From positions 124,001 to 188,000 of the forward strand of contig CANJBZ010000001.1 of NCBI GenBank assembly GCA_947473475.1: a DNA stretch of 64,000 nucleotides, written 5' to 3'. A program made the position numbers and the translations under genes. The notes below the pieces were generated by a model. That model made no database searches and was not told the DNA's origin. It worked only from the letters and a program-made list of their open reading frames with translations. The stretch is from Alphaproteobacteria bacterium (GTDB lineage: Bacteria; Pseudomonadota; Alphaproteobacteria; Micropepsales; Micropepsaceae). This document shows, one piece after another, positions 1-64,000 of this stretch; within the stretch, counting starts at the first letter, position 1; each line of letters opens with the position of its first letter.

Positions 1-2
1 CC

Positions 3-380
3 TGGTATGCGGGGCTGATCAAGCCATCGTTCAACCCGCCGAATTGGATCTTCGCGCCTGTCTGGACGACATTGTTCGTGCTGATGGGTTTTGCGTTCTG
101 GCGGATTCTGAGGCTTCCCAATTCTGCGGCACGCGATAGGGCTGTTTGGGTGTTCGCGCTGATGCTGGTGCTGAATGCGGCTTGGTCATGGATGTTTTTC
201 GCCGCGCACAGCCCCGTGCTGGGACTGGTCAATATTGTGCCGCAGCTCGCGACGATTGGCGCCTCTATTGTTTTGTTCGGGCGGTTGGACCGGCTTGCCG
301 CCGCTTGCCTGGCGCCCTTGTTCGCGTGGGTGACATTCGCCACCCTGCTCAACTTCTCCATATTCCAGTTGAACGGATAA
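3..380 (+). CDS. TspO/MBR-family membrane protein, 5'-truncated by the window edge
   Basis: The frame is open from base 3 and ends with TAA, giving 125 visible residues. The N-terminus lies outside the window. The visible part starts with WYAGLIKPSFNPPNWIF and continues with a PVWT segment, which is the hallmark of the tryptophan-rich sensory protein/TspO family (usual length about 150-165 residues). The rest is a series of hydrophobic helices, as expected for a five-helix membrane protein that binds porphyrins or related ligands. It converges with the histidine kinase gene. A 12-base palindrome lies at 399-410 between the two stops. The family call is firm; the ligand is unknown. Confidence 0.88.
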   Translation, partial: WYAGLIKPSFNPPNWIFAPVWTTLFVLMGFAFWRILRLPNSAARDRAVWVFALMLVLNAAWSWMFFAAHSPVLGLVNIVPQLATIGASIVLFGRLDRLAAACLAPLFAWVTFATLLNFSIFQLNG

Positions 381-416
381 TCTACCGTGCGATCTACGGA
401 GCTATAGCTCGAGTCG

Positions 417-1631
417 TTAACCCGTCATCCGCACCGGCGGTATAGTGCGGGATGGTGGAAACCGCAGGCTCACGGTTGTGCCTACTCCCATGGCGCTATC
501 GATGGTCACTTGACCATTGTGTTGCTCTGTCAGCAATTTAACCAACGAGAGGCCAAGGCCTGTCCCCTCCGTATTGCGGCTGAAGGGCGACTCGATCTGC
601 CGGAATGGTTCCAACGCGGCAGGAATCATATCCGGAGCAATGCCGATCCCAGTGTCCCGCACAGCTATCAGCATTCCGCCGTCATCGCAGATCTGCGCGG
701 ACATTGTGATGCTGCCGCCCGCGGGCGTGAATTTGATCGCGTTGGTCAACAGATTTAACAGCACCTGCTTAATGCGCAATGCATCCCCGTTAAGTGCTGG
801 AACATCGTCGGGGATCACAATTTCGCATTGCACCTGTTGATCCTTGGCCCGTCCAGAGGTCAATCGAAGGCAATCGGCAAAGAGCGCCGCGATATCGATC
901 GGCTCGGGGAAGAGTTCGAGATTTCCCGATTCCGCTTTCGAGAGGTCAAGAATGTCATTGATCAACGCGAGCAAGTGCTGGCCGGCTCCGTGAATATCTT
1001 TGGCGTAATCCACATAGCGCACGCCCCCCAAGGGTCCGAACATCTCCCTGGTCAGAATGTCGGAAAATCCGATGATCGCGTTGAGCGGCGTCCGCAGCTC
1101 ATGACTCATCAAAGCAAGGAAATGGCTCTTGGTCTTGTTGGCGTCGGTCGCCCGCAAGAGGGCCGATTGCAGCTCTGTCTCGCGCGCGGTCAGAATCTCG
1201 ACCTTGCAGCGAATGAGAGCCTCACTTGTGCCGATTCCAAGGTAGCGGCCTCTGCTGGTCACTACAAAGCATTCGCGCAGGGCGTCCGGCCATTCTAGAA
1301 CCAGGCTCTGCGCGAGCTCCAAAACAAGCAGGCGCTCATCCACAACCATTGGCTTCGGGTTGGATAGTCGCATAATCGATTGTCTGCCGTAGAGTTCCGG
1401 CACATAGCGCTGCGCGTAACGCTCAAGAAAGCGAAGCCGGTTCACGATGCCTATGACGCGGCTCTCTGAATCGAGGATGGCCGCCGCCGGTTGATCGGGG
1501 TGGCACGTGAACCAGTCGAAAGCTTCGGAGCAGGTCGCCGTCACCATGAATGGCAGCATGGGCGACGCAAGTGCGCCAGCGCACCAAATTGCCACAGAAG
1601 GCTGCATGTTTTTCGATTCGCTAATCGTCAT
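417..1631 (-). CDS. Sensor histidine kinase with CBS-like N-terminal region
   Basis: About 404 residues from the ATG at 1631; an in-frame TTG at 1640 is an alternative start. Residues about 45-145 resemble the paired CBS-like segment found in front of some signalling proteins (ILDSESRVIGIVNR, then FVVTSRGRYLGIGT). A short linker helix leads to the HisKA domain, SHELRTPLN, with the phospho-acceptor His near residue 177. The HATPase region follows, with N box LLTNAIKFTP, G1 DTGIGI and G2 GTGLGL. No transmembrane segment is evident, so it is probably cytoplasmic. It lies downstream of the LuxR-type gene on the same strand with a gap of about 125 bases. No response regulator is adjacent. Confidence 0.9.
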   Translation of the reverse strand: MTISESKNMQPSVAIWCAGALASPMLPFMVTATCSEAFDWFTCHPDQPAAAILDSESRVIGIVNRLRFLERYAQRYVPELYGRQSIMRLSNPKPMVVDERLLVLELAQSLVLEWPDALRECFVVTSRGRYLGIGTSEALIRCKVEILTARETELQSALLRATDANKTKSHFLALMSHELRTPLNAIIGFSDILTREMFGPLGGVRYVDYAKDIHGAGQHLLALINDILDLSKAESGNLELFPEPIDIAALFADCLRLTSGRAKDQQVQCEIVIPDDVPALNGDALRIKQVLLNLLTNAIKFTPAGGSITMSAQICDDGGMLIAVRDTGIGIAPDMIPAALEPFRQIESPFSRNTEGTGLGLSLVKLLTEQHNGQVTIDSAMGVGTTVSLRFPPSRTIPPVRMTG

Positions 1632-1758
1632 GGATGGCAAAAGGACCGGCGTGCTGGCTCACCGTATGGCTGAGCCATTGTCCACTGGTTAACGCGCCTT
1701 AATTTTTATATGAAATTTTTGTGTCAGCAGCAGCGCGTGCGTGCGATAAAAATTCCAA

Positions 1759-2487
1759 CTATGCGTAAATTGCGCCCGAGCGCAGTCCGAAAACGATCGC
1801 CTGGTGGCGGGTCGCTACGCCATATTTGCGGCGGATATTTTCGATATGCGCGTAAGCGGTACGCTCGCTGATCGATAGAATTTCGCCGATTTCCCAATCG
1901 GATTTTCCCGCCGCCGACCAAGCCAGGCATTCGCGTTCGCGCGGCGACAATGGAGGAAGCGGCGGCAGGCGCCGTTTCCTCGGGTGCAACTCGCGTATAC
2001 GCGCGTGCGCGCTGATGGCGGCCAGTTGCAACTCGGCGCGATCGCGTGTGGAAAGCTTCTTTGGGGATCCGCTCACCGTCACCAGCGTCATTCCATACTG
2101 CATGCTCAATATCGGTACGGCGAAGCCATTTTGCATCCCGAATTCCGCAGCCTCATGAAGGATGCGGGTTTGTCCGGAATTGTATGCCGGATTGGTCAGG
2201 AGTTCGCCCCACATATATGGATCGGGCGATTGGGCGGACTGCAGCACAAGCGGGTCGCGCGAAACATAACCCTGCGCAAAGTAGCGTTCGGGCCAGCCGT
2301 CCGGCCCTGACAGGCAAACCATTGTCTCTTCGAGACGCTCGTGCGGCCCTGGCAGATCGAAAAGCGCGCCGAACTGAAAGCCAAACTGCTTCGCAAACAA
2401 AAGGAAGTGGTTCCAGACCGCTTCCGAGGTTTCCAGCTTCTCAAACTGCTCTACAACGTCAAGTACGACTTGAGTGACGGGCTCCAT
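1759..2487 (-). CDS. LuxR-family regulator with autoinducer-binding-like domain
   Basis: About 242 residues. The ATG at 2487 is chosen because a GGGGAG ribosome-binding site lies just upstream; a longer frame reaches 2571. The N-terminal two thirds match the autoinducer-binding domain pattern (aromatic-rich, with YVSRDPLVLQSAQSPDPYMWGE in the ligand-pocket region, given here as two pieces: YVSRDPLVL and PYMWGE). The C-terminal GerE/LuxR helix-turn-helix begins at LSPRERECL and contains WEIGEILSISERTAYAH. No luxI-type synthase is visible in the window, so it is a LuxR solo here. It could sense an exogenous acyl-homoserine lactone or another small molecule. It is transcribed divergently from the catabolic cluster that begins at 2973 and is a candidate regulator of it; this is inference from position only. 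Confidence 0.85.
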   Translation of the reverse strand: MEPVTQVVLDVVEQFEKLETSEAVWNHFLLFAKQFGFQFGALFDLPGPHERLEETMVCLSGPDGWPERYFAQGYVSRDPLVLQSAQSPDPYMWGELLTNPAYNSGQTRILHEAAEFGMQNGFAVPILSMQYGMTLVTVSGSPKKLSTRDRAELQLAAISAHARIRELHPRKRRLPPLPPLSPRERECLAWSAAGKSDWEIGEILSISERTAYAHIENIRRKYGVATRHQAIVFGLRSGAIYA

Positions 2488-2972
2488 CAGCTCTCCCCCC
2501 AGAGAACATCGTGAGCCAACAAAAGGCCGCTGCGAGACTGGTTCGCTATCCCGTGGCGGACCGAATGGCACTCTTTCACATTTCAGATTAGTGAAAGTTG
2601 TGCCCCCCCATTCGATTCTGTTTCAGACGCTCCTTAGATTTGTTGACCCTGTTGTGAGTACGACATCTATATGAAAAGATTGTCAGGCTTGTATCAAGTT
2701 CCAATTTGATAATCTTGGTGCTGTTAACCACGAAAATCTGATGGGCATGCCAATTGTTCTGGTTAGGACGCCGCTCGTCTGTTGTTTTCTGATGCGCGTC
2801 ACCAATCCTGGCATGATCCGGCATGTGATGTGGCGTCCTTTCGGAAGGCGCGGGTAATACGCCGGCGCCTTTCTGCGACTCTCCCCGGCACAACTGGCCG
2901 TGCCGTAGCGGCACGGTCTTGCTCCGTTCGGTAGTTTTCGAGAGGGGCTGAATTGTGCCGAGGGGGGCGAAT
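2488..2972. promoter_or_regulatory. Divergent intergenic region between LuxR regulator and catabolic cluster
   Basis: This 485-base stretch has no convincing gene. It separates two divergent genes and must hold both promoters. Bases about 2640-2760 are clearly more AT-rich than the surroundings. A perfect hairpin with 8-base arms (CCGTGCCG/CGGCACGG) and a 3-base loop lies at 2898-2916. Two direct GGCATG copies lie at about 2812-2830. No lux box could be assigned with confidence. Confidence 0.45.
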
Positions 2973-3737
2973 ATGTCAGAACTCCCGGGCCTGAACGTCT
3001 TAAGGAAATCCATGGCTTCTCAAGATTCCGTCCTGCCCCGTCTCGACGCCGTCGTGGACGATTTCTGCCGCCGCACGCGGTTCTTTACGGAGCCGATGAC
3101 GCCCGGCCGCGCGAAGATGTTTGTCTTCCAGCACCGGCAGAACACCCGGCATCGCAATTCGGTGTTGAAGCTGAAGGTCGCGACCAACTGTCCGGACTGG
3201 GACACGCGGTTGAGAATCATCGGCGCCTGCACGCAGGAGGTGATCGCCGACCACGAGCACGGCCACGGCAAGGCTCACTGGCAGATTCTGGAGGAGCTCG
3301 GGACGCACATTGGCCTCAGTCTCGAGGAAATCCGTGCCGCCAAGACATTGGACAGCACGCTCATCGCTTGGTCAGCATGGGAAGGGATGATGGCGAATCG
3401 CCACTGGTTGGAGGGAATTGTCGCCAACACCTGTGCCGAGCGCGCCAATGTGCCGGGTTATGGGGACGGCATTATCCGCCGGTCCGGCTGGTTTGGTCTG
3501 GAGCGTCACCGCTGGGGCGCGCTGTTCGGCCTGAACGATGCACAGCTCGATTTCTTTGAGCTGCACGAGCAGGCCGATATCGAGCACTCCGACATGGGCT
3601 GGCAGACCATCGCCAAATTTTCGCGCGACCTGCACATGGAGGATTTGGTGGTCGAAGCGTGCCGCCGCAACCTCCTGGTTTGGGAGCTGTATCTGAACGG
3701 CATTGCCGCCGGCGGAGACGCCCTCGACCGCACTTGA
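2973..3737 (+). CDS. Heme-oxygenase-fold diiron-type oxidase (TenA/PqqC/CADD-like)
   Basis: 254 residues. The ATG at 2973 is preceded by a strong GAGGGGGG ribosome-binding site; an upstream GTG at 2955 is less likely. The protein is helical and carries metal-ligand spacing known from CADD-like heme-oxygenase-fold diiron oxidases: Glu95 and His102 (seven apart), a possible central Glu156, and His198, Asp202 and His205 in a His-x3-Asp-x2-His motif (HEQADIEH). Enzymes of this superfamily oxidise or cleave small substrates with O2. TenA thiaminases and PqqC share the fold but not this ligand set, so an oxygenase role is favoured. It is the first gene of the catabolic cluster, 78 bases before an MFS gene. 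The substrate is unknown. Confidence 0.7.
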   Translation: MSELPGLNVLRKSMASQDSVLPRLDAVVDDFCRRTRFFTEPMTPGRAKMFVFQHRQNTRHRNSVLKLKVATNCPDWDTRLRIIGACTQEVIADHEHGHGKAHWQILEELGTHIGLSLEEIRAAKTLDSTLIAWSAWEGMMANRHWLEGIVANTCAERANVPGYGDGIIRRSGWFGLERHRWGALFGLNDAQLDFFELHEQADIEHSDMGWQTIAKFSRDLHMEDLVVEACRRNLLVWELYLNGIAAGGDALDRT

Positions 3738-3756
3738 CCCGCCGGGACAGGCCGAT

Positions 3757-3782
3757 TTTTTCCGTGTAGGATCGCGGAAAAA
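3757..3782 (+). other. Hairpin between diiron-type gene and MFS gene
   Basis: Inverted repeat with perfect 8-base arms (TTTTTCCG at 3757-3764, CGGAAAAA at 3775-3782) and a 10-base loop, in the 78-base gap between the genes at 2973 and 3816. It could be a processing or partial termination site that tunes expression of the downstream genes. It is not a typical intrinsic terminator, because the T run is on the 5' arm. Confidence 0.35.
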
Positions 3783-3815
3783 GGGGCCCAAAGGGTCCAA
3801 TCGGGAGGCGGTTTC

Positions 3816-5228
3816 ATGGCCAGGACGGTCGACGTCGCGGAAATCATCGATTCGCAGAAGGTCAGTTTTTATCAGTGCCTTATCGCGCTGCTGGCGTGGC
3901 TGACGCTGTTTCTGGACGGCGTCGATAACCAATCCATCGCCTATGTCGCGCCGGCGCTGACCAATGATTGGAGCTTGGCGCGGGGCGCGCTGAGAACTGT
4001 CTTTTCCTTCGGCGTTCTGGGCGTTGCCATCGGTGCGCTTGTTATCGGGCCGCTGGCCGACCGCTTCGGCCGCAAGCTGGTGACGGTTTTCACCGTTATA
4101 TACGTGGCGCTGTTTTCGCTGATCGTGACGCAAGTGCCTGAGATTTCGGCGCTGTTGTCGCCCGCTTTTCCCGCCGCCGGCAATCTGAACGTCCTAATGG
4201 TGCTGCGATTCCTCACCGGACTTGGCCTGGGCGCGGTTGTCCCGCTGGGCGTCGTCATCGTGAATGAATTCGCGCCGAAGCGCCGTCGCGCTGCGATGGT
4301 GACCCTGATGGGATGCGGCTATGCGATGGGGTCGGCCTCGGGCGGCGTTCTTGCCTCGCAAATCGTTCCGGTTTTTGGCTGGCAGGCGCAGTTCTACACG
4401 GCGGCCGTACTGACCCTGGCGATGGCGGTGGTCTTGTGGGCGTTCCTGCCGGAATCCATCCGCCACTTGACGGTGCAGGGGCGTACCGAGGGCGTCATCG
4501 CCATCCTGCGCAAAATCAACCCTGCACTCACCTTCGATAGAGATACCCATTTTGTGCTCCGTCAGGAGGCACGCGAACAGAGCGCGGACCGGTTCCGGCC
4601 CGCGCGTCTGTTCTTGGAGGGCCGCACACAGATCACCATCCTGATCTGGCTTTGTCTCTTCATGAACACGCTGGCGCTGAATTACCTGAACAACTGGCTG
4701 CCGACACTCACGACAGAAGCGGGACTGCCCGAAGCGCAGGCTCTGCGCGCCGCCGCGTTCCTCCAGTTTGGCGGCATGCTGGGCGTGATCACGCTGGGCT
4801 TCCTGGCCGATAGGTTTGGCTTTTACCGGGTGCTGGCGGGTTCCTTTGCCGGGGGCGGTGTTTTCATCGCGCTGATCGGCTGGGCGGGCGGATCGTTCGG
4901 CCCGCTGTCCTCCACGATCTTTGTCGCCGGCTTCTTCAACATTGGCACCCAGATCACCCTGGCCGCGCTGGCTGCTACGCTTTACCCGACGGATCTGCGC
5001 TCCACCGGCGTGAGCTGGGCGCATGGCGTGGCGCGCGTCGGCTCGATTATCAGCGTCATGTTCGCCGGCACTATGCTGGCGCTGCATTGGCCGCTGCAGA
5101 CCATGTATTTGCTCGTGTCGATTCCGATGTTCTTTGGCAGCTTGTGGGTCACGCTGCTGAGCAGCGCCCGCGCCAGGGCGACCGGAGCCGCAGCCGAGCC
5201 GGGGACCGCTCGCCGCGCCATGGCGTGA
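3816..5228 (+). CDS. MFS transporter, aromatic acid:H+ symporter (AAHS)-like, copy 1
   Basis: 470 residues, ATG preceded by GGGAGG. There are about 12 hydrophobic segments. The TM1 motif LFLDGVDNQS carries acidic residues, and the A-like loop motif GPLADRFGRK follows TM2. A second loop repeat GFLADRFGF lies in the C-terminal half. TM1 acidic residues and DRFGRK loops are typical of the AAHS family (PcaK/BenK type), which imports aromatic acids with protons. The next gene is a VOC protein 36 bases downstream. The pair is repeated at 6175-8363, so transporter and VOC protein probably act on related compounds. The substrate is unknown. Confidence 0.88.
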   Translation: MARTVDVAEIIDSQKVSFYQCLIALLAWLTLFLDGVDNQSIAYVAPALTNDWSLARGALRTVFSFGVLGVAIGALVIGPLADRFGRKLVTVFTVIYVALFSLIVTQVPEISALLSPAFPAAGNLNVLMVLRFLTGLGLGAVVPLGVVIVNEFAPKRRRAAMVTLMGCGYAMGSASGGVLASQIVPVFGWQAQFYTAAVLTLAMAVVLWAFLPESIRHLTVQGRTEGVIAILRKINPALTFDRDTHFVLRQEAREQSADRFRPARLFLEGRTQITILIWLCLFMNTLALNYLNNWLPTLTTEAGLPEAQALRAAAFLQFGGMLGVITLGFLADRFGFYRVLAGSFAGGGVFIALIGWAGGSFGPLSSTIFVAGFFNIGTQITLAALAATLYPTDLRSTGVSWAHGVARVGSIISVMFAGTMLALHWPLQTMYLLVSIPMFFGSLWVTLLSSARARATGAAAEPGTARRAMA

Positions 5229-5264
5229 AGCCCAACGCTTTTATATTGCAACTGGAGTTGTTGA

Positions 5265-6074
5265 ATGTTCGCTCAAATCAATCACTGCGCCATCATTAGT
5301 CACCAATACAATATGCTTTCGAAATTCTACGAGGCCGTGTTCGGGCTGAAATATTCGGCCTTTCGACTCGTCGATGCGCCGCTGGTATCCGACGGCTATG
5401 TCGGCATGCAATTGATTCCGCGCCGCGACGGCTATGTCGGCGGCATCGATCATTTCGGCATGGTGGTGGACGATGTCGAAACCGTGCTCGAACGCATGCA
5501 GAAGAAGCACACGAAAGCCAATGTCGTGAAGCGCCCCTCTACGCGCCCCTATGCGGCGTATAGCGGGCACGATCCGGACGGCAATGTGTTCGATCTCGCG
5601 GTGAAGAAGGAAGACAACCGCAAGGACCTCTACACCGAGATCGCGGAAAAGGGCTGGCACCAGGACCGCTACATCAACAAATTCGCGATTCGCACACCGA
5701 ATGCCGAACAATGCGCCGAGTTCTATGCCGACGTGTTCGAGCTGCAGACGGTGAACCGCAAGACGGACGCGCCGGGCTATCATTTGACCGACGGGCGGAT
5801 GACGCTGTCGATCCTGCCCTGGTCCATTCCGGTGTTCGAAGGCATGTCGATCAAGCGCCCCGGACCGGACCATCTAGGTTTCCACGTCGAAGATTTGGAC
5901 GCGTTCCAGAAACATGTGGCGGAAGTGGCGGGCGCCAACCCGTATCTTGCACCGGTACCGCTCGGCGGCAGTCCGGAATCGAACGTGCGTCGCGACTTCT
6001 TCCGCAAGAACGCCACCGGCAAATTGCAGATGACCGACATCGACGGCAACTGGCTCGACATCACCGACGAATAA
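5265..6074 (+). CDS. Two-domain VOC (extradiol dioxygenase/glyoxalase-fold) protein, copy 1
   Basis: 269 residues with two vicinal-oxygen-chelate halves. The N-terminal half has His7 (INHCAI), His63 (IDHFGM) and Asp110 (NVFDL) at the three metal-ligand positions. The C-terminal half has Lys139 (NKFAI), His203 (PDHLGF) and Asp265 (NWLDI). Classical type I extradiol dioxygenases use His-His-Glu in the C-terminal half. Here the acidic residue is Asp in both halves and the first C-terminal His is replaced by Lys, so an intact metal site is more likely in the N-terminal half. Close paralogues are at 7551, 11263 and 12066. Probably a ring-cleaving or related metal enzyme of the catabolic cluster; the reaction is unproven. 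Confidence 0.82.
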   Translation: MFAQINHCAIISHQYNMLSKFYEAVFGLKYSAFRLVDAPLVSDGYVGMQLIPRRDGYVGGIDHFGMVVDDVETVLERMQKKHTKANVVKRPSTRPYAAYSGHDPDGNVFDLAVKKEDNRKDLYTEIAEKGWHQDRYINKFAIRTPNAEQCAEFYADVFELQTVNRKTDAPGYHLTDGRMTLSILPWSIPVFEGMSIKRPGPDHLGFHVEDLDAFQKHVAEVAGANPYLAPVPLGGSPESNVRRDFFRKNATGKLQMTDIDGNWLDITDE

Positions 6075-6080
6075 TTCGGA

Positions 6081-6142
6081 TTTCCTCCCCTGCGGAGCGA
6101 AGCGCAGCGGGGGAGGGGGACCGCGTAGCGGTGGAGGGGGCG
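6081..6142 (+). repeat. GC-rich palindromic repeat unit (REP-like), intergenic
   Basis: It begins TTTCCTCCCC and ends GGAGGGGGCG, with internal hairpins around CGGAGCGAAGCGCAGCG and CCGCGTAGCGG. Related units occur at 8431, 13770, 31301-31426 (a pair inside dnaE2), 53026, 56011 and 63541. This one lies in the gap between VOC copy 1 and MFS copy 2. Confidence 0.8.
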
Positions 6143-6174
6143 ACAGCGCCTCCATTGTCATCCGACGAGGCTAT

Positions 6175-7533
6175 GTGAGCGACACAAGTACCATCGACGT
6201 CAATGACGTGATCGAAAGCCAGAAGCTTGGCCGATTCCAGATCGGCCTAGGGGCGTTGCTGCTGCTGTGCATGTTCGTCGATGGCTTCGAAGCGCAGGCG
6301 CCGGGTTTCGCGGCGCCCGCCATCATCCGCGACTGGCACATCCCGCGCGCGGCGATGGGGCTCGTCTTCGGCGCGGGTAATCTCGGCCTTATGCTGGGCG
6401 CGGTGCTTTTGGGTATCCTCGGCGATCGCTTCGGGCGCAAGCTCACCATCGTTGCCGGCTGCGTTCTGCTCGCCGCGTTCAGCTTTGCGACGATCTACGC
6501 CACCGACATTACAACGCTGCGCCTGCTACGGATTGGATCGGGTATCGGCGTCGGCGGCGTACTGCCCTCGGTGATTGCTCTGGGTACGGAATTTTCGCCC
6601 AAGCGGGTGCAGGCAACGACGATTTGGGTGCTGCTGATCGGCTATCAGGCGGGCGCCTCGTCCGGGGCGCTGATCTCGACCTTCTTGTTTGCGGAGTACG
6701 GTTGGCAGGTGATGTTTCTGATCGGCGCGGTTCTGCCGATCTTCGTCGCGCTACTCGTGCTGGCGCTGCTTCCGGAGTCCATCCGGTTTCTGTCTCTCGA
6801 TCCCGCAGCCCGCGACCGCATGGTCAAGGTCTTAAGCCGGATCGAGCCTGCGCTGGCTGGCCAAACTCAAGTGCGGCTGGTTGTGCGCGAGGAACAGAAG
6901 ACCGGCTTCCGGCTCGGTCATTTGTTCGCACAAGGGCGCGGCGCGTTCACGTTGATACTTTGGGCCGTTTACGTGGCCAATTTGATGGCGCTGCAATTCC
7001 TGCTGACATGGCTTCCGACCGTGCTGGAAAGCCCAAGCGTGCCGCGCGGCGTTGCCGCAACCGCCACAGTCCTGGTCCCGGTGGGCGGCATCGCAGGCGG
7101 ACTTATCCTCAGCCGCTTCCTCAATCGCGGCAGCATTCGGCCGATCGCCGTCGCCTTCGCATTGGGCGTTCCGATGGTGGCGCTTATCGGTTCGTCCGGC
7201 GGTTCGACGGCGCTTTTGATGCTGGCGACGTTCGGTGCGGGCTGCGCGGTGATCGGCGGCCAGACCAATCTTCATGCGGCGGCCGGGCGGTTTTATCCGA
7301 CGTTCATTCGCTCCAACGGCATCGGCTGGGCAAATGGCGTCGGGCGCATCGGCTCGATTTTGGGACCTGTAATCGGCGGCGTGCTGATCGGCATAGACCT
7401 GCCAAGCTCGCAGCTTTTTCTCTTTGCCGCGGTACCGCCGCTTTGCGCGGCCATTGCCTGCTTCGCGCTTGCCCGTCTGCAGAGCAACAGCGCGCCGGTC
7501 CGCGCGGCGCTTGCCGCCCAACCCAGCCATTAA
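6175..7533 (+). CDS. MFS transporter, AAHS-like, copy 2
   Basis: 452 residues from a GTG start with GACGAGG upstream. Its start region (TIDVNDVIESQKLGRFQ) closely parallels that of the MFS protein at 3816 (TVDVAEIIDSQKVSFYQ). It has 12 predicted membrane segments, a TM1 motif FVDGFEAQAPG, and a loop motif GILGDRFGRK. The second-half loop (LILSRFLNRG) is degenerate compared with copy 1. The VOC gene follows 17 bases after the stop, so the two are surely co-transcribed. It is likely an importer for an aromatic or related acid. The repeated MFS-VOC order with copy 1 indicates duplication of a two-gene cassette. Confidence 0.88.
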   Translation: MSDTSTIDVNDVIESQKLGRFQIGLGALLLLCMFVDGFEAQAPGFAAPAIIRDWHIPRAAMGLVFGAGNLGLMLGAVLLGILGDRFGRKLTIVAGCVLLAAFSFATIYATDITTLRLLRIGSGIGVGGVLPSVIALGTEFSPKRVQATTIWVLLIGYQAGASSGALISTFLFAEYGWQVMFLIGAVLPIFVALLVLALLPESIRFLSLDPAARDRMVKVLSRIEPALAGQTQVRLVVREEQKTGFRLGHLFAQGRGAFTLILWAVYVANLMALQFLLTWLPTVLESPSVPRGVAATATVLVPVGGIAGGLILSRFLNRGSIRPIAVAFALGVPMVALIGSSGGSTALLMLATFGAGCAVIGGQTNLHAAAGRFYPTFIRSNGIGWANGVGRIGSILGPVIGGVLIGIDLPSSQLFLFAAVPPLCAAIACFALARLQSNSAPVRAALAAQPSH

Positions 7534-7550
7534 TAATCGAAGGACGTTCC

Positions 7551-8363
7551 ATGTTTGCCCAGCTCAATCACATGGCCATCATCAGCCCGCATTATCCGAC
7601 GCTGGAAAAATTCTATCAGGCGGTTTTCGGATTGAAGCCCTCCAAGAGCCGCCGCCCCGGTTCGGCGGCAACGTGCGGCGATGGTTATGTCGGGCTCAAT
7701 CTCATTCCGCGCCGCGACGGTTATATCAGTGGCATCGATCATTTCGGCATCGCGGTGGACGATGTTGGCCCCGTGCTGGAGCGCATGCAGAAGAAACATA
7801 AATCCGCGAACATCGTGAAGCGTCCGTCCGCGCGGCCCTTCGCGGCTTATAGCGGGCACGACCCCGACGGCAATGTCTTCGATCTGGCGCAGAAAAAGGA
7901 CGATACCCGCAAGGAGGTCTATGCGGAGATTGCCGAGCAGGGCTGGGCGCAGGACCGCTACATCAACAAGTTCGCCATCCGCACGCCGAACGCGGAACAA
8001 TGCGCGGAGTTCTACGCCGACGTGTTCGAGCTACGTCCGGTGAATCGCAAGGCCGAGGCGCCGGGTTACCACCTGACGGATGGGCGAATGACGTTGTCGA
8101 TCCTGCCCTGGTCGATTCCGGCATTTGAAGGCATGTCCATCAAGCGCCCAGGACCGGACCACATTGGTTTTCACGTGGAAAATCTTGAAGCCTTCAAGGC
8201 GCATGTGGCCGAAGTGGCGGGGGCTAATCCTTATCTGGCGCCGGTACCGCTGGGCGGCGGCCCGGAATCGGACGTGCGCAAACGCTTCTTCCAGAAGAAC
8301 GCGACCGGCAAATGGCAGATGACAGACCCCGACGGCAACTGGATCGACGTGACGGACGAATAG
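7551..8363 (+). CDS. Two-domain VOC protein, copy 2
   Basis: 270 residues, very similar to the protein at 5265 over its whole length (for example GYVGLNLIPRRDGY and PWSIPAFEGMSIKRPGPDH). N-terminal ligands are His7 (LNHMAI), a second His in IDHFGI and Asp in NVFDL. In the C-terminal half the first position is again Lys (NKFAI), followed by His in PDHIGF and Asp in NWIDV. Two close copies, each behind its own MFS gene, suggest paralogues adapted to slightly different substrates. It is the last gene before a 175-base gap containing repeats. Confidence 0.82.
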   Translation: MFAQLNHMAIISPHYPTLEKFYQAVFGLKPSKSRRPGSAATCGDGYVGLNLIPRRDGYISGIDHFGIAVDDVGPVLERMQKKHKSANIVKRPSARPFAAYSGHDPDGNVFDLAQKKDDTRKEVYAEIAEQGWAQDRYINKFAIRTPNAEQCAEFYADVFELRPVNRKAEAPGYHLTDGRMTLSILPWSIPAFEGMSIKRPGPDHIGFHVENLEAFKAHVAEVAGANPYLAPVPLGGGPESDVRKRFFQKNATGKWQMTDPDGNWIDVTDE

Positions 8364-8374
8364 CGGAAGGGCCT

Positions 8375-8414
8375 GCGTGCTTCGAGGCTCGCTTCGCGAG
8401 CGCCTCAGCATGAC
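8375..8414. repeat. Short alphaproteobacterial-type palindromic repeat
   Basis: A CGTGCTTCGAG...CCTCAGCATGACG element around a GCTCGCTTCGCGAGC stem. A similar element in the opposite orientation is at 51447-51490. Elements of this appearance are common in alphaproteobacterial intergenic DNA. Confidence 0.65.
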
Positions 8415-8430
8415 GGATATCGTGTAAGGC

Positions 8431-8484
8431 TCCTCCCCTGCGCAGCGGGGGAGGAGGACCATGCGAAGCATGGTGGAGGGGGCG
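8431..8484 (+). repeat. GC-rich palindromic repeat unit (REP-like)
   Basis: Unit of the TCCTCCCC...GGAGGGGGCG family. It has a first stem CCTCCCCTGCGCAGCGGGGGAGG (split: CCTCCCCTGCG and CAGCGGGGGAGG) and a second stem CCATGCGAAGCATGG. It lies in the gap between VOC copy 2 and the hydrolase gene. Confidence 0.8.
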
Positions 8485-8537
8485 CGGACGGCGCATGACA
8501 TGCTAAGAACGCACAAACGCTACCAGAGGAGATGAGC

Positions 8538-9398
8538 ATGAGCGACGCTCTCATGACGCGCATGCAGGACAAGTTCGTCACCGTTGATGGGCTGAAGCTG
8601 CGCTACATCGAAGAAGGTGAAGGTCCCGCGGTCATTCTGCTGCATGGCGCATCGCTGGGTTCTTCGGCGGATGTCTTCATCCGCAATATCGGTCCTCTCG
8701 CCCGCGCCGGTTTCCGTGCCATTGCGTTCGACCAGCCCGGCTTCGGTCTTTCCGATGTGCCCACCGATTTATCACCTGCCTATCGGCGCGACAGCATTCC
8801 CAAATTCATGGATGCGCTGGGGCTGAAGCAGGCCGCGCTCGTCGGCCATTCTCAGGCCGGCAATCCGGCGGTGCAGCTCGCGCTGGCCGAGCCGTCGCGT
8901 TATTCGCATATTGTCGTGCTGGGAACGGGAAGCCTTCTGCCGCCGCTCGACGGCGAAGCCGATGGGAATGAAGGTGCTGTTCAGCAACGGTTGGAACGCC
9001 GTATGGCGCAAGCCGAACCCACTATCGACGACACACGCAAGCTGCTCGAAGCCAATCTCTTCCACCACGAGCTGATTACGCCCGATGAATTGATGCTGCG
9101 TCACGCCCGCAGCATCGGACAGAACTTCCTGGCCTTTGTCGCGCGCAATGAAGCGGCGGAAGCCTCGCCGCCCAAACAGCCGAAAACGCCGCTCTGGCAG
9201 CGTTTGACCGAATTGAAAATGCCGCTGCTTATGATCTTTGGCCGCGAAGACCGCGCCAAAGCCGCCGAGCGCGCCACGTTGCTGAAGGAAAAGCTTCCGC
9301 AGCTTGATGTGCACATCGTCAATGGCTGCAAACATCTGGTGCCCTGGGATGCGGCGGACGACTTTATCCGTCTTGCCGTTCCGTTTTTGAAAGCTTGA
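8538..9398 (+). CDS. Alpha/beta hydrolase (meta-cleavage-product hydrolase-like)
   Basis: 286 residues. The ATG at 8538 is preferred because AGAGGAG lies six bases before it; an ATG at 8532 abuts that site. The fold signatures are oxyanion loop LLHGASLG, nucleophile elbow GHSQAG (Ser about 105), acid FGREDR (Asp about 238) and catalytic His in NGCKHLVPWD (about 266). Size and motifs suit hydrolases that cleave C-C or ester bonds in ring-fission products, which fits the neighbouring VOC proteins. The ThDP-enzyme gene follows 13 bases downstream. General esterase or epoxide hydrolase activity remains possible. Confidence 0.82.
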   Translation: MSDALMTRMQDKFVTVDGLKLRYIEEGEGPAVILLHGASLGSSADVFIRNIGPLARAGFRAIAFDQPGFGLSDVPTDLSPAYRRDSIPKFMDALGLKQAALVGHSQAGNPAVQLALAEPSRYSHIVVLGTGSLLPPLDGEADGNEGAVQQRLERRMAQAEPTIDDTRKLLEANLFHHELITPDELMLRHARSIGQNFLAFVARNEAAEASPPKQPKTPLWQRLTELKMPLLMIFGREDRAKAAERATLLKEKLPQLDVHIVNGCKHLVPWDAADDFIRLAVPFLKA

Positions 9399-9411
9399 AG
9401 CGGAGTCCTTC

Positions 9412-11130
9412 GTGACCACAAAGACCATTGAATCCGGCACCGTTGCCGACGCTTACCTCGCGCTGCTGGCGGACCGAGGTATCGATTATCTGTTTGCCAA
9501 TGCTGGCACCGATTTTGCGCCGCTCATTGAGGCTTACGCCAAAGCACAAGTGCTCGGCACCAAAGTCCCTAAGCCCATCACCGTGCCGCATGAGAACGTC
9601 GCCATCGCCATGGCGCAGGGCTATTACCTGAAAACCGGACGGCCGCAGGCGGTGATGGTGCATGTGAATGTCGGCACGGCCAATGCGCTTTGCGGCATCA
9701 TCAATGGCTGGCGCGGCAATATCCCCGTGCTGTTCACGGCGGGACGCACGCCCTATTCCGAAGAAGGCGGGCTGATGGGCATGCGCAGCGGCGAAATTCA
9801 TTGGCCGCAGGAAATGCGCGATCAGCGCGCCATGCTTCGCGAATTCGTCAAATGGGATTACGAACTGCCCAACGTCGAGACGATGGAAACAGCGGTCGAC
9901 CGGGCGCTCAACATCGCGATGTCCGAACCGATGGGGCCGGTTTACATGACCCTGCCGCGCGAAACGCTGGCCGCTCCCATTTCCAATTACCGCTTTTCAT
10001 CGCCATCGCGCCACGCGACGCCGTCGCCGGCGTTCCCCGACACCAACGCGGTCGACCGCGCCGCCGATATGCTGGCGGCGGCCGAATTTCCGCTCATCAT
10101 CACGCGCGCGGCCGGCCGCATGGAAGCCGATGTCGCAAAGCTTGCGGCGTTGGCGGAACGATTCGCCATTCCCGTCTTCGAGCGCAAGCATCATTACATG
10201 TCGATGCCCTGGAACAGCCCCATGCATCTCGGGAACAACCCGGAAGCCTATTTCGATATTGCCGACGTAATTGTGGTGCTGGAAGCCGATGTGCCGTGGG
10301 TGCCCAAGCACAAAGCGCCGCGTCCCGATTGCAAAATCATCCACATCGGCGCCGATCCGATTTTCGAGAATTATCCGTTGCGCGGTTTCCCGTGCGATCT
10401 GGCAATCACCGGAATCGCCGGCGCGACCCTGCCCGCTTTGTCCGAAGCATTGGTGGCGCGGGAAAAGGCGGCGTCATCCCGGATTGAGTCGCGTCGGCGC
10501 AAATTGGCGGAAGCGCGCGACAAGCTGAACGCTCGGATCGCCACCAGTTTGGAGAAGGTGAGGAATTCCTCGCCCATTCATCCGGGCTGGATCAACCACT
10601 GCATCAACCAGGTGCGGGGCGAAGACGGCATTGTCGTCAAGGAAGCACTGACGCCTTCGGAGCATATGCATTTCAACAAGCCCGGTACCTTTTATTCGCT
10701 GGGGCAGGGCGGGGCGCTGGGCTGGGGGCTGGGAACGGCGCTCGGCATGAAGGCGGGTGCGCCGGATAAACTGGTGATCTGCGCTATCGGCGACGGCTCG
10801 TACATGTTCGCCAATCCGATACCAGCGCATTATGTTGGGAAGGCGGAAAAGCTCCCCACGCTGACGGTGATCTATAACAACGAAATGTGGAACGCCGTCC
10901 GCCGCAACACGCGCGATGTCTATCCGGACGGTTACGCCGCCAAGAGCAATCGCGAGCCGCTGACCTATTTCGAGCCCGGCACGCATTTCGAGAAAGCGGT
11001 GGAAGCGGTCGACGGTTACGGCGAGACGGTAAACCGCTCCGATGAACTGCCCGCCGCGATGGACCGCGCCGTCGATCAAGTCGCGCGCGGCCGGCAGGCT
11101 GTGCTCAACGTGGTGTGCGGGACGGGTTAA
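9412..11130 (+). CDS. ThDP-dependent enzyme of the acetolactate synthase/benzoylformate decarboxylase superfamily
   Basis: 572 residues from a GTG start. The N-terminal pyrimidine-binding domain has the conserved Glu61 (VPHENVAIAMAQGYY), which activates the cofactor. The central domain follows, and the C-terminal PP domain holds the ThDP motif, GDG at 460-462 through IYNNEMWN. The protein probably decarboxylates or ligates a 2-oxo acid. No small regulatory subunit gene is nearby, so a biosynthetic acetolactate synthase is unlikely. In this context it may process a 2-oxo acid released by ring cleavage. It is the last gene of the plus-strand run 2973-11130 and converges with the VOC pair that ends at 11263. 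Confidence 0.85.
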   Translation: MTTKTIESGTVADAYLALLADRGIDYLFANAGTDFAPLIEAYAKAQVLGTKVPKPITVPHENVAIAMAQGYYLKTGRPQAVMVHVNVGTANALCGIINGWRGNIPVLFTAGRTPYSEEGGLMGMRSGEIHWPQEMRDQRAMLREFVKWDYELPNVETMETAVDRALNIAMSEPMGPVYMTLPRETLAAPISNYRFSSPSRHATPSPAFPDTNAVDRAADMLAAAEFPLIITRAAGRMEADVAKLAALAERFAIPVFERKHHYMSMPWNSPMHLGNNPEAYFDIADVIVVLEADVPWVPKHKAPRPDCKIIHIGADPIFENYPLRGFPCDLAITGIAGATLPALSEALVAREKAASSRIESRRRKLAEARDKLNARIATSLEKVRNSSPIHPGWINHCINQVRGEDGIVVKEALTPSEHMHFNKPGTFYSLGQGGALGWGLGTALGMKAGAPDKLVICAIGDGSYMFANPIPAHYVGKAEKLPTLTVIYNNEMWNAVRRNTRDVYPDGYAAKSNREPLTYFEPGTHFEKAVEAVDGYGETVNRSDELPAAMDRAVDQVARGRQAVLNVVCGTG

Positions 11131-11140
11131 TATAAAAACT

Positions 11141-11254
11141 CACCATGGCCGGGCCTGACCCGGCCACCTAGCGCGCCCGCGTCTGCGGGCGCAAAAGAGT
11201 TATTGGCTCGCGGACGCTCGCCGCTGGATGGCCGCTACGGAGGGCGGCCATGGT
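11141..11254. repeat. Inverted-repeat element between convergent genes
   Basis: About 114 bases bounded by CACCATGGCC at 11141-11150 and its exact complement GGCCATGGTG at 11245-11254. Inside are further hairpins (GGCCGGGCCTGACCCGGCC; GCGCCCGCGTCTGCGGGCGC). It fills the gap between the ThDP gene and VOC copy 3 and may also act as a bidirectional terminator. Confidence 0.7.
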
Positions 11255-11262
11255 GATGGATA

Positions 11263-12066
11263 TTACTCCGCGACGTCGATGTGGACGCCTTCGATGTCGG
11301 TGAGCTGGAAACAACCGAGCGGGCATTTTTGCAGCAGCTTCAGGCGCGCTTCGCCTTCCGAGCCGTAGCCAAGCGGGCGGCCGTGCATATGCGGGTTTTC
11401 GCCGATCAGGAATTCCATGTCCTTCTTCACCTGCTCCAGGGATTCGACGGTGAAGCCGAGATGGTCGAGCCCGGTGCGCGCCGGGTCCTGCGCGTAATAG
11501 TCGGTGATCTTCCAGGGAATGATCATCAGCGTGACGCGGCCGTCCGTGAGATAGAAATTCCCATCATTGAAACGGTTCTCGGCCTTTAGCCCGAACACCT
11601 CCACGTAGAACTCGGCGCATTTTTCGGCGTGCCGCGTGCGCAGCGCGATGTGGCTGATGCGGCGCGGGGGCAAAGCCTCGCCGGTGTTTTCGGCGTAGAC
11701 GTCTTTTTGAAAACCGATATTCCGCTGTGACAGATCGAAAATGTTCACGTCTGGATCGTGTCCGCTATAGGCGGCATAGGGGCGGATCGGCGGACGCTTC
11801 ACGGCCTCCAGCGTGGAATCGAATTTTTTGATGCGCGCCAGCGTGTCTTCCAGATCGTCCACTTCGAGGCCGAAATGGTCCATCCCCGAATAACGCCCCT
11901 CGCGGCGGGGAATGCAATTCAAGCCGACATAGCCATCGCCCACCACAACCGAGCGCGCGGGCCGCGGCTTGCTGGACGGCTTCATGCCGAACAGAGATTC
12001 GTAAAACTTTCCGTTCAGCGCGTACTGATCGGACGCGATGGCAACATGATTGACCCGAGTGGCCAT
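11263..12066 (-). CDS. Two-domain VOC protein, copy 3
   Basis: 267 residues. The ATG at 12066 overlaps the stop of copy 4 (TAATG), implying translational coupling. N-terminal ligand positions are His (VNHVAI), His (MDHFGL) and Asp (NIFDL). Unlike copies 1 and 2, the C-terminal half keeps His at the first position (ISHIALRT), with His in LDHLGF and Asp in HIDVAE. It is closest to copy 4 at 12066-12887 (shared PYAAYS.HDPD, NIGFQKDVYAE and GENPHMHGRPLGYGSEG). Likely a metal-dependent ring-cleaving or related enzyme; the reaction is unproven. Confidence 0.82.
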   Translation of the reverse strand: MATRVNHVAIASDQYALNGKFYESLFGMKPSSKPRPARSVVVGDGYVGLNCIPRREGRYSGMDHFGLEVDDLEDTLARIKKFDSTLEAVKRPPIRPYAAYSGHDPDVNIFDLSQRNIGFQKDVYAENTGEALPPRRISHIALRTRHAEKCAEFYVEVFGLKAENRFNDGNFYLTDGRVTLMIIPWKITDYYAQDPARTGLDHLGFTVESLEQVKKDMEFLIGENPHMHGRPLGYGSEGEARLKLLQKCPLGCFQLTDIEGVHIDVAE

Positions 12067-12887
12067 TATTGCGCTCCGCCGTTGGCGACGTCGATGCAGA
12101 CGCCTTCGATATCCGTGAAATGGTGGCAGCCGAGCGGGCATTTTTGCAGCAGTTGCAGCCGCGCTTGGCCCTCCGAGCCATACCCGAGCGGCCGTCCGTG
12201 CATGTGCGGATTTTCCCCAATCAGAAATTCCAGATCGTTCTTCACGGCGTCCACGCTTTCGACTTTGAAGCCGATGTGGTCAAGACCCGTGCGTGCCGGG
12301 TCCATGCCGTAATAATCGCTCATCCGCCACGGAAAGACGGCGAGCGTCACGCGTCCATCCGACAGATAATAATTCGGATCGCCTTCCTGCCGGTTCAGCA
12401 GCGAAAGGCCGAACACGTCCGCATAGAACTGCGCGCAGCGTTCCGCATTGCGCGTGCGTAGCGCGATATGGCTGATGTGGCGGGGGCGCACAGCTTCACC
12501 GTCGTTCTCCGCGTAGACGTCTTTCTGGAAGCCGATATTGCGCTGCGACAGGTCGAAAATATTGGTATCGGGATCGTGCGCGCTATAGGCGGCATAGGGC
12601 CGGATGGGGGGGCGCTTCAGGGCCTGCAATTCGGGATCGAATTTCTGCATCCGCGCAATCGTGTCTTCCAGATCGTCCACTTCCAGGCCGAAATGATCCA
12701 GCCCGCTGCTGCGTCCGTCCCGGCGCGGAATATGTGTCATGCCGACATAGCCATCGCCCAGCGAAATCGCGCGGGCGGGCGGCAGCGTGCGCTTGCCTGG
12801 AGTCATGCCGAACAGCGCCTGATAAAAGCGCGCATTCATGGCGTAATGGTCGCTGGTGATGGCGACGTGGTTGATGCGCGCTGGCAT
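12066..12887 (-). CDS. Two-domain VOC protein, copy 4
   Basis: 273 residues with a GAGGGAGG ribosome-binding site before the ATG. Candidate ligands are His7, His65 and Asp112 in the first half, and His140, His204 and Asp266 in the second. It is the first gene of a two-gene minus-strand operon with copy 3. Its promoter must lie in the 179-base divergent gap shared with the DUF2848 gene at 13067. The His-His-Asp sets in both halves differ from the usual His-His-Glu of extradiol dioxygenases. Confidence 0.82.
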   Translation of the reverse strand: MPARINHVAITSDHYAMNARFYQALFGMTPGKRTLPPARAISLGDGYVGMTHIPRRDGRSSGLDHFGLEVDDLEDTIARMQKFDPELQALKRPPIRPYAAYSAHDPDTNIFDLSQRNIGFQKDVYAENDGEAVRPRHISHIALRTRNAERCAQFYADVFGLSLLNRQEGDPNYYLSDGRVTLAVFPWRMSDYYGMDPARTGLDHIGFKVESVDAVKNDLEFLIGENPHMHGRPLGYGSEGQARLQLLQKCPLGCHHFTDIEGVCIDVANGGAQ

Positions 12888-13066
12888 CGCGGCCTCCCTC
12901 TATTCTTATGAGGCCAGTCTAGCCAAATTCAGCCCGTAAGTATGCGCGGTGAAGCGTCACCGGCCGCGGGGCCGGGGCTTGGTCTCGTGAGCATCGCATC
13001 CGATTTGACCGGGTGCTTGCCGCCATGCGAAACCGGGCATGACGTGCAATTTTCGGGTGGACGCCG

Positions 13067-13759
13067 GTGACAACGCACATTCTGCAGCTGAAACTCCAGA
13101 TGGGGTACACGCAAGCCGGCTCCGGCGATGTGGCGATCGAGCAGGCGATCATCGCCGGCTGGACGGGACGCGACGCGGAAGCCGTCGAAAAGCACATTAG
13201 GGAATTGGAAGTGCTTGGCGTTAAGCGCCCGGCGACGACGCCGATCTTTTACCGCGTCGCTGCCGCGCGGCTGACCACGGATAGCGTCATCGAAGTTCTG
13301 GGCGGGCAATCATCGGGCGAAGCCGAATTCGTGCTGCTGCAGACCCTAGGTGAGCTTTGGATCGGGACGGGGTCTGACCACACCGACCGCGAAGTCGAGG
13401 CTTATGGCGTCTCTGTCTCAAAGCAGATGTGCGAAAAGCCCATCGCGCCGCTGTTCTGGCGCTATGCGGAAGTGGCTGGGCATTGGGACAGTTTGATCTT
13501 GCGCTCCCATGCCGTGATCGGCGGTCAGCGCGTGCTGTATCAGGAAGGATCGGTTGCCGCGATGCGTCATCCGGACGATCTGATCGGGCGCTATGCCAAA
13601 GGCGGGCTTGCCGAGGGTACGCTGATGTTCTGCGGAACGCTGGCGGTGCATGGCGGCTTGCGTCCGGCGGAGCGGTTCGAGTTCGAGCTCGAAGACCCGG
13701 TGCTCCACCGCAAGATCGCTCACGGGTATGATGTGGTAAGCCTTCCAATTCTGGGATGA
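13067..13759 (+). CDS. DUF2848 family protein
   Basis: 230 residues from a GTG start. The order of conserved pieces fits the DUF2848 family: VEKHIRELEVLGVKRP, SDHTDREVEAYGVSVSKQ, HWDSLILRS, and a C-terminal stretch FCGTLAVHGGLRPAERFEFE resembling the fumarylacetoacetase/hydratase fold. The biochemical role of this family is not established. It starts a plus-strand run (DUF2848, cupin, amidase, binding protein) that reads away from VOC copies 3 and 4. Proximity to the amidase suggests work on an amide- or acid-containing catabolite; this is inference. Confidence 0.75.
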   Translation: MTTHILQLKLQMGYTQAGSGDVAIEQAIIAGWTGRDAEAVEKHIRELEVLGVKRPATTPIFYRVAAARLTTDSVIEVLGGQSSGEAEFVLLQTLGELWIGTGSDHTDREVEAYGVSVSKQMCEKPIAPLFWRYAEVAGHWDSLILRSHAVIGGQRVLYQEGSVAAMRHPDDLIGRYAKGGLAEGTLMFCGTLAVHGGLRPAERFEFELEDPVLHRKIAHGYDVVSLPILG

Positions 13760-13769
13760 GTTCAGACCG

Positions 13770-13822
13770 CGCCCCCTCCGGTCGCTGCGCGACCACCTCC
13801 CCCGCAATGGCGGGGGAGGAAA
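13770..13822 (-). repeat. GC-rich palindromic repeat unit (REP-like), reversed
   Basis: A reversed copy of the family: CGCCCCCTCC at the left, GGGGGAGGAAA at the right, with stems GGTCGCTGCGCGACC and CCTCCCCCGCAATGGCGGGGGAGG (split as CCTCCCCCGC and GCGGGGGAGG). Its GGAGGAAAG end lies about 20 bases before the cupin start. Confidence 0.8.
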
Positions 13823-13840
13823 GTAGATGAGATATCCCCC

Positions 13841-14227
13841 ATGCCGATGAACAAACCGCATTTGGAATTTCAGCGTCTGGATATGGAGGCGGGCTGGGCG
13901 ACGCCGGAGGGTTACCCGCCGGGGATCAAGCAGAAGATTCTCGCGAGCGACATCAGCGAGAGAAACAAAAGCGGCAGCCGCACGCGCCTGTTGCGTTTCG
14001 ATCCGGGCGCTTTCACCACCGCGCCGTTCGTCCACGATCATTGGGAAGAGGTTTATCTGCTGTCCGGCGATCTGATTGTCGGCAATGACGATCAGGGCAA
14101 GGGCGGCGAGAAATTCCTGAGCCCCACCTATGCCTGCCGTCCGCCGGGCGCATTTCATGGGCCGTTCAAATCGGATGGCGGCTGCATGCTCTATGAAATC
14201 CACTATTACGACGAAAGCGGCAAATAG
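13841..14227 (+). CDS. Cupin-domain protein
   Basis: 128 residues; an internal ATG at 13847 is an equally possible start. The single cupin core is visible as HDHWEEVYLLSGDLIVG, the HxH...E metal-binding motif 1, followed by the second motif around PPGAFHGPF. It resembles ChrR-like cupins and small cupin oxygenases or isomerases. The amidase start lies one base after its stop, so the genes are co-translated. Its role in the pathway is unknown. Confidence 0.75.
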   Translation: MPMNKPHLEFQRLDMEAGWATPEGYPPGIKQKILASDISERNKSGSRTRLLRFDPGAFTTAPFVHDHWEEVYLLSGDLIVGNDDQGKGGEKFLSPTYACRPPGAFHGPFKSDGGCMLYEIHYYDESGK

Positions 14228-14228
14228 C

Positions 14229-15563
14229 ATGTGGCCGTTTCACACCGAACTTGCATCGTTCGCTTCCGGTAAAGATTCGCCGAGCGATTTCCTGGAATCC
14301 TGCATCGCCTGCATCAAAGAGCACGAGCCCGAGGTCGGCGCTTTCGTGCATATGGATTTGGATGCGGCGCGGGAAGCTGCGGCGCGTTCCTCCGCGCGCT
14401 GGAAAGACGGCAAGCCGCTTTCAAAAATCGACGGCATGCCGGTCGGCATCAAGGACATCGTTGAAACGATCGATATGCCGACCCAAATGGGCTCGCCGCT
14501 TTATCAGGGCTGGCAGTCCGGCCGTGACGCGGCCACCGTTGCGGCCTTGCGCGAAGCGGGCGCGGTAATTGTCGGCAAAACGGTTACCACCGAATTCGCC
14601 GCCACCTTCCCTGGCGGCACGCGTAATCCTTGGGACAAGACGCGGACGCCGGGTGGATCGAGCAGCGGTTCGGCTGCGGCGGTAGCAGCCGGTATGCTTC
14701 CGGCCGCGCTCGGTACGCAGGTGGTTGGCTCCATCATCCGGCCCGCCAGCTTTTGCGGCTGCGTGGGTTTCAAGCCCAGCGTCGGCGCGATTAATCGCGG
14801 CGGCAGTCACGACGCCTTCTCGCAAAGCTGCGATGGTGTGTTGGCGGCCAGTCTGGAAGATGCGTGGCATTTCTGTTGGGTGATTGCGCAGCGCGCGGGT
14901 GGCGATCCGGGCTACCCGGGGCTCGCAGGACCGGAAACCTGCCCGAATGCCAGACAGCCCCTAACGCTGGCCGTGCTGGAAACGGCCGGTTGGGAGTTGG
15001 CATCCGCTTCCGCCAAGGCGGCGTTTGAGGCGGTCACAGAACAGTTGCGCGATGCCGGTGTCGCTATCGTCAGTGCAAGCAACAATTACGTGGTGGAAGA
15101 GGTCGAACGCGAAATCGATAAGGCACGTTCGATCACCGACCGGGTCAATGCCTGGGAAGCACGCTGGCCGCTGAACACCTATCGCAGCAAGAACGCGAGC
15201 GGCCTCAGCAAGATTATGCTGGACCGATTGGCATTGGCCGAGTCGATGCGTATCGAGGATTACCGCCGCGCCCTGATCGAGCGCAGCCGTGCCCGCGCCG
15301 GGTACGCGAAGCTTGCAGGGCTCGCCGATGCGGCGATCACGCTGTCCGCGACGGGCGCGGCGCCGGTTGGTTTGGCATCGACAGGCAATCCGATTTTTGC
15401 CGTTGCCGGTTCGATGCTCGGCATACCCGCGATCTCGCTTCCGGTCATGGAAGACGAAGGCCTGCCGCTCGGTTTGCAACTGATGGGCTTTGAGCAGCAG
15501 GACGCGCCGCTGTTCGCGATTGCCGTCTGGATGCGCGATTCCCTCGCGGAGCGTAAGGTATGA
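14229..15563 (+). CDS. Amidase-signature family amidohydrolase
   Basis: 444 residues from the ATG at 14229; a longer frame overlapping the cupin gene is rejected. The catalytic triad is visible: Lys75 (GIKDIVET), the cis-Ser near 144 (PGGSSSGSAAAVAAG) and the nucleophile Ser168 (QVVGSIIRPASFCG). The 24-residue spacing between the two Ser matches the family. It should hydrolyse a small amide, so the pathway substrate may contain nitrogen. Its stop overlaps the next start by four bases (ATGA). Confidence 0.88.
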   Translation: MWPFHTELASFASGKDSPSDFLESCIACIKEHEPEVGAFVHMDLDAAREAAARSSARWKDGKPLSKIDGMPVGIKDIVETIDMPTQMGSPLYQGWQSGRDAATVAALREAGAVIVGKTVTTEFAATFPGGTRNPWDKTRTPGGSSSGSAAAVAAGMLPAALGTQVVGSIIRPASFCGCVGFKPSVGAINRGGSHDAFSQSCDGVLAASLEDAWHFCWVIAQRAGGDPGYPGLAGPETCPNARQPLTLAVLETAGWELASASAKAAFEAVTEQLRDAGVAIVSASNNYVVEEVEREIDKARSITDRVNAWEARWPLNTYRSKNASGLSKIMLDRLALAESMRIEDYRRALIERSRARAGYAKLAGLADAAITLSATGAAPVGLASTGNPIFAVAGSMLGIPAISLPVMEDEGLPLGLQLMGFEQQDAPLFAIAVWMRDSLAERKV

Positions 15564-16480
15564 AGCTCGCCGTTCCCGACGTCATTTCCAATTCCTATTT
15601 TCCTGCCGCCGCGGCGATCGAATTGGGTTTCTTCCGCGAGGAAGGGCTCGACGTCTCCCTGGAGATGATCTTCCCTGTCGACAAAGCCTATGCCGCATTG
15701 CGCGATGGCGCGGTGGATTTTGTCGGCGGCTCCTCGCATTCGGCGCTCGCCGCTTTTCCGGAATGGCAGGGCGCAAAGCTTCTCTGTGCGCAGGCGCAGG
15801 GCATGTATTGGTTCTTCGTCATGCATAAGGACCTGAACGCACAGCGCGGCGATGTATCGGTGGTTAAAGGCAAGAGCATTGGCGCTGCCCCTTGGGTGGA
15901 AATGGGATTGCGCCGGTTGCTGATCGAAGCGGGCATCGATCTGGCGCGTGATGGGGTCAAGATCGCGCCGGTCCCTGGCGCCCAAGGTGCGGGCGTCAAT
16001 TTCGGCGTGACCGCCGCGAAAGCTCTAGAAGAGCGCAAGATCGACGGATTTTGGGCCAACGGCATGGGCGCGGAAGTCGCGGTACGGCGCGGCGTCGGAA
16101 CGGTGGTGCTCGACGTGCGCCGCGGCGACGGTCCGAAGCCATGCTTCAACTACACAATGGCGTCCATCGCGACGACCGATGCGTTAATCGCCCGTGCGCC
16201 CGAGACGGCGGCCGCGGCTGTGCGAGCCATCGTTAAGACGCAGAAGGCTCTGCGCGCGAATCCAGAACGCGCCACCGAGGTTGGGCAGAAATTATTTCCT
16301 GCCTCCGAGGCGTCTCTGATTGCGGAACTGATACGTCGCGACTTGCCGTTCTACGATGCCTCCATCACGCCAGGGTTCGTGAGCGGCATGAATCAATTCG
16401 CGCGCGACATCGGCATCCTCAAGGGCAATCCCCGGTACGAGGATGTTGTCGCCACGCAATTCGCGCCGCTGTGGACGTGA
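15560..16480 (+). CDS. SsuA/THI5/NMT1-like binding protein without signal peptide
   Basis: 306 residues. It starts directly with MKLAVPDVISNSYFPAAAAI, the first strand of the mature NMT1/THI5-like periplasmic-binding-protein fold, and continues with AIELGFFREEGLDV, both typical of the family. No hydrophobic N-terminal signal is present, and no ABC permease or ATPase gene is adjacent. It may therefore be cytosolic, either a sensor or a catalytic/suicide protein as in THI5, or it may be exported by another route. It is translationally coupled to the amidase. Confidence 0.78.
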   Translation: MKLAVPDVISNSYFPAAAAIELGFFREEGLDVSLEMIFPVDKAYAALRDGAVDFVGGSSHSALAAFPEWQGAKLLCAQAQGMYWFFVMHKDLNAQRGDVSVVKGKSIGAAPWVEMGLRRLLIEAGIDLARDGVKIAPVPGAQGAGVNFGVTAAKALEERKIDGFWANGMGAEVAVRRGVGTVVLDVRRGDGPKPCFNYTMASIATTDALIARAPETAAAAVRAIVKTQKALRANPERATEVGQKLFPASEASLIAELIRRDLPFYDASITPGFVSGMNQFARDIGILKGNPRYEDVVATQFAPLWT

Positions 16481-16565
16481 ACGGCTAAGTTCAGCGCGAG
16501 GAACGTTTCGCCGGTACCTCAGTTATCTCCAGCATCGATCTCGCCGGGGTGGCTGGGGAGTCCTA

Positions 16566-16757
16566 ATGCTGAATGTCATTCGTCTTCCAATCAAGGAAGC
16601 TTTCGCGGCGGGTCAAGCCGCATGCGCCGATGGATTGCCGCTGTCCGAAAATCCCTTCTCGCCCGGTGGCTTCGACTACACCCAATGGGTGCTCGGCCAT
16701 CAGTGGGGATTACCCGGTGGCAAGACGCGTGCCGTCAATAGGGGCGCCCGCCTTTAG
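16566..16757 (+). CDS. Small protein, possibly RMF/CrpP-like
   Basis: 63 residues, GGGGAG before the ATG. The pattern AFAAGQAACADGLPLSENPF followed by QWVLGHQWG resembles ribosome modulation factor/CrpP-like proteins (AxxxG...G.....CPY....W..G...G). The similarity is weak, and a function in ribosome hibernation is only a suggestion. It ends four bases inside the convergent egtD stop region. Homologues with conserved length would confirm it as a gene. Confidence 0.45.
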   Translation: MLNVIRLPIKEAFAAGQAACADGLPLSENPFSPGGFDYTQWVLGHQWGLPGGKTRAVNRGARL

Positions 16758-17719
16758 GCCGCTTCCAGCCAGTGAATACTGAATAGGTTTTCTGGATCGC
16801 GCCACACCGCACGCGGTGTAAAGCCGGCGGACACCGCCAGCGTGCGGAAGCCATCGATCGTATATTTGTGCGAGCTTTCCGTGTGGATGGCTTCGCCTTC
16901 AGAAAAAGCGATCATTTCCCCACAAACCGAAACGCGCTGCGCCCGGCGGCTGATCAAGTACATTTCGATGCGCTGCGGCACGGGGTTGTAAATCGCGTAG
17001 TGCGAAAAGGCCGTAAGATCGAAAGCCGCCCCGATTTCGCGATTAGCGCGCGCCAGAAGATTTTTGTTGAACGCTGCTGTCACACCTGACGGATCGTTAT
17101 AGGCGGCGTGAAGGATGGCGGGGTCCTTCACCAAGTCCACGCCAATCAATAGACCGCCGCCTCGTAACGTCCTCGCAGCCTTTGCCAGAAAAGCGCGGGC
17201 CTCTTCCGGTTCGAAATTGCCGATGGTCGAGCCGGGGAAAAATCCGGCCCGTCTCGATGCGGACGGCGGCAAAACGATCTCGCGCGTGAAATCCGCAACC
17301 AACGGACGGATGGCGAGCGCGGGAAAATCGGACCGCAGCCCCTCGGCGATCTCCTGCAAATAAGGCCCTGAAATATCGATAGGCACATAGGCTTGCGGTG
17401 TGTGCAACGCGCGCAACAGCGGCCTGATTTTTTCAGCGGCGCCCGCGCCATACTCGACGATTTCCGCATCGGGGCCGATCAGCGCAGCCATTTCCGCGGC
17501 GTGCTTGTTCAGCAGCCCGAGCTCCACGCGCGTGGGATAATATTCGGGCAGCGTGCAAATCTGTTCGAATAGGCGCGAGCCCTCGGCATCGTAGAAAAAC
17601 TTGCACGGAATGAATTTGGGCTGGCTGGACAGCCCGGCGAGCAGCGCGCCCGCGTAATCCGTCTCTGGGGCCTGTGCTGCGCGCGTGCCGATCGCGGCAA
17701 TGCGGGGACGCATCCTCAT
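16754..17719 (-). CDS. egtD: L-histidine N-alpha-methyltransferase EgtD
   Basis: 321 residues from the ATG at 17719, which overlaps the egtB stop (ATGA). It is a SAM-dependent methyltransferase. LSSQPKFIPCKFFYDAEGS (two adjacent pieces, LSSQPKFIPCKF and FYDAEGS) and LPEYYPTRVELGLL form the substrate-binding front part, VEYGAGAAEKI is the SAM motif, and FPGSTIGNFEP and ISGPYLQEIA follow. EgtD trimethylates histidine to hercynine, the first step of ergothioneine synthesis. Length and motifs match the family. It is paired with EgtB. Confidence 0.93.
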   Translation of the reverse strand: MRMRPRIAAIGTRAAQAPETDYAGALLAGLSSQPKFIPCKFFYDAEGSRLFEQICTLPEYYPTRVELGLLNKHAAEMAALIGPDAEIVEYGAGAAEKIRPLLRALHTPQAYVPIDISGPYLQEIAEGLRSDFPALAIRPLVADFTREIVLPPSASRRAGFFPGSTIGNFEPEEARAFLAKAARTLRGGGLLIGVDLVKDPAILHAAYNDPSGVTAAFNKNLLARANREIGAAFDLTAFSHYAIYNPVPQRIEMYLISRRAQRVSVCGEMIAFSEGEAIHTESSHKYTIDGFRTLAVSAGFTPRAVWRDPENLFSIHWLEAA

Positions 17720-18993
17720 GCGTCCTCCGCTAGCCGGATGCCGGAAAACTGCCAACGCGCGGACGGGGGAAAGAAATTGCGATAGGTCGGGCGGATGTGA
17801 TCGGCGGGAGTCGCGCAGGAGCCGCCGCGCAATACCAGTTGGCCGCACATGAATTTGCCGTTGTACTCACTGACCGCTCCATCCAGGGCTTTGAATCCGG
17901 GATAGGGATCGTAGCTGGAACGCGTCCATTCCCAGGCGTCGCCATAGATTTGGAGAAGACCGGGGTTTTCGACTGCTGCTTTCGGATGCGGGCGCGTGGG
18001 ATCGAGCAGATTGCCATTCACCGGAATGGACGCCGCTGCCGCTTCCCATTCAAATTCCGTAGGCAATCTTTTTCCGGCCCACGCAGCGTACGCATAGGCT
18101 TCGTGGAAGCTGACATGCACGACAGGTTCATCGGGCTTAACCGGCTGCATGCCGTTTAGGGTGAACACGCTCCACGCGCTGTCGTCGTGCGTCCAATAGA
18201 GCGGCGCGGTCCATGCTTGCGCTTGCACAAGCGCCCAGCCGTCCGACAGCCAAAATTCCGGCCGGCGATAGCCGCCGTCCTCTATGAAGGCGAGATATTC
18301 GCCGCATGTCACGAGACGGTTGGCAAGGCGGTACGGGTTAAGAATAACGAGATGACGCGGGCCTTCATTGTCGAACGCGAAATCCTCGCCTTGATGGCCA
18401 ATCGGTACGATGCCGCCGGCGAAATCGATCCAGCGCAGCGGAACGGCGTCGCGCACGGCCGCCGGCTGCGATGGCACATAGACGGGATGCAGCGGATTGC
18501 ATGAAAACGCATGCTTGATATCGGTAAGGAGTAGCTCTTGATGCTGCTGTTCGTGATGCAGGCCGAGTTCCGCTAACGGCTCGAATGCCAACCTACCTGC
18601 TTCGCCCGTCGCTTCGAACAATTCGCCGACAGCGTTATCCACGTGACGGCGATACGCGAGAACCTCATCCACACCGGGTCGCGTCAGAAGTCCGCGTTGC
18701 GGACGCGGATGCCTGGCGCCCAAGCTTTCGTAATAGGAATTGAACAAATACTGGAAGCGTTCGTCGAACGGGCGGTAACCGCGCCCGTGCGGCATCAGCA
18801 CAACAGTTTCAAAGAACCACGCGGTATGCGCGAGGTGCCATTTGGCCGGACTGGCATCCGGCATGGACTGCACACACTGATCTTCATGCGTGAGCGGCGC
18901 GACGAGGCGCTCACTCAAGCTGCGGACGGCGGCAAAGCGGGACAAGAAGTCCGCGCTGCTTGCCGGTCTATCGCTGATGGATGTGCGAAGCAT
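17716..18993 (-). CDS. egtB: Hercynine sulfoxide-forming oxygenase EgtB
   Basis: 425 residues from the ATG at 18993. The N-terminal DinB-like domain carries iron ligands His56 (WHLAHTAWFFE), His147 and His151 (GLHHEQQHQE). The C-terminal FGE-sulfatase-type domain includes WIDFAGGIVPIGHQG and ends with VLRGGSCATP and YRNFFPP. EgtB joins hercynine to a thiol (gamma-glutamylcysteine or cysteine) with O2. The absence of egtA and egtC nearby fits the two-gene egtB-egtD arrangement found in many proteobacteria. It lies 108 bases downstream of tal-pgi on the same strand. Confidence 0.93.
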   Translation of the reverse strand: MLRTSISDRPASSADFLSRFAAVRSLSERLVAPLTHEDQCVQSMPDASPAKWHLAHTAWFFETVVLMPHGRGYRPFDERFQYLFNSYYESLGARHPRPQRGLLTRPGVDEVLAYRRHVDNAVGELFEATGEAGRLAFEPLAELGLHHEQQHQELLLTDIKHAFSCNPLHPVYVPSQPAAVRDAVPLRWIDFAGGIVPIGHQGEDFAFDNEGPRHLVILNPYRLANRLVTCGEYLAFIEDGGYRRPEFWLSDGWALVQAQAWTAPLYWTHDDSAWSVFTLNGMQPVKPDEPVVHVSFHEAYAYAAWAGKRLPTEFEWEAAAASIPVNGNLLDPTRPHPKAAVENPGLLQIYGDAWEWTRSSYDPYPGFKALDGAVSEYNGKFMCGQLVLRGGSCATPADHIRPTYRNFFPPSARWQFSGIRLAEDA

Positions 18994-19101
18994 AAGGCTC
19001 GACCTGGTGCATTGCGTTCCCCTTCCAGGCCCAGCGGCCCGGTGGAGAGCATTAACGCACTCAGGCGGCAATTGTGCCAGCCCAGCCTTGGGTGAGCCTG
19101 T

Positions 19102-21945
19102 TTATGACAGCGCCGTTACAATCGCTTTCCTCAGCTTGGCGATGCCGGCCGGAACGTCCGCCGGAAGATGTACACGCAGGGCACGGCGGCCTCGGTCATT
19201 CAGGACGGCAAAGTCGCCTGCGGCTGTCGCATCGATGACCGCGCCAAAGCTGTAATTCTTGCCGGGGACCGGCATGTCGGTCGCATGGTCGGCGGTGATC
19301 TGGAGAAAAACACCGCTGTTCGGTCCGCCTTTGTACGCCTGTCCGGTCGAGTGCAGAAAGCGCGGCCCGAAACCCAGACAAGTCGCCACGCGCTTGCTGT
19401 CGCGGATGTCGGCGCGGATTTCATTGAGCGCGTTCTGGGCTTGTGCATTCCGCGCGATGTAGGCGAGGAGCGCGAAATAATCACCCTCGCCTAGGCGGTC
19501 GAGATGTGCCTTCAAAACCGCTTCCAGCGTGGCCGCGCCTTGCAAAGCCTTTGCGTTAGCGGCATTGGCGAAAACCTTAATGCCGTTCTCTTCGAAGAGA
19601 GGAATTTCCGCAGGGAGCGAACCTTGCTGTTCATAGGCGGCCATTAGCTCGCGCGTTTTGACTTTGCTCGCTTCGACATCGGGCTGATCGAACGGATTGA
19701 TCCCGATGATGGCGCCGGCGACGGCCGTTGCAATTTCCCAGCGGAAAAATTCCTGACCCAAGCCGTAAATGTCGGCGAGTGTTATGCGGATAACGGGATG
19801 GCCGGCCTGTTCGCATGCCGCAACGGCTTCGTCTTGCGCTACATCGGACGTGCCCGTGAGGCGCAGGTGAACAAAGACGCGGTCCTGCCCATACGCACCG
19901 GGTCCGGCGATTGCTTCGCCGTCCAAGGGAATGATGCCTTTGCCCAATTTGCCCGTGGATTCGGCGACGAGCTGTTCCAGCCACGCGCCAATGTCGGCGA
20001 TTTCGGGAGACGCGATCACGGTCAGCTTGTCGCGTCCGCCGCGAGCGAGGGTGCCCAGAACAATCCCGAGCATCACGCCGGGGTTTTCGACAGGGGGGAC
20101 GTTCGGGCTGCAGGAATGGACCATGGTCATGGCCGAATCCAGCAGCCGCACGATATCCACGCCCATGACGGCGGCCGGCACGAGGCCGAAATTCGACAGC
20201 ACCGAATAACGCCCGCCAATGTCGGCCTTACCCAGGCAGATGTGGCGGAACTGTTCCGTGCGTGCGAGGGCTTCGAGTTTCGAGCCGGGGTCGGTGATGG
20301 CGATGAAGTGCCGTCCGGCCTTGCCTGCGCCCAAGGCGCTTTCGACTCGCGCGAAGAAATAGTCTTTCAGGATGTTCGGTTCAATCGTGCTCCCGGATTT
20401 GCTGGAGACGATGAACAGCGTGCGCGCGAGATCGATCGCGCTTTCGATGGCTCTGATTTCCGAAGGGTCTGTTGAATCGAGAACAAGCAGCTTCGGGCAG
20501 CCTGTCTGGAAGCCGAATGTGTTTGCGAACACTTCCGCGCCAAGGCTTGAACCACCCATGCCCAACAGAACGGCATGCGTGAACCGCGCGTCACGCGCAT
20601 CCGCTGCAATGCCGGCCAAGGTGTGGCTCGCCTGCTGCTGCTCTTCCACGATAGAGAGCCAGCCGAGCCATTTCGCTTCATCGTTACTGGTCCACAGCGT
20701 GGCGTCCTTGCGCCACAGCCGCCTGATATTACCGGCTTTGCGCCATTCTTCGGACGCCGCGGTCACGGCCTGTTGCAAGGCCGTCGGCAGATGCAGCGTT
20801 TGTGCGTTGCGTTTCGTGCCGAGCTGCTTCACGCGGCTCTTCTCGACGGCGGCAAGCAAATCATCGAAGGCTTCCGCGAAAAGCTGCACACCTTCCGTCG
20901 TCAGTTTCGTGGTTATCGCATCGAGCGAAATCCCAAAGCGCGATAGCGCCGCCAAAGCGGCATCGGCAGCATCGACATTCTCTTCCAAACTGTTTCGGAC
21001 TTCGCCGTGATCGCGGAATGCGTCGAGCGTCTCCGGCGGCACCGTGTTGACCGTATCGGGGCCGATCAGCTCTTCCACATAGAGCACGTCACGGTAGGCG
21101 GGATTTTTGGTGCTTGTGCTCGCCCATAGGAGGCGCTGCACGCGCGCACCGGCGGCGCGTAATTTCTCCCAGCGCGGACCGGCAAACAAACCTTTGTAGT
21201 CTTGATAGGCCAATTTCGCATTGGCGATCGCGATCTTGCCTTTGACACTGGCAAGCGTGTCGCGGTCCGGCCCGGGCGCCATCGTGGCCAAGCGTTCGTC
21301 GATCAGTTTGTCCACGGCGCTGTCGATACGGCTGATGAAGAAGCTTGCCACGCTCGCAACCCGCGCCGCATCGCCTCCACCGCTGACAAACTGCTCAAGC
21401 CCATCGATATAGGCTTGCGCCACTTCGACATAGGCGGCGCGCGCGAACAGCAGCGTGATGTTGACGTTGATGCCTTCGGACAGAAGCTGGCGAATGGCCG
21501 GCACGCCCGCTTCGGTCGCGGGCACTTTGATCATCAGGTTTTCGCGGCCGACACGGGTCCACAGACGGCGCGCTTCGGCGATGGTGCCTTCGGTGTCGTG
21601 GGCGAGGTAGGGCGAGACTTCCAGGCTGACGTATCCGTCGGCGCGTCCCGTGGCCAGATAGACCGGCTTCAGAACATCGGCGGCGTTCTGAATGTCCAGA
21701 ACCGCAAGCCCTTCGTAGAGGGACATGGCATCGGCGTCGGCATCGCGAACGGACGCAATCAGCGAGGAATCGTAATCGCTGCTTCCGGCGATGGCCTTTT
21801 TGAAAATCGCAGGGTTCGAGGTCACCCCCGTCAGCGCGTCATTGTCGACGAGTTTGCGCAAGCCTCCTTCGGCGACGAAACGGCGTGACAGAAAATCGAG
21901 CCAGACGGCCTGACCCTGCTGATGGAGAGACTGGAGCGGATTCAC
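19102..21945 (-). CDS. Bifunctional transaldolase/glucose-6-phosphate isomerase
   Basis: About 947 residues. The GTG at 21945 gives the usual start MNPLQSLHQQGQ; a TTG at 21951 also exists. The transaldolase half spans about 1-370, with TSNPAIFKKAI and the Schiff-base Lys140 (ENLMIKVPAT). The second half is phosphoglucose isomerase, with LGMGGSSLGAEV, FIVSSKSGSTIEPN and GRYSVLSNFGLVPAA. It links the pentose phosphate pathway to glucose-6-phosphate and glycogen metabolism, in keeping with malQ and glgB upstream. Tal-Pgi fusions are known in several bacteria. The last part is intact. Confidence 0.95.
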   Translation of the reverse strand: MNPLQSLHQQGQAVWLDFLSRRFVAEGGLRKLVDNDALTGVTSNPAIFKKAIAGSSDYDSSLIASVRDADADAMSLYEGLAVLDIQNAADVLKPVYLATGRADGYVSLEVSPYLAHDTEGTIAEARRLWTRVGRENLMIKVPATEAGVPAIRQLLSEGINVNITLLFARAAYVEVAQAYIDGLEQFVSGGGDAARVASVASFFISRIDSAVDKLIDERLATMAPGPDRDTLASVKGKIAIANAKLAYQDYKGLFAGPRWEKLRAAGARVQRLLWASTSTKNPAYRDVLYVEELIGPDTVNTVPPETLDAFRDHGEVRNSLEENVDAADAALAALSRFGISLDAITTKLTTEGVQLFAEAFDDLLAAVEKSRVKQLGTKRNAQTLHLPTALQQAVTAASEEWRKAGNIRRLWRKDATLWTSNDEAKWLGWLSIVEEQQQASHTLAGIAADARDARFTHAVLLGMGGSSLGAEVFANTFGFQTGCPKLLVLDSTDPSEIRAIESAIDLARTLFIVSSKSGSTIEPNILKDYFFARVESALGAGKAGRHFIAITDPGSKLEALARTEQFRHICLGKADIGGRYSVLSNFGLVPAAVMGVDIVRLLDSAMTMVHSCSPNVPPVENPGVMLGIVLGTLARGGRDKLTVIASPEIADIGAWLEQLVAESTGKLGKGIIPLDGEAIAGPGAYGQDRVFVHLRLTGTSDVAQDEAVAACEQAGHPVIRITLADIYGLGQEFFRWEIATAVAGAIIGINPFDQPDVEASKVKTRELMAAYEQQGSLPAEIPLFEENGIKVFANAANAKALQGAATLEAVLKAHLDRLGEGDYFALLAYIARNAQAQNALNEIRADIRDSKRVATCLGFGPRFLHSTGQAYKGGPNSGVFLQITADHATDMPVPGKNYSFGAVIDATAAGDFAVLNDRGRRALRVHLPADVPAGIAKLRKAIVTALS

Positions 21946-22073
21946 GAGCAATTCCCGAATAATGCGGTTGACGGTCAGCCGACCTTAGCATGTTGCCGCA
22001 GGCATGCATCATCGGATGCCCGCGCCGCGATGTCTCAACACGCCCGGAACTGACGTGGGGTTAACGCGCGGAG

Positions 22074-23987
22074 TCATGGGCTGCGGCGCGCGTTGAGAAA
22101 AATCTCGGCGCGTTTGCTTGCTTCGGGTGTGAACAGCGGTCCGGGCGGTAAGCGGCGCCGCCAGTTTGGGTGTTCGTCGATGGTGCTTGGAAGATTGGGT
22201 TGCTCGGTCAGCCCGAGAATATCTTCGATGCCACACAACGCCAGCCGTGAAGGTGCGCCGCCGATATAGCAAAGCGCCGCTTGGACCGCCGCGTCCGGGT
22301 TTTCCGGCGCGGGAGGATCGCCATGTGCGCAGCCCGCATCCGAAAACATGTGCCACAGGGCGCGGCGATCATTGTCGCGCCCATGCGCTTCCGCCTCGGC
22401 GTTGAAATCCCTGAACACCTTGGCGCGCCAGCCATTGTCCGTGCCCGTCCACCATCCGGCGACCGTCGGCAAATCGTGCGTCGTGGACATAGCCAGCGAC
22501 TCGCGGCGCCAGCGCCAACGCGGAATAAATCCACCGCCGTCGCGCTCGAACCAGAGCACTTGCATCCCGGCAAGACCGCGATGGGACAGCACGTCGCGAA
22601 ACCCGTAGGGGACTGTGCCAAGGTCTTCGCCGATGACAACCGCACGGTTGAGATGGGATTCGAGCGACACCAGCCGCAGCAAATCTTCCACGGGGTAGCG
22701 CAAATACGCGCCCTGCAACGGCTTGGCGCCATCGGGAATAACCCAAAGCCGCATGAGACTCATCACATGGTCGATGCGCACGCCGCCGGCATTTTCCATA
22801 TTGGCGCGCAGCATCGCGGTGAAGGGCTCGAAGCCTTTGTCGCGCAGGCCGTACGGGGAAAGCGCCGTCACGCCCCAACCTTGCCCCTCGGCATTGAAAT
22901 AATCCGGCGGTGCGCCGATGCTCAATCCCATCAGCACGTCGTCCGGCGCGCCCCAACAATCGCTGCCGGAAGGATCGGCGCCTGTCGCAATGTCCGAGAT
23001 AATGCCGATCTTCATGCCGGCTTGGCGCGCGGCGCGTTGGGCGGCGGCGGCGCTCTTGCTGCTGAGAAATTGCAGGAAGAGGTGGAAATCCACCTCGCTG
23101 CGGTGTTCGCGTGCAAATTTCGCAACCGCGTTGCTTTTTGCGTCGCGATAATCTTGCGGCCAAGTGCGCCAGTTTGTGAGGCCATGACCGCGGAAGTGCG
23201 CGTCCAAACTTTCAAAGATGGCGTGCCGCTTGAGCCGCTCGCCGCCTTTTTCGCAGAAGGCATGAAACGCCGCTTGGCCGTGCGAATCTTGAAAATGCGC
23301 GAACGCTTGCCGGAGCCGCGCAATCTTTTCTCCCGCGGCGTGCGGCCAATCGATCAAACTGTCCGCATCGTCATCCTGCGCCGCACCGGCGCCGAACAAC
23401 GCCGCATCGGCAAACAGCGGGTTGTAGAAGACTCGGCTGGACGGGCTGTACGGGCTTCTGTGCCTTGGCTCCGCCAGAAACAGCGCGTGCGTTGGGCTGA
23501 CCGCGATGGCGTCGAAGCCGTGGGCGCCAGCGTGCTGCGCGGTTTCGGCCAACGCCGCGAAATCGCCGAAACCTGCCGTGTGGCCACCGCGCAAACTGTA
23601 AAGCTGGGCGCTCATTCCCGCGAAGCGGTCGCCGTTCAAATCATCGAACCCGAAACAGCGGGGCGGCGCCACCGCAAGAGTGCGCTCTTCGCCTCCGATG
23701 TTGACTTGGTAGTAACCCGGTGAATCCGGCGCCGTGAGCGAATGGCCCTTCAGGTGAAGCGTTTCGCCGGTCCACGCCGTGAGCACCGGCGGCAGTACGC
23801 GGGCGCGGTCTTCCAACGCTCGCCGGCTGGCGGCGATCTGCGAGTCGCTTTCGGCGGGAAAGCCGATGGCACGTAGGATTTGACGCAGTGTCTCGTCCGC
23901 CACGGTGTGATGATGACCGGATGCGTCGGTCCAGTGCGGTTCGAGCCCCGCCGCTATCGCGAGCGATTGAAGGTCATCTTCACGCAT
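22074..23987 (-). CDS. malQ: 4-alpha-glucanotransferase (amylomaltase)
   Basis: 637 residues. GH77 features are visible: LYSLRGGHTAGFGDFAALAE, the nucleophile region GVRIDHVMSLMRLWVIP, the acid/base VIGEDLGTVP, and STTHDLPTVAGWW. It disproportionates maltodextrins and usually acts with glycogen branching and debranching enzymes. It lies 128 bases downstream of glgB on the same strand; that gap shows no gene. Length is typical. Confidence 0.93.
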   Translation of the reverse strand: MREDDLQSLAIAAGLEPHWTDASGHHHTVADETLRQILRAIGFPAESDSQIAASRRALEDRARVLPPVLTAWTGETLHLKGHSLTAPDSPGYYQVNIGGEERTLAVAPPRCFGFDDLNGDRFAGMSAQLYSLRGGHTAGFGDFAALAETAQHAGAHGFDAIAVSPTHALFLAEPRHRSPYSPSSRVFYNPLFADAALFGAGAAQDDDADSLIDWPHAAGEKIARLRQAFAHFQDSHGQAAFHAFCEKGGERLKRHAIFESLDAHFRGHGLTNWRTWPQDYRDAKSNAVAKFAREHRSEVDFHLFLQFLSSKSAAAAQRAARQAGMKIGIISDIATGADPSGSDCWGAPDDVLMGLSIGAPPDYFNAEGQGWGVTALSPYGLRDKGFEPFTAMLRANMENAGGVRIDHVMSLMRLWVIPDGAKPLQGAYLRYPVEDLLRLVSLESHLNRAVVIGEDLGTVPYGFRDVLSHRGLAGMQVLWFERDGGGFIPRWRWRRESLAMSTTHDLPTVAGWWTGTDNGWRAKVFRDFNAEAEAHGRDNDRRALWHMFSDAGCAHGDPPAPENPDAAVQAALCYIGGAPSRLALCGIEDILGLTEQPNLPSTIDEHPNWRRRLPPGPLFTPEASKRAEIFLNARRSP

Positions 23988-24114
23988 GGCGTCTCAATCC
24001 GGCAGAGTGTTGTCCCGGATGCGATGTTTCCGCCGAAAGCCGCGCCCCACAATGGGGCAGTTTGCGCAGGCGCGCAGCTGCCTCCTCACGACGCTTCGAC
24101 AACAGCGGCATGGA

Positions 24115-26310
24115 TCAGCTTTCCGGTTTGAGAATAAGTGCGGCGAGCGGCGGCAGGACGAGGACCAGCGATTGGCCATACCCATGCGCAGCTACGGATT
24201 CAGTCTGGATCAGGCCGTTGTTGCCGAGATTGCTTCCGCCATAAAATGTCGAGTCGGTGTTTAAAACTTCGCGCCAGCTTCCGGCGAGCGGGACGCCGAT
24301 CCGGTACTTTTCGCGCGGCGCCGGGGTCATGTTGATAATGGCGACGCAAGGGGCTTGGTCCGGTGCGTGGCGCTCATAGGCATAGACGCTTTGATCCGCA
24401 TCGTCCCCGACGATCCAGCGGAAACCATTCGGGTCGGCATCGTGGTGCAGGGAAATTTCGTGGAAATAAAGGTGGTTCAGATCGCGCACGAGGCGCTGCA
24501 GTCCCGCGTGACCGTGCTCCTGCAGCACGTCCCAGGCGACCTCGCCGTCATGGCTCCATTCGTGCCGCTGTCCGATTTCATTGCCCATGAACAGAAGTTT
24601 CTTACCGGGATGCGTCCACATGAACGCGTAATAAGCCCGCAAGTTCGCAAGCTTCTGCCAAGAATCGCCGGGGGCGCGGGCGTAGATAGAGCCTTTTCCG
24701 TAGACAACCTCATCGTGGGAGAGGGGCAAAACGAAACGCTCGGAAAAAGCGTAGAGCAGGCCGAAGGTTAGGTCGCTGTGGTGCCAGCGCCTGTGTACGG
24801 GGTCCTGGGCCAGATATTGGAGCGTGTCATGCATCCACCCCATATTCCACTTGTAGGAAAAGCCGAGCCCGCCATTTTGGACCGGCGCGCTGACGCCGGG
24901 CCAGGCGGTCGATTCCTCGGCGATTGTGATTGCGCCGGGAGCTCGTTCTGAAATCACTGCGTTCATGCGCCGCAGAAAGCTGACCGCTTCCAGATTTTCC
25001 CGCCCGCCATGCTGGTTGGGGACCCATTCGCCGGCTTTGCGCGAGTAGTCGCGGTACAGCATCGAAGCCACCGCATCGACGCGCAGGCCATCGACGTGGA
25101 ATTGCCGCAGCCAGAAAACGGCGCTCGCGATCAGGAAGCCTTCCACTTCGCGGCGGCCCAAATTGTAAATGTAGGTCTTCCAGTCGTGATGAAATCCCTC
25201 GCGCGGGTCGCCGTGCTCATACAGCGGCGTACCGTCAAAGCGCGCCAGGCCATGCGCGTCGATCGGGAAATGTCCGGGCACCCAATCCAGAATCACGCCG
25301 ATATTGGCGCGGTGGCAGGCATCGACGAAATGGGCGAATTCCCGCGGCGTACCGAAACGGGCCGATGGCGCAAATTGCGAGAGCGGCTGATAGCCCCATG
25401 ATCCGCCGAAGGGATGCTCCATGATCGGCAGGAATTCGATATGCGTGAACCCCGGGGCGCTGACATAGGGGATGAGCTTCAGCGCCAATCCGTGCCAATC
25501 CAGGATGCCGGCGGCGTCGCCTTCGGGCCGCAGCCAAGAAGCAGCATGAACCTCGTAGATGGAAATCGGCGCATCGGCGGCCTGCAGCTGTTGCCGCTGC
25601 GCCATCCAGGAATCGTCCGTCCAGGGAAAATGCCAGGGGGTGTCGACGATCGATGCCGTTGCCGGCGGGTGCTCGGTCGCTTTCGCCAAGGGATCGGCTT
25701 TCAGCGGCAGCACAACGCCATCTACGCCAACGATTTCGTATTTGTACCGTTCGCCGCCGCATAAGCGCGGCACGAAGATTTCCCACACGCCGGCACTGTG
25801 ACGCAGGCGCATGATATGCCGCCGTCCGTCCCAGCTGTTGAAATCGCCGACCACGGAGACCCGCTGCGCATTGGGCGCCCATACCGCAAACAGCACGCCT
25901 TCGACGCCGCTGACGGTCATGACATTGGCGCCGAAACGATGCGCCAAATCCCAATGCGAACCTTCGGAAAACAGATGGATGTCCAGATCGCTGAGCACCG
26001 GCCCAAAAGAATAGGAGTCTTCGGTATCCTGCGTGGTGGACGGCCATTGGATGTGCAGCACATAGGGGCGCGCGTCCGGCAAAACGCCCGTAAAAACGCC
26101 GCCATGGGTCAACGCAGCGGCCATGGGCGCAATCAGCGCACCGTCTGTGCCTCGCATTTCGGCGGCAATCGCCCCTGGAAGAAACGCGCGCACCACGCGC
26201 CCCTTCGGCGTGTCATGCGGCCCGAGAACGCCAAAGGGATCGTTCAGGCGCCCTTCCAGCAAAGCATCGAATGCCGCTGCTTCCGCCGATCCGGATTCGA
26301 TCGCGTCCAT
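24115..26310 (-). CDS. glgB: 1,4-alpha-glucan branching enzyme
   Basis: 731 residues from the ATG at 26310. This start is favoured because the preceding maltokinase-type remnant stops at 26316. An N-terminal CBM48 region ([15 protein letters not shown]-type [13 protein letters not shown]) is followed by the GH13 catalytic core: YEVHAASW, nucleophile region [16 protein letters not shown], acid [13 protein letters not shown] and [14 protein letters not shown]. It makes alpha-1,6 branches in glycogen. The C-terminal beta domain is complete ([18 protein letters not shown]). Confidence 0.95.
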
Positions 26311-26315
26311 CCGGT

Positions 26316-26474
26316 TCACGCGCCGCGTCCCAGAATTTCGCTGGCCAGGATTGAAAAACCTTTCACGGGAACGTCGAACCAATCGGGACGATAGGTTGCT
26401 TCATAGACAACGTCATACGCTGCTTTCTCAAGAGCGAAAACGGCGATGAGGTTGCCTTCGGGCGCATCCGGCAA
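26316..26474 (-). pseudogene. Remnant of maltokinase (or TreS-maltokinase fusion) C-terminus
   Basis: Reading the minus strand from 26474 gives LPDAPEGNLIAVFALEKAAY, then [19 protein letters not shown] and a TGA stop at 26316-26318, five bases before the glgB ATG. LEKA.Y...YE..YRPDW..P..G is the ending of maltokinases, including the TreS-linked form, which commonly precedes glgB. Upstream of about 26480 the frame loses recognisable similarity and reaches a stop; the rest of the gene is missing. This is a deletion scar of a treS/mak-glgB operon. The exact left breakpoint cannot be fixed by eye. Confidence 0.68.
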
Positions 26475-26512
26475 GCCGCCTTGACAGGGAAGGCGAGTCG
26501 CGGAATCAATGA

Positions 26513-26527
26513 GAACGAAATAAGAAC
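26513..26527 (+). promoter_or_regulatory. LexA (SOS) box of the alphaproteobacterial type
   Basis: GAAC at 26513-26516 and GAAC at 26524-26527 with exactly seven bases between. GAAC/GTTC-N7 direct repeats are the known alphaproteobacterial LexA target. It lies 12 bases before the imuA ATG, as expected for LexA control of imuA-imuB-dnaE2. Confidence 0.8.
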
Positions 26528-26539
26528 ATAATTTAGAAA

Positions 26540-27268
26540 ATGATTATAAGTAAACAGGTTAACGATCATCCCCTGGGCGGCGGGGGAGGGTTTATTTCCT
26601 TAGGGGCGCCTGATGGCATGCTGAAGGGTGGGCTGGTGCTGTCGGAACTGCACGAACTCACACCGGCTGGTCCCACGCATTATGGCGCGGTGTTGGGCTT
26701 TGCTCTTGCTTTGGCAGCCCTGGCGCGCGGGAAACAAGGCGCCATCGTTTTCATCCAGCAGGACTTTGCCGCTCTCGAAGCCGCAGCGCTTTACGGCTTG
26801 GGGGGCGCGCCATTCGGCCTGGATCCTGAACGCTTTCTTCTGATCCGCGCGGCAACGGCGAAGGATGCGCTGTGGGCGATGGAAGAGGCGTTGAAGACAC
26901 GGGGGATCACCGTGGTCATCGGTGAATTGGCGGAACGCGGCGACGCGGCCGATTTAACCGCCACGCGCCGTCTCTCCCTGGCAGCGCAAAAAGGAAACAG
27001 CCTGGCGTTGTTGCTGCGCCAATATCCGTGGTGCGAACCGAGTGCGGCGGCGACCCGCTGGCAAATCGCCGGCGCGCCGGGGGCAACGGATGAATTCGGC
27101 GGTTTGGGCGGCACGGCTTTTTCTTTGACGCTGACGAAGAACCGCCGCGGGCCTTGCGGCACTTGGGTTTTGCAGTGGGATCACGATGCAAAGCGTTTCC
27201 TCCCGGCGTTATCTCGCGCTGTGGCTCAGCCGTTTGTCGACAGACCGGCTGACGCGGCAGCCGGGTAA
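26540..27268 (+). CDS. imuA: ImuA, RecA-like SOS mutasome protein
   Basis: 242 residues. Recognisable ImuA pieces are GGLVLSELHEL, FGLDPERFLLIRA, DALWAMEEAL, ATRRLSLAAQKG, SAAATRWQIAG and CGTWVLQWDHD. ImuA is a RecA/SulA-related accessory factor that works with ImuB and DnaE2 in error-prone lesion bypass. The N-terminus is short and begins only about 20 residues before the core, and the ATG sits 12 bases after the LexA box. The true start is therefore uncertain, or the N-terminus was altered by the rearrangement that removed the maltokinase. It overlaps imuB by 83 bases. Confidence 0.85.
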   Translation: MIISKQVNDHPLGGGGGFISLGAPDGMLKGGLVLSELHELTPAGPTHYGAVLGFALALAALARGKQGAIVFIQQDFAALEAAALYGLGGAPFGLDPERFLLIRAATAKDALWAMEEALKTRGITVVIGELAERGDAADLTATRRLSLAAQKGNSLALLLRQYPWCEPSAAATRWQIAGAPGATDEFGGLGGTAFSLTLTKNRRGPCGTWVLQWDHDAKRFLPALSRAVAQPFVDRPADAAAG

Positions 27269-28874
27269 ACAGGGCGGCCATCCCCTCGTCGTAGTGGGTG
27301 CCGTCAAAAATGCGCGCCGCCTGATCGCGCTCAACGATGCGGCCGAGCGCGCGGGCTTGCGCGTGGGCATGAGCTTTGCGGATGCCTGTGCGATTGTTCC
27401 CGATCTCATGTCCGCTGACGAAGCGCCGCAAGAAGACGCCCGGCTGCTTTCGGCTGTGGCCGATTGGTGCGAACGCTATACGCCGCTGGTGGGGCTCGAT
27501 GCGCCGGACGGTCTTCTGTTCGACATAACCGGCGTCGCGCATTTATTCGGCGGTGAAGCTGCGCTGGCGCAAGATCTGACGCAGCGGCTTGCAGGGTTTG
27601 GATTCAGAACGCGAATCGGCATTGCCGATACGGTAGGCGCGGCTTTTGCCATGGCCCATCACGGAAAAGAGCGAATTGTCCCTTGCGGCAAAACGCGCGA
27701 GGTTTTGGCGCCTTTGCCGCTTGCCGCATTGCGCCTGCCACTCGAAACGCGCCAAGGTTTGTCACGCCTCGGGCTCAAGACCATCGCCGACCTGATGGCC
27801 TGTCCGCGCGGACCTCTCACGGCCCGTTTTGGGGCGCATCTCATGCGCCGCCTCGATCAGGCTTTGGGGGCGGAAGAAGAGCCGATCAGCCCGCGGCAGC
27901 CGGCGCCCGCCTTGAGCGTGGAGCAAGGTTTTGCCGAACCGATTTTCCGCGATGAGGATGTGTTGCTCATCATTGGCCGCCTGACGGAGCGGCTGTGCGA
28001 AAGTCTCGAAAAGCGAGGCGAGGGCATCCGCCGCATCAGGGCGAGCGTTTTCGGCGTGGACGGGCGTTTGTTCCGTTTGGATATCGGCACCAGCGGCCCT
28101 TTGCGTGACGGTGTACGGTTGCATCGTCTGTTTACGGATAAATTCGCCACGGTGTCATGGGATTGCGAATTCGGTTTCGACTGCATTCGTGTGTCGGTGC
28201 TGGAGACGCAATCCGTCTCTCCGGCGCAGAAGAATTTCGCGGCGGGCGAAGACGATGGGCAGACCGTTTCGCATCTGATCGACCGTTTGACGGCGCGGCT
28301 GGGTGAGACGCGCGTGCTCAGATTGGTCGAGCAGGATGTGCATGTGCCCGAACACGCCTGTGTCGCCATTCCCGCCGCGGACGCGGAGGAATTTTCGGTT
28401 CCAATCACCTCCCCCTTGCGGGGAGGTCGAAATGCTGAAGCGGCGTCAGCCGCGAGGCATTTCGGGTGGGGGGATGGTTGCGGAGAGGCACCCCCACCCG
28501 AAATTGCTCGCGATGCTCGCTCCCAATTTCGATCTCCCCGCAAGGGGGAGGTGATGCCTAGAACGCACGATACCCTCGCCGCCATGCGGCCGGTGCGGTT
28601 GTTTGAGCGGGCCGAACCTATCGAAGCGATCGCTGAAGTTCCGGATGGTCCGCCGGTGCGCTTCAAATGGCGGCGCGCCGTCCATCATGTCGCGCGCGTC
28701 GAAGGGCCGGAACGCATCGCGCTCCCGTGGTGGCGTGACGGCAAAAATCGTCCTCTGACGCGGGATTATTTTCGTGTCGAAACGGACGCCGGCGCGCGGC
28801 TGTGGCTGTATCGCGACGGCCTCTTCCGCGAAACACTGGGCCCACGCTGGTTCCTGCATGGCTTCCTGCCATGA
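27186..28874 (+). CDS. imuB: ImuB, Y-family polymerase-like mutasome subunit with repeat-derived insertion
   Basis: 562 residues. It starts with RRYLALWLSRLSTDRL, where the acidic metal ligands of active Y-family polymerases are absent, as is typical of catalytically dead ImuB. DGLLFDITGVAHLFGGE and RPVRLFERAEPIEAIAEVPDGPP (split at EPIEA) are family landmarks. Between them residues about 407-456 are encoded by a 148-base palindromic element (28406-28553) and look unlike the family. ImuB normally bridges the beta clamp, ImuA and DnaE2. The frame remains open through the insertion. The stop overlaps the dnaE2 start (ATGA). Confidence 0.92.
   Translation: MQSVSSRRYLALWLSRLSTDRLTRQPGKQGGHPLVVVGAVKNARRLIALNDAAERAGLRVGMSFADACAIVPDLMSADEAPQEDARLLSAVADWCERYTPLVGLDAPDGLLFDITGVAHLFGGEAALAQDLTQRLAGFGFRTRIGIADTVGAAFAMAHHGKERIVPCGKTREVLAPLPLAALRLPLETRQGLSRLGLKTIADLMACPRGPLTARFGAHLMRRLDQALGAEEEPISPRQPAPALSVEQGFAEPIFRDEDVLLIIGRLTERLCESLEKRGEGIRRIRASVFGVDGRLFRLDIGTSGPLRDGVRLHRLFTDKFATVSWDCEFGFDCIRVSVLETQSVSPAQKNFAAGEDDGQTVSHLIDRLTARLGETRVLRLVEQDVHVPEHACVAIPAADAEEFSVPITSPLRGGRNAEAASAARHFGWGDGCGEAPPPEIARDARSQFRSPRKGEVMPRTHDTLAAMRPVRLFERAEPIEAIAEVPDGPPVRFKWRRAVHHVARVEGPERIALPWWRDGKNRPLTRDYFRVETDAGARLWLYRDGLFRETLGPRWFLHGFLP
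28406..28553. repeat. 148-base palindromic element inside imuB
   Basis: Terminal inverted repeats of about 28 bases with one mismatch: the left arm begins CACCTCCCCCTTGCGGGG at 28406, and the right arm ends CCCCGCAAGGGGGAGGTG at 28553. Inner arms ATTTCGGGTGGGG (about 28459-28472) and CCCCACCCGAAAT (about 28491-28504) nest within. The element is fully translated in the imuB frame. Confidence 0.85.
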
Positions 28875-31800
28875 GCGGCTATGCCGAGCTGGCGGTCACC
28901 AGCAATTTCTCTTTTCTGCGCGGCGGCTCGCATCCGGAAGAATTGGCGGCGCAAGCCAAAGAGCTGGGGCATGCCGCCATTGGCATTGCCGACCGCAATA
29001 CGGTGGCCGGTGTCGTTCGCGCCCATTCGATCGCAAGAGAAAAAGAGCTGCAATTTCTCCCCGGCGCGCGGCTGGTTTTCGCGGACGGCACGCGGGACAT
29101 CCTGGCCTATCCGCACTGCCTTGCCGGCTGGTCGAACCTGACGCGCCTGCTCACCCTCGGCAAAAGACGCGCCGAAAAAGGCGAATGCGAACTCTATTTC
29201 GACGACCTGCTCGAACGCGCGAGGGGACTTAATCTCATCGCCGTAATTACCAAAATTCCTACCCTCCCCTTGAGGGAGGGTAGGAAAGGGGCCGTTACAT
29301 TTCTCCACCGTTTGCGTGAGGCGGCGGATGGGCCGGTGCGGCTGGCGGCGTCGCTGCTTTATCGGGGCGACGATACGCGCCGCTTGGAACGGCTTGCCGC
29401 ATTGGCCGCCGAAGCGAAGGCGCCGCTCATCGCGATCAATGACGTTCTGTATCACCATCCTGACCGCCGGCCGTTGCAGGATGTCGTCACCTGCATCCGC
29501 GAACATGCAACACTCGAACAGGCGGGCAAGCGGCTTGAGGCAAACGCCGAAAGGCATTTGAAGCCGCCCCTCGAAATGCGCCGCCTGTTCCGCCGCTATC
29601 CGGGAGCGATCGAAGAGACGCTAGTCTTTGCCGAAAGCTGCCGCTTTTCGCTGGACGAATTAAAGCCGTCTTATCCGCTGGAAACCCGCGCAGGTTTCGC
29701 CACGCCGCAGGATGCGTTAGCCGCCTTTGCGGAAGAAGGCGCACGCACCCGCTATCCCGGCGGTATTCCGGACAAAATCCACCATTCGTTGAAGTACGAA
29801 CTCGCCCTTGTCGCCGAGCTGAATTACGCGCCGTATTTTCTCACCGTCCACGACATCGTCCGCTACGCCAAAAGCGTTGGTATTCTCTGTCAGGGACGCG
29901 GCTCGGCGGCCAATTCCGCGCTCTGTTTCTGCCTTGGCATCACCGAAGTCGACCCGATGCTCAGCGATCTTCTGTTCGAGCGGTTCATTTCGGCCGAGCG
30001 GAACGAGCCGCCCGATATCGATGTCGATTTCGAACACGAACGGCGTGAGGAGGTAATCCAATATGTCTACAAAAAATACGGCCGTGAACGCGCGGCGCTG
30101 ACCGCCACCACCATCTGCTATCGCGGGCGGAGCGCCATTCGCGAAGTGGGCAAGGTGTTCGGTCTTTCCGAAGACCTCACGGCTTCGCTGGCACGCACGC
30201 TGTGGGGCTGGTCGCCTTCGGGCGTAACCGAAAAAGACGCGCAAAGCGTGGGGCTAAATCCGGACGATCCGCGCCTGACGCAAGTGATTGCGCTCGCCGG
30301 TGAGTTGATCGATTTTCCCCGCCATCTGTCGCAGCATGTCGGCGGCTTCGTCATTACCGAAGGGCGGCTGGATGATCTGGTGCCCATCGAAAACGCGGCG
30401 ATGGAGGAACGCACCGTCATCGAGTGGAACAAGGATGACATCGACGCGCTGAAAATCCTCAAAGTCGATTTGCTGGGCCTCGGCATGCTGTCCTGCCTGC
30501 GCCGGGGTTACGCCTTCATCGAAAAACATTACGGCCAGCCCATCACGACGGCCAGCATGCCCAAGGAGGAGGAAGCGGTTTATCGGATGCTGTCCCGCGC
30601 GGATTCCGTCGGCACCTTTCAGGTGGAAAGCCGGGCGCAAATGTCGATGCTGCCGCGCCTTAGACCTAAGGAATTTTACGATCTCGTTATCGAAGTGGCG
30701 ATTGTGCGTCCTGGGCCGATTCAGGGCGACATGGTCCATCCCTATTTGCGCCGTCGCGAAGGCAAGGAAAAGGTGACCTATCACGCGCCCTCGCCGGAAC
30801 ATGGGCCCGCCGACGAGCTGGAAAAGGTGATGCGGAAGACGCTCGGCGTTCCGCTGTTTCAGGAGCAGGCGATGCGCGTCGCTATCGAAGCGGCGAAATT
30901 CGCACCCGCCGAGGCCGACCGCCTGCGCCGCGCCATGGCGACGTTCCGGCGGGTGGGTACGATCCAGACCTTTCGTGAGAAATTCGTTGGCAACATGACA
31001 AGGCGCGGCTACCCACACGAATTTGCGGAAAACTGCTTCCATCAGATCGAAGGCTTCGGCGAATATGGCTTTCCGGAAAGCCACGCCGCGAGCTTCGCTT
31101 TGCTGGTTTACGCGTCGGCGTGGATCAAGTGCCACTATCCCGACGTGTTTGCCGCGGCTCTGCTGAACAGCCAGCCCATGGGATTTTACGCGCCGGCGCA
31201 AATCGTGCGCGACGCGGCCGAACATGGTGTGGAAATCCGGGCGGTGGATGTGAGCTTTTCCAATTGGGATTGCACTTTAGAGGCCACGGCCGGCGCCGTC
31301 CGCTCCACCGCTTCGCGGTCCCCCTCCCCCGTAACCACGGGGGAGGAAAATATTTTGCGAATGCCGCCCCTTCTTTCCTCCCCCGTGGTTACGGGGGAGG
31401 TGCCCCCGAAGGGGGTGGAGGGGGCGCGGGCGGTGCTGCACCCGCGCCATGCCTCAATGCGGGACGATATCTTGACCACACATGCGCTGCGTTTGGGGCT
31501 GCGGCAGATTTCCGGCTTTTCCGAAAGAGACGCGAAACGCATCGAGCAGGTTCGTGGAGCAGGTATTCGCTCTTTGCGCGATTTCTGGCTGCGCACGCAG
31601 CTTGCGCCGGGTGCGCTCCGGAAACTTGCCGAAGCCGATGCGTTTGGTTCGCTCGGCCTCTCGCGGCGTCAGGCTTTATGGGAATTTCGGGCGCTGCGGC
31701 GGGTGGGCGACAAAGACGATCTGCCTCTGTTTGTGGGCGCGGCGCTGGAGAACAACGAACCGCAGGTCGATCTCCCGCGCATGAAATTGGGCGAGCAGGT

Positions 31801-32242
31801 CATCGAGGATTACCGGCATCTGCAACTTTCCGTGAAAGCGCATCCGCTGTCGTTCCTCCGGGGCGTATTTGAACAACGGCGCATACTGCCTTGCGAAAAA
31901 ATCGCCGATCTGAAAACCGGCCGGCGCACCACCGTCGCCGGTCTGGTGCTGGTCCGTCAGCGGCCGGGCAGCGCGCAAAGCATCTTCATAACCATCGAAG
32001 ACGAAACCGGCATTGCGAACATCATCGTTTGGCCGCCCGTGTTCGAGAAATACCGGCCCATCGTGATGGGCGCGCGCCTGACAGCGGTCTGCGGCAAAGT
32101 CCAGAACGAATCCGGCGTGGTGCATATTCTTGCAGAGACGCTCGAGGATATGACGCCGCTCTTGGGTCTTCTGAGTGGCGGCGGCGAAATCCGTCCGTCT
32201 GCTGCAGTCACCGTCATGCCCAAGGGCCGCAATTTCCACTGA
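28871..32242 (+). CDS. dnaE2: Error-prone DNA polymerase III alpha subunit DnaE2 with two repeat-derived insertions
   Basis: 1123 residues from the ATG at 28871; a longer frame exists but overlaps imuB. The N-terminal PHP domain (YAELAVTSNFSFLRGGSHPE) is followed by the C-family polymerase core with the catalytic aspartates in PPDIDVDFEHER, then GRGSAANSALCFCLGI, HVGGFVIT and SHAASFALLVYASAWIKCHY (exactly the family hallmark). An OB-fold follows near TVAGLVLVRQRPGSA. It performs SOS mutagenic lesion bypass with ImuA/ImuB. Residues about 130-138 and about 811-852 are encoded by palindromic repeats at 29258-29284 and 31301-31426, which makes the protein longer than the usual roughly 1050-1090. 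Confidence 0.95.
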   Translation: MSGYAELAVTSNFSFLRGGSHPEELAAQAKELGHAAIGIADRNTVAGVVRAHSIAREKELQFLPGARLVFADGTRDILAYPHCLAGWSNLTRLLTLGKRRAEKGECELYFDDLLERARGLNLIAVITKIPTLPLREGRKGAVTFLHRLREAADGPVRLAASLLYRGDDTRRLERLAALAAEAKAPLIAINDVLYHHPDRRPLQDVVTCIREHATLEQAGKRLEANAERHLKPPLEMRRLFRRYPGAIEETLVFAESCRFSLDELKPSYPLETRAGFATPQDALAAFAEEGARTRYPGGIPDKIHHSLKYELALVAELNYAPYFLTVHDIVRYAKSVGILCQGRGSAANSALCFCLGITEVDPMLSDLLFERFISAERNEPPDIDVDFEHERREEVIQYVYKKYGRERAALTATTICYRGRSAIREVGKVFGLSEDLTASLARTLWGWSPSGVTEKDAQSVGLNPDDPRLTQVIALAGELIDFPRHLSQHVGGFVITEGRLDDLVPIENAAMEERTVIEWNKDDIDALKILKVDLLGLGMLSCLRRGYAFIEKHYGQPITTASMPKEEEAVYRMLSRADSVGTFQVESRAQMSMLPRLRPKEFYDLVIEVAIVRPGPIQGDMVHPYLRRREGKEKVTYHAPSPEHGPADELEKVMRKTLGVPLFQEQAMRVAIEAAKFAPAEADRLRRAMATFRRVGTIQTFREKFVGNMTRRGYPHEFAENCFHQIEGFGEYGFPESHAASFALLVYASAWIKCHYPDVFAAALLNSQPMGFYAPAQIVRDAAEHGVEIRAVDVSFSNWDCTLEATAGAVRSTASRSPSPVTTGEENILRMPPLLSSPVVTGEVPPKGVEGARAVLHPRHASMRDDILTTHALRLGLRQISGFSERDAKRIEQVRGAGIRSLRDFWLRTQLAPGALRKLAEADAFGSLGLSRRQALWEFRALRRVGDKDDLPLFVGAALENNEPQVDLPRMKLGEQVIEDYRHLQLSVKAHPLSFLRGVFEQRRILPCEKIADLKTGRRTTVAGLVLVRQRPGSAQSIFITIEDETGIANIIVWPPVFEKYRPIVMGARLTAVCGKVQNESGVVHILAETLEDMTPLLGLLSGGGEIRPSAAVTVMPKGRNFH
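29258..29284. repeat. Short palindrome within dnaE2
   Basis: Perfect 11-base arms CCTACCCTCCC (29258-29268) and GGGAGGGTAGG (29274-29284) with a 5-base loop. It encodes the KIPTLPLREGRK stretch, which does not look like DnaE2 family sequence, so it is probably an inserted or remnant repeat. Confidence 0.7.
31301..31426. repeat. Head-to-head pair of REP-like units inside dnaE2
   Basis: A reversed unit (31301-31349) and a forward unit (31374-31426) of the same family as the intergenic repeats. The 27-base inner arms at 31323-31349 and 31374-31400 are exact reverse complements separated by 24 bases. The forward unit ends GGTGGAGGGGGCG like the copies at 6081 and 63541. The pair is translated in frame within dnaE2 and lies just after the conserved NWDCTLE motif. 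Confidence 0.88.
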
Positions 32243-32313
32243 TCTTGCCGGACTGTGCCCGTCACGAAAATTTCTCCGCTTGCGCAGCACGTCATGGCAT
32301 TATGTAATTACGT

Positions 32314-32718
32314 ATGCGGCATAGGAACAACCCAAGGCGAACTGCCGAAGTAGCGCCAAGCGCCTTACGGCAAAGCCACAAGGCTGCCGTCAAACTCCTG
32401 GCATTTATGGCCGCACTTGCAGGTGCAAGTGCTTATGCCGCGCCAGCGGCAGCACCGGCGACGGCCGGGCAGTTTGTCGAGCGATGCAAAAGCGATACGC
32501 CGTTCTGCACGATCCAGATCATGGCCATCGCGGACGGCTTGGAAAAAAGCCGCAAGGTCTGCCTGCCCGCCAGCGTCACAAAGGACGCCATGGCCGCACG
32601 CATCCGGGAGACTGTCGATGACATTGTCGAAGAAGCGCCCGACCTGAAGACCGGACCTTACCGGCAGGTTGTCGAACAACTCATGACGTTCCTCTGGCCG
32701 TGCGAGCCGATTTCCTGA
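32314..32718 (+). CDS. Small secreted protein, Rap1a/Tai-like
   Basis: 134 residues as read. A hydrophobic segment ending in ASAYAAPAAA suggests a Sec signal peptide, but the N-terminal extension before it is long and the true start may be downstream of 32314. The mature part has four Cys (ERCKSD, FCTIQI, VCLPA, LWPCEP) and the pattern of Rap1a/Tai-type small helical proteins, a fold that includes T6SS immunity proteins and HdeA-like chaperones. No effector gene is adjacent, so an immunity role is not supported here. It lies 72 bases after dnaE2. Confidence 0.55.
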   Translation: MRHRNNPRRTAEVAPSALRQSHKAAVKLLAFMAALAGASAYAAPAAAPATAGQFVERCKSDTPFCTIQIMAIADGLEKSRKVCLPASVTKDAMAARIRETVDDIVEEAPDLKTGPYRQVVEQLMTFLWPCEPIS

Positions 32719-32828
32719 CGCGATTTTTTCGCAGGAAAAATTCACTGGCCTATGTCGAAATGCTCGTGCCCCGCGCGTCATTGGAACAGCGAGGCACGAA
32801 GCCCGCCGAACGCTAGAGGAGAAGACCC

Positions 32829-33176
32829 ATGCAATATCTGCTTATGATCTATGGCAACGAGCAGGCCATGCAGTCCGCGCCGAAGGAAGCCGTCACCCAG
32901 ATGATGGGGGCCTATACCGCCTATACCCAGGCCATGAAAACCGCAGGAATTTTGCAGGGCTCCAACCGCCTGAAGCCGACGAATACCGCCAGCACGGTGC
33001 GCACGGGAAGCGGCAAGACCGAGGTGCTGGACGGCCCCTATGCCGAAACCAAAGAACAACTCGGCGGCTATTATCTGATCGACGTTCCCAATCTGGATGA
33101 GGCGCTTTCCTGGGCGGCACGCTGCCCCGGCGCGGCCCACGGCACCATCGAGGTGCGCCCCGTCTGGGAGATGTGA
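32829..33176 (+). CDS. YCII/DGPF-domain protein
   Basis: 115 residues, GAGGAG ribosome-binding site. MQYLLMIYGNEQAM and the motif EVLDGPYAETKEQLGGYYLI are the YCII-related/DGPF domain, here with Tyr in place of Phe. Genes of this type are characteristically placed directly before ECF42-type sigma factors, as here, with the next start immediately after the stop. The biochemical role is not settled; it probably belongs to the same regulatory unit. Confidence 0.85.
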   Translation: MQYLLMIYGNEQAMQSAPKEAVTQMMGAYTAYTQAMKTAGILQGSNRLKPTNTASTVRTGSGKTEVLDGPYAETKEQLGGYYLIDVPNLDEALSWAARCPGAAHGTIEVRPVWEM

Positions 33177-34427
33177 ATGGGCAGCGAAAGCGGCCTGGAT
33201 GCACGTGAGACGGCGGAGCGTGTTGCCCGCCGCTCTTACGGCAAACTGGTCGCCTTTCTGGCCGCATCGACGGGCGATGTCGCGCGCGCCGAGGACGCGC
33301 TGTCGGAAGCCTTCGCTGCCGCCCTTTCCGATTGGCCGGTGAACGGGACGCCTGCCAATCCCGAAGGCTGGCTGATGGCGGTCGCCAAGCGAAAGAACAT
33401 CGACATGGCGCGGCGGCGGAAAACGGCGGATAGCGCGGGCGATCATCTGAAGCTGCTGATGGGCGAGATCGGTGCGGCGGCGCCGGAAACGGAAATTCAC
33501 GATGAACGGCTCGCACTGATGTTCGCCTGCGCGCACCCGGCCATCGATCCCGCCATTCGCGCGCCGCTGATTCTGCAGACGCTGCTGGGATTTGACGCGG
33601 CCACGATCGCGTCGGCTTTCCTTGTGTCACCGGCGGCCATGGGACAGCGGCTGACGCGCGCCAAACAGAAAATCAAGGACGCGGGAATTCCGTTCCATAT
33701 CCCGGATCGTGCCGATCTGCCGGACCGTTTGGATGCGGTGCTTGCCGCGATTTACGCCGCCTTCGCGGAAGGCTGGCCCGACGCCGCCGGAACGGATTCG
33801 GGGCGCCGCAATCTCGCCGAGGAAGCTCTGTTTCTGGGCAGGCTGGTGGCTGCGCTGCTTCCGCACGAGGCGGAAGTGCTGGGGCTTCTTGCACTGATGC
33901 TCCACTGCGAGGCACGGCGTGCGGCGCGGCGCGCAACCGATGGCGCTTATATACCGCTCGCGGACCAAGATACCGTGCAATGGAATACGCAGGCGATAGA
34001 AGAAGCCGAGCGGCTGTTGCTGGAAGCCAGCCGTCTGAGCGCGCCGGGGCGGTATCAAATCGAGGCCGCTGTCCAATCGGCCCATGCGGTGAAACGCCTG
34101 ACCGGACGCGCCGATTGGGAGGCTATCGCCAAACTTTACGATGCGTTGGCGGCACTGAGCGATTCTCCGGTCGTCGCGGTCAACCGCGCGGTGGCATTGG
34201 CGGAGGTGCATGGGGCCGATGCCGGCGTTCGGGCACTCGATGCGCTTGCGGATGACGAGCGGCTGCGGCGGTATCAGCCCTATTGGGCGGCCTGCGCCGA
34301 TCTTCTGGCGCGTGCAGGAAAGCGGGACGCGGCGAACGAAGCCTATGAACAGGCGATCGGGCTGGAGCGCGATCCCGCGGTGCGGGCGTTTTTGCAAAAG
34401 CGGCAAGCGGCGTTACGCCCGAAATAA
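33177..34427 (+). CDS. ECF42-like RNA polymerase sigma factor with C-terminal extension
   Basis: 416 residues from the ATG at 33178 or one frame-equivalent base window; the frame begins right after the DGPF gene. The region-2 sequence (RAEDALSEAFAAALSDWP; NPEGWLMAVAKRKNID) and the region-4 sequence (LIL.TLLGFDAATIASAFLVS) are followed by a long helical, TPR-like C-terminal extension (NLAEEALFLGRLVAALLPHEAEVLGLLALM in pieces NLAEEALFLGRL and EAEVLGLLALML; ERDPAVRAFLQKR). No anti-sigma factor is present, in keeping with ECF42, where the extension is thought to control activity. Confidence 0.87.
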   Translation: MGSESGLDARETAERVARRSYGKLVAFLAASTGDVARAEDALSEAFAAALSDWPVNGTPANPEGWLMAVAKRKNIDMARRRKTADSAGDHLKLLMGEIGAAAPETEIHDERLALMFACAHPAIDPAIRAPLILQTLLGFDAATIASAFLVSPAAMGQRLTRAKQKIKDAGIPFHIPDRADLPDRLDAVLAAIYAAFAEGWPDAAGTDSGRRNLAEEALFLGRLVAALLPHEAEVLGLLALMLHCEARRAARRATDGAYIPLADQDTVQWNTQAIEEAERLLLEASRLSAPGRYQIEAAVQSAHAVKRLTGRADWEAIAKLYDALAALSDSPVVAVNRAVALAEVHGADAGVRALDALADDERLRRYQPYWAACADLLARAGKRDAANEAYEQAIGLERDPAVRAFLQKRQAALRPK

Positions 34428-34435
34428 TAGTGGCT

Positions 34436-35890
34436 TTACCGGCACCCCGTGCCATTCATGACCGCGAAAATATCCGTTTCGTCCAGATAGGCGCCGCGGC
34501 CGAAATGGCGGCCTTGTCCATCCGTATATGCATCGTTCTTCCGGGCGCAGCCCGTGACCAGAGCAGCCCCTGCCCCGCGCGCGTACAAGGGCACCAGCCG
34601 GTTGCTGTGGCTGTTGCTCTGCCATTTATAGCCGGGCACTTTGCCAGCACCCTTGTCAGTCAAATCCTGGAATGGAACCGTATCGGAATCCGGACCAAGC
34701 AATAGATGGTCATGGTCGGCGGTGACGATCACCAGGGTGTTCGACCAATTGTTGCCGTTGGTGTTGGCGTCGAGATAAGCGGAAACCGCGGCCACGGCGC
34801 TGTCGAATTCGGTTTTCTCCTCGATCATGCGGCCAAGATTGTCGGCGTGCTCGGCGCGATCCACCGCGCCGCCTTCGATGACCAGAAACAGGCCATCGGG
34901 ATCATCGTCTAAGATGTTCAACGCGCCCCGCGCCATGGTTGGCAGATCGGGGACATCGGATTTGCGTGGCACGGAATAGGGCGTTTCGCTGGCGGGGGCT
35001 GCACCGCGCCGATACATTTGCGTCGCATTGAAAGAGCGCGCAATACCGATGAGCTTGCGCGGCGGATTGGCCGCTGACGGCAGCGCGTCGAATGCCGCCT
35101 TGTCTTCGATGAGCTTGAACCCGCTTTTGTGGGTGCCCGCTTTCAGCGCGGTCCAGTCGCTCTCGCCGATCCAGCCATAATCGGGTGCAGCGCGCCTGAC
35201 CCCGTCATTGTCATAGTTAGGATTACCCGTTCCCATGATGACGCTGACGATGCCGGCATTCAGCATCTCGCTGGCAATGGCTTGGTGGGCGGCCCGTGAA
35301 ACATTGTGTGTACCCGCCCCAGCGGCCGGTGTGGCATCGGCGAATTCGACCGTCGTCACAACGCCGACCGCCTTGCCCGCGCGGCTTTCAACTTCGGCAA
35401 ACGTGGTCACCGGCTGCCCGTTGCCATCGACATTGATGGCGTTGTTGTAGCTCTTATGCCCGTTGACGATGGCGCTCATGGTGTTGGCGGAATCGGGCGC
35501 GGTTTTCTTCGTCCAGGCGTAACCGGCGAAACGATCGGCAAACTGGCCCGTGGTGGTGGTCACCGGCGTGGTGTCCCAATTCTTCGCCGGGTCGTAGACC
35601 GCGTTCGGATCCTGCGCCAAACCAGCAGGGCCGCTCGCTGGGTTCTCCCCCGTCCGCAACGGATAGGTCGATGACCACGTCTTGGTCCATTCCGGCCCAT
35701 CGAAAACCTGTTTGCCCAGCTTGCCGGCGTACATGCCGGTCGCTGCAATCGCGCTGGCTCCGGTGCCATCGGCAATCATCAGGATGACGTTTTTCGGCGC
35801 GGCGGTTCTTTGCTGGCCTGTCGCTTCAGAACTCACAAAGGCGGCCAGAGCCACCACCATCACGCTACGGAAAACGGAAGAGGCAATCAT
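34436..35890 (-). CDS. Alkaline phosphatase (PhoA family)
   Basis: 484 residues with an N-terminal signal peptide (FRSVMVVALAAFVSSEATG), so periplasmic or secreted. Metal ligand Asp41 (LMIADGTG), nucleophile Ser134 in PDSANTMSA, then EGGAVDRAEHADN and VTADHDH for zinc/magnesium binding, all in the correct order. It releases phosphate from phosphomonoesters. No PHO box could be assigned with confidence. It converges with the sigma-factor gene nine bases away. Confidence 0.9.
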   Translation of the reverse strand: MIASSVFRSVMVVALAAFVSSEATGQQRTAAPKNVILMIADGTGASAIAATGMYAGKLGKQVFDGPEWTKTWSSTYPLRTGENPASGPAGLAQDPNAVYDPAKNWDTTPVTTTTGQFADRFAGYAWTKKTAPDSANTMSAIVNGHKSYNNAINVDGNGQPVTTFAEVESRAGKAVGVVTTVEFADATPAAGAGTHNVSRAAHQAIASEMLNAGIVSVIMGTGNPNYDNDGVRRAAPDYGWIGESDWTALKAGTHKSGFKLIEDKAAFDALPSAANPPRKLIGIARSFNATQMYRRGAAPASETPYSVPRKSDVPDLPTMARGALNILDDDPDGLFLVIEGGAVDRAEHADNLGRMIEEKTEFDSAVAAVSAYLDANTNGNNWSNTLVIVTADHDHLLLGPDSDTVPFQDLTDKGAGKVPGYKWQSNSHSNRLVPLYARGAGAALVTGCARKNDAYTDGQGRHFGRGAYLDETDIFAVMNGTGCR

Positions 35891-36058
35891 GGTCAGACCC
35901 GGCTGGGAAGTTAGGCTCTTATATCATCGGACAAGAAAACCACGCCTATAAGACATCATGTTCCCTCCCCTCGCTTGGGCAGACATTTCGGACTAATCTC
36001 CCGGCCGGGACGAGGCGCTGGGTGCAGGCCTGCACAAGCGCCTCGCAGGGAGGGATTT

Positions 36059-36781
36059 ATGGCGAACGACGAATCGATTCCGCGGCGCGACTTCTTGAAA
36101 GGCGCCAGTCTAACCGGCGCCAGCGTGGCCGCGGCGGCTACCGGCTTGGTTGCGTGCAGCCCCAAAGCGGAGACGGCGGCCTCCCAAGCCACCCCGGCCA
36201 CGCAGGACACCTGGCTCGTTCTGACGCCCGAAGAGGCGGAGTTCTTCATCGCCGCCGCCGACACCATCATCCCCAAGGATGAGCTGTCGCCTTCGGGCAG
36301 CGAATGCGGCGTCCCGGTTTTCATCGACCGCCAGCTCGCCAGCGCCTGGGGCGGCGGGGACCGCATGTACCGCGCCGGGCCGTTCGTCAAAGGCACGCCG
36401 GAACAGGGCTATCAGCTTTCCTTGACGCCGCATCAGTACTTCGTCGCTGGCGTGATCGCGGCCAATGCATGGTGCGAGAAGACATACGGCAAGACCTTTG
36501 ACCGGCTCGATCAGGCCAAGCGCAACGAAGCGCTGACCGCGATGGAAAAAGGCACGGCGGAATTCGACGGCTTCGAATCCAAGCCGTTCTTCACTGCGCT
36601 CCTGACTATCAACATGGAAGGGTTCTTCGCCGATCCCATCTATGGCGGCAACCGCAACAAGGCCTCCTGGCGCATGCTGGGCTTCCCGGGCCTGCCCGCC
36701 ATTTATGCCGACAAGATCGACGCGTATCGCGGCAAGCGTTACCCGGTCACCGAACCGCAATCCATTGCGGACTTTTCGTAA
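36059..36781 (+). CDS. Gluconate 2-dehydrogenase subunit 3-like protein, Tat-exported, set 1
   Basis: 240 residues from the ATG at 36059 (GGGAGGGA upstream). The twin-arginine signal PRRDFLKGASLTGASVAAA is followed by LVACS, which also fits a lipobox, so a Tat-exported lipoprotein is possible. The body (LTPEEAEFFIAAADTIIPKD; CGVPVFIDRQL; GFPGLPAIYADKIDAYRGK) matches the small subunit of GMC-type membrane dehydrogenases. This subunit helps mature and export the FAD subunit encoded 12 bases downstream. The paralogue is at 47711. Confidence 0.88.
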   Translation: MANDESIPRRDFLKGASLTGASVAAAATGLVACSPKAETAASQATPATQDTWLVLTPEEAEFFIAAADTIIPKDELSPSGSECGVPVFIDRQLASAWGGGDRMYRAGPFVKGTPEQGYQLSLTPHQYFVAGVIAANAWCEKTYGKTFDRLDQAKRNEALTAMEKGTAEFDGFESKPFFTALLTINMEGFFADPIYGGNRNKASWRMLGFPGLPAIYADKIDAYRGKRYPVTEPQSIADFS

Positions 36782-36792
36782 GGGGGAATGCA

Positions 36793-38562
36793 ATGGTCAC
36801 GAAACTCAAAGAAGTAGACGTCGTCGTCATCGGTCAGGGTTTGACTGGCGTCATGATGGCCAAGGAAATGACCATGGCGGGTTTGACCGTGGTCGGCCTG
36901 GAGCGCGGTCCGGACAAGCGGCCCGAGCAGGAAAACATTCTGCCGCGCATTCGCGACGAGCTTCGCTACAATGCGCGCAAGGAGCTGATGGTCGATAACG
37001 CCGTCGATACGGTCACCTTCCGCAACGATTCCGATCAGATGGCCTTGCCGATCCGCCGTTGGGGCGCGTTCCTTCCGGGCGAAGGCGTCGGCGGTACGAC
37101 CAACCACTGGGGCGGTTTGCATTGGCGGTTTCTGCCGACGGATTTCCGCATCCGCAGCGAGATCACGCAGAAATACGGCGCCAGCGCCATTCCCGCCGAC
37201 ATGACCATCACCGATTGGCCCGTCACCTATGACGAGCTGGAGCCTTATTTTGACAAATTCGACAAGCTCTGCGGCGTTGCCGGCAAGGCCGGAAATCTGC
37301 GCGGTCAAAAGATCGAAGGCGGCAACGTTTTCGAAGGGCCGCGCCAGAACGAATATCCCACCCCGGCCCTGAAAACGTCGGCCGGCGCCGGGATGTTCCG
37401 CGATGCGGCAAAGAATGTGGGTTTCCACCCTTTCACGGTGCCGTTCTCCGCGCCGTCTCAGCCCTATGTGAATGTCTACGGCGTAACTCTCGGCAAATGC
37501 GAATATTGCGGCTTCTGCGGGCGGACCTCGTGCGAAGCCAATGCGAAAGCTACACCTACCACGCATGTGATGCCGGTTCTGCGCGGCGATCCGAAATACA
37601 CGCTGAAGACCCGCGCCTTCGTGAAACAGATCAATTACGACAAGCAGGCGAAAAAGGTCACCGGCGTCACCTACATCGATATGAAGACCGGCGAGGAATA
37701 CGAACAGCCCGCGGGCTTCGTGATTCTCTCGGCCTTCGTCATGGGCAATACGCACATGATGCTCTATTCGGGCATCGGCGAACCCTATGACCCGAAAACG
37801 GGCCGCGGACTTGTCGGCAAGAACTACTGCTACCAGTTCGAAGCCAACGGCACGGCCTTCTTCGAAGACAAGATCATGAGCCCCTTCATGGGCTCACCGG
37901 GCGACCGCGTCGCCTTCGACGATTTCAACGGCGAGAATTTCGACCATTCCGGTCTTGGCTTCTTCGGCGGCGGCTACATCGTCGGCGGCAGCGGCTCCGC
38001 ACCACCGATCGGCGGGCGCGACGTCCCGGAAGGCACGCCGTCCTGGGGTTCGGAATGGAAGAAACAGACCGTGAAGTGGTACTACGGCGCGATGGATTTC
38101 AACACGCAAGGGTCGGTGTACGCCAACCGCGCGAACTATCTGGACCTCGATCCGACGTATAAGGATTCGATCGGCCGGCCGCTGCTGCGCATGACCTATA
38201 ACGGTACGGAAAACGACCATAAAATGTCGCGCCACCTACTGTCGAAACTCGAAATGGCCGTGAAAGCGATGAACCCGACATCATACGAATTGCGGCCGCG
38301 GCCCAAAAACTTCACCACCGTGCCGTATCAGTCCACCCACAACACGGGCGGCACTATGATGGGGACCAACCCCGGCAACAGCGTCACCAATCGCTACGGC
38401 CAGGTTTGGGAAGCGAGCAACCTTTTCATCACCGGTGCATCGCTGTTCCCGCAACAGCATGGTTACAATCCGACGGGACCGCTGGGCGCAATGGCGTACT
38501 GGACGGCGGATAAAATCGTGAAAGATTATGTGAAAAATCCTGGTCCGCTGGTGCACACCTAA
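36793..38562 (+). CDS. GMC-family FAD dehydrogenase, catalytic subunit, set 1
   Basis: 589 residues. The N-terminal FAD motif VVVIGQGLTGVMMAKEM, then GVGGTTNHWGG, and a C-terminal active-site region with His in YQSTHNTGGTMMG and FPQQHGYNPTGPLGA. A cysteine cluster CEYCGFCGRTSC (Cys236, 239, 242, 247) could hold an Fe-S cluster, as reported for FAD-glucose dehydrogenases with a 3Fe-4S centre. With the Tat-type small subunit before it and cytochrome c after it, this is a three-part dehydrogenase passing electrons to the respiratory chain. The substrate could be gluconate, a sugar, a polyol or an alcohol. Confidence 0.9.
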   Translation: MVTKLKEVDVVVIGQGLTGVMMAKEMTMAGLTVVGLERGPDKRPEQENILPRIRDELRYNARKELMVDNAVDTVTFRNDSDQMALPIRRWGAFLPGEGVGGTTNHWGGLHWRFLPTDFRIRSEITQKYGASAIPADMTITDWPVTYDELEPYFDKFDKLCGVAGKAGNLRGQKIEGGNVFEGPRQNEYPTPALKTSAGAGMFRDAAKNVGFHPFTVPFSAPSQPYVNVYGVTLGKCEYCGFCGRTSCEANAKATPTTHVMPVLRGDPKYTLKTRAFVKQINYDKQAKKVTGVTYIDMKTGEEYEQPAGFVILSAFVMGNTHMMLYSGIGEPYDPKTGRGLVGKNYCYQFEANGTAFFEDKIMSPFMGSPGDRVAFDDFNGENFDHSGLGFFGGGYIVGGSGSAPPIGGRDVPEGTPSWGSEWKKQTVKWYYGAMDFNTQGSVYANRANYLDLDPTYKDSIGRPLLRMTYNGTENDHKMSRHLLSKLEMAVKAMNPTSYELRPRPKNFTTVPYQSTHNTGGTMMGTNPGNSVTNRYGQVWEASNLFITGASLFPQQHGYNPTGPLGAMAYWTADKIVKDYVKNPGPLVHT

Positions 38563-38601
38563 ACGGACCTTGCGCAGACAAAAGTCGAGGGAGAGATTTT
38601 A

Positions 38602-38964
38602 ATGCGATTGATGCTTTCTGGCGCCATTGCCGGCAGCCTTCTCATGGCGGGCGCACCCGCTTTCGCGGCCGACGCCAATCACGGCAAGACGCTTTATCCG
38701 GCCTGCGCGGCCTGCCACACGGAAAAGCCCGATGCACTGGGGCCTAGCCTCAAAGGCATTGTCGGCCGCAAGTCTGCTTCGTTGGAAGATTTCCGTTACT
38801 CGCCTGCGATGAAGCGCGCGAATCTGACCTGGGATGAAGCCACGTTGCGCGACTATCTGAAGGATCCGCAAGGCAAGGTGAAAGGCAACCGCATGCCCTT
38901 CTCCGGCTTCGCCAACGCCGCCGATGCAGACGACGTCGTGGCCTATCTGGTTACGCTGAAATAA
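38602..38964 (+). CDS. Small class I c-type cytochrome
   Basis: 120 residues with a Sec signal peptide (AIAGSLLMAGAPAFA). Single heme site CAACH, followed by LGPSLKGIVGRK and a methionine ligand in GNRMPFSGF, which makes it a typical periplasmic mono-heme cytochrome. GGGAGAG precedes the ATG. Being 39 bases after the GMC gene, it is the probable electron acceptor of that enzyme. The second GMC set at 45920 lacks such a gene. Confidence 0.92.
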   Translation: MRLMLSGAIAGSLLMAGAPAFAADANHGKTLYPACAACHTEKPDALGPSLKGIVGRKSASLEDFRYSPAMKRANLTWDEATLRDYLKDPQGKVKGNRMPFSGFANAADADDVVAYLVTLK

Positions 38965-39007
38965 GCGCGCCTTCGCAGGGACGCTCGGCTGTAATGCCGG
39001 TTGAGCG

Positions 39008-39883
39008 TCACGTCGTCGGTGGCGCCGCGAAAATTGAGTGCGCGCCTGTCGCACCCTGTATGACATCCAGCACCATTTCGCCGACGCGTTCGAATTCGAT
39101 CCGCACTTTGTCGCCGGGCTTGATGGGGCCAACGCCAGCCGGCGTGCCGCTCGCGACAATGTCGCCGGGGTAGAGCGTCATCACGGACGACGCCATCTCG
39201 ATCATTCCGGGAATATCCAGAACCAGATCGCGCGTGTTGGCGTCTTGCTTGAGTTCGCCGTTGACCCAAAGCCGGCCTTGCAGCGAATGCGCTGATTCGC
39301 CGATTTCATCCTCGGTAACGATCCACGGTCCGACGGGGCAGAACGTATCGAAGCCTTTGCGCGTCACGCGCTCTTCCTTGCCGCGGATGACCGCGTCGAT
39401 CAGGCAGGAATAGCCAAACACATATTCGCGCCATTTCTCGCGCGGGATATCGCGCCCTTCCTTGGCGATGACGAAAGCGAGTTCGCATTCGTGGTCGATC
39501 CGGCGGCCCGCGTTCACCGGCAAGACGATCGGGTCCTGCGGTCCCGAAAGCGACGACGGCGGCTTGAGGAAAAAGCCCTGATTGTTGGCGCGATAGGACG
39601 AGCCCATCTCTAAGCCGTGCTCGTGATAGTTCACGGGATAGGCGATGACTTTGTTCGGCCAGGGAATTGGCGTCAGCAGCTTCACGCCCGACAGCGGAAC
39701 GGTGGCGCCGGAGGCCGCGGCACGCTCGATCTTGGGGCGGTATTCCGCAAAGTTCGCGATCAGGCGATTCATCGCGACCGGCGGCCATGCGCCCGGTTGA
39801 GCATCGGCAGCTTCGCTTACATCGACAATGTCTTGTCCGCGAATGACACCGATCCGGTCATCGTTGAAGCGCGCGAGTTTCAT
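39008..39883 (-). CDS. Fumarylacetoacetate hydrolase (FAH) family enzyme
   Basis: 291 residues. Typical FAH pieces are KVIAYPVNYHEHG, DHECELAFVIAKEGRDIP (metal-ligand acidic cluster), VFGYSCLIDAVIR, FDTFCPVGPWIV, and LYPGDIVASGTPAGVGPIKPGD at the end (pieces YPGDIVASGTPAGVG). Members hydrolyse C-C bonds of 2,4-dioxo acids, or hydrate or decarboxylate ring-fission products. It lies 33 bases downstream of the UbiD-like gene on the same strand, which suggests joint action on an aromatic acid. Confidence 0.88.
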   Translation of the reverse strand: MKLARFNDDRIGVIRGQDIVDVSEAADAQPGAWPPVAMNRLIANFAEYRPKIERAAASGATVPLSGVKLLTPIPWPNKVIAYPVNYHEHGLEMGSSYRANNQGFFLKPPSSLSGPQDPIVLPVNAGRRIDHECELAFVIAKEGRDIPREKWREYVFGYSCLIDAVIRGKEERVTRKGFDTFCPVGPWIVTEDEIGESAHSLQGRLWVNGELKQDANTRDLVLDIPGMIEMASSVMTLYPGDIVASGTPAGVGPIKPGDKVRIEFERVGEMVLDVIQGATGAHSIFAAPPTT

Positions 39884-39916
39884 ATCAGCCCCAAGGTTTG
39901 ATTGGTTACGACGCCG

Positions 39917-41401
39917 TCAGCCCGCGCCGCCGCTGCGGAACAGATGCGCCCATTTCTGCATGACGTGGTCCTTCAACTCAGGACTCGATTCCGCCACGCG
40001 CGGGAATTCATCCTTCCAGCCCCAGGGCCGGCACGCATCAACCACCGCGCGATTGCTTTGATAGGGCGGCCCGCGAAGGATGGGGTCCAGTGGCGTACTC
40101 CAAAGCTTGTGGACGATTTCAATCGATTCCGCCGGATCACAGCGGGTGGACATGGCCCAGATTACATCGTGAATGTTGGACGGATCGATGTCCTCATCGA
40201 CCACCACGACCCAGCGTCCCGCATAGACGCCAGAGCGGCAATTGGCGGCGAGCATGCCGGCCTGCTTGGCGTGACCGGCATACATCTGTTTGATCGATAT
40301 CACATTGAACAAACGTCCGGCGCCGGCTTCGTGATTCCACACGCCCTGCACACCCGGCAGGCCCGCTTTTTCGATCTCGTCCCAAATCATCGCGGCCTTC
40401 ACGACCGCGCGTGCCACCGTGAAATTCGACGGTGGCCGCGATGGAATTGCCAGCGTCAGAATTGGGTTGTTGCGATGGTAGATGCGGCGAATCTTGATGA
40501 CCGGCTGTTTGCTGGCATCGCTGGCGTAATAGCCCATGAACTCGCCGAACGGCCCCTCCGTCCTCAGCTCGTCGCCATACATTTCGCCTTCCAGCACGAT
40601 TTCTGCGCCCGCGGGCATCGGCAGCTTGTGCAATTCGCTCAAGACCACATTGACGGGACGCCCACGCTGGCCGCCCGCGTAGTCGAATTCCGACATGCCG
40701 TGCGGCAACTCCGCATTGCTGCATAGAAATAAAATCGGGTCCTGGCCGCAGGAGATGAGAACCGGGCACGGTTTGCCCTTGGCGAAATACTTCTCGCGGA
40801 TCAGCCGGCCGTGCTTGCCCGGAGAAATCCAGACGCCAACCTCGTTTTTGGAATGCGCGATGATCCGGTACGTACCGACATTCACCCAATCGCTGTCGGG
40901 ATCGCGCATGACGACCAGATCTTCGGTGCCAATGTAGCGGCCGCCATCGTGTTCATGCACGAAGGGGATCGGAAATTTGAAAATGTCCACCTCGTCGTCA
41001 CGCAGGATGTTTTCAAAAATCGGTCCCGTTGGCAGGATATTTGGCGGAATCGTCTCCGGTCCTTTGCCCGTGCGCGCCTTGAAGCTTTTGACGATGTCGA
41101 TCTTCTTTTCCGGCGTCGGCAATCCGTAAATATGCGCCAAGCGGCGGAAGGAATTGGAGGCGCCCGATAGGATGCGGAAGCCCGGCGGATAGCCCTTGAT
41201 CTTGTCGAACAGCAGCGCCGGTTCCTCGCCGGGGAAGCGCATGGTGAGCGTTTCGGCCAGCGCGCTGATTTCCAGATGCGGATCGGCGTTCTCGATCAGC
41301 TTGACTTCCCGCATGGCTTCGAAGTCACGCAAGAGATCGCGCAAATCCTCGTGCGGCACGCGATGCTGCGTGCTGTCCCGGCCGGTCGAACCATTGTCCA
41401 T
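39917..41401 (-). CDS. UbiD-family prenylated-FMN (de)carboxylase
   Basis: 494 residues. The family is recognised by DLRDLLRDFEAM at the front, the central region EGEMYGDELRTEGPFGEFMGYY with the catalytic acidic pair, and VVVVDEDIDPSNIHDVIWAM near the end. UbiD enzymes decarboxylate aromatic or alpha,beta-unsaturated acids using prenylated FMN, which is made by UbiX. No UbiX gene is seen in the window, so the cofactor must come from elsewhere in the genome. The FAH neighbour points to catabolism rather than ubiquinone synthesis. Confidence 0.9.
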   Translation of the reverse strand: MDNGSTGRDSTQHRVPHEDLRDLLRDFEAMREVKLIENADPHLEISALAETLTMRFPGEEPALLFDKIKGYPPGFRILSGASNSFRRLAHIYGLPTPEKKIDIVKSFKARTGKGPETIPPNILPTGPIFENILRDDEVDIFKFPIPFVHEHDGGRYIGTEDLVVMRDPDSDWVNVGTYRIIAHSKNEVGVWISPGKHGRLIREKYFAKGKPCPVLISCGQDPILFLCSNAELPHGMSEFDYAGGQRGRPVNVVLSELHKLPMPAGAEIVLEGEMYGDELRTEGPFGEFMGYYASDASKQPVIKIRRIYHRNNPILTLAIPSRPPSNFTVARAVVKAAMIWDEIEKAGLPGVQGVWNHEAGAGRLFNVISIKQMYAGHAKQAGMLAANCRSGVYAGRWVVVVDEDIDPSNIHDVIWAMSTRCDPAESIEIVHKLWSTPLDPILRGPPYQSNRAVVDACRPWGWKDEFPRVAESSPELKDHVMQKWAHLFRSGGAG

Positions 41402-41486
41402 GTGAAGCGTCCCCTCGACGGGGAGCCTTATATTTCACAAAACCCGGGCACGGAAGCAGGCAGCCGGGATCGGGAGCGCGGGACTG

Positions 41487-42986
41487 TCAGGCGGTGAGTT
41501 TCTCCAGATCGTCGGTTTGGACGATGACCGGTTCCGGCAATTCAAGAGCCGCCGTTCCCGTAAGCGACCGATAAAGGTCGCCATAGGCCGCCGCGGAGCG
41601 CTGCCAGGAAAAATCCTGCCGCATCGCCGCGCTTTGCAGGCGGCGCCATGCAATCGGCTGACCGTACAGCGAAACCGCGCGCCGTATGCACACTGTGAGT
41701 TCATCGGCCGTTGGGTTCTCGAAGGAGAAGCCCGTCGCGGTTCCTTCCCGGGTGGTTTCCGGCGTCGCATCCGTAACCGTATCGGCCATACCGCCGCTCC
41801 GGCGCACCAGCGGGATAGTCCCGTAGCGCATGGCATAGATTGGCACCAGCCCACAGGGCTCGAACCGCGACGGATGCAGAAGCATGTCCGCCCCGGACAG
41901 CACGCGGTGGCCGAGCGCCTCTTCATAGCCAATCTTGACGGCCACTTGACCGGGGTAGCGAACCGCGAGTTCGCGGAACTTTGCCTGATAGCCGGCGTCG
42001 CCTTCGGCAACGAGGACAAATTGCATCCCGTCCTCGATCAGATCGGGCAGTGCTTCAAGAACGACGTCGGGCATCTTCTGATGAACGAGGCGGCTCATGA
42101 AAGCGACCAGCGGGACATTAGAGACAGGGTTCAGTCCAAGCTCTGCCTGAATGGCGCGCTTGCAGTCAGCCTTCGCTGCGAAGGACCGGCTTGAGTAGTT
42201 GCACACCAAATGTGGATCGGTGCTGGGATCCCAGATCCGGTAATCGGCGCCGTTCAAAATGCCGCTGAGATCCGGAGACCGATGCTGCAGCAAACCCTCA
42301 AGGCCACAACCATATTCCGGGGTGACAATTTCGTTGGCGTAATTGGGGCTGACGGTCGTAATCGCATCTGCCAGCGCCATGCCGGTCTTCAGGAACGAAA
42401 TCTTCCCGTAGAACTCCATCGTCTCAAACGCCGAAGGCGGCAGATCGAGGCGCGCCAATTCGTCAACTGGGAAGACGCCCTGATAGGCAAGGTTGTGAAT
42501 GGTCAGCAGCGTGGCAGGACGCGATTGCTCCGACGACAGCAAAAGCGGCACCAAGCCGGCATGCCAGTCGTTGCAATGGATCAGGTCAGGCCGCCAGCCG
42601 CCCGGCTCGTTGGCAATACCCGCTGCAACATGGTTGAGCAACGCAAAGCGCAGGGCGTTGTCCAGCCACTCGGCGCCGTCTTGCGATTGATACAGCCCGC
42701 CTGGGCGCAGATAGAGTTGGGGGCAATCCACCAGCCAGACCGGCACGTCGGAATGGCTCAGATGGGTCTCCAGCAATCGTACATCGCCGCATCCGAGCGG
42801 GTCGCCCAGCGGGATCGTCCGCTTGATGTCACGCACGCGCTCCAAGGCCTGTTGATAGCCCGGAACCAGCACACGAATGTCGATACCGAGTTCTTTCAGG
42901 GCGACCGGCAGAGCAGCTGAGACATCGGCGAGGCCGCCGGTTTTCGCGTAGGGGAAGACTTCGGAGGTGACGTAGAGAACGCGCAT
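41487..42986 (-). CDS. glgA: Glycogen synthase (ADP-glucose type)
   Basis: 499 residues from the ATG at 42986, with AAGGAG seven to eight bases before it. N-terminal MRVLYVTSEVFPYAKTGGLA includes the ADP-glucose-binding KxGGL. The GT5 C-terminal motif SRFEPCGLVPIYAMRYG is intact. It extends alpha-1,4-glucan. It is divergent from glgX at 43564. No glgC lies in the window. Confidence 0.95.
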   Translation of the reverse strand: MRVLYVTSEVFPYAKTGGLADVSAALPVALKELGIDIRVLVPGYQQALERVRDIKRTIPLGDPLGCGDVRLLETHLSHSDVPVWLVDCPQLYLRPGGLYQSQDGAEWLDNALRFALLNHVAAGIANEPGGWRPDLIHCNDWHAGLVPLLLSSEQSRPATLLTIHNLAYQGVFPVDELARLDLPPSAFETMEFYGKISFLKTGMALADAITTVSPNYANEIVTPEYGCGLEGLLQHRSPDLSGILNGADYRIWDPSTDPHLVCNYSSRSFAAKADCKRAIQAELGLNPVSNVPLVAFMSRLVHQKMPDVVLEALPDLIEDGMQFVLVAEGDAGYQAKFRELAVRYPGQVAVKIGYEEALGHRVLSGADMLLHPSRFEPCGLVPIYAMRYGTIPLVRRSGGMADTVTDATPETTREGTATGFSFENPTADELTVCIRRAVSLYGQPIAWRRLQSAAMRQDFSWQRSAAAYGDLYRSLTGTAALELPEPVIVQTDDLEKLTA

Positions 42987-43025
42987 TCGCTCTGCTCCTT
43001 GGCAGGCCATCAGTGTCTCCCCCAA

Positions 43026-43563
43026 GCCCCTGACCGCCGCTTATTCATTTTTATCTAAGCAAGACTCGTGCCATTTCGCACAATTCTGGCGGCTATGCGT
43101 GCGATGCTACGTTACCGCACACGCATGTCGGATTTTTGAAGGACGTAAGCCGCCTTCGCGTACTTGAACGCATGATCGAACGATTTGGTTCGGACAAGCG
43201 GCTGAGAAGTTTTCGTGACAAAACGACTGATGGAAAAACGTCAGCTTCTCCGGCCAGGCTCCTGGTCGCGCGCAGTTTGCTGGGCGCTATCTTTTCTCAA
43301 CTGCGCTTCGCGGAGAGCCTCCATCTGGCGACGTCGCCACTCCCGCATATAAGCTTTACTGGACGTGTATCCCGGACCCGCGAATTGATCGCGCGGCAGG
43401 AACAACCAGTTGCGCCATGTTTCGAGTAGCTTTGCCATATGACCTCACTCCAGCCATTTGGCTGATCATGTAACGCATGGAAAGCAGTATGGACCCGATT
43501 GCGACTTGCCGTAGCTGAACTCTTTGAAAGATTCTTCTCAACAAACTCAAGACTTGCAAGCTG
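43026..43563. promoter_or_regulatory. Divergent region between glgA and glgX
   Basis: About 540 bases between two divergent glycogen genes. It must hold both promoters. The only candidate gene is the 65-codon minus-strand frame at 43241-43438. The stretch 43040-43130 is less GC-rich than its surroundings. No recognised operator was found. Confidence 0.4.
43241..43438 (-). CDS. Possible small basic protein
   Basis: 65 residues, rich in Arg, Trp and Gln (LLETWRNWLFLPRDQF; MREWRRRQMEALREAQLRK), with the second half probably helical. A GGAGTGAGG sequence lies just before the ATG, a good ribosome-binding site, and this is the main support. No family recognised. A plus-strand frame from TTG at 43136 overlaps it and looks less likely. 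Confidence 0.4.
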   Translation of the reverse strand: MAKLLETWRNWLFLPRDQFAGPGYTSSKAYMREWRRRQMEALREAQLRKDSAQQTARDQEPGRRS

Positions 43564-45696
43564 ATGACAATTCACATGCATGTGCCCCGGATTTCCCCAG
43601 GACGCCCTGAGCCCCTGGGCCCGAGTTTGGTGGACGGTGGGGTGAACTTCGCATTGTTCTCGGCTCATGCCGAAAAAGTGGAGCTTTGCCTCTTTGATGA
43701 GCAAGGGACGCGCGAGCTGGAACGCGCCGGCCTGTGGCGGACGGGCAATATTTGGCATATCGCCGTGCGGGGCGTACCGGCGGGGCAGCGCTACGGCTTT
43801 CGCGTGCATGGCCCCTACGACCCGCGTCAGGGGCACCGCTTCAATCCCAACAAGCTGTTGATCGATCCCTATGCCCGGGCGCTGGACCGCAGCTTTCGCC
43901 TGGCCCCAGAACATTTCGGCTATCGCGTCGGAGCACCTGAGGGCGATTTGAGTTTCGATGACCGCGACAGTGCGCCGGTTACCCCCAAGTGTATTGTCAC
44001 GGCCGGTCTGCCTTCGGGGTCCGCGGCGCTTGGCGTCCCCTGGAAAGACACCATTCTCTATGAGTTGCATGTTCGCGGCTTCACGATGCGGCGCGAGGAT
44101 CTGGCGCCGGAGCTTCGCGGAACCTTCGCAGCCTTGTCGGCACCGCCCGTCGTCGCGCATCTGCGCTCGCTTGGGGTTTCGTCCGTTGAGCTTCTTCCCG
44201 TTCAGGCGATAGCGGATGAGCCGCATTTCGCGCGCGCGGGTCTGCGCAATTATTGGGGCTACAACACGCTCAATTTCTTTGCCGCGGAACCACGTTATGC
44301 CTCGGGTGAACCGGCGGTTGAATTCCGCGAGATGGTCGGTACGCTGCATCGAAACGGCTTGGAAGTGATCCTCGATGTTGTCTTCAATCATACGGCGGAA
44401 GGCGACGAACTGGGACCGACGCTCTCTTTCCGCGGCATCGACAATGCGTCCTATTACGCGCTGCGGCCGGACGATCGCCGTTACTATGAAAATTTCACCG
44501 GGACCGGAAATAGCCTGAACCTGTTCCACCCTGCTGTTTCACAGCTTGTGCTGGATTCGCTGCGACACTGGGCACGCGCGGGAGCCGACGGCTTCCGCTT
44601 CGATCTTGCCGCGACGCTCGGACGCGAAAACGGCGTGTTCAACCGCAACGCCGCCTTCTTTCAAAGTTTGGCCGCCGATTCCGAGCTTTCCCGGCTGAAG
44701 CTGATCGCGGAGCCATGGGACGCGGCCGCCGGCGGCTATCAAACCGGAAATTTCCCGCCGCCGTTCGCCGAATGGAACGACCGCTACCGCAACACCGCGC
44801 GCCGTTTCTGGCGGGGCGATGGCCGTGTGACGCCGGAAATGATTCAGCGTTTTGCCGGGTCCGACGACCTCTTCGGCAACCGGGGACCGCTTGCCGGCAT
44901 CAACTTCATCACCGCCCACGACGGGTTCACGCTGAGCGATCTCGTCAGTTACGCGCACAAACACAACTGGCAAAATGGCGAAAACAATGCGGACGGTACG
45001 ACAGACAATCTCAGTTGGAACGAAGGTGTCGAGGGACCTAGCGAAAACCCGGACATCCGCGCACGGCGTCTGAGGGCCCGGCGCAATTTCATGGCGACGC
45101 TGATGTTTTCGGTTGGGGTGCCGATGCTGACGGCGGGCGACGAACTCGGTCACTCACAAGGGGGCAACAACAACGCCTATTGCCAGGACAACGAGATAAG
45201 CTGGATGGATTGGCAGCTTGAAGAGAACGACGCGGTATTCCTGCGCTTCGTGCGCAAGGCGATCGCGTTACGAAAAGCGCATCCCGTATTTCAGCGGAGC
45301 AGTTTTTTCCATGGCCGCTCCGGCGGCCCGTTCGGGCGCAAAGACGTGGCGTGGTTGCATCCCGACGGCCGCGAAATCACCGGTGCGGATTGGGAGGCAT
45401 CGGACCTCAATGCCTTCGCCGCAGCCCTCGGTGGAACCGAACCCGGCGATGAGCCGCAGCGATACTTGCTCGCTTTCAATCTAACCGATGCGGCGCAGAC
45501 TTTCACAATTCCGGAACGCGAGGGCGGTCCGTGGCAGCGTCTATTGGACACCGCCTATGCGGATGGGGGGGGGGCCGCGATCATCGGCCGGGGCGGCCAG
45601 ATGGAAGCGCCACCTCAAAGCCTCATCCTGCTCGCCGAATCATTCGCCAGGAATCTAGAGCATGATCCGATCAAAATGAATCGGATCATGCTCTAG
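43564..45696 (+). CDS. glgX: Glycogen debranching enzyme GlgX
   Basis: 710 residues; ATG or GTG codons a few triplets later are alternative starts. CBM48-type front (PLGPSLVDGGVNFALFS), then GH13 core: YELHVRGFT, VVFNHTAEG, nucleophile region GADGFRFDLAATLG, acid KLIAEPWDAAAGGY and NFITAHDGFTLSDLVSY. It removes alpha-1,6 branches. The last roughly 15 codons run through a long perfect palindrome (45649-45702) and encode NLEHDPIKMNRIML; the stop codon lies inside the repeat. The natural C-terminus may have ended earlier before the repeat arrived. Confidence 0.94.
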   Translation: MTIHMHVPRISPGRPEPLGPSLVDGGVNFALFSAHAEKVELCLFDEQGTRELERAGLWRTGNIWHIAVRGVPAGQRYGFRVHGPYDPRQGHRFNPNKLLIDPYARALDRSFRLAPEHFGYRVGAPEGDLSFDDRDSAPVTPKCIVTAGLPSGSAALGVPWKDTILYELHVRGFTMRREDLAPELRGTFAALSAPPVVAHLRSLGVSSVELLPVQAIADEPHFARAGLRNYWGYNTLNFFAAEPRYASGEPAVEFREMVGTLHRNGLEVILDVVFNHTAEGDELGPTLSFRGIDNASYYALRPDDRRYYENFTGTGNSLNLFHPAVSQLVLDSLRHWARAGADGFRFDLAATLGRENGVFNRNAAFFQSLAADSELSRLKLIAEPWDAAAGGYQTGNFPPPFAEWNDRYRNTARRFWRGDGRVTPEMIQRFAGSDDLFGNRGPLAGINFITAHDGFTLSDLVSYAHKHNWQNGENNADGTTDNLSWNEGVEGPSENPDIRARRLRARRNFMATLMFSVGVPMLTAGDELGHSQGGNNNAYCQDNEISWMDWQLEENDAVFLRFVRKAIALRKAHPVFQRSSFFHGRSGGPFGRKDVAWLHPDGREITGADWEASDLNAFAAALGGTEPGDEPQRYLLAFNLTDAAQTFTIPEREGGPWQRLLDTAYADGGGAAIIGRGGQMEAPPQSLILLAESFARNLEHDPIKMNRIML

Positions 45697-45702
45697 ATTC
45701 CT
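45649..45702. repeat. Perfect 23-base-arm palindrome at the end of glgX
   Basis: Arms 45649-45671 and 45680-45702 are exact reverse complements with an 8-base loop; the core of each arm is AGAGCATGATCCGAT or its complement. It resembles an alphaproteobacterial intergenic palindrome and may also serve as a terminator for glgX. The glgX TAG at 45694-45696 lies in the right arm. Confidence 0.85.
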
Positions 45703-45711
45703 TGGTTTTGC

Positions 45712-45755
45712 GCGCAATCTAACGACGAACCGGCGTCCACTTCGTCGGATTGCGC
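45712..45755. repeat. Second palindromic element downstream of glgX
   Basis: Arms GCGCAATC...CGACGAA (45712-45729) and TTCGTCG GATTGCGC (45741-45755), interrupted by three bases on the left. It is the same general kind of alphaproteobacterial palindrome as the neighbouring one, with different sequence. The rest of the 45756-45919 gap holds nothing recognised. Confidence 0.7.
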
Positions 45756-45919
45756 TCTAGCGGGAGTTGTTCCCGGCTGGAGACTCGATTCGTCAAATGT
45801 GAAGCGCGCCAATTCGCGGGCAACCGGGCAAGAGCAAAGAACCACAAGAAGCGCGCATGGAACGAGGCGCGCGCTCTTGGTCGTCTGGCGATCCAGAGAG
45901 GTTAAGCATGTAACCTGCT

Positions 45920-47695
45920 TTATGCGTGCATCAGCGGGCCGGGGTTCTTGATGTAATCCGTCACGATCTTGTTCGCCGACCAATAGGCAGAGGCTCCCAG
46001 CGGTCCCGTCGGGTTGTAGCTTTGATTCTGCGGGAAGGTGGAGGCGCCCATGATGAACAGATTGCTCGCGTCCCAGGCCTGCAGATATTTGTTCACGACG
46101 CTGGTCTTGGGATCGGTCCCCATGATTGTGCCGCCGGTATTGTGGGTCGACTGATAGGGCCGTGAGTCGTAATCGCCGGTGCGGAAGCGGGGCGGTGTCA
46201 TGATGGTGGGATTCATCGCGCGCGCGATTTCCGCCGATTTCTGGCTCAGGAAAGCGCCGATCTTGTAGTCGTTTTCCTTCCAGTTGAAGGTCATGCGGAG
46301 CAGCGGGCGGCCGATCGCGTCCTTATAAGTCGGATCGAGATCGAGATAATTGTCGCGATAGGCGTAGTTGCACGCCGTCCCTGCGACCGTGAACCAGCGC
46401 CGGTAATATTTCGCCGTTGCTGCTTTCCAGTCCTTACCCCAGCGCGGCGTGCCCGGCGGGACTTGCCGCGTTTCGATAGGGCGGCCGTTCGACAGGCCTG
46501 CGGAAATGTGACCGCCGCCGATGAAGCCCAGTCCTGAGTGATCGAAATTGTCGCTGTTGAAATCGTCCATGATGGTGCCGAACGCGCCGGCCGCCATGAA
46601 CGGATTGGTCTCCTTGTCGTCGAAGAACACGGTGACGCCAGAGCCCGTGTATTGGTAGCAATAATTCTTGCCGACGGTTCCGCGTCCGGTGACCGGATCG
46701 TAGGGCGTGCCGATGCCGGAATAGAGCATCAACAGCGTGTTGTTGAAGACATAGGCGGCGAGAATGATGATACCCGCGGGCTGCTCATATTCTTCGCCGG
46801 TGCGCGTATCGATATAGGTGACCGATGTCACTTTTTTGACGCGGCGGTCGTAATTGAGTTTCTTCACATAGGCGTTCGTCCGTAATTCGAAACGCGGATC
46901 GGGCATCAGCACGGGAAGGATGTTCACATTGGGCGATGCCTTCGCGTTCGACTCGCAGCCATAGCGTTCGCAGAAGCCGCAATAGACGCATTGGCCCATC
47001 GTGGCGCCTTCGAAATTCGTATAGGCCTCGCTGGCATTGGCGGACGGCTGCGGGAAGGGGTGATAGCCGAGCTTCTTCGCGGCATCATCAAATAGGACGG
47101 ATGAAAGGCCCCGGGCCAGCGGCTTGTTGGGATAGTGATTGGATCGGGGACCCTCAAACGGATTACCGCCGTCAATCTTCTGTCCACGGAGGTTTCCGGC
47201 TTGTCCGGAAATGCCGCAAAGCCGTTCGAACTTGTCGTAATAGGGCTCCATATCGGCATAGGTGACGCCAAAATCCTGCACCGTCATGTCGGCAGGGATG
47301 ACCTTGGCGCCGTATTTCTGGGTGTAGTGCGAGCGCACCATGTAGTCGGCCTCAAGCCGCCGCCATGTCGCGCCGTTCCAGTGCGAACCCGCGCCGCCCA
47401 CATTGTTGCCCGGCAGGAACGAGCCCAAACGGCGGAGCGGCAAGGCCGTGTCGCGCGTGGTGTGGCGCAAGCTCACGGTTTCCATCGCCGTGTCCTGAAA
47501 CAGCTCGTGGCGATTACCGTATTTCAGCTCGTCGCGGATTTGCGGGATCGTGAAATCCTCGCGCGGCGTGCGCATGGAGCCGCGCTCCAGGCCCACCACA
47601 TTCAATCCGGCTTTGGTCAGCTCGCGGGAAAGAATGCTTCCCGTCCAGCCCATGCCGATGACGACCGCATCGGTTTCTTTGAGTTTCGTAACCAT
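45920..47695 (-). CDS. GMC-family FAD dehydrogenase, catalytic subunit, set 2
   Basis: 591 residues, a close paralogue of the protein at 36793. It has the FAD motif VVIGMGWTGSILSREL, the same cysteine cluster CVYCGFCERYGC, and active-site regions YQSTHNTGGTIMG and FPQNQSYNPTGPLGA. One difference stands out: copy 1 has a His in FPQQHGYNPTG, whereas here the matching position reads NQSYNPTG, so that His is lost. This may change substrate or activity. It lies 15 bases downstream of its Tat-type small subunit. No cytochrome gene is adjacent. Confidence 0.9.
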   Translation of the reverse strand: MVTKLKETDAVVIGMGWTGSILSRELTKAGLNVVGLERGSMRTPREDFTIPQIRDELKYGNRHELFQDTAMETVSLRHTTRDTALPLRRLGSFLPGNNVGGAGSHWNGATWRRLEADYMVRSHYTQKYGAKVIPADMTVQDFGVTYADMEPYYDKFERLCGISGQAGNLRGQKIDGGNPFEGPRSNHYPNKPLARGLSSVLFDDAAKKLGYHPFPQPSANASEAYTNFEGATMGQCVYCGFCERYGCESNAKASPNVNILPVLMPDPRFELRTNAYVKKLNYDRRVKKVTSVTYIDTRTGEEYEQPAGIIILAAYVFNNTLLMLYSGIGTPYDPVTGRGTVGKNYCYQYTGSGVTVFFDDKETNPFMAAGAFGTIMDDFNSDNFDHSGLGFIGGGHISAGLSNGRPIETRQVPPGTPRWGKDWKAATAKYYRRWFTVAGTACNYAYRDNYLDLDPTYKDAIGRPLLRMTFNWKENDYKIGAFLSQKSAEIARAMNPTIMTPPRFRTGDYDSRPYQSTHNTGGTIMGTDPKTSVVNKYLQAWDASNLFIMGASTFPQNQSYNPTGPLGASAYWSANKIVTDYIKNPGPLMHA

Positions 47696-47710
47696 TGCCC
47701 ACCCTCTGCT

Positions 47711-48430
47711 TTAAGAAAAGTCCGCGATCGACAGCGGGCCCTTGTCGTATTTTTTGTTGAAGTAGGTCTTGATCTCGTCGCGATAGCTGGCTGGCAAGCC
47801 GGGGAAGCCGATCATCTTCCACGCCACCTTGTCTTTGTTGCCGCCGTACATCGGGTCGGCAAAGAACCCTTCCATGCAAATCTGCAGCAAATTGTCGAAG
47901 AAGAAGGCCGAGGTGAAACCGCCGTTGAAGTCGGCCTTACCCGAATCCATGGCCTTGAAGGCTTCCTCGCGCTGGGCAGGCGTCAGCCGGTCGAACTCCT
48001 TGCCGTAGGTCTTCACGCACCAGGCATTGGCCGCGGTGATGCCGGCGCGGAAGAATTCCCGCGGCGTCAGCGCCAGCTGGTAGCCAAGCTCCGCTTTGGC
48101 GGGAAGGAACGGTCCCTGGCGATAGAGCCGAGCGCCATTGCCGAAGCCGCCGCCGAGCTGCCGGTCGATGAAGACGGCAAGGCCGCAGTCCGTGCCCGAC
48201 GGGGTCAGTTCATCGGCCGGGATGATCGTATCCGCGGCGGCCTTGATAAATTCGACCTCGGTGGGCGTCAGCGTCAGCCAGACTTCCGGCTCGGCGGCTG
48301 CGGCTGGCGCGGGCGCGGCAACGGCTTGCGTCGCTTGGGGCAGGGCGGCGGCGGTTGCCAGGGCGGCTCCCGCGGCGCCGGCTCCGGCGCCTTTGAGAAA
48401 ATCGCGGCGTGGAATTTTTTCGTCTGCCAT
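47711..48430 (-). CDS. Gluconate 2-dehydrogenase subunit 3-like protein, Tat-exported, set 2
   Basis: 239 residues from the ATG at 48430 (GGAGGAG upstream). It has a twin-arginine signal (PRRDFLKGAGAGAAGAALA), then an Ala/Pro-rich linker, and the subunit 3 body (LTPTEVEFIKAAADTIIPAD; CGLAVFIDRQLGGGF). Unlike set 1 there is no lipobox Cys after the signal. It is expected to escort the GMC subunit encoded next. The start region faces vapB across a 110-base divergent gap. Confidence 0.88.
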   Translation of the reverse strand: MADEKIPRRDFLKGAGAGAAGAALATAAALPQATQAVAAPAPAAAAEPEVWLTLTPTEVEFIKAAADTIIPADELTPSGTDCGLAVFIDRQLGGGFGNGARLYRQGPFLPAKAELGYQLALTPREFFRAGITAANAWCVKTYGKEFDRLTPAQREEAFKAMDSGKADFNGGFTSAFFFDNLLQICMEGFFADPMYGGNKDKVAWKMIGFPGLPASYRDEIKTYFNKKYDKGPLSIADFS

Positions 48431-48539
48431 GGGCTCCTCCGAAAGCGGCAAGCGCTACTGCCTGGACTGTAGCAGGTTCGCAAGGGAAATCCCGGAACTT
48501 GTGGAAGCGGGGCTTGCGCGTCCAACGCTGCAATCCTAT

Positions 48540-48564
48540 TGTATATACGTCACTGTATATACGT
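48540..48564 (+). promoter_or_regulatory. Twin operator-like repeats before vapBC
   Basis: Two identical 11-base copies TGTATATACGT at 48540-48550 and 48554-48564, each containing the palindrome GTATATAC, 14 bases apart. They end eight bases before the vapB ATG. This is the arrangement expected for autoregulation by a VapBC complex. Confidence 0.7.
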
Positions 48565-48571
48565 GAGTGCG

Positions 48572-48814
48572 ATGGCCACGGCGCGTGTCTTCAAGTCCGG
48601 CAATTCTCAGGCAGTGCGTCTTCCCAAAGCCTTTCGCCTGGAAGGGCCAGAGGTGGAAATCTACCGCCGGGGCGATGAGATTGTGTTGCGCGACAGCCCT
48701 AAGAAGAAGCGCCAGGGGATGGCACAGATTTTCGATGTCTTGGACGAAATGCCGGAAGACGTCTTCGACGGAATTAAGGACACAAGGCCGCCGCGGGAAC
48801 GCGAAGGTCTATGA
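48572..48814 (+). CDS. vapB: VapB-type antitoxin (AbrB/SpoVT fold)
   Basis: 80 residues from the ATG at 48572. The N-terminus TARVFKSGNSQAVRLPKAFRL (pieces VFKSGNSQAVRLPK) is the swapped-hairpin AbrB/MazE DNA-binding domain typical of VapB. The C-terminal tail (FDVLDEMPEDVFDGIK) should bind and block the toxin. The stop overlaps the vapC start by four bases (ATGA). Confidence 0.93.
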   Translation: MATARVFKSGNSQAVRLPKAFRLEGPEVEIYRRGDEIVLRDSPKKKRQGMAQIFDVLDEMPEDVFDGIKDTRPPREREGL

Positions 48815-49218
48815 CCACGCCGCGTTATCTCTTCGACACCGACATTTGCATTTTTTTGAGGCGGCAACGTCCGGCGGAGCTGGTCGCGCGGGTAGGGGCG
48901 CTCGATATGGGCGAGGCGGCCATTTCGATCATCACCTATGGTGAACTCGTATACGGGGTCATGAAGAATGCGGAACCGGATCGCGCGCGCTCCGGCCTGG
49001 AGCGCCTGACAGCATTCCTGCCGGTGCTGCCGCTTCCGGGCGAAGTGGGAGACATGTACGGCGAAGTTCGGGCCAAGTTGGCCAAACGGGGCGAACTGAT
49101 CGGAACGAACGATCTTTGGATCGCAGCGCACGCGCTGGTTTCCAATCTCGTCCTCGTCACCAACAATGAACGTGAGTTCAGGCGCATTCCCAGCCTGAAA
49201 GTTGAAAATTGGGCATAA
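48811..49218 (+). CDS. vapC: VapC-type PIN-domain toxin ribonuclease
   Basis: 135 residues. PIN acidic residues are present: Asp9 (YLFDTDICI), Glu45 (ITYGELVYG) and Asp101 (GTNDLWIAAHAL), followed by VTNNEREFRRI. These make the Mg-dependent nuclease site, so the toxin appears intact. VapC toxins typically cut tRNA or rRNA. It is translationally coupled to vapB. Confidence 0.93.
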   Translation: MTTPRYLFDTDICIFLRRQRPAELVARVGALDMGEAAISIITYGELVYGVMKNAEPDRARSGLERLTAFLPVLPLPGEVGDMYGEVRAKLAKRGELIGTNDLWIAAHALVSNLVLVTNNEREFRRIPSLKVENWA

Positions 49219-49263
49219 TAGCAGCGCGAAGAAATTGCTTCGACGGCTTTAGGACGAGGAACA

Positions 49264-50265
49264 GTGCAGTACGATATCGAGTTGAATTCAGCGGCCCATT
49301 ATCCCGTTCGGGGCATCGTCGAGCTTTCGCCGCTGATCGAGCAGGCAGGGTTCGGCGCGTTCTGGAAGGGCGAATCCAACAGCACCGATCCGCTGGTGCT
49401 GCTGTCTGCGATTGCGGCGCGCACCAGCACGCTGAAGCTTGGAACGGCCATCTATCACATCTACGGGCGCAGCGCGGTGACGCTCGGCATGCAAGCGGCA
49501 ACGCTGCAGGATTTGTCCGGGGGGCGCCTGTTGCTCGGTCTTGGCGTCGCCAACAAAACGATAGCCTCGTGGCACAATGGCGTCTTCGACCGGCCGCTGC
49601 GCCGAGCGCGCGAATTCATCGATATCGTGAAAATGACGGCAGCCGGTGAGCGCGTCGAATATGAAGGGGAGATCTACAACACCGGCAAGCGTTTCCAGCT
49701 GTCCTGGAAGCCGGATCATCCGCAATTCCCGATTTATCTCGCGGCCCTTGGTCCGCAGATGACGAGGCTGACCGGCAAGATTGCCGACGGCGTGTTTATC
49801 AATATGGGCACGCCCGAAACCATCAAGGAGATCGCGGGGCGCGTGCGCGAAGGCGCCATCGAGGCCGGACGCGACCCCAATATGATCGAAATCATCGCCA
49901 AGGTGCGCTGTTCGCTGCATCCCGATCGCACTGTCGCGCGCGACACGCTGCGGCAGGGACTGGCGTTCTACAACATTGCCGACCACTATAAGGGCATGCT
50001 GATCGGAGCAGGCTTCGAACCCGAAGTCACGCGGATTCAGGACGCCTTCAAAACCGGCGGGTTCAAAGCCGCCGTGCAGCACTTGACCGATGACTACATG
50101 GACAAGCTGCCGGCCATTCCGGGCACGTCCGTCAAAGAGATCAAGGAGCGGCTTGAGCCGTTTCGCGAGGCCGGTGTGACGCGGCTCGTTATTCCCTATG
50201 TCCCCGCCTCCGAAGCGGTTATCGAGGACGCGCGCCGATTCTTGGACGCATGGGGGAATTCCTAA
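49264..50265 (+). CDS. LLM-class (luciferase-like) flavin- or F420-dependent oxidoreductase
   Basis: 333 residues from a GTG start. TIM-barrel luciferase-like sequence: FGAFWKGESNSTDPLVLL, LKLGTAIYHIYGRSAV, LGLGVANKTIASWHNG and PIYLAALGPQMTRLTGKIADG. The family includes F420-dependent reductases and FMN monooxygenases. The F420 synthesis genes and the NADPH:F420 reductase-like gene a few kilobases away favour F420. It heads a plus-strand run with an acyl-CoA dehydrogenase 19 bases downstream. The substrate is unknown. Confidence 0.88.
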   Translation: MQYDIELNSAAHYPVRGIVELSPLIEQAGFGAFWKGESNSTDPLVLLSAIAARTSTLKLGTAIYHIYGRSAVTLGMQAATLQDLSGGRLLLGLGVANKTIASWHNGVFDRPLRRAREFIDIVKMTAAGERVEYEGEIYNTGKRFQLSWKPDHPQFPIYLAALGPQMTRLTGKIADGVFINMGTPETIKEIAGRVREGAIEAGRDPNMIEIIAKVRCSLHPDRTVARDTLRQGLAFYNIADHYKGMLIGAGFEPEVTRIQDAFKTGGFKAAVQHLTDDYMDKLPAIPGTSVKEIKERLEPFREAGVTRLVIPYVPASEAVIEDARRFLDAWGNS

Positions 50266-50284
50266 AATTCGAGGGGAGTTTTGA

Positions 50285-51439
50285 ATGGCGTCGGTTGAAG
50301 ACCGCAATGCGATCCGCGAGGCCATCCGCAAGATTTGCGTAGGCTTTCCGGATCAATATTGGCGCGACATCGACAAGGCCAGCGCTTATCCGCAGGCTTT
50401 TGTCGATGCGCTGACGCAGTCCGGTTATCTTGGCTGTCTCATTCCCGAAGAATATGGCGGCGCGGGACTCGGCATGGCCGAGGCGGCGATTATTTTGGAA
50501 GAGATCAACCGCTCGCCGGGAAACGGCCTCGCGTGCCACGCGCAGATGTACACCATGGGGACACTGCTGCGGCATGGGTCGGCCGATCAGAAGCAGCGAT
50601 ATCTTCCGGGCATCGCCAGCGGCGAGATTCGTCTACAGGCCTTCGGCGTGACTGAGCCGAATGCCGGATCGGAATCCACGCGCATCGAAACGCGGGCCGA
50701 GCGCAAGGGCGACAAGTACATCGTCAACGGCCAGAAGATTTTCATCTCGCGCGTGAAGCAGTCCGACCTGATGCTGCTTCTTGCGCGCACCACGCCCTAC
50801 AACGAGCTCACGGACAAGACGCAAGGCCTGTCGGTTTTCATCTTGGATTTGCGCGACATCAAAGGGCGGTTCGAAGTTCAGCCGCTGGACATGATGTTCA
50901 ACTATCACACGAACATTCTGTTTTTTGAGAATGTCGAAATCCCCGTCGAGAACCGCATCGGTGAGGAGGGCAAAGGCTTTCGCTACATCATCGATGGCTG
51001 GAACGCCGAGCGCATTCTGATCGCCTCCGAAGCCATCGGCGACGGGCGCTGGTTTGTCGATAAAGGCACGAAATACGCGAGCGAGCGTGTGGTCTTCGGC
51101 AAGCCCATCGGAGCCAACCAAGGTGTGCAGTTTCCGCTGGCCAAGGCCTACGCCCATGTCGAGGCGGCCGCCTGCATGCGCGATGTGGCGGCGGCGAAAT
51201 TCGACGCCGGCGAGAAATGCGGCGCGGAAGCCAATATGGCCAAGCTGCTGGCGTCCGAGGCGTCTTGGGAAGCGGCCAACGCCTGTTTGGACGCGCACGG
51301 CGGCTATGGCTTCACACGCGAGTTCGACGTTGAGCGCAAATTCCGCGAGACGCGGCTTTTTATGACCGCGCCCATCAACAACAATCTGGTGTTGGCCTTC
51401 CTGGGCCAAAACGTACTCGGCATGCCAAAGTCGTATTAA
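50285..51439 (+). CDS. Acyl-CoA dehydrogenase family flavoprotein
   Basis: 384 residues. FAD/substrate motifs LQAFGVTEPNAGSES and IKGR-type middle region, then DAHGGYGFTREFDVERKFRE. The canonical catalytic Glu of the YEGT motif is absent: the aligned stretch reads RLFMTAPINNNL. The base may lie elsewhere, or the chemistry may differ from classic alpha,beta-dehydrogenation. It sits between the LLM oxidoreductase and a CitE-like lyase and is likely a step in a CoA-ester pathway. Confidence 0.88.
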   Translation: MASVEDRNAIREAIRKICVGFPDQYWRDIDKASAYPQAFVDALTQSGYLGCLIPEEYGGAGLGMAEAAIILEEINRSPGNGLACHAQMYTMGTLLRHGSADQKQRYLPGIASGEIRLQAFGVTEPNAGSESTRIETRAERKGDKYIVNGQKIFISRVKQSDLMLLLARTTPYNELTDKTQGLSVFILDLRDIKGRFEVQPLDMMFNYHTNILFFENVEIPVENRIGEEGKGFRYIIDGWNAERILIASEAIGDGRWFVDKGTKYASERVVFGKPIGANQGVQFPLAKAYAHVEAAACMRDVAAAKFDAGEKCGAEANMAKLLASEASWEAANACLDAHGGYGFTREFDVERKFRETRLFMTAPINNNLVLAFLGQNVLGMPKSY

Positions 51440-51446
51440 ATATTTC

Positions 51447-51490
51447 GTCATGCTGAGGTGCGTTGCGAAGCAACGCCTCGAAGCACGCAG
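51447..51490. repeat. Short alphaproteobacterial-type palindromic repeat
   Basis: CGTCATGCTGAGG...CCTCGAAGCACGC around a stem GCGTTGCGAAGCAACGC. It is the reverse orientation of the element at 8375-8414. Confidence 0.65.
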
Positions 51491-51530
51491 GTGCGTTCCG
51501 GCGCACCGGGCGAGGGGAGAGAAAAAGATT

Positions 51531-52448
51531 ATGAACGACCAACCCAAACGGCTTTATCGCTCCTGGATGTTCGTGCCGGGCGACCGCCCGCGCATGATCG
51601 AAAAGGCGCTCGGCACCGGCGTCGATGTCATCATGATGGACATCGAAGACGCTGTGGTGGCTGCGGAAAAAGAAAACGCGCGCATCCAAATCGGCGCCGC
51701 GTTCGACATGGTTTCCGAACGGCAGCGGGACGAGCCGGGTTACCGGACGCCCGCGCGTTACGTCCGCACCAATGCGGTCGGCTCGGAGCGATTTATCCAG
51801 GACATTAAGGCCGTCGTCCGGCCAGGCCTTGAAGGCCTTGTCATTCCCAAAGTCGATACCATCGCGCAGGTGCGTGTGGTGGAAGACGAGCTTGGCCGCG
51901 CCGAAGTCGCGCGCCACGTGCCGGGAGGTTCGGTAAAGCTGCTGATCGCCATTGAAAGCCCGATCGGGCTGTTCAACACGTTTCAGATTGCCTCATCCTC
52001 GCCGCGCATCATCGGCGTTCTGTTCGGCGGCGAGGACTTCTCCCGCGCCATGAACCTGCCGATGCGGCGCGAAGGCGAAGCGTTGGATATGCTCTACGCC
52101 CGCTCGCACCTCGCGACGGCGGCGGCGGCGGCGCAAGTCCAGGCCGTGGACGGCGTGTGGGTCGATCTGGACGATATGGACGGCATGCGGCGGAATGCGC
52201 TGCAGGCACGCCGCCTGGGCATGAGCGGCATTTCCATCATTCATCCCAAACAGATCGAAGACGCAAATGCCGCATTCTCACCGGGCAAGGAAGAAATCGA
52301 ATACGCGCAAGCGGTGGTGAACGCCTTTGAGGATGCACGCGACCGCGGCCTTGGCGCCATTGCTTTCCGGGGACAATTGCTTGACTTCCCCATCGTCGAT
52401 CGCGCCCGCCAAACCTTGGCATTGGCGAAATCAATGGGCATCGCATAA
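51531..52448 (+). CDS. HpcH/HpaI-family CoA-ester lyase (CitE/malyl-CoA lyase-like)
   Basis: 305 residues from the ATG at 51531. Family landmarks are SWMFVPGDRPRMIEKAL, VDVIMMDIEDAVV (metal-binding acidic residues), LIAIESPIGLFN and LFGGEDFSRAM. These lyases cleave or form beta-hydroxyacyl-CoA esters such as citramalyl-, malyl- or beta-methylmalyl-CoA. With the neighbouring CoA transferase, dehydrogenase and MaoC hydratase it makes a plausible route for a dicarboxylic acid. The exact substrate is unproven. Confidence 0.88.
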   Translation: MNDQPKRLYRSWMFVPGDRPRMIEKALGTGVDVIMMDIEDAVVAAEKENARIQIGAAFDMVSERQRDEPGYRTPARYVRTNAVGSERFIQDIKAVVRPGLEGLVIPKVDTIAQVRVVEDELGRAEVARHVPGGSVKLLIAIESPIGLFNTFQIASSSPRIIGVLFGGEDFSRAMNLPMRREGEALDMLYARSHLATAAAAAQVQAVDGVWVDLDDMDGMRRNALQARRLGMSGISIIHPKQIEDANAAFSPGKEEIEYAQAVVNAFEDARDRGLGAIAFRGQLLDFPIVDRARQTLALAKSMGIA

Positions 52449-52450
52449 TT

Positions 52451-52491
52451 CCCTCTCCCCCACTGGGGGAGAGGGTCAGGGTGAGGGGGCG
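52451..52491. repeat. CCCTCTCCCC-type palindromic repeat
   Basis: CCCTCTCCCCCACTGGGGGAGAGGG (as arms CCCTCTCCCC and GGGGAGAGGG) followed by TCAGGGTGAGGGGGCG. A widespread proteobacterial repeat type, distinct from the TTTCCTCCCC family. It fills the gap before the MaoC gene. Confidence 0.7.
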
Positions 52492-52523
52492 GTCTCTCCA
52501 CCGTCCTAATTAGGGAGACTACC

Positions 52524-53024
52524 ATGGTCGTCAAACAAGGTTGGGAAGGCCGTTACTTCGAAGACTTCGTAGTCGGCGATGTGTATCGCTGCCGTCTCGG
52601 GCGCACGGTCACGGAAGCGGACAATATCTGGTTCACGCTGCTGACCAACAACACCAACCAAATTCACTTCAACAACGAATTCGCCAAGAAAACAGAATTT
52701 GGCAAATGCCTGATCAATTCGACGCTGACGCTGGCGATTGTTGCGGGTATGGGCGTGGCCGATGTCAGCGAGAACGGCTTTGCGCTCGGCTGGGACGAGA
52801 TCAAGCTGCCCAATCCGCTGTTTGCGGGCGACACGCTCTATTCGGAATCCGAAGTGCTGGAAAAGCGGGAATCCAAATCCAAGCCGCAATGGGGAATCAT
52901 CAAGGTGCGCACGCGCGGCATCCAGCAGGAAGGCAAGGTCGTCATGGACTACGTGCGCAGTGTGATGGTGTGGAAGAAAGCCCACGCCCCCCACCACGAC
53001 ATCTTCCCAACAGTCCAAGAATAA
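52524..53024 (+). CDS. MaoC-family enoyl-CoA hydratase-like protein
   Basis: 166 residues, single hot-dog domain. GRYFEDFVVGDVYR, GRTVTEADNIWFT and the hydratase-2-like NTNQIHFNNEFAKKTEFG with active-site Asn/His region are visible. It resembles MaoC hydratases acting on mesaconyl-CoA-type substrates. It is positioned between the CitE-like lyase and the CoA transferase, consistent with a hydration-then-cleavage sequence. Specificity is an inference. Confidence 0.88.
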   Translation: MVVKQGWEGRYFEDFVVGDVYRCRLGRTVTEADNIWFTLLTNNTNQIHFNNEFAKKTEFGKCLINSTLTLAIVAGMGVADVSENGFALGWDEIKLPNPLFAGDTLYSESEVLEKRESKSKPQWGIIKVRTRGIQQEGKVVMDYVRSVMVWKKAHAPHHDIFPTVQE

Positions 53025-53025
53025 C

Positions 53026-53086
53026 TTTCCTCCCCCGTTGTTACGGGGGAGGTGGATTGCCGCGCAGCGGCGAGACGGAGGGGGCG
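53026..53086 (+). repeat. GC-rich palindromic repeat unit (REP-like) supplying a ribosome-binding site
   Basis: Stem CCTCCCCCGT...ACGGGGGAGG, then GCCGCGCAGCGGC, ending CGGAGGGGGCG. It begins right after the MaoC stop. Its last bases, GGAGGGGG, sit 5-8 bases before the CoA transferase ATG at 53089 and appear to serve as its Shine-Dalgarno sequence. Confidence 0.8.
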
Positions 53087-53088
53087 CA

Positions 53089-54294
53089 ATGCCAGACACA
53101 GAACCAAAACAACCCCGCCGCGCGTTAGACGGCGTGCGCGTGCTCGCGCTGGAAACCTCGCTCTCCGGTCCGCACGCGACAAAAATCCTCGCCGACATGG
53201 GCGCGGAGGTCATCAAGCTCGAACGGCCGGGCAGCGGCGATGTGATCCGCGGCTGGGATACAGCGGTGAACGGGCTTTCGTCCGGCATCGTTTGGATTGG
53301 GCCTAACAAGAAAAGCTTTGCCATCGACGTGAAGAAACCCGCCGCGCGTGAAATCCTGCAGCGGCTCGCGACGCGCGTCGATGTGGTGCTGGAAAATTTT
53401 GCGCCCGGCGCGGCGGCGCGCATGGGCCTAGGCGCCGAAGAATTACGCAAAGCCAATCCGCGCCTGATCTATTGCTCGCTGTCCGGCTATGGCCAGGACG
53501 GTCCTTATCGCGACAAGAAAGCCTATGACGCGCTGATCCAGGGCGAAGCAGGTCTTATCATGACGACCGGCTTCGAAGACCGCCCCGCGCGCGTCGGCGT
53601 TTCCGTCACCGACCTGATTTCTTCCATGTATGCGGCCGTGGGTATTTTGACGGCCCTGTATCAGCGAACGCAGACGGGCGAGGGGCAGGTCGTCGACATA
53701 TCCATGTTTGAAACCGCCGCGTCATGGCTCGGCTATTTCCCGCACCATTATTGGCATCGCGGCGAGGAGCCCAAACGCTACGGCCTGCGCCACCAATACA
53801 TCACGCCCTACGGACATTACCTCGCCAGCGACGGCAAATATTTCGGCTTGGCCGTGGCCAGCCCCGCCGATTGGGAGATTTTCTGCACAGGTGTGATTGA
53901 GCGGCCCGATCTTCTGACCGATCCGCGTTTCAAGGATACGCCGGCACGCCGCGCCAACCGTGAAGAACTGGACGAAATCCTAATCGCGATTTTCTTGGCG
54001 CAGCCCACCGAAGAGTGGCTGAAGCGCCTCGACAAAGTACGCCTGCCGCACGGGCAAGTGAACGGCGTGGCCGACGTGTTGGCGCACCCGCAAATGCAGG
54101 CACGCGGCATGATTCAGGAAATCGATTCACCGGTGGGGCGCATCCCGGTTCTGGCGAGCCCGCTGCACCTTTCCGACAGCCCACAACGCCTCGATCCTAT
54201 GCCGGCCTTAGGCGGTGACACGGAATCCATCCTGCGAGATTTGGATTACTCGGATGCGGAACTGGCCACCTTGCGCAAAGACGGTGTCTTTTGA
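53089..54294 (+). CDS. CaiB/BaiF (family III) CoA transferase
   Basis: 401 residues from the ATG at 53089. Front motif GVRVLALETSLSGPHATKIL with LADMGAEVIKLERPGSGD, and the catalytic Asp147 (KAYDALIQGEAGL), as in formyl-CoA transferase. It transfers CoA between carboxylic acids, so it may activate the pathway acid. It is the last gene of the plus-strand CoA module and converges with the NADPH:F420 reductase-like gene 17 bases away. Confidence 0.9.
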   Translation: MPDTEPKQPRRALDGVRVLALETSLSGPHATKILADMGAEVIKLERPGSGDVIRGWDTAVNGLSSGIVWIGPNKKSFAIDVKKPAAREILQRLATRVDVVLENFAPGAAARMGLGAEELRKANPRLIYCSLSGYGQDGPYRDKKAYDALIQGEAGLIMTTGFEDRPARVGVSVTDLISSMYAAVGILTALYQRTQTGEGQVVDISMFETAASWLGYFPHHYWHRGEEPKRYGLRHQYITPYGHYLASDGKYFGLAVASPADWEIFCTGVIERPDLLTDPRFKDTPARRANREELDEILIAIFLAQPTEEWLKRLDKVRLPHGQVNGVADVLAHPQMQARGMIQEIDSPVGRIPVLASPLHLSDSPQRLDPMPALGGDTESILRDLDYSDAELATLRKDGVF

Positions 54295-54311
54295 AGCGAT
54301 CGCAATGACGA

Positions 54312-54983
54312 TTAAGCAGGTAGTCCCGTAATTCTGATTCCGGAATGGTGCGTCTTATAGCGGCGATTGAGCGAGATCATCAGCGCCGTCATGCTTTCGA
54401 CGATACGGGACATTTCGAGTGCTCCCGCATCCAGCGGACGCAAACCCGGAATGAGCTTTACCAGAGCCGACAGGCGCTCCTTCGCCGCTCCATCGTCTCC
54501 GCAAATCAGAATGTCGGAATCGAGCTGCAGGGCAAAATCGTGCAGCATCTCGGCTGAAATATTGTGAAACGCCGAAACGACCGGCACACCCGGCAGCAGC
54601 CCTGCCGCCTGTTGCGCCGCCGAGCCTTCCCAGACGCCGAGCATGCGCGTCGGCCGGCCGCCGACCGTGGCGGCCAAAGGCACTGTCGCATCGACCAGGA
54701 TTGCGCTTTTCAGGGCGGGCTTAATGGCCTTCAGAATGCCCGCCTGAGCGGAAAACGGTACCGCCAGAACCACAATGCTGGCGCCGCCCGCGGCCTGAAC
54801 ATTATCGGCCCCGGAAATCTTCGCATCCGGCACTACTGCCTTTACGCGAGTTGCGGCGTCTTCTGCCTTTGCCGCCTCGCGCGAGCCGATGACGATGTCC
54901 GCGCCCGCTTTCGCCCAGCGCAATGCAAGGCCGAAACCCAGTTCACCCGCGCCCCCGATGATGGCGATTTTTTCCGTGGTCAT
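54312..54983 (-). CDS. NADPH:F420 oxidoreductase-like protein (NpdG/Fno type)
   Basis: 223 residues from the ATG at 54983. N-terminal dinucleotide motif IAIIGGAGELGFGLALRWA, followed by IVIGSREAAKAE, where Ser-Arg would bind the NADP phosphate. ADNVQAAGGASIVVLAVPF and VVSAFHNISAEMLHDF are characteristic of bacterial NADPH-dependent F420 reductases. It moves hydride between NADPH and F420. The convergent position with the CoA module and proximity to cofE support this. A general NADP-binding reductase is the fallback. Confidence 0.87.
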   Translation of the reverse strand: MTTEKIAIIGGAGELGFGLALRWAKAGADIVIGSREAAKAEDAATRVKAVVPDAKISGADNVQAAGGASIVVLAVPFSAQAGILKAIKPALKSAILVDATVPLAATVGGRPTRMLGVWEGSAAQQAAGLLPGVPVVSAFHNISAEMLHDFALQLDSDILICGDDGAAKERLSALVKLIPGLRPLDAGALEMSRIVESMTALMISLNRRYKTHHSGIRITGLPA

Positions 54984-55257
54984 GGCTTTTTCTCTCTTAG
55001 GCGCTTGTGTCATGCCGTTGCAGTTTCGGCAACGCGGTTGCATGTTTGCCGTTACTGCGGCGACGGCAGAGAAGAGAAAAAAGGGTAACACAAAGGACAC
55101 TAAGAGACACAAAGTTCACAAAGGTTTTTCGGCACGCAAAGCGCGCCAGCCTCTTGGTGTTCTTCGTGTCTTCTTTGTGGCCTTCGTGGTTCCCCTTGTT
55201 CCGTCTCCGCGAATCTCCGTGGCTCCGCGTGAGCCCCGTTTTGGGTAGAAGGGCTTC
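54984..55257. repeat. Divergent gap with CTTTGTG/CTTCGTG-type repeats
   Basis: 274 bases between the F420 reductase-like gene and cofE, holding both promoters. From about 55078 to 55235 it contains motifs of the form ACACAAAG/CACAAAGG, and then TTCGTGTC, TTTGTGGCC and TTCGTGGTT in opposite sense, plus TCCGCGAATCTCCGTGGC. This looks like a low-complexity bacterial interspersed repeat. No gene is seen. Confidence 0.55.
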
Positions 55258-56010
55258 GTGCGCAATCCGATCCAAATCTTTCCCTTAGCAGGGCTGCCGG
55301 AGATCGAACCCGGCGACGACTTGGCCCGGCTGATTGGCGACTCGTTGACCGCGCAAAATTCCCGGCTTGAATCGAATGACATTCTCGTGGTCGCGCAGAA
55401 GGTCGTTTCTAAAGCAGAAGGGCGTGTTGTTCACCTGGACACAGTCGTCCCGTCACAACGTGCGGTGGATTGGGCGAAGGCCTGGGACAAAGATTCGCGC
55501 GCGGTCGAGCTGGTGTTGCGCGAATCCAAACGGATTGTCCGCATGGAGCGCAGCATCATCATCGCCGAAACGCGGCACGGATTTGTCTGCGCCAATGCGG
55601 GGATCGATCTTTCCAATGCACCCGCCGGGACCGCAATTCTGCTACCGCTCGATCCTGACGCATCGGCGGCAGCAGTAAAGCAGAAGCTTGATGCAGCGTT
55701 CCAAACCAGCATCGGCGTTATCGTGTCCGACACGTTCGGTCGCGCGTGGCGCGAGGGGTTGGTCAATGTTGCGCTCGGCGTTGCGGGTCTGTCCCCGCTG
55801 ATTGATTATCGCGGCGACACGGATGCGAGCGGAAAGATGCTTCACGCCACGATCATCGCGCTGGCCGACGAGCTTGCTTCCGCGGCTGAGCTGGTGATGG
55901 GCAAATCGGACCGCATACCCGTCGCCATCATCCGCGGGGTGCATGCGTCCTCGCTGGAAGGCAGCGGCCGCGATCTCATCCGTCCCGCCGAAAAAGACCT
56001 ATTCCGCTGA
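55258..56010 (+). CDS. cofE: Coenzyme F420-0:L-glutamate ligase
   Basis: 250 residues from a GTG start. Landmarks are DILVVAQKVVSKAEGRVV, RHGFVCANAGIDLSNAP, VIVSDTFGRAWREGLVNVALG and YRGDTDASGKMLHATIIALADE (pieces YRGDTDASGK and LADELA). CofE adds gamma-linked glutamates to F420-0. It is the single-domain form without the C-terminal nitroreductase-like domain of actinobacterial FbiB. It converges with cofC; a REP-like unit lies between. Confidence 0.94.
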   Translation: MRNPIQIFPLAGLPEIEPGDDLARLIGDSLTAQNSRLESNDILVVAQKVVSKAEGRVVHLDTVVPSQRAVDWAKAWDKDSRAVELVLRESKRIVRMERSIIIAETRHGFVCANAGIDLSNAPAGTAILLPLDPDASAAAVKQKLDAAFQTSIGVIVSDTFGRAWREGLVNVALGVAGLSPLIDYRGDTDASGKMLHATIIALADELASAAELVMGKSDRIPVAIIRGVHASSLEGSGRDLIRPAEKDLFR

Positions 56011-56061
56011 TTTCCTCCCCCGTTACGGGGAGGTGGCGCGCGAAGCGCGACGGAGGGGGCA
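56011..56061 (+). repeat. GC-rich palindromic repeat unit (REP-like) between cofE and cofC
   Basis: TTTCCTCCCCCGTTACGGGG, then a stem around GCGCGCGAAGCGCG and the usual GGAGGGGGC end. It sits between convergent stops and may also separate the transcripts. Confidence 0.8.
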
Positions 56062-56075
56062 CTGGCCGGAAATAA

Positions 56076-56714
56076 TTATTGAAAATACTGCGCCATCCAA
56101 CCGGCCACGGCAGAATCGGCGCGGATGATCGGGGCAAGTGCCGATAGATCATCGGGCTCGTCGATATCCAGCGCGATGCGTTCGTTGCGCACTACGCGAA
56201 CGTGCGCGCCGCAGCGTTCGGCCTCGGCCAAGTGCTTCCTGAAACTGGCCGGCCCGAAGTGCGAGGGGAATAGACTGGGAAGGGAACGCAGCAATGCGTT
56301 GGTGCCGGTGCCGTCGCGGGAAGGCACGATGACCGCCGACGGAGCCTCTTCTGCCGCCGCGAGGATCGCGTCAATATCGTCCGCGGTGACGGTTGGCATG
56401 TCCATGGGAAGGCGCAGCAGTGCCGTCACGCCTTGCTGCTCGCACAACCGCGATGCGGCATCGACCGATGTACTTTCGGATAGCTGCTCGGTTTCAAGAA
56501 TGGTGTGCCATCCGCGCGTGTGCGCCCATTCCAGGGCAAGTGGCTCCTGGCTGGCGACATAGATGCGCTCTGCCAAGCGTACCTGTGCGACGACGCTAAA
56601 AAAATCCCAGCACAAAGCCTCGGCGAGCGCGGTCCGTGCCTCGGGTGAATAATGCGCCGCCAGCCGCTTCTTGGATGCGGCGAACGTCTTCACGGGAATA
56701 AGGATGGCCTTCAT
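56076..56714 (-). CDS. cofC: Phospholactate/PEP guanylyltransferase CofC
   Basis: 212 residues. Nucleotidyltransferase fold with AILIPVKTFAASKKRLA at the start and RLPMDMPTVTADDIDAILAA in the core, then VPSRDGTGTNALLRS. It activates 2-phospholactate, phosphoenolpyruvate or another three-carbon phosphoacid with GTP for CofD. It is the last gene of the minus-strand F420 run, 7 bases after cofD. Confidence 0.92.
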   Translation of the reverse strand: MKAILIPVKTFAASKKRLAAHYSPEARTALAEALCWDFFSVVAQVRLAERIYVASQEPLALEWAHTRGWHTILETEQLSESTSVDAASRLCEQQGVTALLRLPMDMPTVTADDIDAILAAAEEAPSAVIVPSRDGTGTNALLRSLPSLFPSHFGPASFRKHLAEAERCGAHVRVVRNERIALDIDEPDDLSALAPIIRADSAVAGWMAQYFQ

Positions 56715-56721
56715 GGCCGGA

Positions 56722-57645
56722 TCATACCAGCCGAAAAATCGCGCGCGCGAGGGCTTCCTTGTCCTCGGTGCTCCGCATGACCGTTTGAAGCGCGACCGGC
56801 TTCATACCCTGCGCCTCAATCGAACCCCGCTGATCCGCGTCGGTTTCATCCATGACGAAGGTGGCGCAGTATTCACGATAGAGCCGTGCGACACCTGACG
56901 CCGACACGTCATAGCCCAATTCCATCATCATCTTGTCGGACGGACCTTTCAGGGATTTGCCGCCGACGAGCGGACAAACAGCAATGACACGCTGCCGGAT
57001 TTCGCGCAGCACATCGGCAATACCACGCACCGCCAGAATGGGTCCGATGGAAATCAGCGGATTACTAGGCGCGATCACAACTGCGTCCGCGGCACGCAGG
57101 CTTTCGACAATGCCCGGCGCTGGTTCTGCCCGATCCACGCCGGAAAATTCGATGCCGTTCAAATGGGGCTCGCATTTGCGCCGCACGAAATAGTCCTGCA
57201 GATGCATACGGCCTTCATCGGTATCCAGCATGGTGGGCACGGGCGCGTCGGTCATAGGCAGGATCATGCATTTGAGGCCAAGCGCGGTGCGGATTGAGGC
57301 CATCGCTTCGGACAGCGTCGCGCCCTCTCTCAGCATTGCCGTACGATGGATATGGGTCGCTAGATCGCCATCGCCGAGCTGAAACCAGACCGGGCGGCCG
57401 TATCGCGCAAGACCTTCCGCGACCCGAAAGGTTTCGTCTGCGAAACCCCAGCCGGTCTCGGGGTTCACCAGGCCCGCCAGCGTGTACATCATAATGTCGG
57501 GATCCGGCGACACATGCAGGCCGTGCATGACAATGTCGTCGCCGGTATTCGTGATGATGGTCAGATCGGCCGGATCCATGGTGCCGTAAAATCCAAGGCC
57601 CAGTTTGGACCCGCCGACACCGCCCGCCAAAAGCACAATTCGCAT
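56722..57645 (-). CDS. cofD: 2-phospho-L-lactate transferase CofD
   Basis: 307 residues. MRIVLLAGGVGGSKLGLGF, TNTGDDIVMHGLHVSPDPD, WFQLGDGDLATHIHRT and VIAPSNPLISIGPILAV are CofD/FbiA hallmarks. It transfers the activated phosphoacid to the deazaflavin FO, giving (dehydro-)F420-0. The start directly follows the cofH stop without a gap. Confidence 0.95.
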   Translation of the reverse strand: MRIVLLAGGVGGSKLGLGFYGTMDPADLTIITNTGDDIVMHGLHVSPDPDIMMYTLAGLVNPETGWGFADETFRVAEGLARYGRPVWFQLGDGDLATHIHRTAMLREGATLSEAMASIRTALGLKCMILPMTDAPVPTMLDTDEGRMHLQDYFVRRKCEPHLNGIEFSGVDRAEPAPGIVESLRAADAVVIAPSNPLISIGPILAVRGIADVLREIRQRVIAVCPLVGGKSLKGPSDKMMMELGYDVSASGVARLYREYCATFVMDETDADQRGSIEAQGMKPVALQTVMRSTEDKEALARAIFRLV

Positions 57646-58875
57646 CTAATACCCGACGCCAATGCCGGCGGCGGGCATGCGCTCCACCGGCAGGCGCTCG
57701 TCACTGTCCGGCGCCGCGAACATCTGCCGGATTTCGTATGTGGTCGTGCGCTCGGCGGGAATGCGTCCGATGCTTCGGGTCAGCGCGCGAAGTTCGCCCG
57801 GAAGGACGTTCTCTCCATAATCGGCGCCCGCCGCTTTGGAAATGCTTTCTTCCATGAGCGTGCCGGAGAAATCGTTCGCCCCCGCCTGCAAGCACGCGAG
57901 CGCGCCATGAAAGCCGAGCTTCACCCAGGACACTTGCAGGTTCGGAATCGTGCCGTTCAGAAGGACGCGTGCGAGCGCATGCACAATCAGGTCTTCGGTG
58001 AAGGAATGGCCGGCGCGCGCATTGCCTTTGCGGAACAGCCGCGTTTCGGTGTGAATAAAGCCGAGCGGCACGAATTCGGTGAAGCCGCCGGTTTCCTTTT
58101 GGATATCGCGCAGCAGCAGCATGTGCCGCACCCAATGCTCCGGGCTCTCCGTGTGTCCGTACATCATTGTCGACGTGGACGGGATGCCCAACGAATGCGC
58201 GGTCTTGATGATTTCGATCCAGCGTTCCACGCGCAGCTTGTTCGGCGAAAGCTCCTCGCGCACATCGTTGTCCAGGATTTCCGCCGCCGTGCCCGGAATG
58301 CTGCCGAGGCCCGCTTCCTTCAGTGACAGCAGATGTTCGGAAAGCGACAGTCCCGTACGCTCCACCCCATGCGCGATTTCCATGGGCGAAAACGCATGCA
58401 GATGCAGCTCGGGCAATGCGCTGTGGATGTCGCGGAGGAGCTGCGCGTAGTAAGTCCCGTTCAGATCGCGCGGCAGGCCGCCTTGGATGCAGACTTCTGT
58501 CGCTCCAAGTTCAACGGCTTCACGGCATTTTCGCAGCAGCTTGTCCGTGGAATGGAAATAGGCGTCGTGCGCTTTGGGGCCACGTGAGAAGCCGCAGAAC
58601 GCGCAGCCGACGAAGCAGATGTTGGTGAAGTTGAGATTGCGATTGACGACATAGGTGATGGCATCGCCGACGGCACGCCGTCGCATTTCATCGGCGGTCT
58701 TTACCAGCGCCAAAAGATCGTCGCCTTCAACTGAACCCAGCGCAACGCCGTCATCGAACCCAAGTTCGTGGCCTTCGAGGGCGCGGGTCAGAATGCGCGC
58801 CACGTCGGGGCGCGCGCGGTTAAGGGCATGGCCGTATTCAACATCCTGCCAACTCGGGTCTAATTCTGTCAGCAT
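57646..58875 (-). CDS. cofH: FO synthase subunit CofH (radical SAM)
   Basis: 409 residues. Radical SAM cysteines Cys87, Cys91 and Cys94 (NICFVGCAFC), followed by GATEVCIQGGLPRDLNG and LGSIPGTAAEILDNDVRE. CofH joins an aminopyrimidine to tyrosine. It is encoded separately from CofG, as in archaea, not as the fused FbiC of actinobacteria. It overlaps cofG by seven bases. Confidence 0.95.
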   Translation of the reverse strand: MLTELDPSWQDVEYGHALNRARPDVARILTRALEGHELGFDDGVALGSVEGDDLLALVKTADEMRRRAVGDAITYVVNRNLNFTNICFVGCAFCGFSRGPKAHDAYFHSTDKLLRKCREAVELGATEVCIQGGLPRDLNGTYYAQLLRDIHSALPELHLHAFSPMEIAHGVERTGLSLSEHLLSLKEAGLGSIPGTAAEILDNDVREELSPNKLRVERWIEIIKTAHSLGIPSTSTMMYGHTESPEHWVRHMLLLRDIQKETGGFTEFVPLGFIHTETRLFRKGNARAGHSFTEDLIVHALARVLLNGTIPNLQVSWVKLGFHGALACLQAGANDFSGTLMEESISKAAGADYGENVLPGELRALTRSIGRIPAERTTTYEIRQMFAAPDSDERLPVERMPAAGIGVGY

Positions 58876-60083
58876 GGGAGGGACTCTTTTGCGTAGAAAT
58901 CGGCGCCCCGTTGGGCGTTCAGCGGAGCCGCCAGTCTATTATCGACGAAGCGGTTGTCGCGGGCAAATTCCGGATAAATCGCCAGCCGCTCGCGCAGCAC
59001 GAACCCGCTGGCGCCCGTCCGCTCGTCAAGTTTCGCGATCTGCGGCCATGCCGCTTCGGGATTTATGAAGTCCTGCGTAACCGGGGAAATGCCACCCCAA
59101 TCGTTGATGCCGGCCGCCAGCAGTTCCGGATAGTCCTCTGCCACCAGATTGGGCGGCGATTGCACGTTCATGTCGCCTAGGATCAGCCGCGCAATCGCAA
59201 TGGTCCGCTGCAAATCGTCGAGTCCAGGTTCCGCGCCACCCGCCATGCGCGTGCCGGTCTTGGCGCGGAAGGGTTGCACCAACACTTCCTGGATATGGCC
59301 GTAGCGTTCATGCAGGCGGCGGATGGCGAGCAACGAGTCCACGCGCTCTTCTTCATTTTCGCCGATGCCGATTAGAATGCCGGTGGTGAACGCCATATTC
59401 TGACGGCCGGCTTCTTCGATGGTCCGTAGACGGAGCGCAGGGGCTTTGTCCGGCGCGCGCCAATGCGCGGCGCCCTTGTGACGCAAGCGCGGGCTGATCG
59501 ATTCCAGCATCAGTCCAACACTGATGTTGCTCTGCCGAAGGCGCGCCAGATCTTCGCCATTCATCAGGCCCGGATTAGCGTGCGGTAAAAGCCCGGTCTT
59601 TTCCAAAACCAGTTCCGTCATTGCCGCCAGATAGTCGAGCGTGTGCGTGAAGCCCAATCGCGCCAGCGCCTCGCGTGCTTGCGGAAAAATCTTCTCGGGC
59701 TGATCGCCCAGACTAAAGAGCGATTCTTTGCACCCCGCGCGCTTTCCGGCTTCCGCGACGGCCAGCACTTCGTCCGGCGTCATATAGGCGGCGCTGCCGG
59801 CAACGGGGTCGGTGCGGAACGTGCAGTAGCCGCAATAATCCCGGCAGAGATGGGTGAGGGGGATGAAGACTTTTCGGGAATAGGTAATGACGCGGCCTTT
59901 GACGCGGTCGCGAAGTGCGCTGGCCGACGCCATAAGCTCGCCCAGCTCTGCATGCCGAAACAGGAACAGGGCCTCTTCGCGCGAGAGGCCATGGCCTTCA
60001 TTGCCTCGGGCGAGGCAATCGCGCAGGCGGGACGTTACGTCCGCATCGATACGCCCAGGCCGGTCGGCAATCGCGAGGCTCAT
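58869..60083 (-). CDS. cofG: FO synthase subunit CofG (radical SAM)
   Basis: 404 residues. Radical SAM cysteines Cys80, Cys84 and Cys87 (LTHLCRDYCGYC), then YMTPDEVLAVAEAGKRAGCK (pieces YMTPDEVL and AGKRAGCKE) and NQHMAF-type ENM region read here as GRQNMAFTTGILIGIGE. CofG completes the deazaflavin ring of FO. Its start directly abuts the stop of the dienelactone hydrolase-like gene, so the cofactor genes and the catabolic genes are one transcript by layout. Confidence 0.95.
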   Translation of the reverse strand: MSLAIADRPGRIDADVTSRLRDCLARGNEGHGLSREEALFLFRHAELGELMASASALRDRVKGRVITYSRKVFIPLTHLCRDYCGYCTFRTDPVAGSAAYMTPDEVLAVAEAGKRAGCKESLFSLGDQPEKIFPQAREALARLGFTHTLDYLAAMTELVLEKTGLLPHANPGLMNGEDLARLRQSNISVGLMLESISPRLRHKGAAHWRAPDKAPALRLRTIEEAGRQNMAFTTGILIGIGENEEERVDSLLAIRRLHERYGHIQEVLVQPFRAKTGTRMAGGAEPGLDDLQRTIAIARLILGDMNVQSPPNLVAEDYPELLAAGINDWGGISPVTQDFINPEAAWPQIAKLDERTGASGFVLRERLAIYPEFARDNRFVDNRLAAPLNAQRGADFYAKESLPC

Positions 60084-60890
60084 TTATTCCTGACGCCGGT
60101 TCTTCGAGAAATCGTAATCCGTCCTGAATTCGCTGTCGAACCGCCAGCGGACCGCGTTCCCCGGCCATTCGCCCGCGAAGACTTCGCGCAGAAAACGCTG
60201 TTGGGCGTTCCAAGCTGCATCCGCTTGCGCCTTGCGATAGCGGCCCGGCATGGTGTCGTTCAGCCAGCCATGCGGCGCACCGGCGTAAAGATGCATGTCA
60301 TAGGATTTCTTGTGCTGTTCCAGCGCATTGCGGAACCGGCGCACGTCCTCGACCGAGATGATGTGATCGTCGGAACCAAAGGCGCCGAACACCGGGCAAT
60401 CCACCGCAGCGATGACGTCATCCAGCGCGCAGGGCTGGAGCTTGGTTACGTCCCATTCGCGCTTGGATGCGGCGCCGTACCAAACGACGGCCGCCTGAAT
60501 TTTCACCTCGGCGGCGAACACCAGAGGATGCCGTCCGGTTTGGCAGTAACCCGCGACGGCAAGTTTGCCCATATCGGCCGCCGAAATGTTCCCCAGAGCC
60601 GCAACGGCGGCGTGCAGAAGTTCCACGGATTCGGGATCGCTCATGTCGTAACGCGAAGCGCCGGCATTGAGCTGGCCCTGGTCGGGATGGCGGTAGAAGA
60701 AATTCGGCGCCAGCACGACGAAACCATCTTGCGCGCAACGCCGTGCCAAGTCCTTGGCGTGTTCGACCAGCCCGTACCGTTCGTGCATCAGGATTATCGC
60801 GGGGAAGGTTCCCTTCGCATCCGGACGCGCCAGATACGCCGGCATGCCGCCGGGACACGCGATGTTTTCGCTGACAACGCTATATGTCAT
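60084..60890 (-). CDS. Dienelactone hydrolase family protein
   Basis: 268 residues. The expected DLH catalytic set is present: Glu37 (LMHERYG), nucleophile Cys116 (AGYCQTG), Asp174 (FGSDDH) and His207 (APHGW). It should hydrolyse a lactone or ester, as in the release of maleylacetate from dienelactones. There is no signal peptide, so it is cytosolic. Its stop codon is directly followed by the cofG start; upstream lies the isochorismatase-like gene at a 7-base gap. Confidence 0.9.
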   Translation of the reverse strand: MTYSVVSENIACPGGMPAYLARPDAKGTFPAIILMHERYGLVEHAKDLARRCAQDGFVVLAPNFFYRHPDQGQLNAGASRYDMSDPESVELLHAAVAALGNISAADMGKLAVAGYCQTGRHPLVFAAEVKIQAAVVWYGAASKREWDVTKLQPCALDDVIAAVDCPVFGAFGSDDHIISVEDVRRFRNALEQHKKSYDMHLYAGAPHGWLNDTMPGRYRKAQADAAWNAQQRFLREVFAGEWPGNAVRWRFDSEFRTDYDFSKNRRQE

Positions 60891-60897
60891 CTGTGTC

Positions 60898-61545
60898 TCA
60901 CGGCGTCATCAGAGCGACGGCTTGCGCTGCGGTCATGACGCGGCCCATGCGCGGGAATACGCGCTCCATGAAGAAGGCGTTGTTGTTGCCGCGCGTGGAA
61001 TAGCAGCAATCGCTGACCACAACGATTCCATAGTCGAGATCGCGGGCGGCATAGACCGTGCTCGCGATGCCGACATCCGTGGAACCACCGGCGATGACAA
61101 TGGTGTCGATGCCGCGCACACGAAGCTGTAACTCGAAATTGGTCTGAAAGAACGAACTCCAGCGCTGTTTTGGAATCACCACATCGCCTTCCACGGGCGC
61201 CAGTTCCGGGGCGATTTCCGCGTCGCGCGAACCTTTGTGGAAACGCGGCTGAATGGGTTTATCGGCGCTGCCGCCGGGTTGCAGGTCCATGTTCGTGTCG
61301 GTCAGCCGATCCACCGAATCCGATCCATCCGGTGCGTGCGCCCCTGACGGATAGAACGTCGCTATTCCCACTTTGCGCGCTCCCCCGAGAAGAAGCTGCA
61401 TGTTTTCCAGAATGCTTCGCTCGGCCAGGAATTTCACCTTCGCCGGATTGTCGAGGGGGTGCAGGTAACCGTTCAGCGCATCGAACAGAACCAGCCCGGT
61501 GCGGCCGGCGCTGAGTTTGGGATCGAGCCGGGAAATAAGTGCCAC
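60898..61545 (-). CDS. Isochorismatase-fold protein lacking the catalytic cysteine
   Basis: 215 residues. The fold is clear: Asp22 (LVLFDALNGY) and Lys126 (VIPKQRWSSFF) match two members of the Asp-Lys-Cys triad. The usual T..CV nucleophile position reads STDVGIAST, with Gly159 where Cys is expected. Cys180 and Cys181 lie about 20 residues further on and could not simply replace it. Isochorismatase-like hydrolases without Cys exist that use other chemistry. A binding role, or hydrolysis by a metal or another residue, is possible. Confidence 0.82.
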   Translation of the reverse strand: MALISRLDPKLSAGRTGLVLFDALNGYLHPLDNPAKVKFLAERSILENMQLLLGGARKVGIATFYPSGAHAPDGSDSVDRLTDTNMDLQPGGSADKPIQPRFHKGSRDAEIAPELAPVEGDVVIPKQRWSSFFQTNFELQLRVRGIDTIVIAGGSTDVGIASTVYAARDLDYGIVVVSDCCYSTRGNNNAFFMERVFPRMGRVMTAAQAVALMTP

Positions 61546-61558
61546 GTTGGTTTGTCCT

Positions 61559-62599
61559 CTAATGCAGCGACAGCTTGCGCAAGCGGTCTATGACTTTGGG
61601 GGGAGCACGATAGGTTTCGGCGATGAGCTGCTGGATCTGCTCGCCGGTCCTCGGAGAATTCACGCCGAGAGCCATGCGCCGCGAATCGGAGACAAAGCCT
61701 GGGTCTTGAAACGTGTCGGCGAATGCCTTGCGCATGAGCGCGACGCGATCGGCCGGTACATTGGGCGGCATCACATAGGGCCGCCCCAAAGTTACTTCCG
61801 CTAATCCCGCCTGCAGCAGCAATTTGTCTTCCGGATTGGTCACCACGTCGAGTGCGGAGGGAACGTCCGGAAGCGCCGGTTCCTTCTCCAGCCCGTATTG
61901 CAGGATCAGCCTGATGTTTTTTTCCGTCCGCCAATTGGGATGTGTCGCGTTCAGCGTGTTGTAGAAGAGGCTCGGAAAGCCATCCACCTCGCGCCGTTCC
62001 ATGGCGAAGTACACTTCATTCTGGCCGGGATAGCCGACGACGATTTTCATCTTCGTGCCGAGTGTGGCGTTGATCAGCCGCGCATAGAAGGACGGCGTGG
62101 AGTTGGCGCCCGACGAACCGACGCTGATTTCCCGCTTCTGCAGATCGGCGAGCGAATTCACCGGCGCTGTCTTCCACACCGCGATGAGCCCAACCTCGAC
62201 GCTTGGCGAGCCCAGCCAGTTGAATTTGGTTGGATCGTATCGCGCTTCTTTGGTGCCGAGCAGCGGCTCGAACGGCGTGTTGTTCTGCATCGCCGCGATG
62301 AAGGTGCCGTCCTTGGGCGCGCTGCGGTACAGATAGTTCATCGCCACGATGCCGCCGGCGCCCGGCATGTTGTTCACCACGACGCGCGGATTGCCGGGAA
62401 TATGCTTGCCCAGATATTTTGCGATGGTGCGGCCCATGATGTCGTAGCCGCCGCCGCTGGAGGAGCTGATGACCAGCGTGACGGTTTTGCCTTTGTAGAA
62501 GTCTCTCGCCGGCTGTGCGGATGCGGGCGCGGCAAACAACAGGTTTGCGCCGAGCGCCAGCGTCAAACCCGTCGCGAATTTCTGCCAGTTATATTGCAT
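61559..62599 (-). CDS. Bug/TctC-family solute-binding protein
   Basis: 346 residues from the ATG at 62599, overlapping the stop of the upstream dioxygenase gene (ATGA). Sec signal peptide (FATGLTLALGANLLFAAPASAQ), then family features: GGYDIMGRTIAKYLGKHIPG, VVVNNMPGAGGIVAMNYLY. A periplasmic receptor for a carboxylate-like compound. No tripartite tricarboxylate transporter membrane genes lie in the window, so the partner must be elsewhere. Confidence 0.9.
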   Translation of the reverse strand: MQYNWQKFATGLTLALGANLLFAAPASAQPARDFYKGKTVTLVISSSSGGGYDIMGRTIAKYLGKHIPGNPRVVVNNMPGAGGIVAMNYLYRSAPKDGTFIAAMQNNTPFEPLLGTKEARYDPTKFNWLGSPSVEVGLIAVWKTAPVNSLADLQKREISVGSSGANSTPSFYARLINATLGTKMKIVVGYPGQNEVYFAMERREVDGFPSLFYNTLNATHPNWRTEKNIRLILQYGLEKEPALPDVPSALDVVTNPEDKLLLQAGLAEVTLGRPYVMPPNVPADRVALMRKAFADTFQDPGFVSDSRRMALGVNSPRTGEQIQQLIAETYRAPPKVIDRLRKLSLH

Positions 62600-63462
62600 C
62601 AAGACGGCCGCACGGTGCCTTTGACCGTCGTGCGAAGCATCAACCGCCGTTCGGTTGACGGGAAATCCGTGCGCGCGTGCGACGAGCAGCGATTGTCCCA
62701 CAGCAGCAGATCGCCTTTGCGCCACGCATGGGTATAGACGAATTCCGGTTTCTCGGCGTGGTCGTACACGGCGTTCAGCAGTTGATTGCTTTCGGCTTCG
62801 TCCATGTCGATCACCTTCACCGTCATCAGCCGGTTCACATAGACGGCCTTGCGCCCCGTATCCTCATGCGTGCGGAACACCGGATGCACGAATTCGTTGA
62901 ACGCTTCCACGCCACGGTCGTCGCCGCGTTGCGTTGAGCCGTAATTGTAATGGTGCAGCGCCTTCTTGCCTTCCAGCCGCGCGCGCACCGCGGGATCGAG
63001 CGTCTCATAAGCCGCATAGCCGCTGGCAAACAGCGTGTCGCCGCCATGCGACGGAATTTCCACCGAATAGAGCAGCGTCGCTTTGCTCGGCACTTCCTTA
63101 TGGATCATGTCGTGGTGGAACATCATCTCGCCGTCCGGAAGCGCGCCGATGGGCTCGCCGTTCTCACGGATGTTCGAGATCAGCATGATGCCCGGCAGCA
63201 TTTTGGAAAAACCGGCCGGAAAATATTTGGCAGGACGGTCGAGATTGCCGGTTTCGCCGAAATAGGTGGTGACCCGCAGCAGGTCTTCCTGGGAAAGATT
63301 TTGCCCGGGAAACACCAGCACCAGATGGTTGAGCCAAGCCTGGTAAATGGCAGCGACCGTCTCTTCATCGGGGCGTTCGCGCAGGTCAAGGCCGCGGATT
63401 TCCGCGCCGATGTGTTTGGTCAAAGGGACAATGTCGAGTCGCGTCTTCGTCAGAGTGGTCAT
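62599..63462 (-). CDS. TauD/TfdA-family Fe(II)/2-oxoglutarate dioxygenase
   Basis: 287 residues. Facial triad His116-x-Asp118 (MMFHHDMIH) with the distal His262 (NRCSSHARTDF) and the 2-oxoglutarate-binding Arg273 region (TERRLMLR). It hydroxylates a carboxylated, sulfonated or aryloxy substrate, often to cleave a C-O, C-N or C-S bond. It is the first gene of the minus-strand run that ends with cofC. A REP-like unit lies upstream. Confidence 0.92.
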   Translation of the reverse strand: MTTLTKTRLDIVPLTKHIGAEIRGLDLRERPDEETVAAIYQAWLNHLVLVFPGQNLSQEDLLRVTTYFGETGNLDRPAKYFPAGFSKMLPGIMLISNIRENGEPIGALPDGEMMFHHDMIHKEVPSKATLLYSVEIPSHGGDTLFASGYAAYETLDPAVRARLEGKKALHHYNYGSTQRGDDRGVEAFNEFVHPVFRTHEDTGRKAVYVNRLMTVKVIDMDEAESNQLLNAVYDHAEKPEFVYTHAWRKGDLLLWDNRCSSHARTDFPSTERRLMLRTTVKGTVRPS

Positions 63463-63540
63463 GGGAGCCGCCGTCGGTTAGCAAAATTTTGATGCCGCCA
63501 GAGTAGCGAATGGCCTCAACCCGGCGCAACTGCGGCCCAT

Positions 63541-63601
63541 TTCCTCCCCTGCGTAGCGAAGCGGAGCGGGGGAGGGGGACCGCGAAGCGGTGGAGGGGGC
63601 G
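63541..63601 (+). repeat. GC-rich palindromic repeat unit (REP-like)
   Basis: TTCCTCCCCTGCGTAGCGAAGCGGAGCGGGGGAGG (pieces TTCCTCCCCTGCG and AGCGGGGGAGG), then CCGCGAAGCGG and GGAGGGGGCG. Very close to the copy at 6081-6142. Confidence 0.8.
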
Positions 63602-63633
63602 AGCCGTAGCCTGAAACTATGTTTCGTTGGACT

Positions 63634-63804
63634 TCACAGCTTTGGAGAGACCGTCTCCGGGCTAGTGCGTTTCGGCTCAATGATCAGCCGATCACCCTCC
63701 CGGTACATAATTACCTCCTCACCGGGCAGTTCGAGGTCAGGCGGGATGTCGATCGCTTGCTCGCCGCCGATCCGATACAGCTTGACGGGATACTCTTTCA
63801 GCAT
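63634..63804 (-). CDS. Orphan VapB-like antitoxin
   Basis: 56 residues, MLKEYPVKLYRIGGEQAIDI at the start, then DLELPGEEVIMYREGDRLII and an ending in SPKL, the AbrB/SpoVT pattern of VapB-type antitoxins. The ATG is at 63804. No PIN-domain toxin follows in the space to the dioxygenase gene; only a REP-like unit lies there. It starts nine bases after the GMC oxidoreductase stop on the same strand, so it may be co-transcribed with that gene. Confidence 0.7.
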   Translation of the reverse strand: MLKEYPVKLYRIGGEQAIDIPPDLELPGEEVIMYREGDRLIIEPKRTSPETVSPKL

Positions 63805-63813
63805 GCGTTGACC

Positions 63814-64000
63814 TTAAGCCGCAACCCGGCCCCGGATCAAATCGGCGCCCTTTTCGGCCATCATGAGGACGGTCGCGTTGATGTGGGCCGAGACGAGGTC
63901 CGGCATCGCGGAGGCATCCACCACCCGCAAGCCTTCCATACCCCGAACCCGCATCTGCGGGTCGAGCACGCAATCCTCGCGAGTGCCCATCAGGCAGGTC
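63814..64000 (-). CDS. GMC oxidoreductase C-terminus, cut by the window edge
   Basis: The minus strand reads from the window end [20 protein letters not shown] (first residues), then [20 protein letters not shown], and stops with TAA at 63814. This is the conserved C-terminal end of choline-dehydrogenase-like GMC flavoenzymes; the family His/Asn active-site segment lies partly outside the window. Only 61 codons are visible. It is not closely similar to the two GMC enzymes at 36793 and 45920, which belong to the gluconate dehydrogenase-type branch. Confidence 0.85.

Follow-up and report, generated by a model that had tools for sequence, protein, structure and literature searches.

Gene content of the locus

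The genes considered here, all within the window (the whole stretch of 64,000 nucleotides that was analysed), are listed in Table 1. On the + strand they follow each other in the order HDO-MFS1-VOC1-MFS2-VOC2-ABH-ThDP, with intergenic gaps of 13-168 bp; HDO, whose orthologues occupy the same place in the same-genus loci L015 and L018 (78-79% identity), is the probable first gene of an operon. A scan for promoters and terminators returned sites no commoner than in shuffles, so that the limits of this operon are unsupported by it. After the ThDP gene come VOC3 and VOC4, on the - strand and overlapping by one base, and then the DUF2848, cupin, amidase and NMT1-like genes, again on the + strand. 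An earlier note on this DNA had reported an MFS, VOC, MFS, VOC series in one line and a further VOC pair downstream: both were confirmed, the former by its reading frames, protein families and common + strand, the latter with both genes on the - strand.

Table 1. Genes of the locus, with the profile scores and observations that bear on their assignment
Gene	Position	Strand	Product	Evidence
HDO	2973-3737	+	haem-oxygenase-like iron redox enzyme	PF14518 35.2 bits, cut-off 28.9
MFS1	3816-5228	+	aromatic acid/H+ symporter-like	TIGR00895 328.5 bits, cut-off 418.55 unreached
VOC1	5265-6074	+	two-domain VOC protein, subfamily A	
MFS2	6175-7533	+	aromatic acid/H+ symporter-like	TIGR00895 310.6 bits, cut-off 418.55 unreached
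VOC2	7551-8363	+	two-domain VOC protein, subfamily A	AlphaFold2 mean pLDDT 92.0
ABH	8532-9398	+	alpha/beta hydrolase like meta-cleavage-product hydrolases (HsaD/BphD/XylF)	
ThDP	9412-11130	+	ThDP-dependent enzyme, PRK08327 family	NF006203 686.3 bits, cut-off 456
VOC3	11263-12066	-	two-domain VOC protein, subfamily B	
VOC4	12066-12887	-	two-domain VOC protein, subfamily B	AlphaFold2 mean pLDDT 91.3
DUF2848	13067-13759	+	DUF2848 protein	PF11010 273 bits; adjoins VOC4, conserved in genus (synteny)
Cupin	13841-14227	+	Cupin_7 protein	PF12973 31 bits, cut-off 27
Amidase	14205-15563	+	amidase	PF01425 241 bits; synteny
NMT1-like	15560-16480	+	NMT1/THI5-like binding-protein-fold protein	PF09084 42.4 bits, cut-off 20.5

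The VOC2 start is the ATG at 7551, which lies within a longer frame of 579 codons. The NMT1/THI5-like protein, whose start was assigned by eye from the sequence, is without obvious signal peptide. No match to the amidase was found between the SBP and cupin genes of L047 and L049, and the open-licence literature yielded nothing on DUF2848.

Two old subfamilies of VOC proteins

All four VOC proteins scored above the PF00903 cut-off of 20.6 (49.9, 67.6, 57.6 and 61.9 bits) and belong to the VOC superfamily. Over their full length, VOC1 and VOC2 are 78% identical and VOC3 and VOC4 72%, against 45-47% across the pairs. The similarity being far above chance, the paralogy claimed for the VOC proteins holds, VOC1/VOC2 and VOC3/VOC4 being true paralogue pairs. 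The count of four related proteins is right for the window; the genome total is five, the additional copy (C1:242173-242976) lying about 105 kb away.

A tree of 77 VOC proteins, rooted at its midpoint for drawing only, resolved three clades, termed A (32 proteins), B (28) and C (17). Left out of this set were duplicates (L069-L072, L074, L075 and L078), VOC pieces shorter than 240 aa (including L036, the second L020 match, L051, the split B copy of L032 and the second L047 copy) and the C copy of L025 (9616-10422). A includes VOC1 and VOC2, B includes VOC3 and VOC4, and C the fifth copy; the A and B clades (support 100/100 and 100/99) both take in proteins of distant genomes, which means that the four proteins are not the product of one local expansion. 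Of the expansion for several related substrates proposed in the earlier note there remains a plausible link with the import of related aromatic substrates. Within A, VOC1 is joined by copies from L015 and L018, and VOC2 by others from L015, L018, L016 and L017. Since each is found with its positional orthologues, the doubling is older than the split of the genus, with no homogenisation of the copies since. Subfamilies A and B are both old, and each had doubled by the time the genus diverged. Their members at this locus, VOC1 to VOC4, are under purifying selection: dN/dS ranged from 0.09 to 0.28 in the 10 pairs compared, the dS of the L018 pair (3.17) being near saturation.

At an E-value of 1e-30 the family was found in 4 of 61 genomes (the window's own and 60 relatives), all of the same genus. 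It is present in 7 of 385 genomes of a class-wide sample, each with at least two copies, and in 1 of 398 of a phylum-wide sample, namely the window's own. Nearly all members found come from metagenome-assembled alphaproteobacteria. A tblastn search of a plasmid collection with VOC2 and a PADLOC search with VOC2 and VOC4 gave no match, and no description of this VOC family was found in the open-licence literature.

The two MFS genes have separate origins

The MFS-VOC-MFS-VOC order had been interpreted as a duplicated transporter-plus-VOC cassette, on the grounds that the MFS start regions, like the VOC proteins, looked clearly paralogous. The two MFS proteins do have similar starts and do belong to the same transporter family, TIGR00895 (aromatic acid/H+ symporter) being the best-scoring model for both, each time below its curated cut-off. 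In the alignments to the TIGR00895 and PcaK profiles both starts fall at profile position 1, and we therefore read the similarity as a general feature of that family. The degree of relatedness is unlike that of the VOC pair: MFS1 and MFS2 are 34% identical over 435 residues, against 78% for VOC1 and VOC2. When the DNA of the two MFS+VOC stretches was compared, the strong match covered the VOC part only (685 bp, 81%), the next piece being 68 bp long.

Relatives of both proteins were searched in 115 class-level genomes. MFS1 scored best against an MFS protein of its own genome encoded on contig C28 (319.5 bits, 43% identity); it gave 291.6 and 277 bits with proteins from two other bacterial families and 240.8 bits with MFS2. 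MFS2, for its part, gave 314.6 and 297.8 bits with the proteins of the same two families and 241.6 bits with MFS1. The earlier note had named, as an outcome contrary to its claim, copies closer to proteins of distant genomes than to each other; for the MFS proteins this is what was found. In a tree of 16 MFS proteins (one duplicate row was removed by name and repeated translations were entered once), the C28 protein is the sister of a group formed by MFS1 and its L015 orthologue (support 100/99), and holding MFS1, MFS2 and their orthologues as one clade was rejected (p-AU 0.00133).

The gene order of relatives points the same way. L015 (taken to be genome G001) reads HDO-MFS1-VOC1-VOC2-ABH-ThDP, followed by VOC3 and VOC4 in reverse orientation and by DUF2848-cupin-amidase-SBP; L018 (G005) reads HDO-VOC1-MFS2-VOC2-ABH, its MFS2 orthologue being 64% identical. 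The genomes with one cassette only for which a synteny check had been proposed were thus not seen: both loci keep VOC1 and VOC2 with one transporter each, MFS1 alone in L015 and MFS2 alone in L018, so that the VOC pair is shared and the transporters vary. A duplicated MFS+VOC cassette was rejected, MFS phylogeny, DNA match and gene order all opposing it: the VOC1 and VOC2 lineages are sisters, but by scores, tree and p-AU each of the two MFS genes has nearer relatives than the other, and they arrived separately.

VOC genes recur with varied transport genes

Of 31 named assemblies, 21 have both A and B, by a hand count that leaves out L052 (28%, partial). Most loci are contig pieces, so that single-subfamily cases may be incomplete, and the search patterns were built from A and B proteins, so that genomes having C alone would escape them. 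At A + B loci elsewhere a gene for a TctC-type binding protein is often present at the place taken here by the MFS genes. Counted raw and with the window's own four genes left out, 41 of 73 VOC genes, spread over 22 of 38 loci, have a TctC-type gene at most 400 bp away, and the co-directional order C, B, TctC, A occurs in 8 of the 38 (L019, L028, L030, L037, L038, L039, L040 and L043). No TctC-type gene was found within 400 bp of the same-genus A and B genes (L015, L018, L044, L047, L049 and L073). The likeness to TctC/Bug systems is thus that of a transport-type gene next to a VOC gene, the difference being that in this genus A and B have MFS transporters instead. What recurs is a unit of A and B, often also C, VOC genes with varied transport genes: the pairing of a transport gene with a VOC gene is an association in which the transport class is exchanged, not a copied cassette.

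A candidate metal set in the N-terminal domain

As aligned, H7, H64 and D111 of the N-terminal domain are kept in 72 of the 77 proteins; in the remaining five, the motif INHMAM stands directly upstream of the trimmed start, i.e. the His is present. This His-His-Asp, a candidate metal set, is found in the N-terminal domain of all 77 proteins. The C-terminal domain is more variable. In A, its set is K-H-D, R-H-D or K-H-V (32/32) and never H-H-D (0/32), position 140 being Lys or Arg throughout, so that the first His is absent. H-H-D was found in 22 of the 28 proteins of B and in 6 of the 17 of C, and H-H-E in none of the 77.

Over their whole length, the closest solved chains to the VOC2 and VOC4 models are catechol 2,3-dioxygenases (Z 19.2, rmsd 3.3, 229 aligned residues and Z 19.1, rmsd 3.3, 226 aligned residues, respectively), a shared fold that by itself shows no function. 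Sequence comparisons were much less telling. A search of the PDB with VOC2 returned nothing convincing. The catechol_2_3 model gave 25.9 bits for VOC3 and 24.5 for VOC4 (cut-off 320.2) and the HpaD model 26.3 for VOC3 (cut-off 321.4), VOC1 and VOC2 being listed for neither. With XylE, hhalign produced a weak match (59-72% probability, 87-88 columns) that pairs the VOC C domain with the XylE N domain, and no usable alignment of the VOC N domain. XylE does contain His153, His214 and Glu265 in its C domain, which we take to be its metal site; the equivalence of H7/H64/D111 to these residues rests on motif position, not on alignment.

Type I extradiol dioxygenases (XylE, BphC, HsaC) are the nearest known system as regards architecture. 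They share with the present proteins two VOC domains per chain and the closest solved fold, and XylE in pWW0 has a meta-cleavage-product hydrolase gene as neighbour, as the VOC genes here have the similar ABH. They differ in that their metal set is in the C domain with Glu, and not in the N domain with Asp, in that the C-domain set of subfamily A is without its first His, and in the absence of any meaningful full-length sequence match. Of the hallmarks of the type, tandem VOC domains are present (VOC2, VOC4), while the C-domain His-His-Glu and scores above the curated cut-offs are not. In BphC-SD3, for instance, the iron is in the C domain, bound by H145/H205/E256 (PMC6880040). FosA, methylmalonyl-CoA epimerase and glyoxalase I resemble the present proteins by a full His-His-carboxylate set within one VOC domain and by weak profile matches, and differ from them by their single domain, the present proteins having two fused domains, Asp as the third member of the set and a catabolic setting. 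In FosA the metal residues are His7, His64 and Glu110. LinE and PcpA have a mixed N/C-domain metal site. These (chloro)hydroquinone dioxygenases are a case of ring cleavage by the VOC superfamily outside the main type I lineage (PMC4250580).

A possible role in aromatic-acid breakdown

The best PDB sequence match of ABH is HsaD (E 8.2e-31); it reaches 131 bits with NF045632 (cut-off 400) and is 29% identical to the pWW0 hydrolase. The PDB relatives of the ThDP enzyme are led by benzoylformate decarboxylases. Of 42 sequence sets examined, 11 contained a gene of the ABH type and 6 the ThDP gene. One relative that is apparently an isolate, Roseiarcaceae bacterium H3SJ34-1 (L050), has a gene of subfamily A together with the ABH gene. 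The subfamily C copy of the genome (L077), flanked by a TctC-type gene, is beside a gentisate/3-hydroxybenzoate cluster, with genes for gentisate 1,2-dioxygenase (TIGR02272) and 3-hydroxybenzoate 6-monooxygenase (PRK08163), both over their cut-offs, about 3.5 and 2 kb away.

From the likeness of ABH to meta-cleavage-product hydrolases and the location of the C copy near gentisate genes we infer ring cleavage by the VOC proteins and C-C hydrolysis by ABH. The likeliest role of the former would be oxygenolytic cleavage of an aromatic acid. The acid would enter via MFS1 or MFS2. In the N-terminal VOC domain, His7, His64 and Asp111 would coordinate Fe or Mn, to which the ring diol and O2 would bind, and ring opening would proceed as in type I extradiol dioxygenases. 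ABH would then break a C-C bond, and the ThDP enzyme would act on an oxo-acid so formed. As most genomes have both A and B, the two probably function jointly or one after the other; a wider substrate range is a plausible effect of the extra copies. We see about even chances that this is an aromatic-acid breakdown cluster built around two-domain VOC proteins of old subfamilies, with separately acquired MFS transporters and ring opening by VOC. Against it count the weak link to XylE by sequence, the low scores with the extradiol models, the lack of any close characterised relative, the Asp in place of the usual Glu in the N-domain set and, for cleavage of a ring diol, the finding of no ring-hydroxylating oxygenase among the genes from LuxR to SBP. 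It is rather unlikely, though conceivable, that A, B and C form a separate ring-cleaving VOC lineage whose active site moved to the N-terminal domain, with A (C-domain site lost, Lys/Arg replacing His) and B (mostly two full sites) forming a hetero-complex and each unit having its own solute-binding or MFS gene.

The main rival to ring cleavage, a possible reading if a doubtful one, assigns the VOC proteins a metal-dependent isomerase, epimerase or lyase activity in the style of glyoxalase or methylmalonyl-CoA epimerase, directed at an oxo-acid of the pathway and not oxygenolytic. In its favour are matches, weak and under cut-off throughout, to YaeR-like, methylmalonyl-CoA epimerase, ArsI/CadI and lactoylglutathione lyase models, PDB profile matches led by glyoxalase and epimerase chains (E 0.0007-0.003), and 2-hydroxyacid dehydrogenase and ketopantoate-reductase-like genes among the neighbours elsewhere; yet the nearest full-length folds are extradiol dioxygenases, even if fold shows no function, and it is a meta-cleavage-product-hydrolase-like gene that adjoins. 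That some copies are non-catalytic binding or sequestering proteins, comparable to drug-binding VOC proteins and partnered by a solute-binding or transport protein, appears distinctly less probable. The frequency of nearby TctC-type genes fits this proposal, as do L016 and L017, where a further TctC-like gene is beside the VOC gene, and the islets of L019 and L040, which hold VOC and TctC genes alone, without ABH or ThDP, and so also count against a ring-cleavage pathway. The invariance of the N-terminal His-His-Asp, however, suggests that each copy binds a metal.

As to the origin of the locus, an MFS+VOC cassette duplicated very long ago, with MFS copies that diverged much faster than the VOC copies, would account for the gene order and for both transporters being of one family. 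It is nonetheless highly improbable: between the window and L015 the orthologues of MFS1 are 72% and those of VOC1 84% identical, a modest rate difference that puts 34% for the MFS pair against 78% for the VOC pair out of scale, and both the C28 protein as nearest relative found for MFS1 and the rejection of a single MFS clade speak against it.

The story of a local duplication is replaced by that of an unnamed VOC family whose subfamilies come in pairs or triplets, and whose candidate metal set is kept in the N-terminal domain, which in extradiol dioxygenases is devoid of one. If the VOC proteins do cleave aromatic rings, theirs would be a ring-cleavage route missed by present annotation models, since those that matched score far below their cut-offs.

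Other genes of the window

The coordinates are collected in the table. A LuxR-type regulator with an autoinducer-binding domain adjoins the haem-oxygenase-like HDO gene; no counterpart of it was matched in two same-genus loci, L015 and L018. The window's egtD and egtB scored above their cut-offs, and in L047 and L049 genes from the same clusters as these two are found past the SBP (binding-protein-fold) gene. The UbiD-family decarboxylase was over the cut-off (TIGR00148, 271 bits), and the gene adjoining it looks, as judged by eye, like a fumarylacetoacetate hydrolase. In this alphaproteobacterial host, cofE, cofD, cofH and cofG all pass their NCBIfam cut-offs (TIGR01916, TIGR01819, TIGR03551 and TIGR03550, respectively).

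Features and their coordinates
Sequence	Positions	Feature
Window	1759-2571	LuxR-type regulator
Window	16754-19071	egtD, egtB (ergothioneine)
Window	39008-41401	UbiD-family decarboxylase
Window	49264-50265	LLM-class oxidoreductase
Window	55258-60083	cofE, cofD, cofH, cofG (coenzyme F420)
L019	3854-10810	TctC/VOC islet
L040	3814-10810	TctC/VOC islet
L032	9179-9974	Split B-type VOC gene

VOC loci in other genomes

The islets of L019 and L040 hold only TctC (solute-binding-protein) and VOC genes, the latter of subfamilies C, C, B and A; in L019 the islet is flanked by lpxI/lpxB on one side and by citrate synthase genes on the other. The B-type gene of L032 is made up of two overlapping frames, a split reflecting either a true frameshift or an assembly error. 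Far more divergent are the paired two-domain VOC genes of L084 and L103 (genomes G244 and G333), which, at 35-42% identity to the C members, perhaps represent an additional subfamily.

Follow-up and report, generated by a model that had tools for sequence, protein, structure and literature searches.

The imuB gene of a mutasome operon in Micropepsaceae (Alphaproteobacteria) contains a DNA palindrome that is read through as protein, which raises the question of how a repeat came to lie in this gene and whether the operon tolerates such insertions or attracts them. We examined a 64,000-nt stretch (the window; contig CANJBZ010000001.1, assembly GCA_947473475.1), the source genome of 3.87 Mb in 66 contigs, and related genomes.

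A palindromic element is translated within imuB

The operon and the repeats within it have the following features (window coordinates).

26540..27268, + strand: imuA, assigned by position; no Pfam match
27186..28874, + strand: imuB, host gene of F1, 562 aa; Pfam IMS at residues 31-153, DUF6504 at 481-557
28404..28555, + strand: F1 palindromic element, 152 nt; encodes ImuB residues 407-456 and 2 nt of codon 457
28404..28433, + strand: F1 left terminal arm, 30 nt
28407..28427, + strand: F1 local hairpin A-left (ACCTCCCC/GGGGAGGT); 98.3% of cells paired in the copy alignment
28428..28464, + strand: F1 local hairpin B (CGAAATGC/GCATTTCG, inner GCGGC/GCCGC); two-sided changes at 4 outer and 2 inner pairs
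28465..28498, + strand: F1 central hairpin C (GGGTGGGGGG ... CCCCCACCC); G-rich side a candidate triplex third strand with hairpin A
28499..28531, + strand: F1 local hairpin D (CGAAATTG/CAATTTCG); 99.6% of cells paired
28532..28552, + strand: F1 local hairpin A-right; 96.6% of cells paired
28526..28555, + strand: F1 right terminal arm, 30 nt
28871..32242, + strand: dnaE2, overlapping imuB by ATGA
29251..29295, + strand: F3, short palindrome (CCTACCCTCCCCTTGAGGGAGGGTAGG) in the PHP-domain part of dnaE2; extra residues versus relatives in the alignment
31295..31440, + strand: F2 repeat insertion in dnaE2 (palindrome 31323-31400), of another family than F1

The original prediction described a 148-base palindrome at 28406-28553 with arms of about 28 bases and one mismatch. 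The palindrome is real and the mismatch was called correctly, but the element extends two bases further on each side and its arms are 30 nt long, with 29/30 positions complementary (97%). The arm motif occurs at these two places only in the whole window (0.00 in shuffles), and the imuB copy folded as single-stranded DNA reaches -67.1 kcal/mol (z = -12.5 versus shuffles).

F1 is translated without a stop within an open reading frame, after the IMS domain and before the C-terminal DUF6504, in agreement with the predicted 50-residue insertion between the polymerase-like core and the C-terminal ImuB region. Comparison with 48 homologues from the same family and elsewhere in the class showed that residues 407-456 are missing in all of them. 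Across these 49 aligned proteins, the linker differs from the insert-free query by -6 to +6 residues in all except two, the source ImuB (+50) and that of genome G009 (+14), and HSP coordinates from 78 family genomes with ImuB revealed no other insert of comparable size at this site. F1 lies in a real gene, in frame, and its residues are absent from homologues; in this it behaves as an RPE-like protein-coding palindromic element.

In mycobacterial ImuB, a linker (residues 388-421) separates RecA-NT, which binds ImuA', from ImuB-C (PMC11791113). The F1-encoded residues are located in the ImuB linker running from the RecA-NT motif to ImuB-C. An AlphaFold2 model (39-sequence alignment; mean pLDDT 85) falls below 50 only at residues 407-468, comprising the insert and the rest of the linker, while both flanking domains are intact. 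According to this model, the 50-residue insert is probably disordered and floppy.

An insertion of this size could also mark an ImuB that is becoming a pseudogene, under relaxed selection rather than tolerated in a working protein. The conditional function of ImuB and DnaE2 would suit such decay, as would the finding that 18 of 96 family genomes lack an ImuB match at the cut-off, several of these genomes being incomplete. Nevertheless, all three operon genes are open and the ATGA overlap is retained, both ImuB domains are modelled at high confidence, and the insertions keep the frame, contain no stops and occur only in loops, a pattern that unconstrained decay would not give. We consider incipient gene loss very unlikely.

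Exact removal of the 152 nt from imuB produces a frameshift and a TAG. Since 152 is not divisible by three, the event itself or later changes must have added or removed further bases. A sister-species search returned no empty imuB site at the DNA level because there is no close relative, the nearest ImuB being ~50% identical.

F1 is built from paired hairpin modules

The nested inner arms of the original prediction exist, but five local hairpins (A-B-C-D-A') describe F1 better. Across 29 copies, they account for 98.4% paired cells and 8 pairs with two-sided changes, compared with 94.1% and 5 pairs for one long stem, and thus explain the variation among copies better. Both the long stem and the local hairpins could form, because the two halves are complementary.

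Judged from its sequence, F1 consists of two modules in inverted orientation. Each combines two hairpins, the first C/G-rich, with a GGGTGGGGGG tract. In both halves, this tract runs antiparallel to the purine strand of hairpin A and matches it as G·G:C and T·A:T triads. Across copies, 197/203 triads are in register in the left half and 201/203 in the right; sliding the register reduces the left-half count to 56-142. The intrastrand-triplex register is conserved, making F1 a candidate triplex. Stop-free frames are also common among F1 copies (80/174, versus 24% in shuffled copies), indicating that by composition the element is fairly easy to translate.

F1 is a dispersed and mostly intergenic family

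Searching the genome for elements with the same arms, as the original prediction had proposed, yielded 29 full-length copies with BLAST, 28 of them in addition to the imuB copy, and 30 with a covariance model; ~11 further copies are partial. Examined as separate stretches of the genome, they share sharp ends (ATCACC...GGTGAT) and carry their parts in the same orientation throughout. Scored by codon usage rather than annotation, 27/29 copies are intergenic, with 19 between co-directional, 5 between convergent and 3 between divergent genes; one lies inside a gene, imuB, and one has no assignable context. Every assignable copy other than that in imuB is therefore intergenic, mostly just behind genes. 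With 92.5% identity to the consensus, ranking eighth of 29, the imuB copy is a typical member of the family and not an old, worn insertion. With many copies, common ends and a mostly extragenic location close to gene ends, F1 qualifies as a dispersed palindromic repeat and, broadly speaking, as REP-like.

Some copies belong to a longer subfamily with outer arms GGGCTATCGCACAT ... ATGTGCGATAGCCC, seen in the flanks of L021, L012, L014, L019, L020, L007 and L025; the L021 copy has the longer arms at both sides. We rejected GGGCTATCGCACAT as an insertion target, since all 8 of its occurrences in the genome adjoin F1 copies and it is therefore part of the longer elements. The covariance model detected relatives in 27/61 genomes, mostly of the same family (Micropepsaceae), and in 9/190 genomes spread over the class. 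The dnaE2 gene of another alphaproteobacterial MAG also contains an in-frame F1-like element (L110:3508-3643; 78% identity over 65 nt).

F1 shares features with several known repeat systems

The TM (TMECO) repeats of E. coli combine a C/G-rich hairpin with a following G-rich third-strand tract, CCCTCTCCC-loop-GGGAGAGGG-GGGTGAGGG (Holder et al. 2015, PMC4666352). Besides E. coli, over 260 genomes contain such intrastrand triplex motif repeats; TMECOs are multi-copy and reportedly always intergenic, and some of the listed E. coli motifs are close inverted pairs (PMC4666352). F1 resembles them in its hairpin and G-rich third-strand tract, its copy number and its inverted pairing. It differs in having one coding copy and, in each module, an extra hairpin (B or D, about 33-37 nt) before the third strand. 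F1 consequently exceeds the 1-6 nt loop allowed between hairpin and third strand, which places it outside the short-loop search of PMC4666352. F1 thus has relatives in the TM repeats of E. coli and a weaker relationship with whalefall-1 of Rfam.

Whalefall-1 (RF01762) has an Rfam entry as an sRNA, recorded solely in whale-fall sequences. Its full model matches both halves of nearly every F1 copy scanned, at 20.9-30.4 bits, below the gathering score of 37; the matches include window positions 28405-28473 (+) and 28490-28554 (-), L016:1502-1566 and most other copies. Like whalefall-1, an F1 half consists of a hairpin, a second hairpin and a GGGUGAGGA-like tail, and RF01762 may itself be half of a TM-type palindromic DNA repeat. 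Rfam microRNA matches to F1 were dismissed as generic long-hairpin matches, far below threshold.

REPs of the GTAG and CGTC families are mostly intergenic near gene ends, with a few in frame in genes for DnaE2, other repair proteins and tRNA synthetases; their presence in repair genes has prompted the speculation that it alters mutability and is not accidental (Di Nocera et al. 2013, PMC3733652). The main text of that paper makes no mention of ImuB. F1 is likewise a dispersed palindrome, mostly intergenic near gene ends, with one in-frame genic copy. It is nevertheless about 150 nt long, its ends (ATCACC/GGTGAT) carry neither a GTAG nor a CGTC tag, and the genome contains no Y1/RAYT transposase gene (PF01797) in a search for which control genomes were positive. 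Assignment of F1 to either REP family was rejected for want of both tag and Y1 transposase.

F1 has terminal inverted repeats, its 30-nt arms, in common with MITEs. A MITE with target duplication was rejected: the F1 copies give no signal of target-site duplication (mean flank match 1.38 versus 1.12 in shuffled flanks, p = 0.12). Rickettsia palindromic elements of the RPE-1 type lie mainly in ORFs. By description, F1 is like RPEs in being a palindromic element of 100-150 nt translated in frame as an extra peptide, but with 1/29 copies intragenic it is not an ORF-dwelling element of the Rickettsia type.

Three repeat families in one operon

As predicted, the repeat in dnaE2 is of a different type from that in imuB. 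F1 and F2 are separate families, although a CCTCCCCC/GGGGGAGG-type hairpin underlies both, and F2 occupies about 55 places in the genome. In an AlphaFold model of DnaE2, confidence is lowest at residues 810-852 (pLDDT <50), which correspond to the F2 insert. At the position of the F3 palindrome (29256-29290 in the window), DnaE2 of L042 (genome G035) has a REP-like peptide, LRHPGLVPGSTSPPPAPAVGARWTPELVRGDDG.

F2 also lies in frame in glyS, encoding the beta subunit of glycyl-tRNA synthetase (L182:1472-3577, contig 27 of the source genome), where its peptide VLSSPFVTGEVARSAGGGAG is placed between IPFEI and RSGNTTRGHRF. Two further candidates for intragenic F2 copies, L061 and L071, were not counted, as the frames that span them seem to be antisense or to lie upstream of the gene. 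Because glyS is normally essential, tolerance of such inserts is not restricted to conditional genes, and this copy would reflect, outside the mutasome operon, the selection filter proposed below.

Three palindromes of three families within 5 kb could point to a true hot spot at the DNA level, with the operon attracting palindromes; strong induction and single-strandedness under DNA damage, coinciding with movement of the elements, would be one possible reason. Damage-inducible mutasome genes are known (PMC10421592), and inserts recur in dnaE2 and imuB of other genomes. However, the coincidence of F1, F2 and F3 proves little, since the families were found through this operon, and we discarded it as a statistic on account of this ascertainment bias. 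The presence of F2 in glyS and the lack of a common target sequence in the F1 flanks also argue against DNA-level attraction.

Palindromic inserts recur at few loops of DnaE2 and ImuB

In a sample of 80 alphaproteobacterial loci plus the window, inverted-repeat clusters reached 0.083 per kb in dnaE2 and 0.049 in imuB, compared with 0.021 in imuA (1 inverted repeat in 48 kb), 0.024 in other ORFs and 0.003 in a codon-shuffled control. The cases in other ORFs look like antisense or terminal ORFs, or have borderline scores. Strong palindromic inserts (score 16 or more, a threshold chosen after looking at the data) were found in 17/150 dnaE2 genes and 0/61 dnaE1 genes (Fisher p = 0.0038), although the Bradyrhizobium loci are not independent, many of these cases being related. 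The dnaE1 controls all come from one family, and the contrast within that family alone is 5/70 versus 0/61 (p = 0.06).

The DnaE2 inserts sit at few places, chiefly the loop from WDCTLE to xRLGxRQI and one just behind it. Those with a score of 15 or more form nine unrelated sequence clusters, mostly at these two neighbouring loops. Among them are an F1-like element (L110), repeats bounded by CGTC (Bradyrhizobium, L263) and TM-like pairs (L154, L159, L162). The inserts of L263 and Bradyrhizobium resemble CGTC REPs in starting or ending with CGTC. Within Bradyrhizobium, one DnaE2 loop is occupied in some genes by REP pairs with CGTC at their bounds and in others by a different pair that is TM-like (L154:2913-3023, L159:8583-8693), and L149 may retain a shortened remnant of an insert there. 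In ImuB, G009, from another genus, has a different palindrome in the same linker as F1; other palindromes lie further upstream (L162) or near the N-terminus (L147, L152, L161).

These comparisons show that the same class of event recurs at few loops in DnaE2 and ImuB of other alphaproteobacteria, and not in DnaE1. Unrelated DNAs at the same protein loops in different genera indicate tolerance rather than DNA-targeted insertion, which would not predict coinciding protein sites. With 28 further F1 copies in the genome and the residues lacking in repeat-free ImuB homologues, neither ground for refuting the original prediction holds. Its hint of tolerance or hot-spotting is partly supported, by data from which it was not derived: the evidence favours tolerance and does not support DNA-level hot-spotting. 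The operon as a whole is not affected, imuA being essentially free of inserts and F1 itself lying in a gene in 1/29 copies. We regard a DNA-level hot spot as unlikely.

Discussion

We consider it highly probable that a copy of F1 entered imuB and was retained because the site was a flexible linker and the insert preserved the frame and contained no stops, so that selection acted as a filter on random palindrome insertion. F1 would be a non-autonomous DNA repeat that spreads via hairpins or triplexes during replication or repair. Such palindromic elements would insert widely, and most intragenic insertions would be purged. ImuB and DnaE2 may withstand them, having loops that accommodate long inserts and a function that is conditional; mutasome linkers would then be among the most permissive sites for in-frame, stop-free inserts, and ImuB carrying the insert would remain functional.

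The insert could instead be adaptive, the 50 residues or an mRNA hairpin modulating ImuB/DnaE2 activity, and hence mutation rate, under selection. The linker joins two ImuA-contacting regions of ImuB (PMC11791113), the insert is stop-free, and PMC3733652 speculates along these lines for REPs in repair genes. Yet the peptides at the same loops are unrelated and share no common sequence, the ImuB and DnaE2 inserts are predicted to be disordered, and the F1 insert is absent in most family members. We judge selection for the insert itself quite improbable. Its broadest form, in which triplex/REP palindromes at the ImuB linker and DnaE2 loops represent positively selected retuning of damage-induced mutagenesis, arrived at independently in many alphaproteobacterial lineages, is similarly a long shot.

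REPs in DnaE2 are already known (PMC3733652); the F1 family, the ImuB insertion, the recurrent loops and the contrast with DnaE1 are new. The match between F1 and whalefall-1 raises the possibility that a family catalogued in Rfam as a 'small RNA' is one half of a DNA repeat. The imuB copy provides a clear case of a selfish-looking DNA repeat that became protein sequence in the error-prone replication machinery. This machinery takes up repeats repeatedly at defined loops and its replicative paralogue does not, and the earlier speculation that repeats do not lie in repair genes by accident becomes testable.
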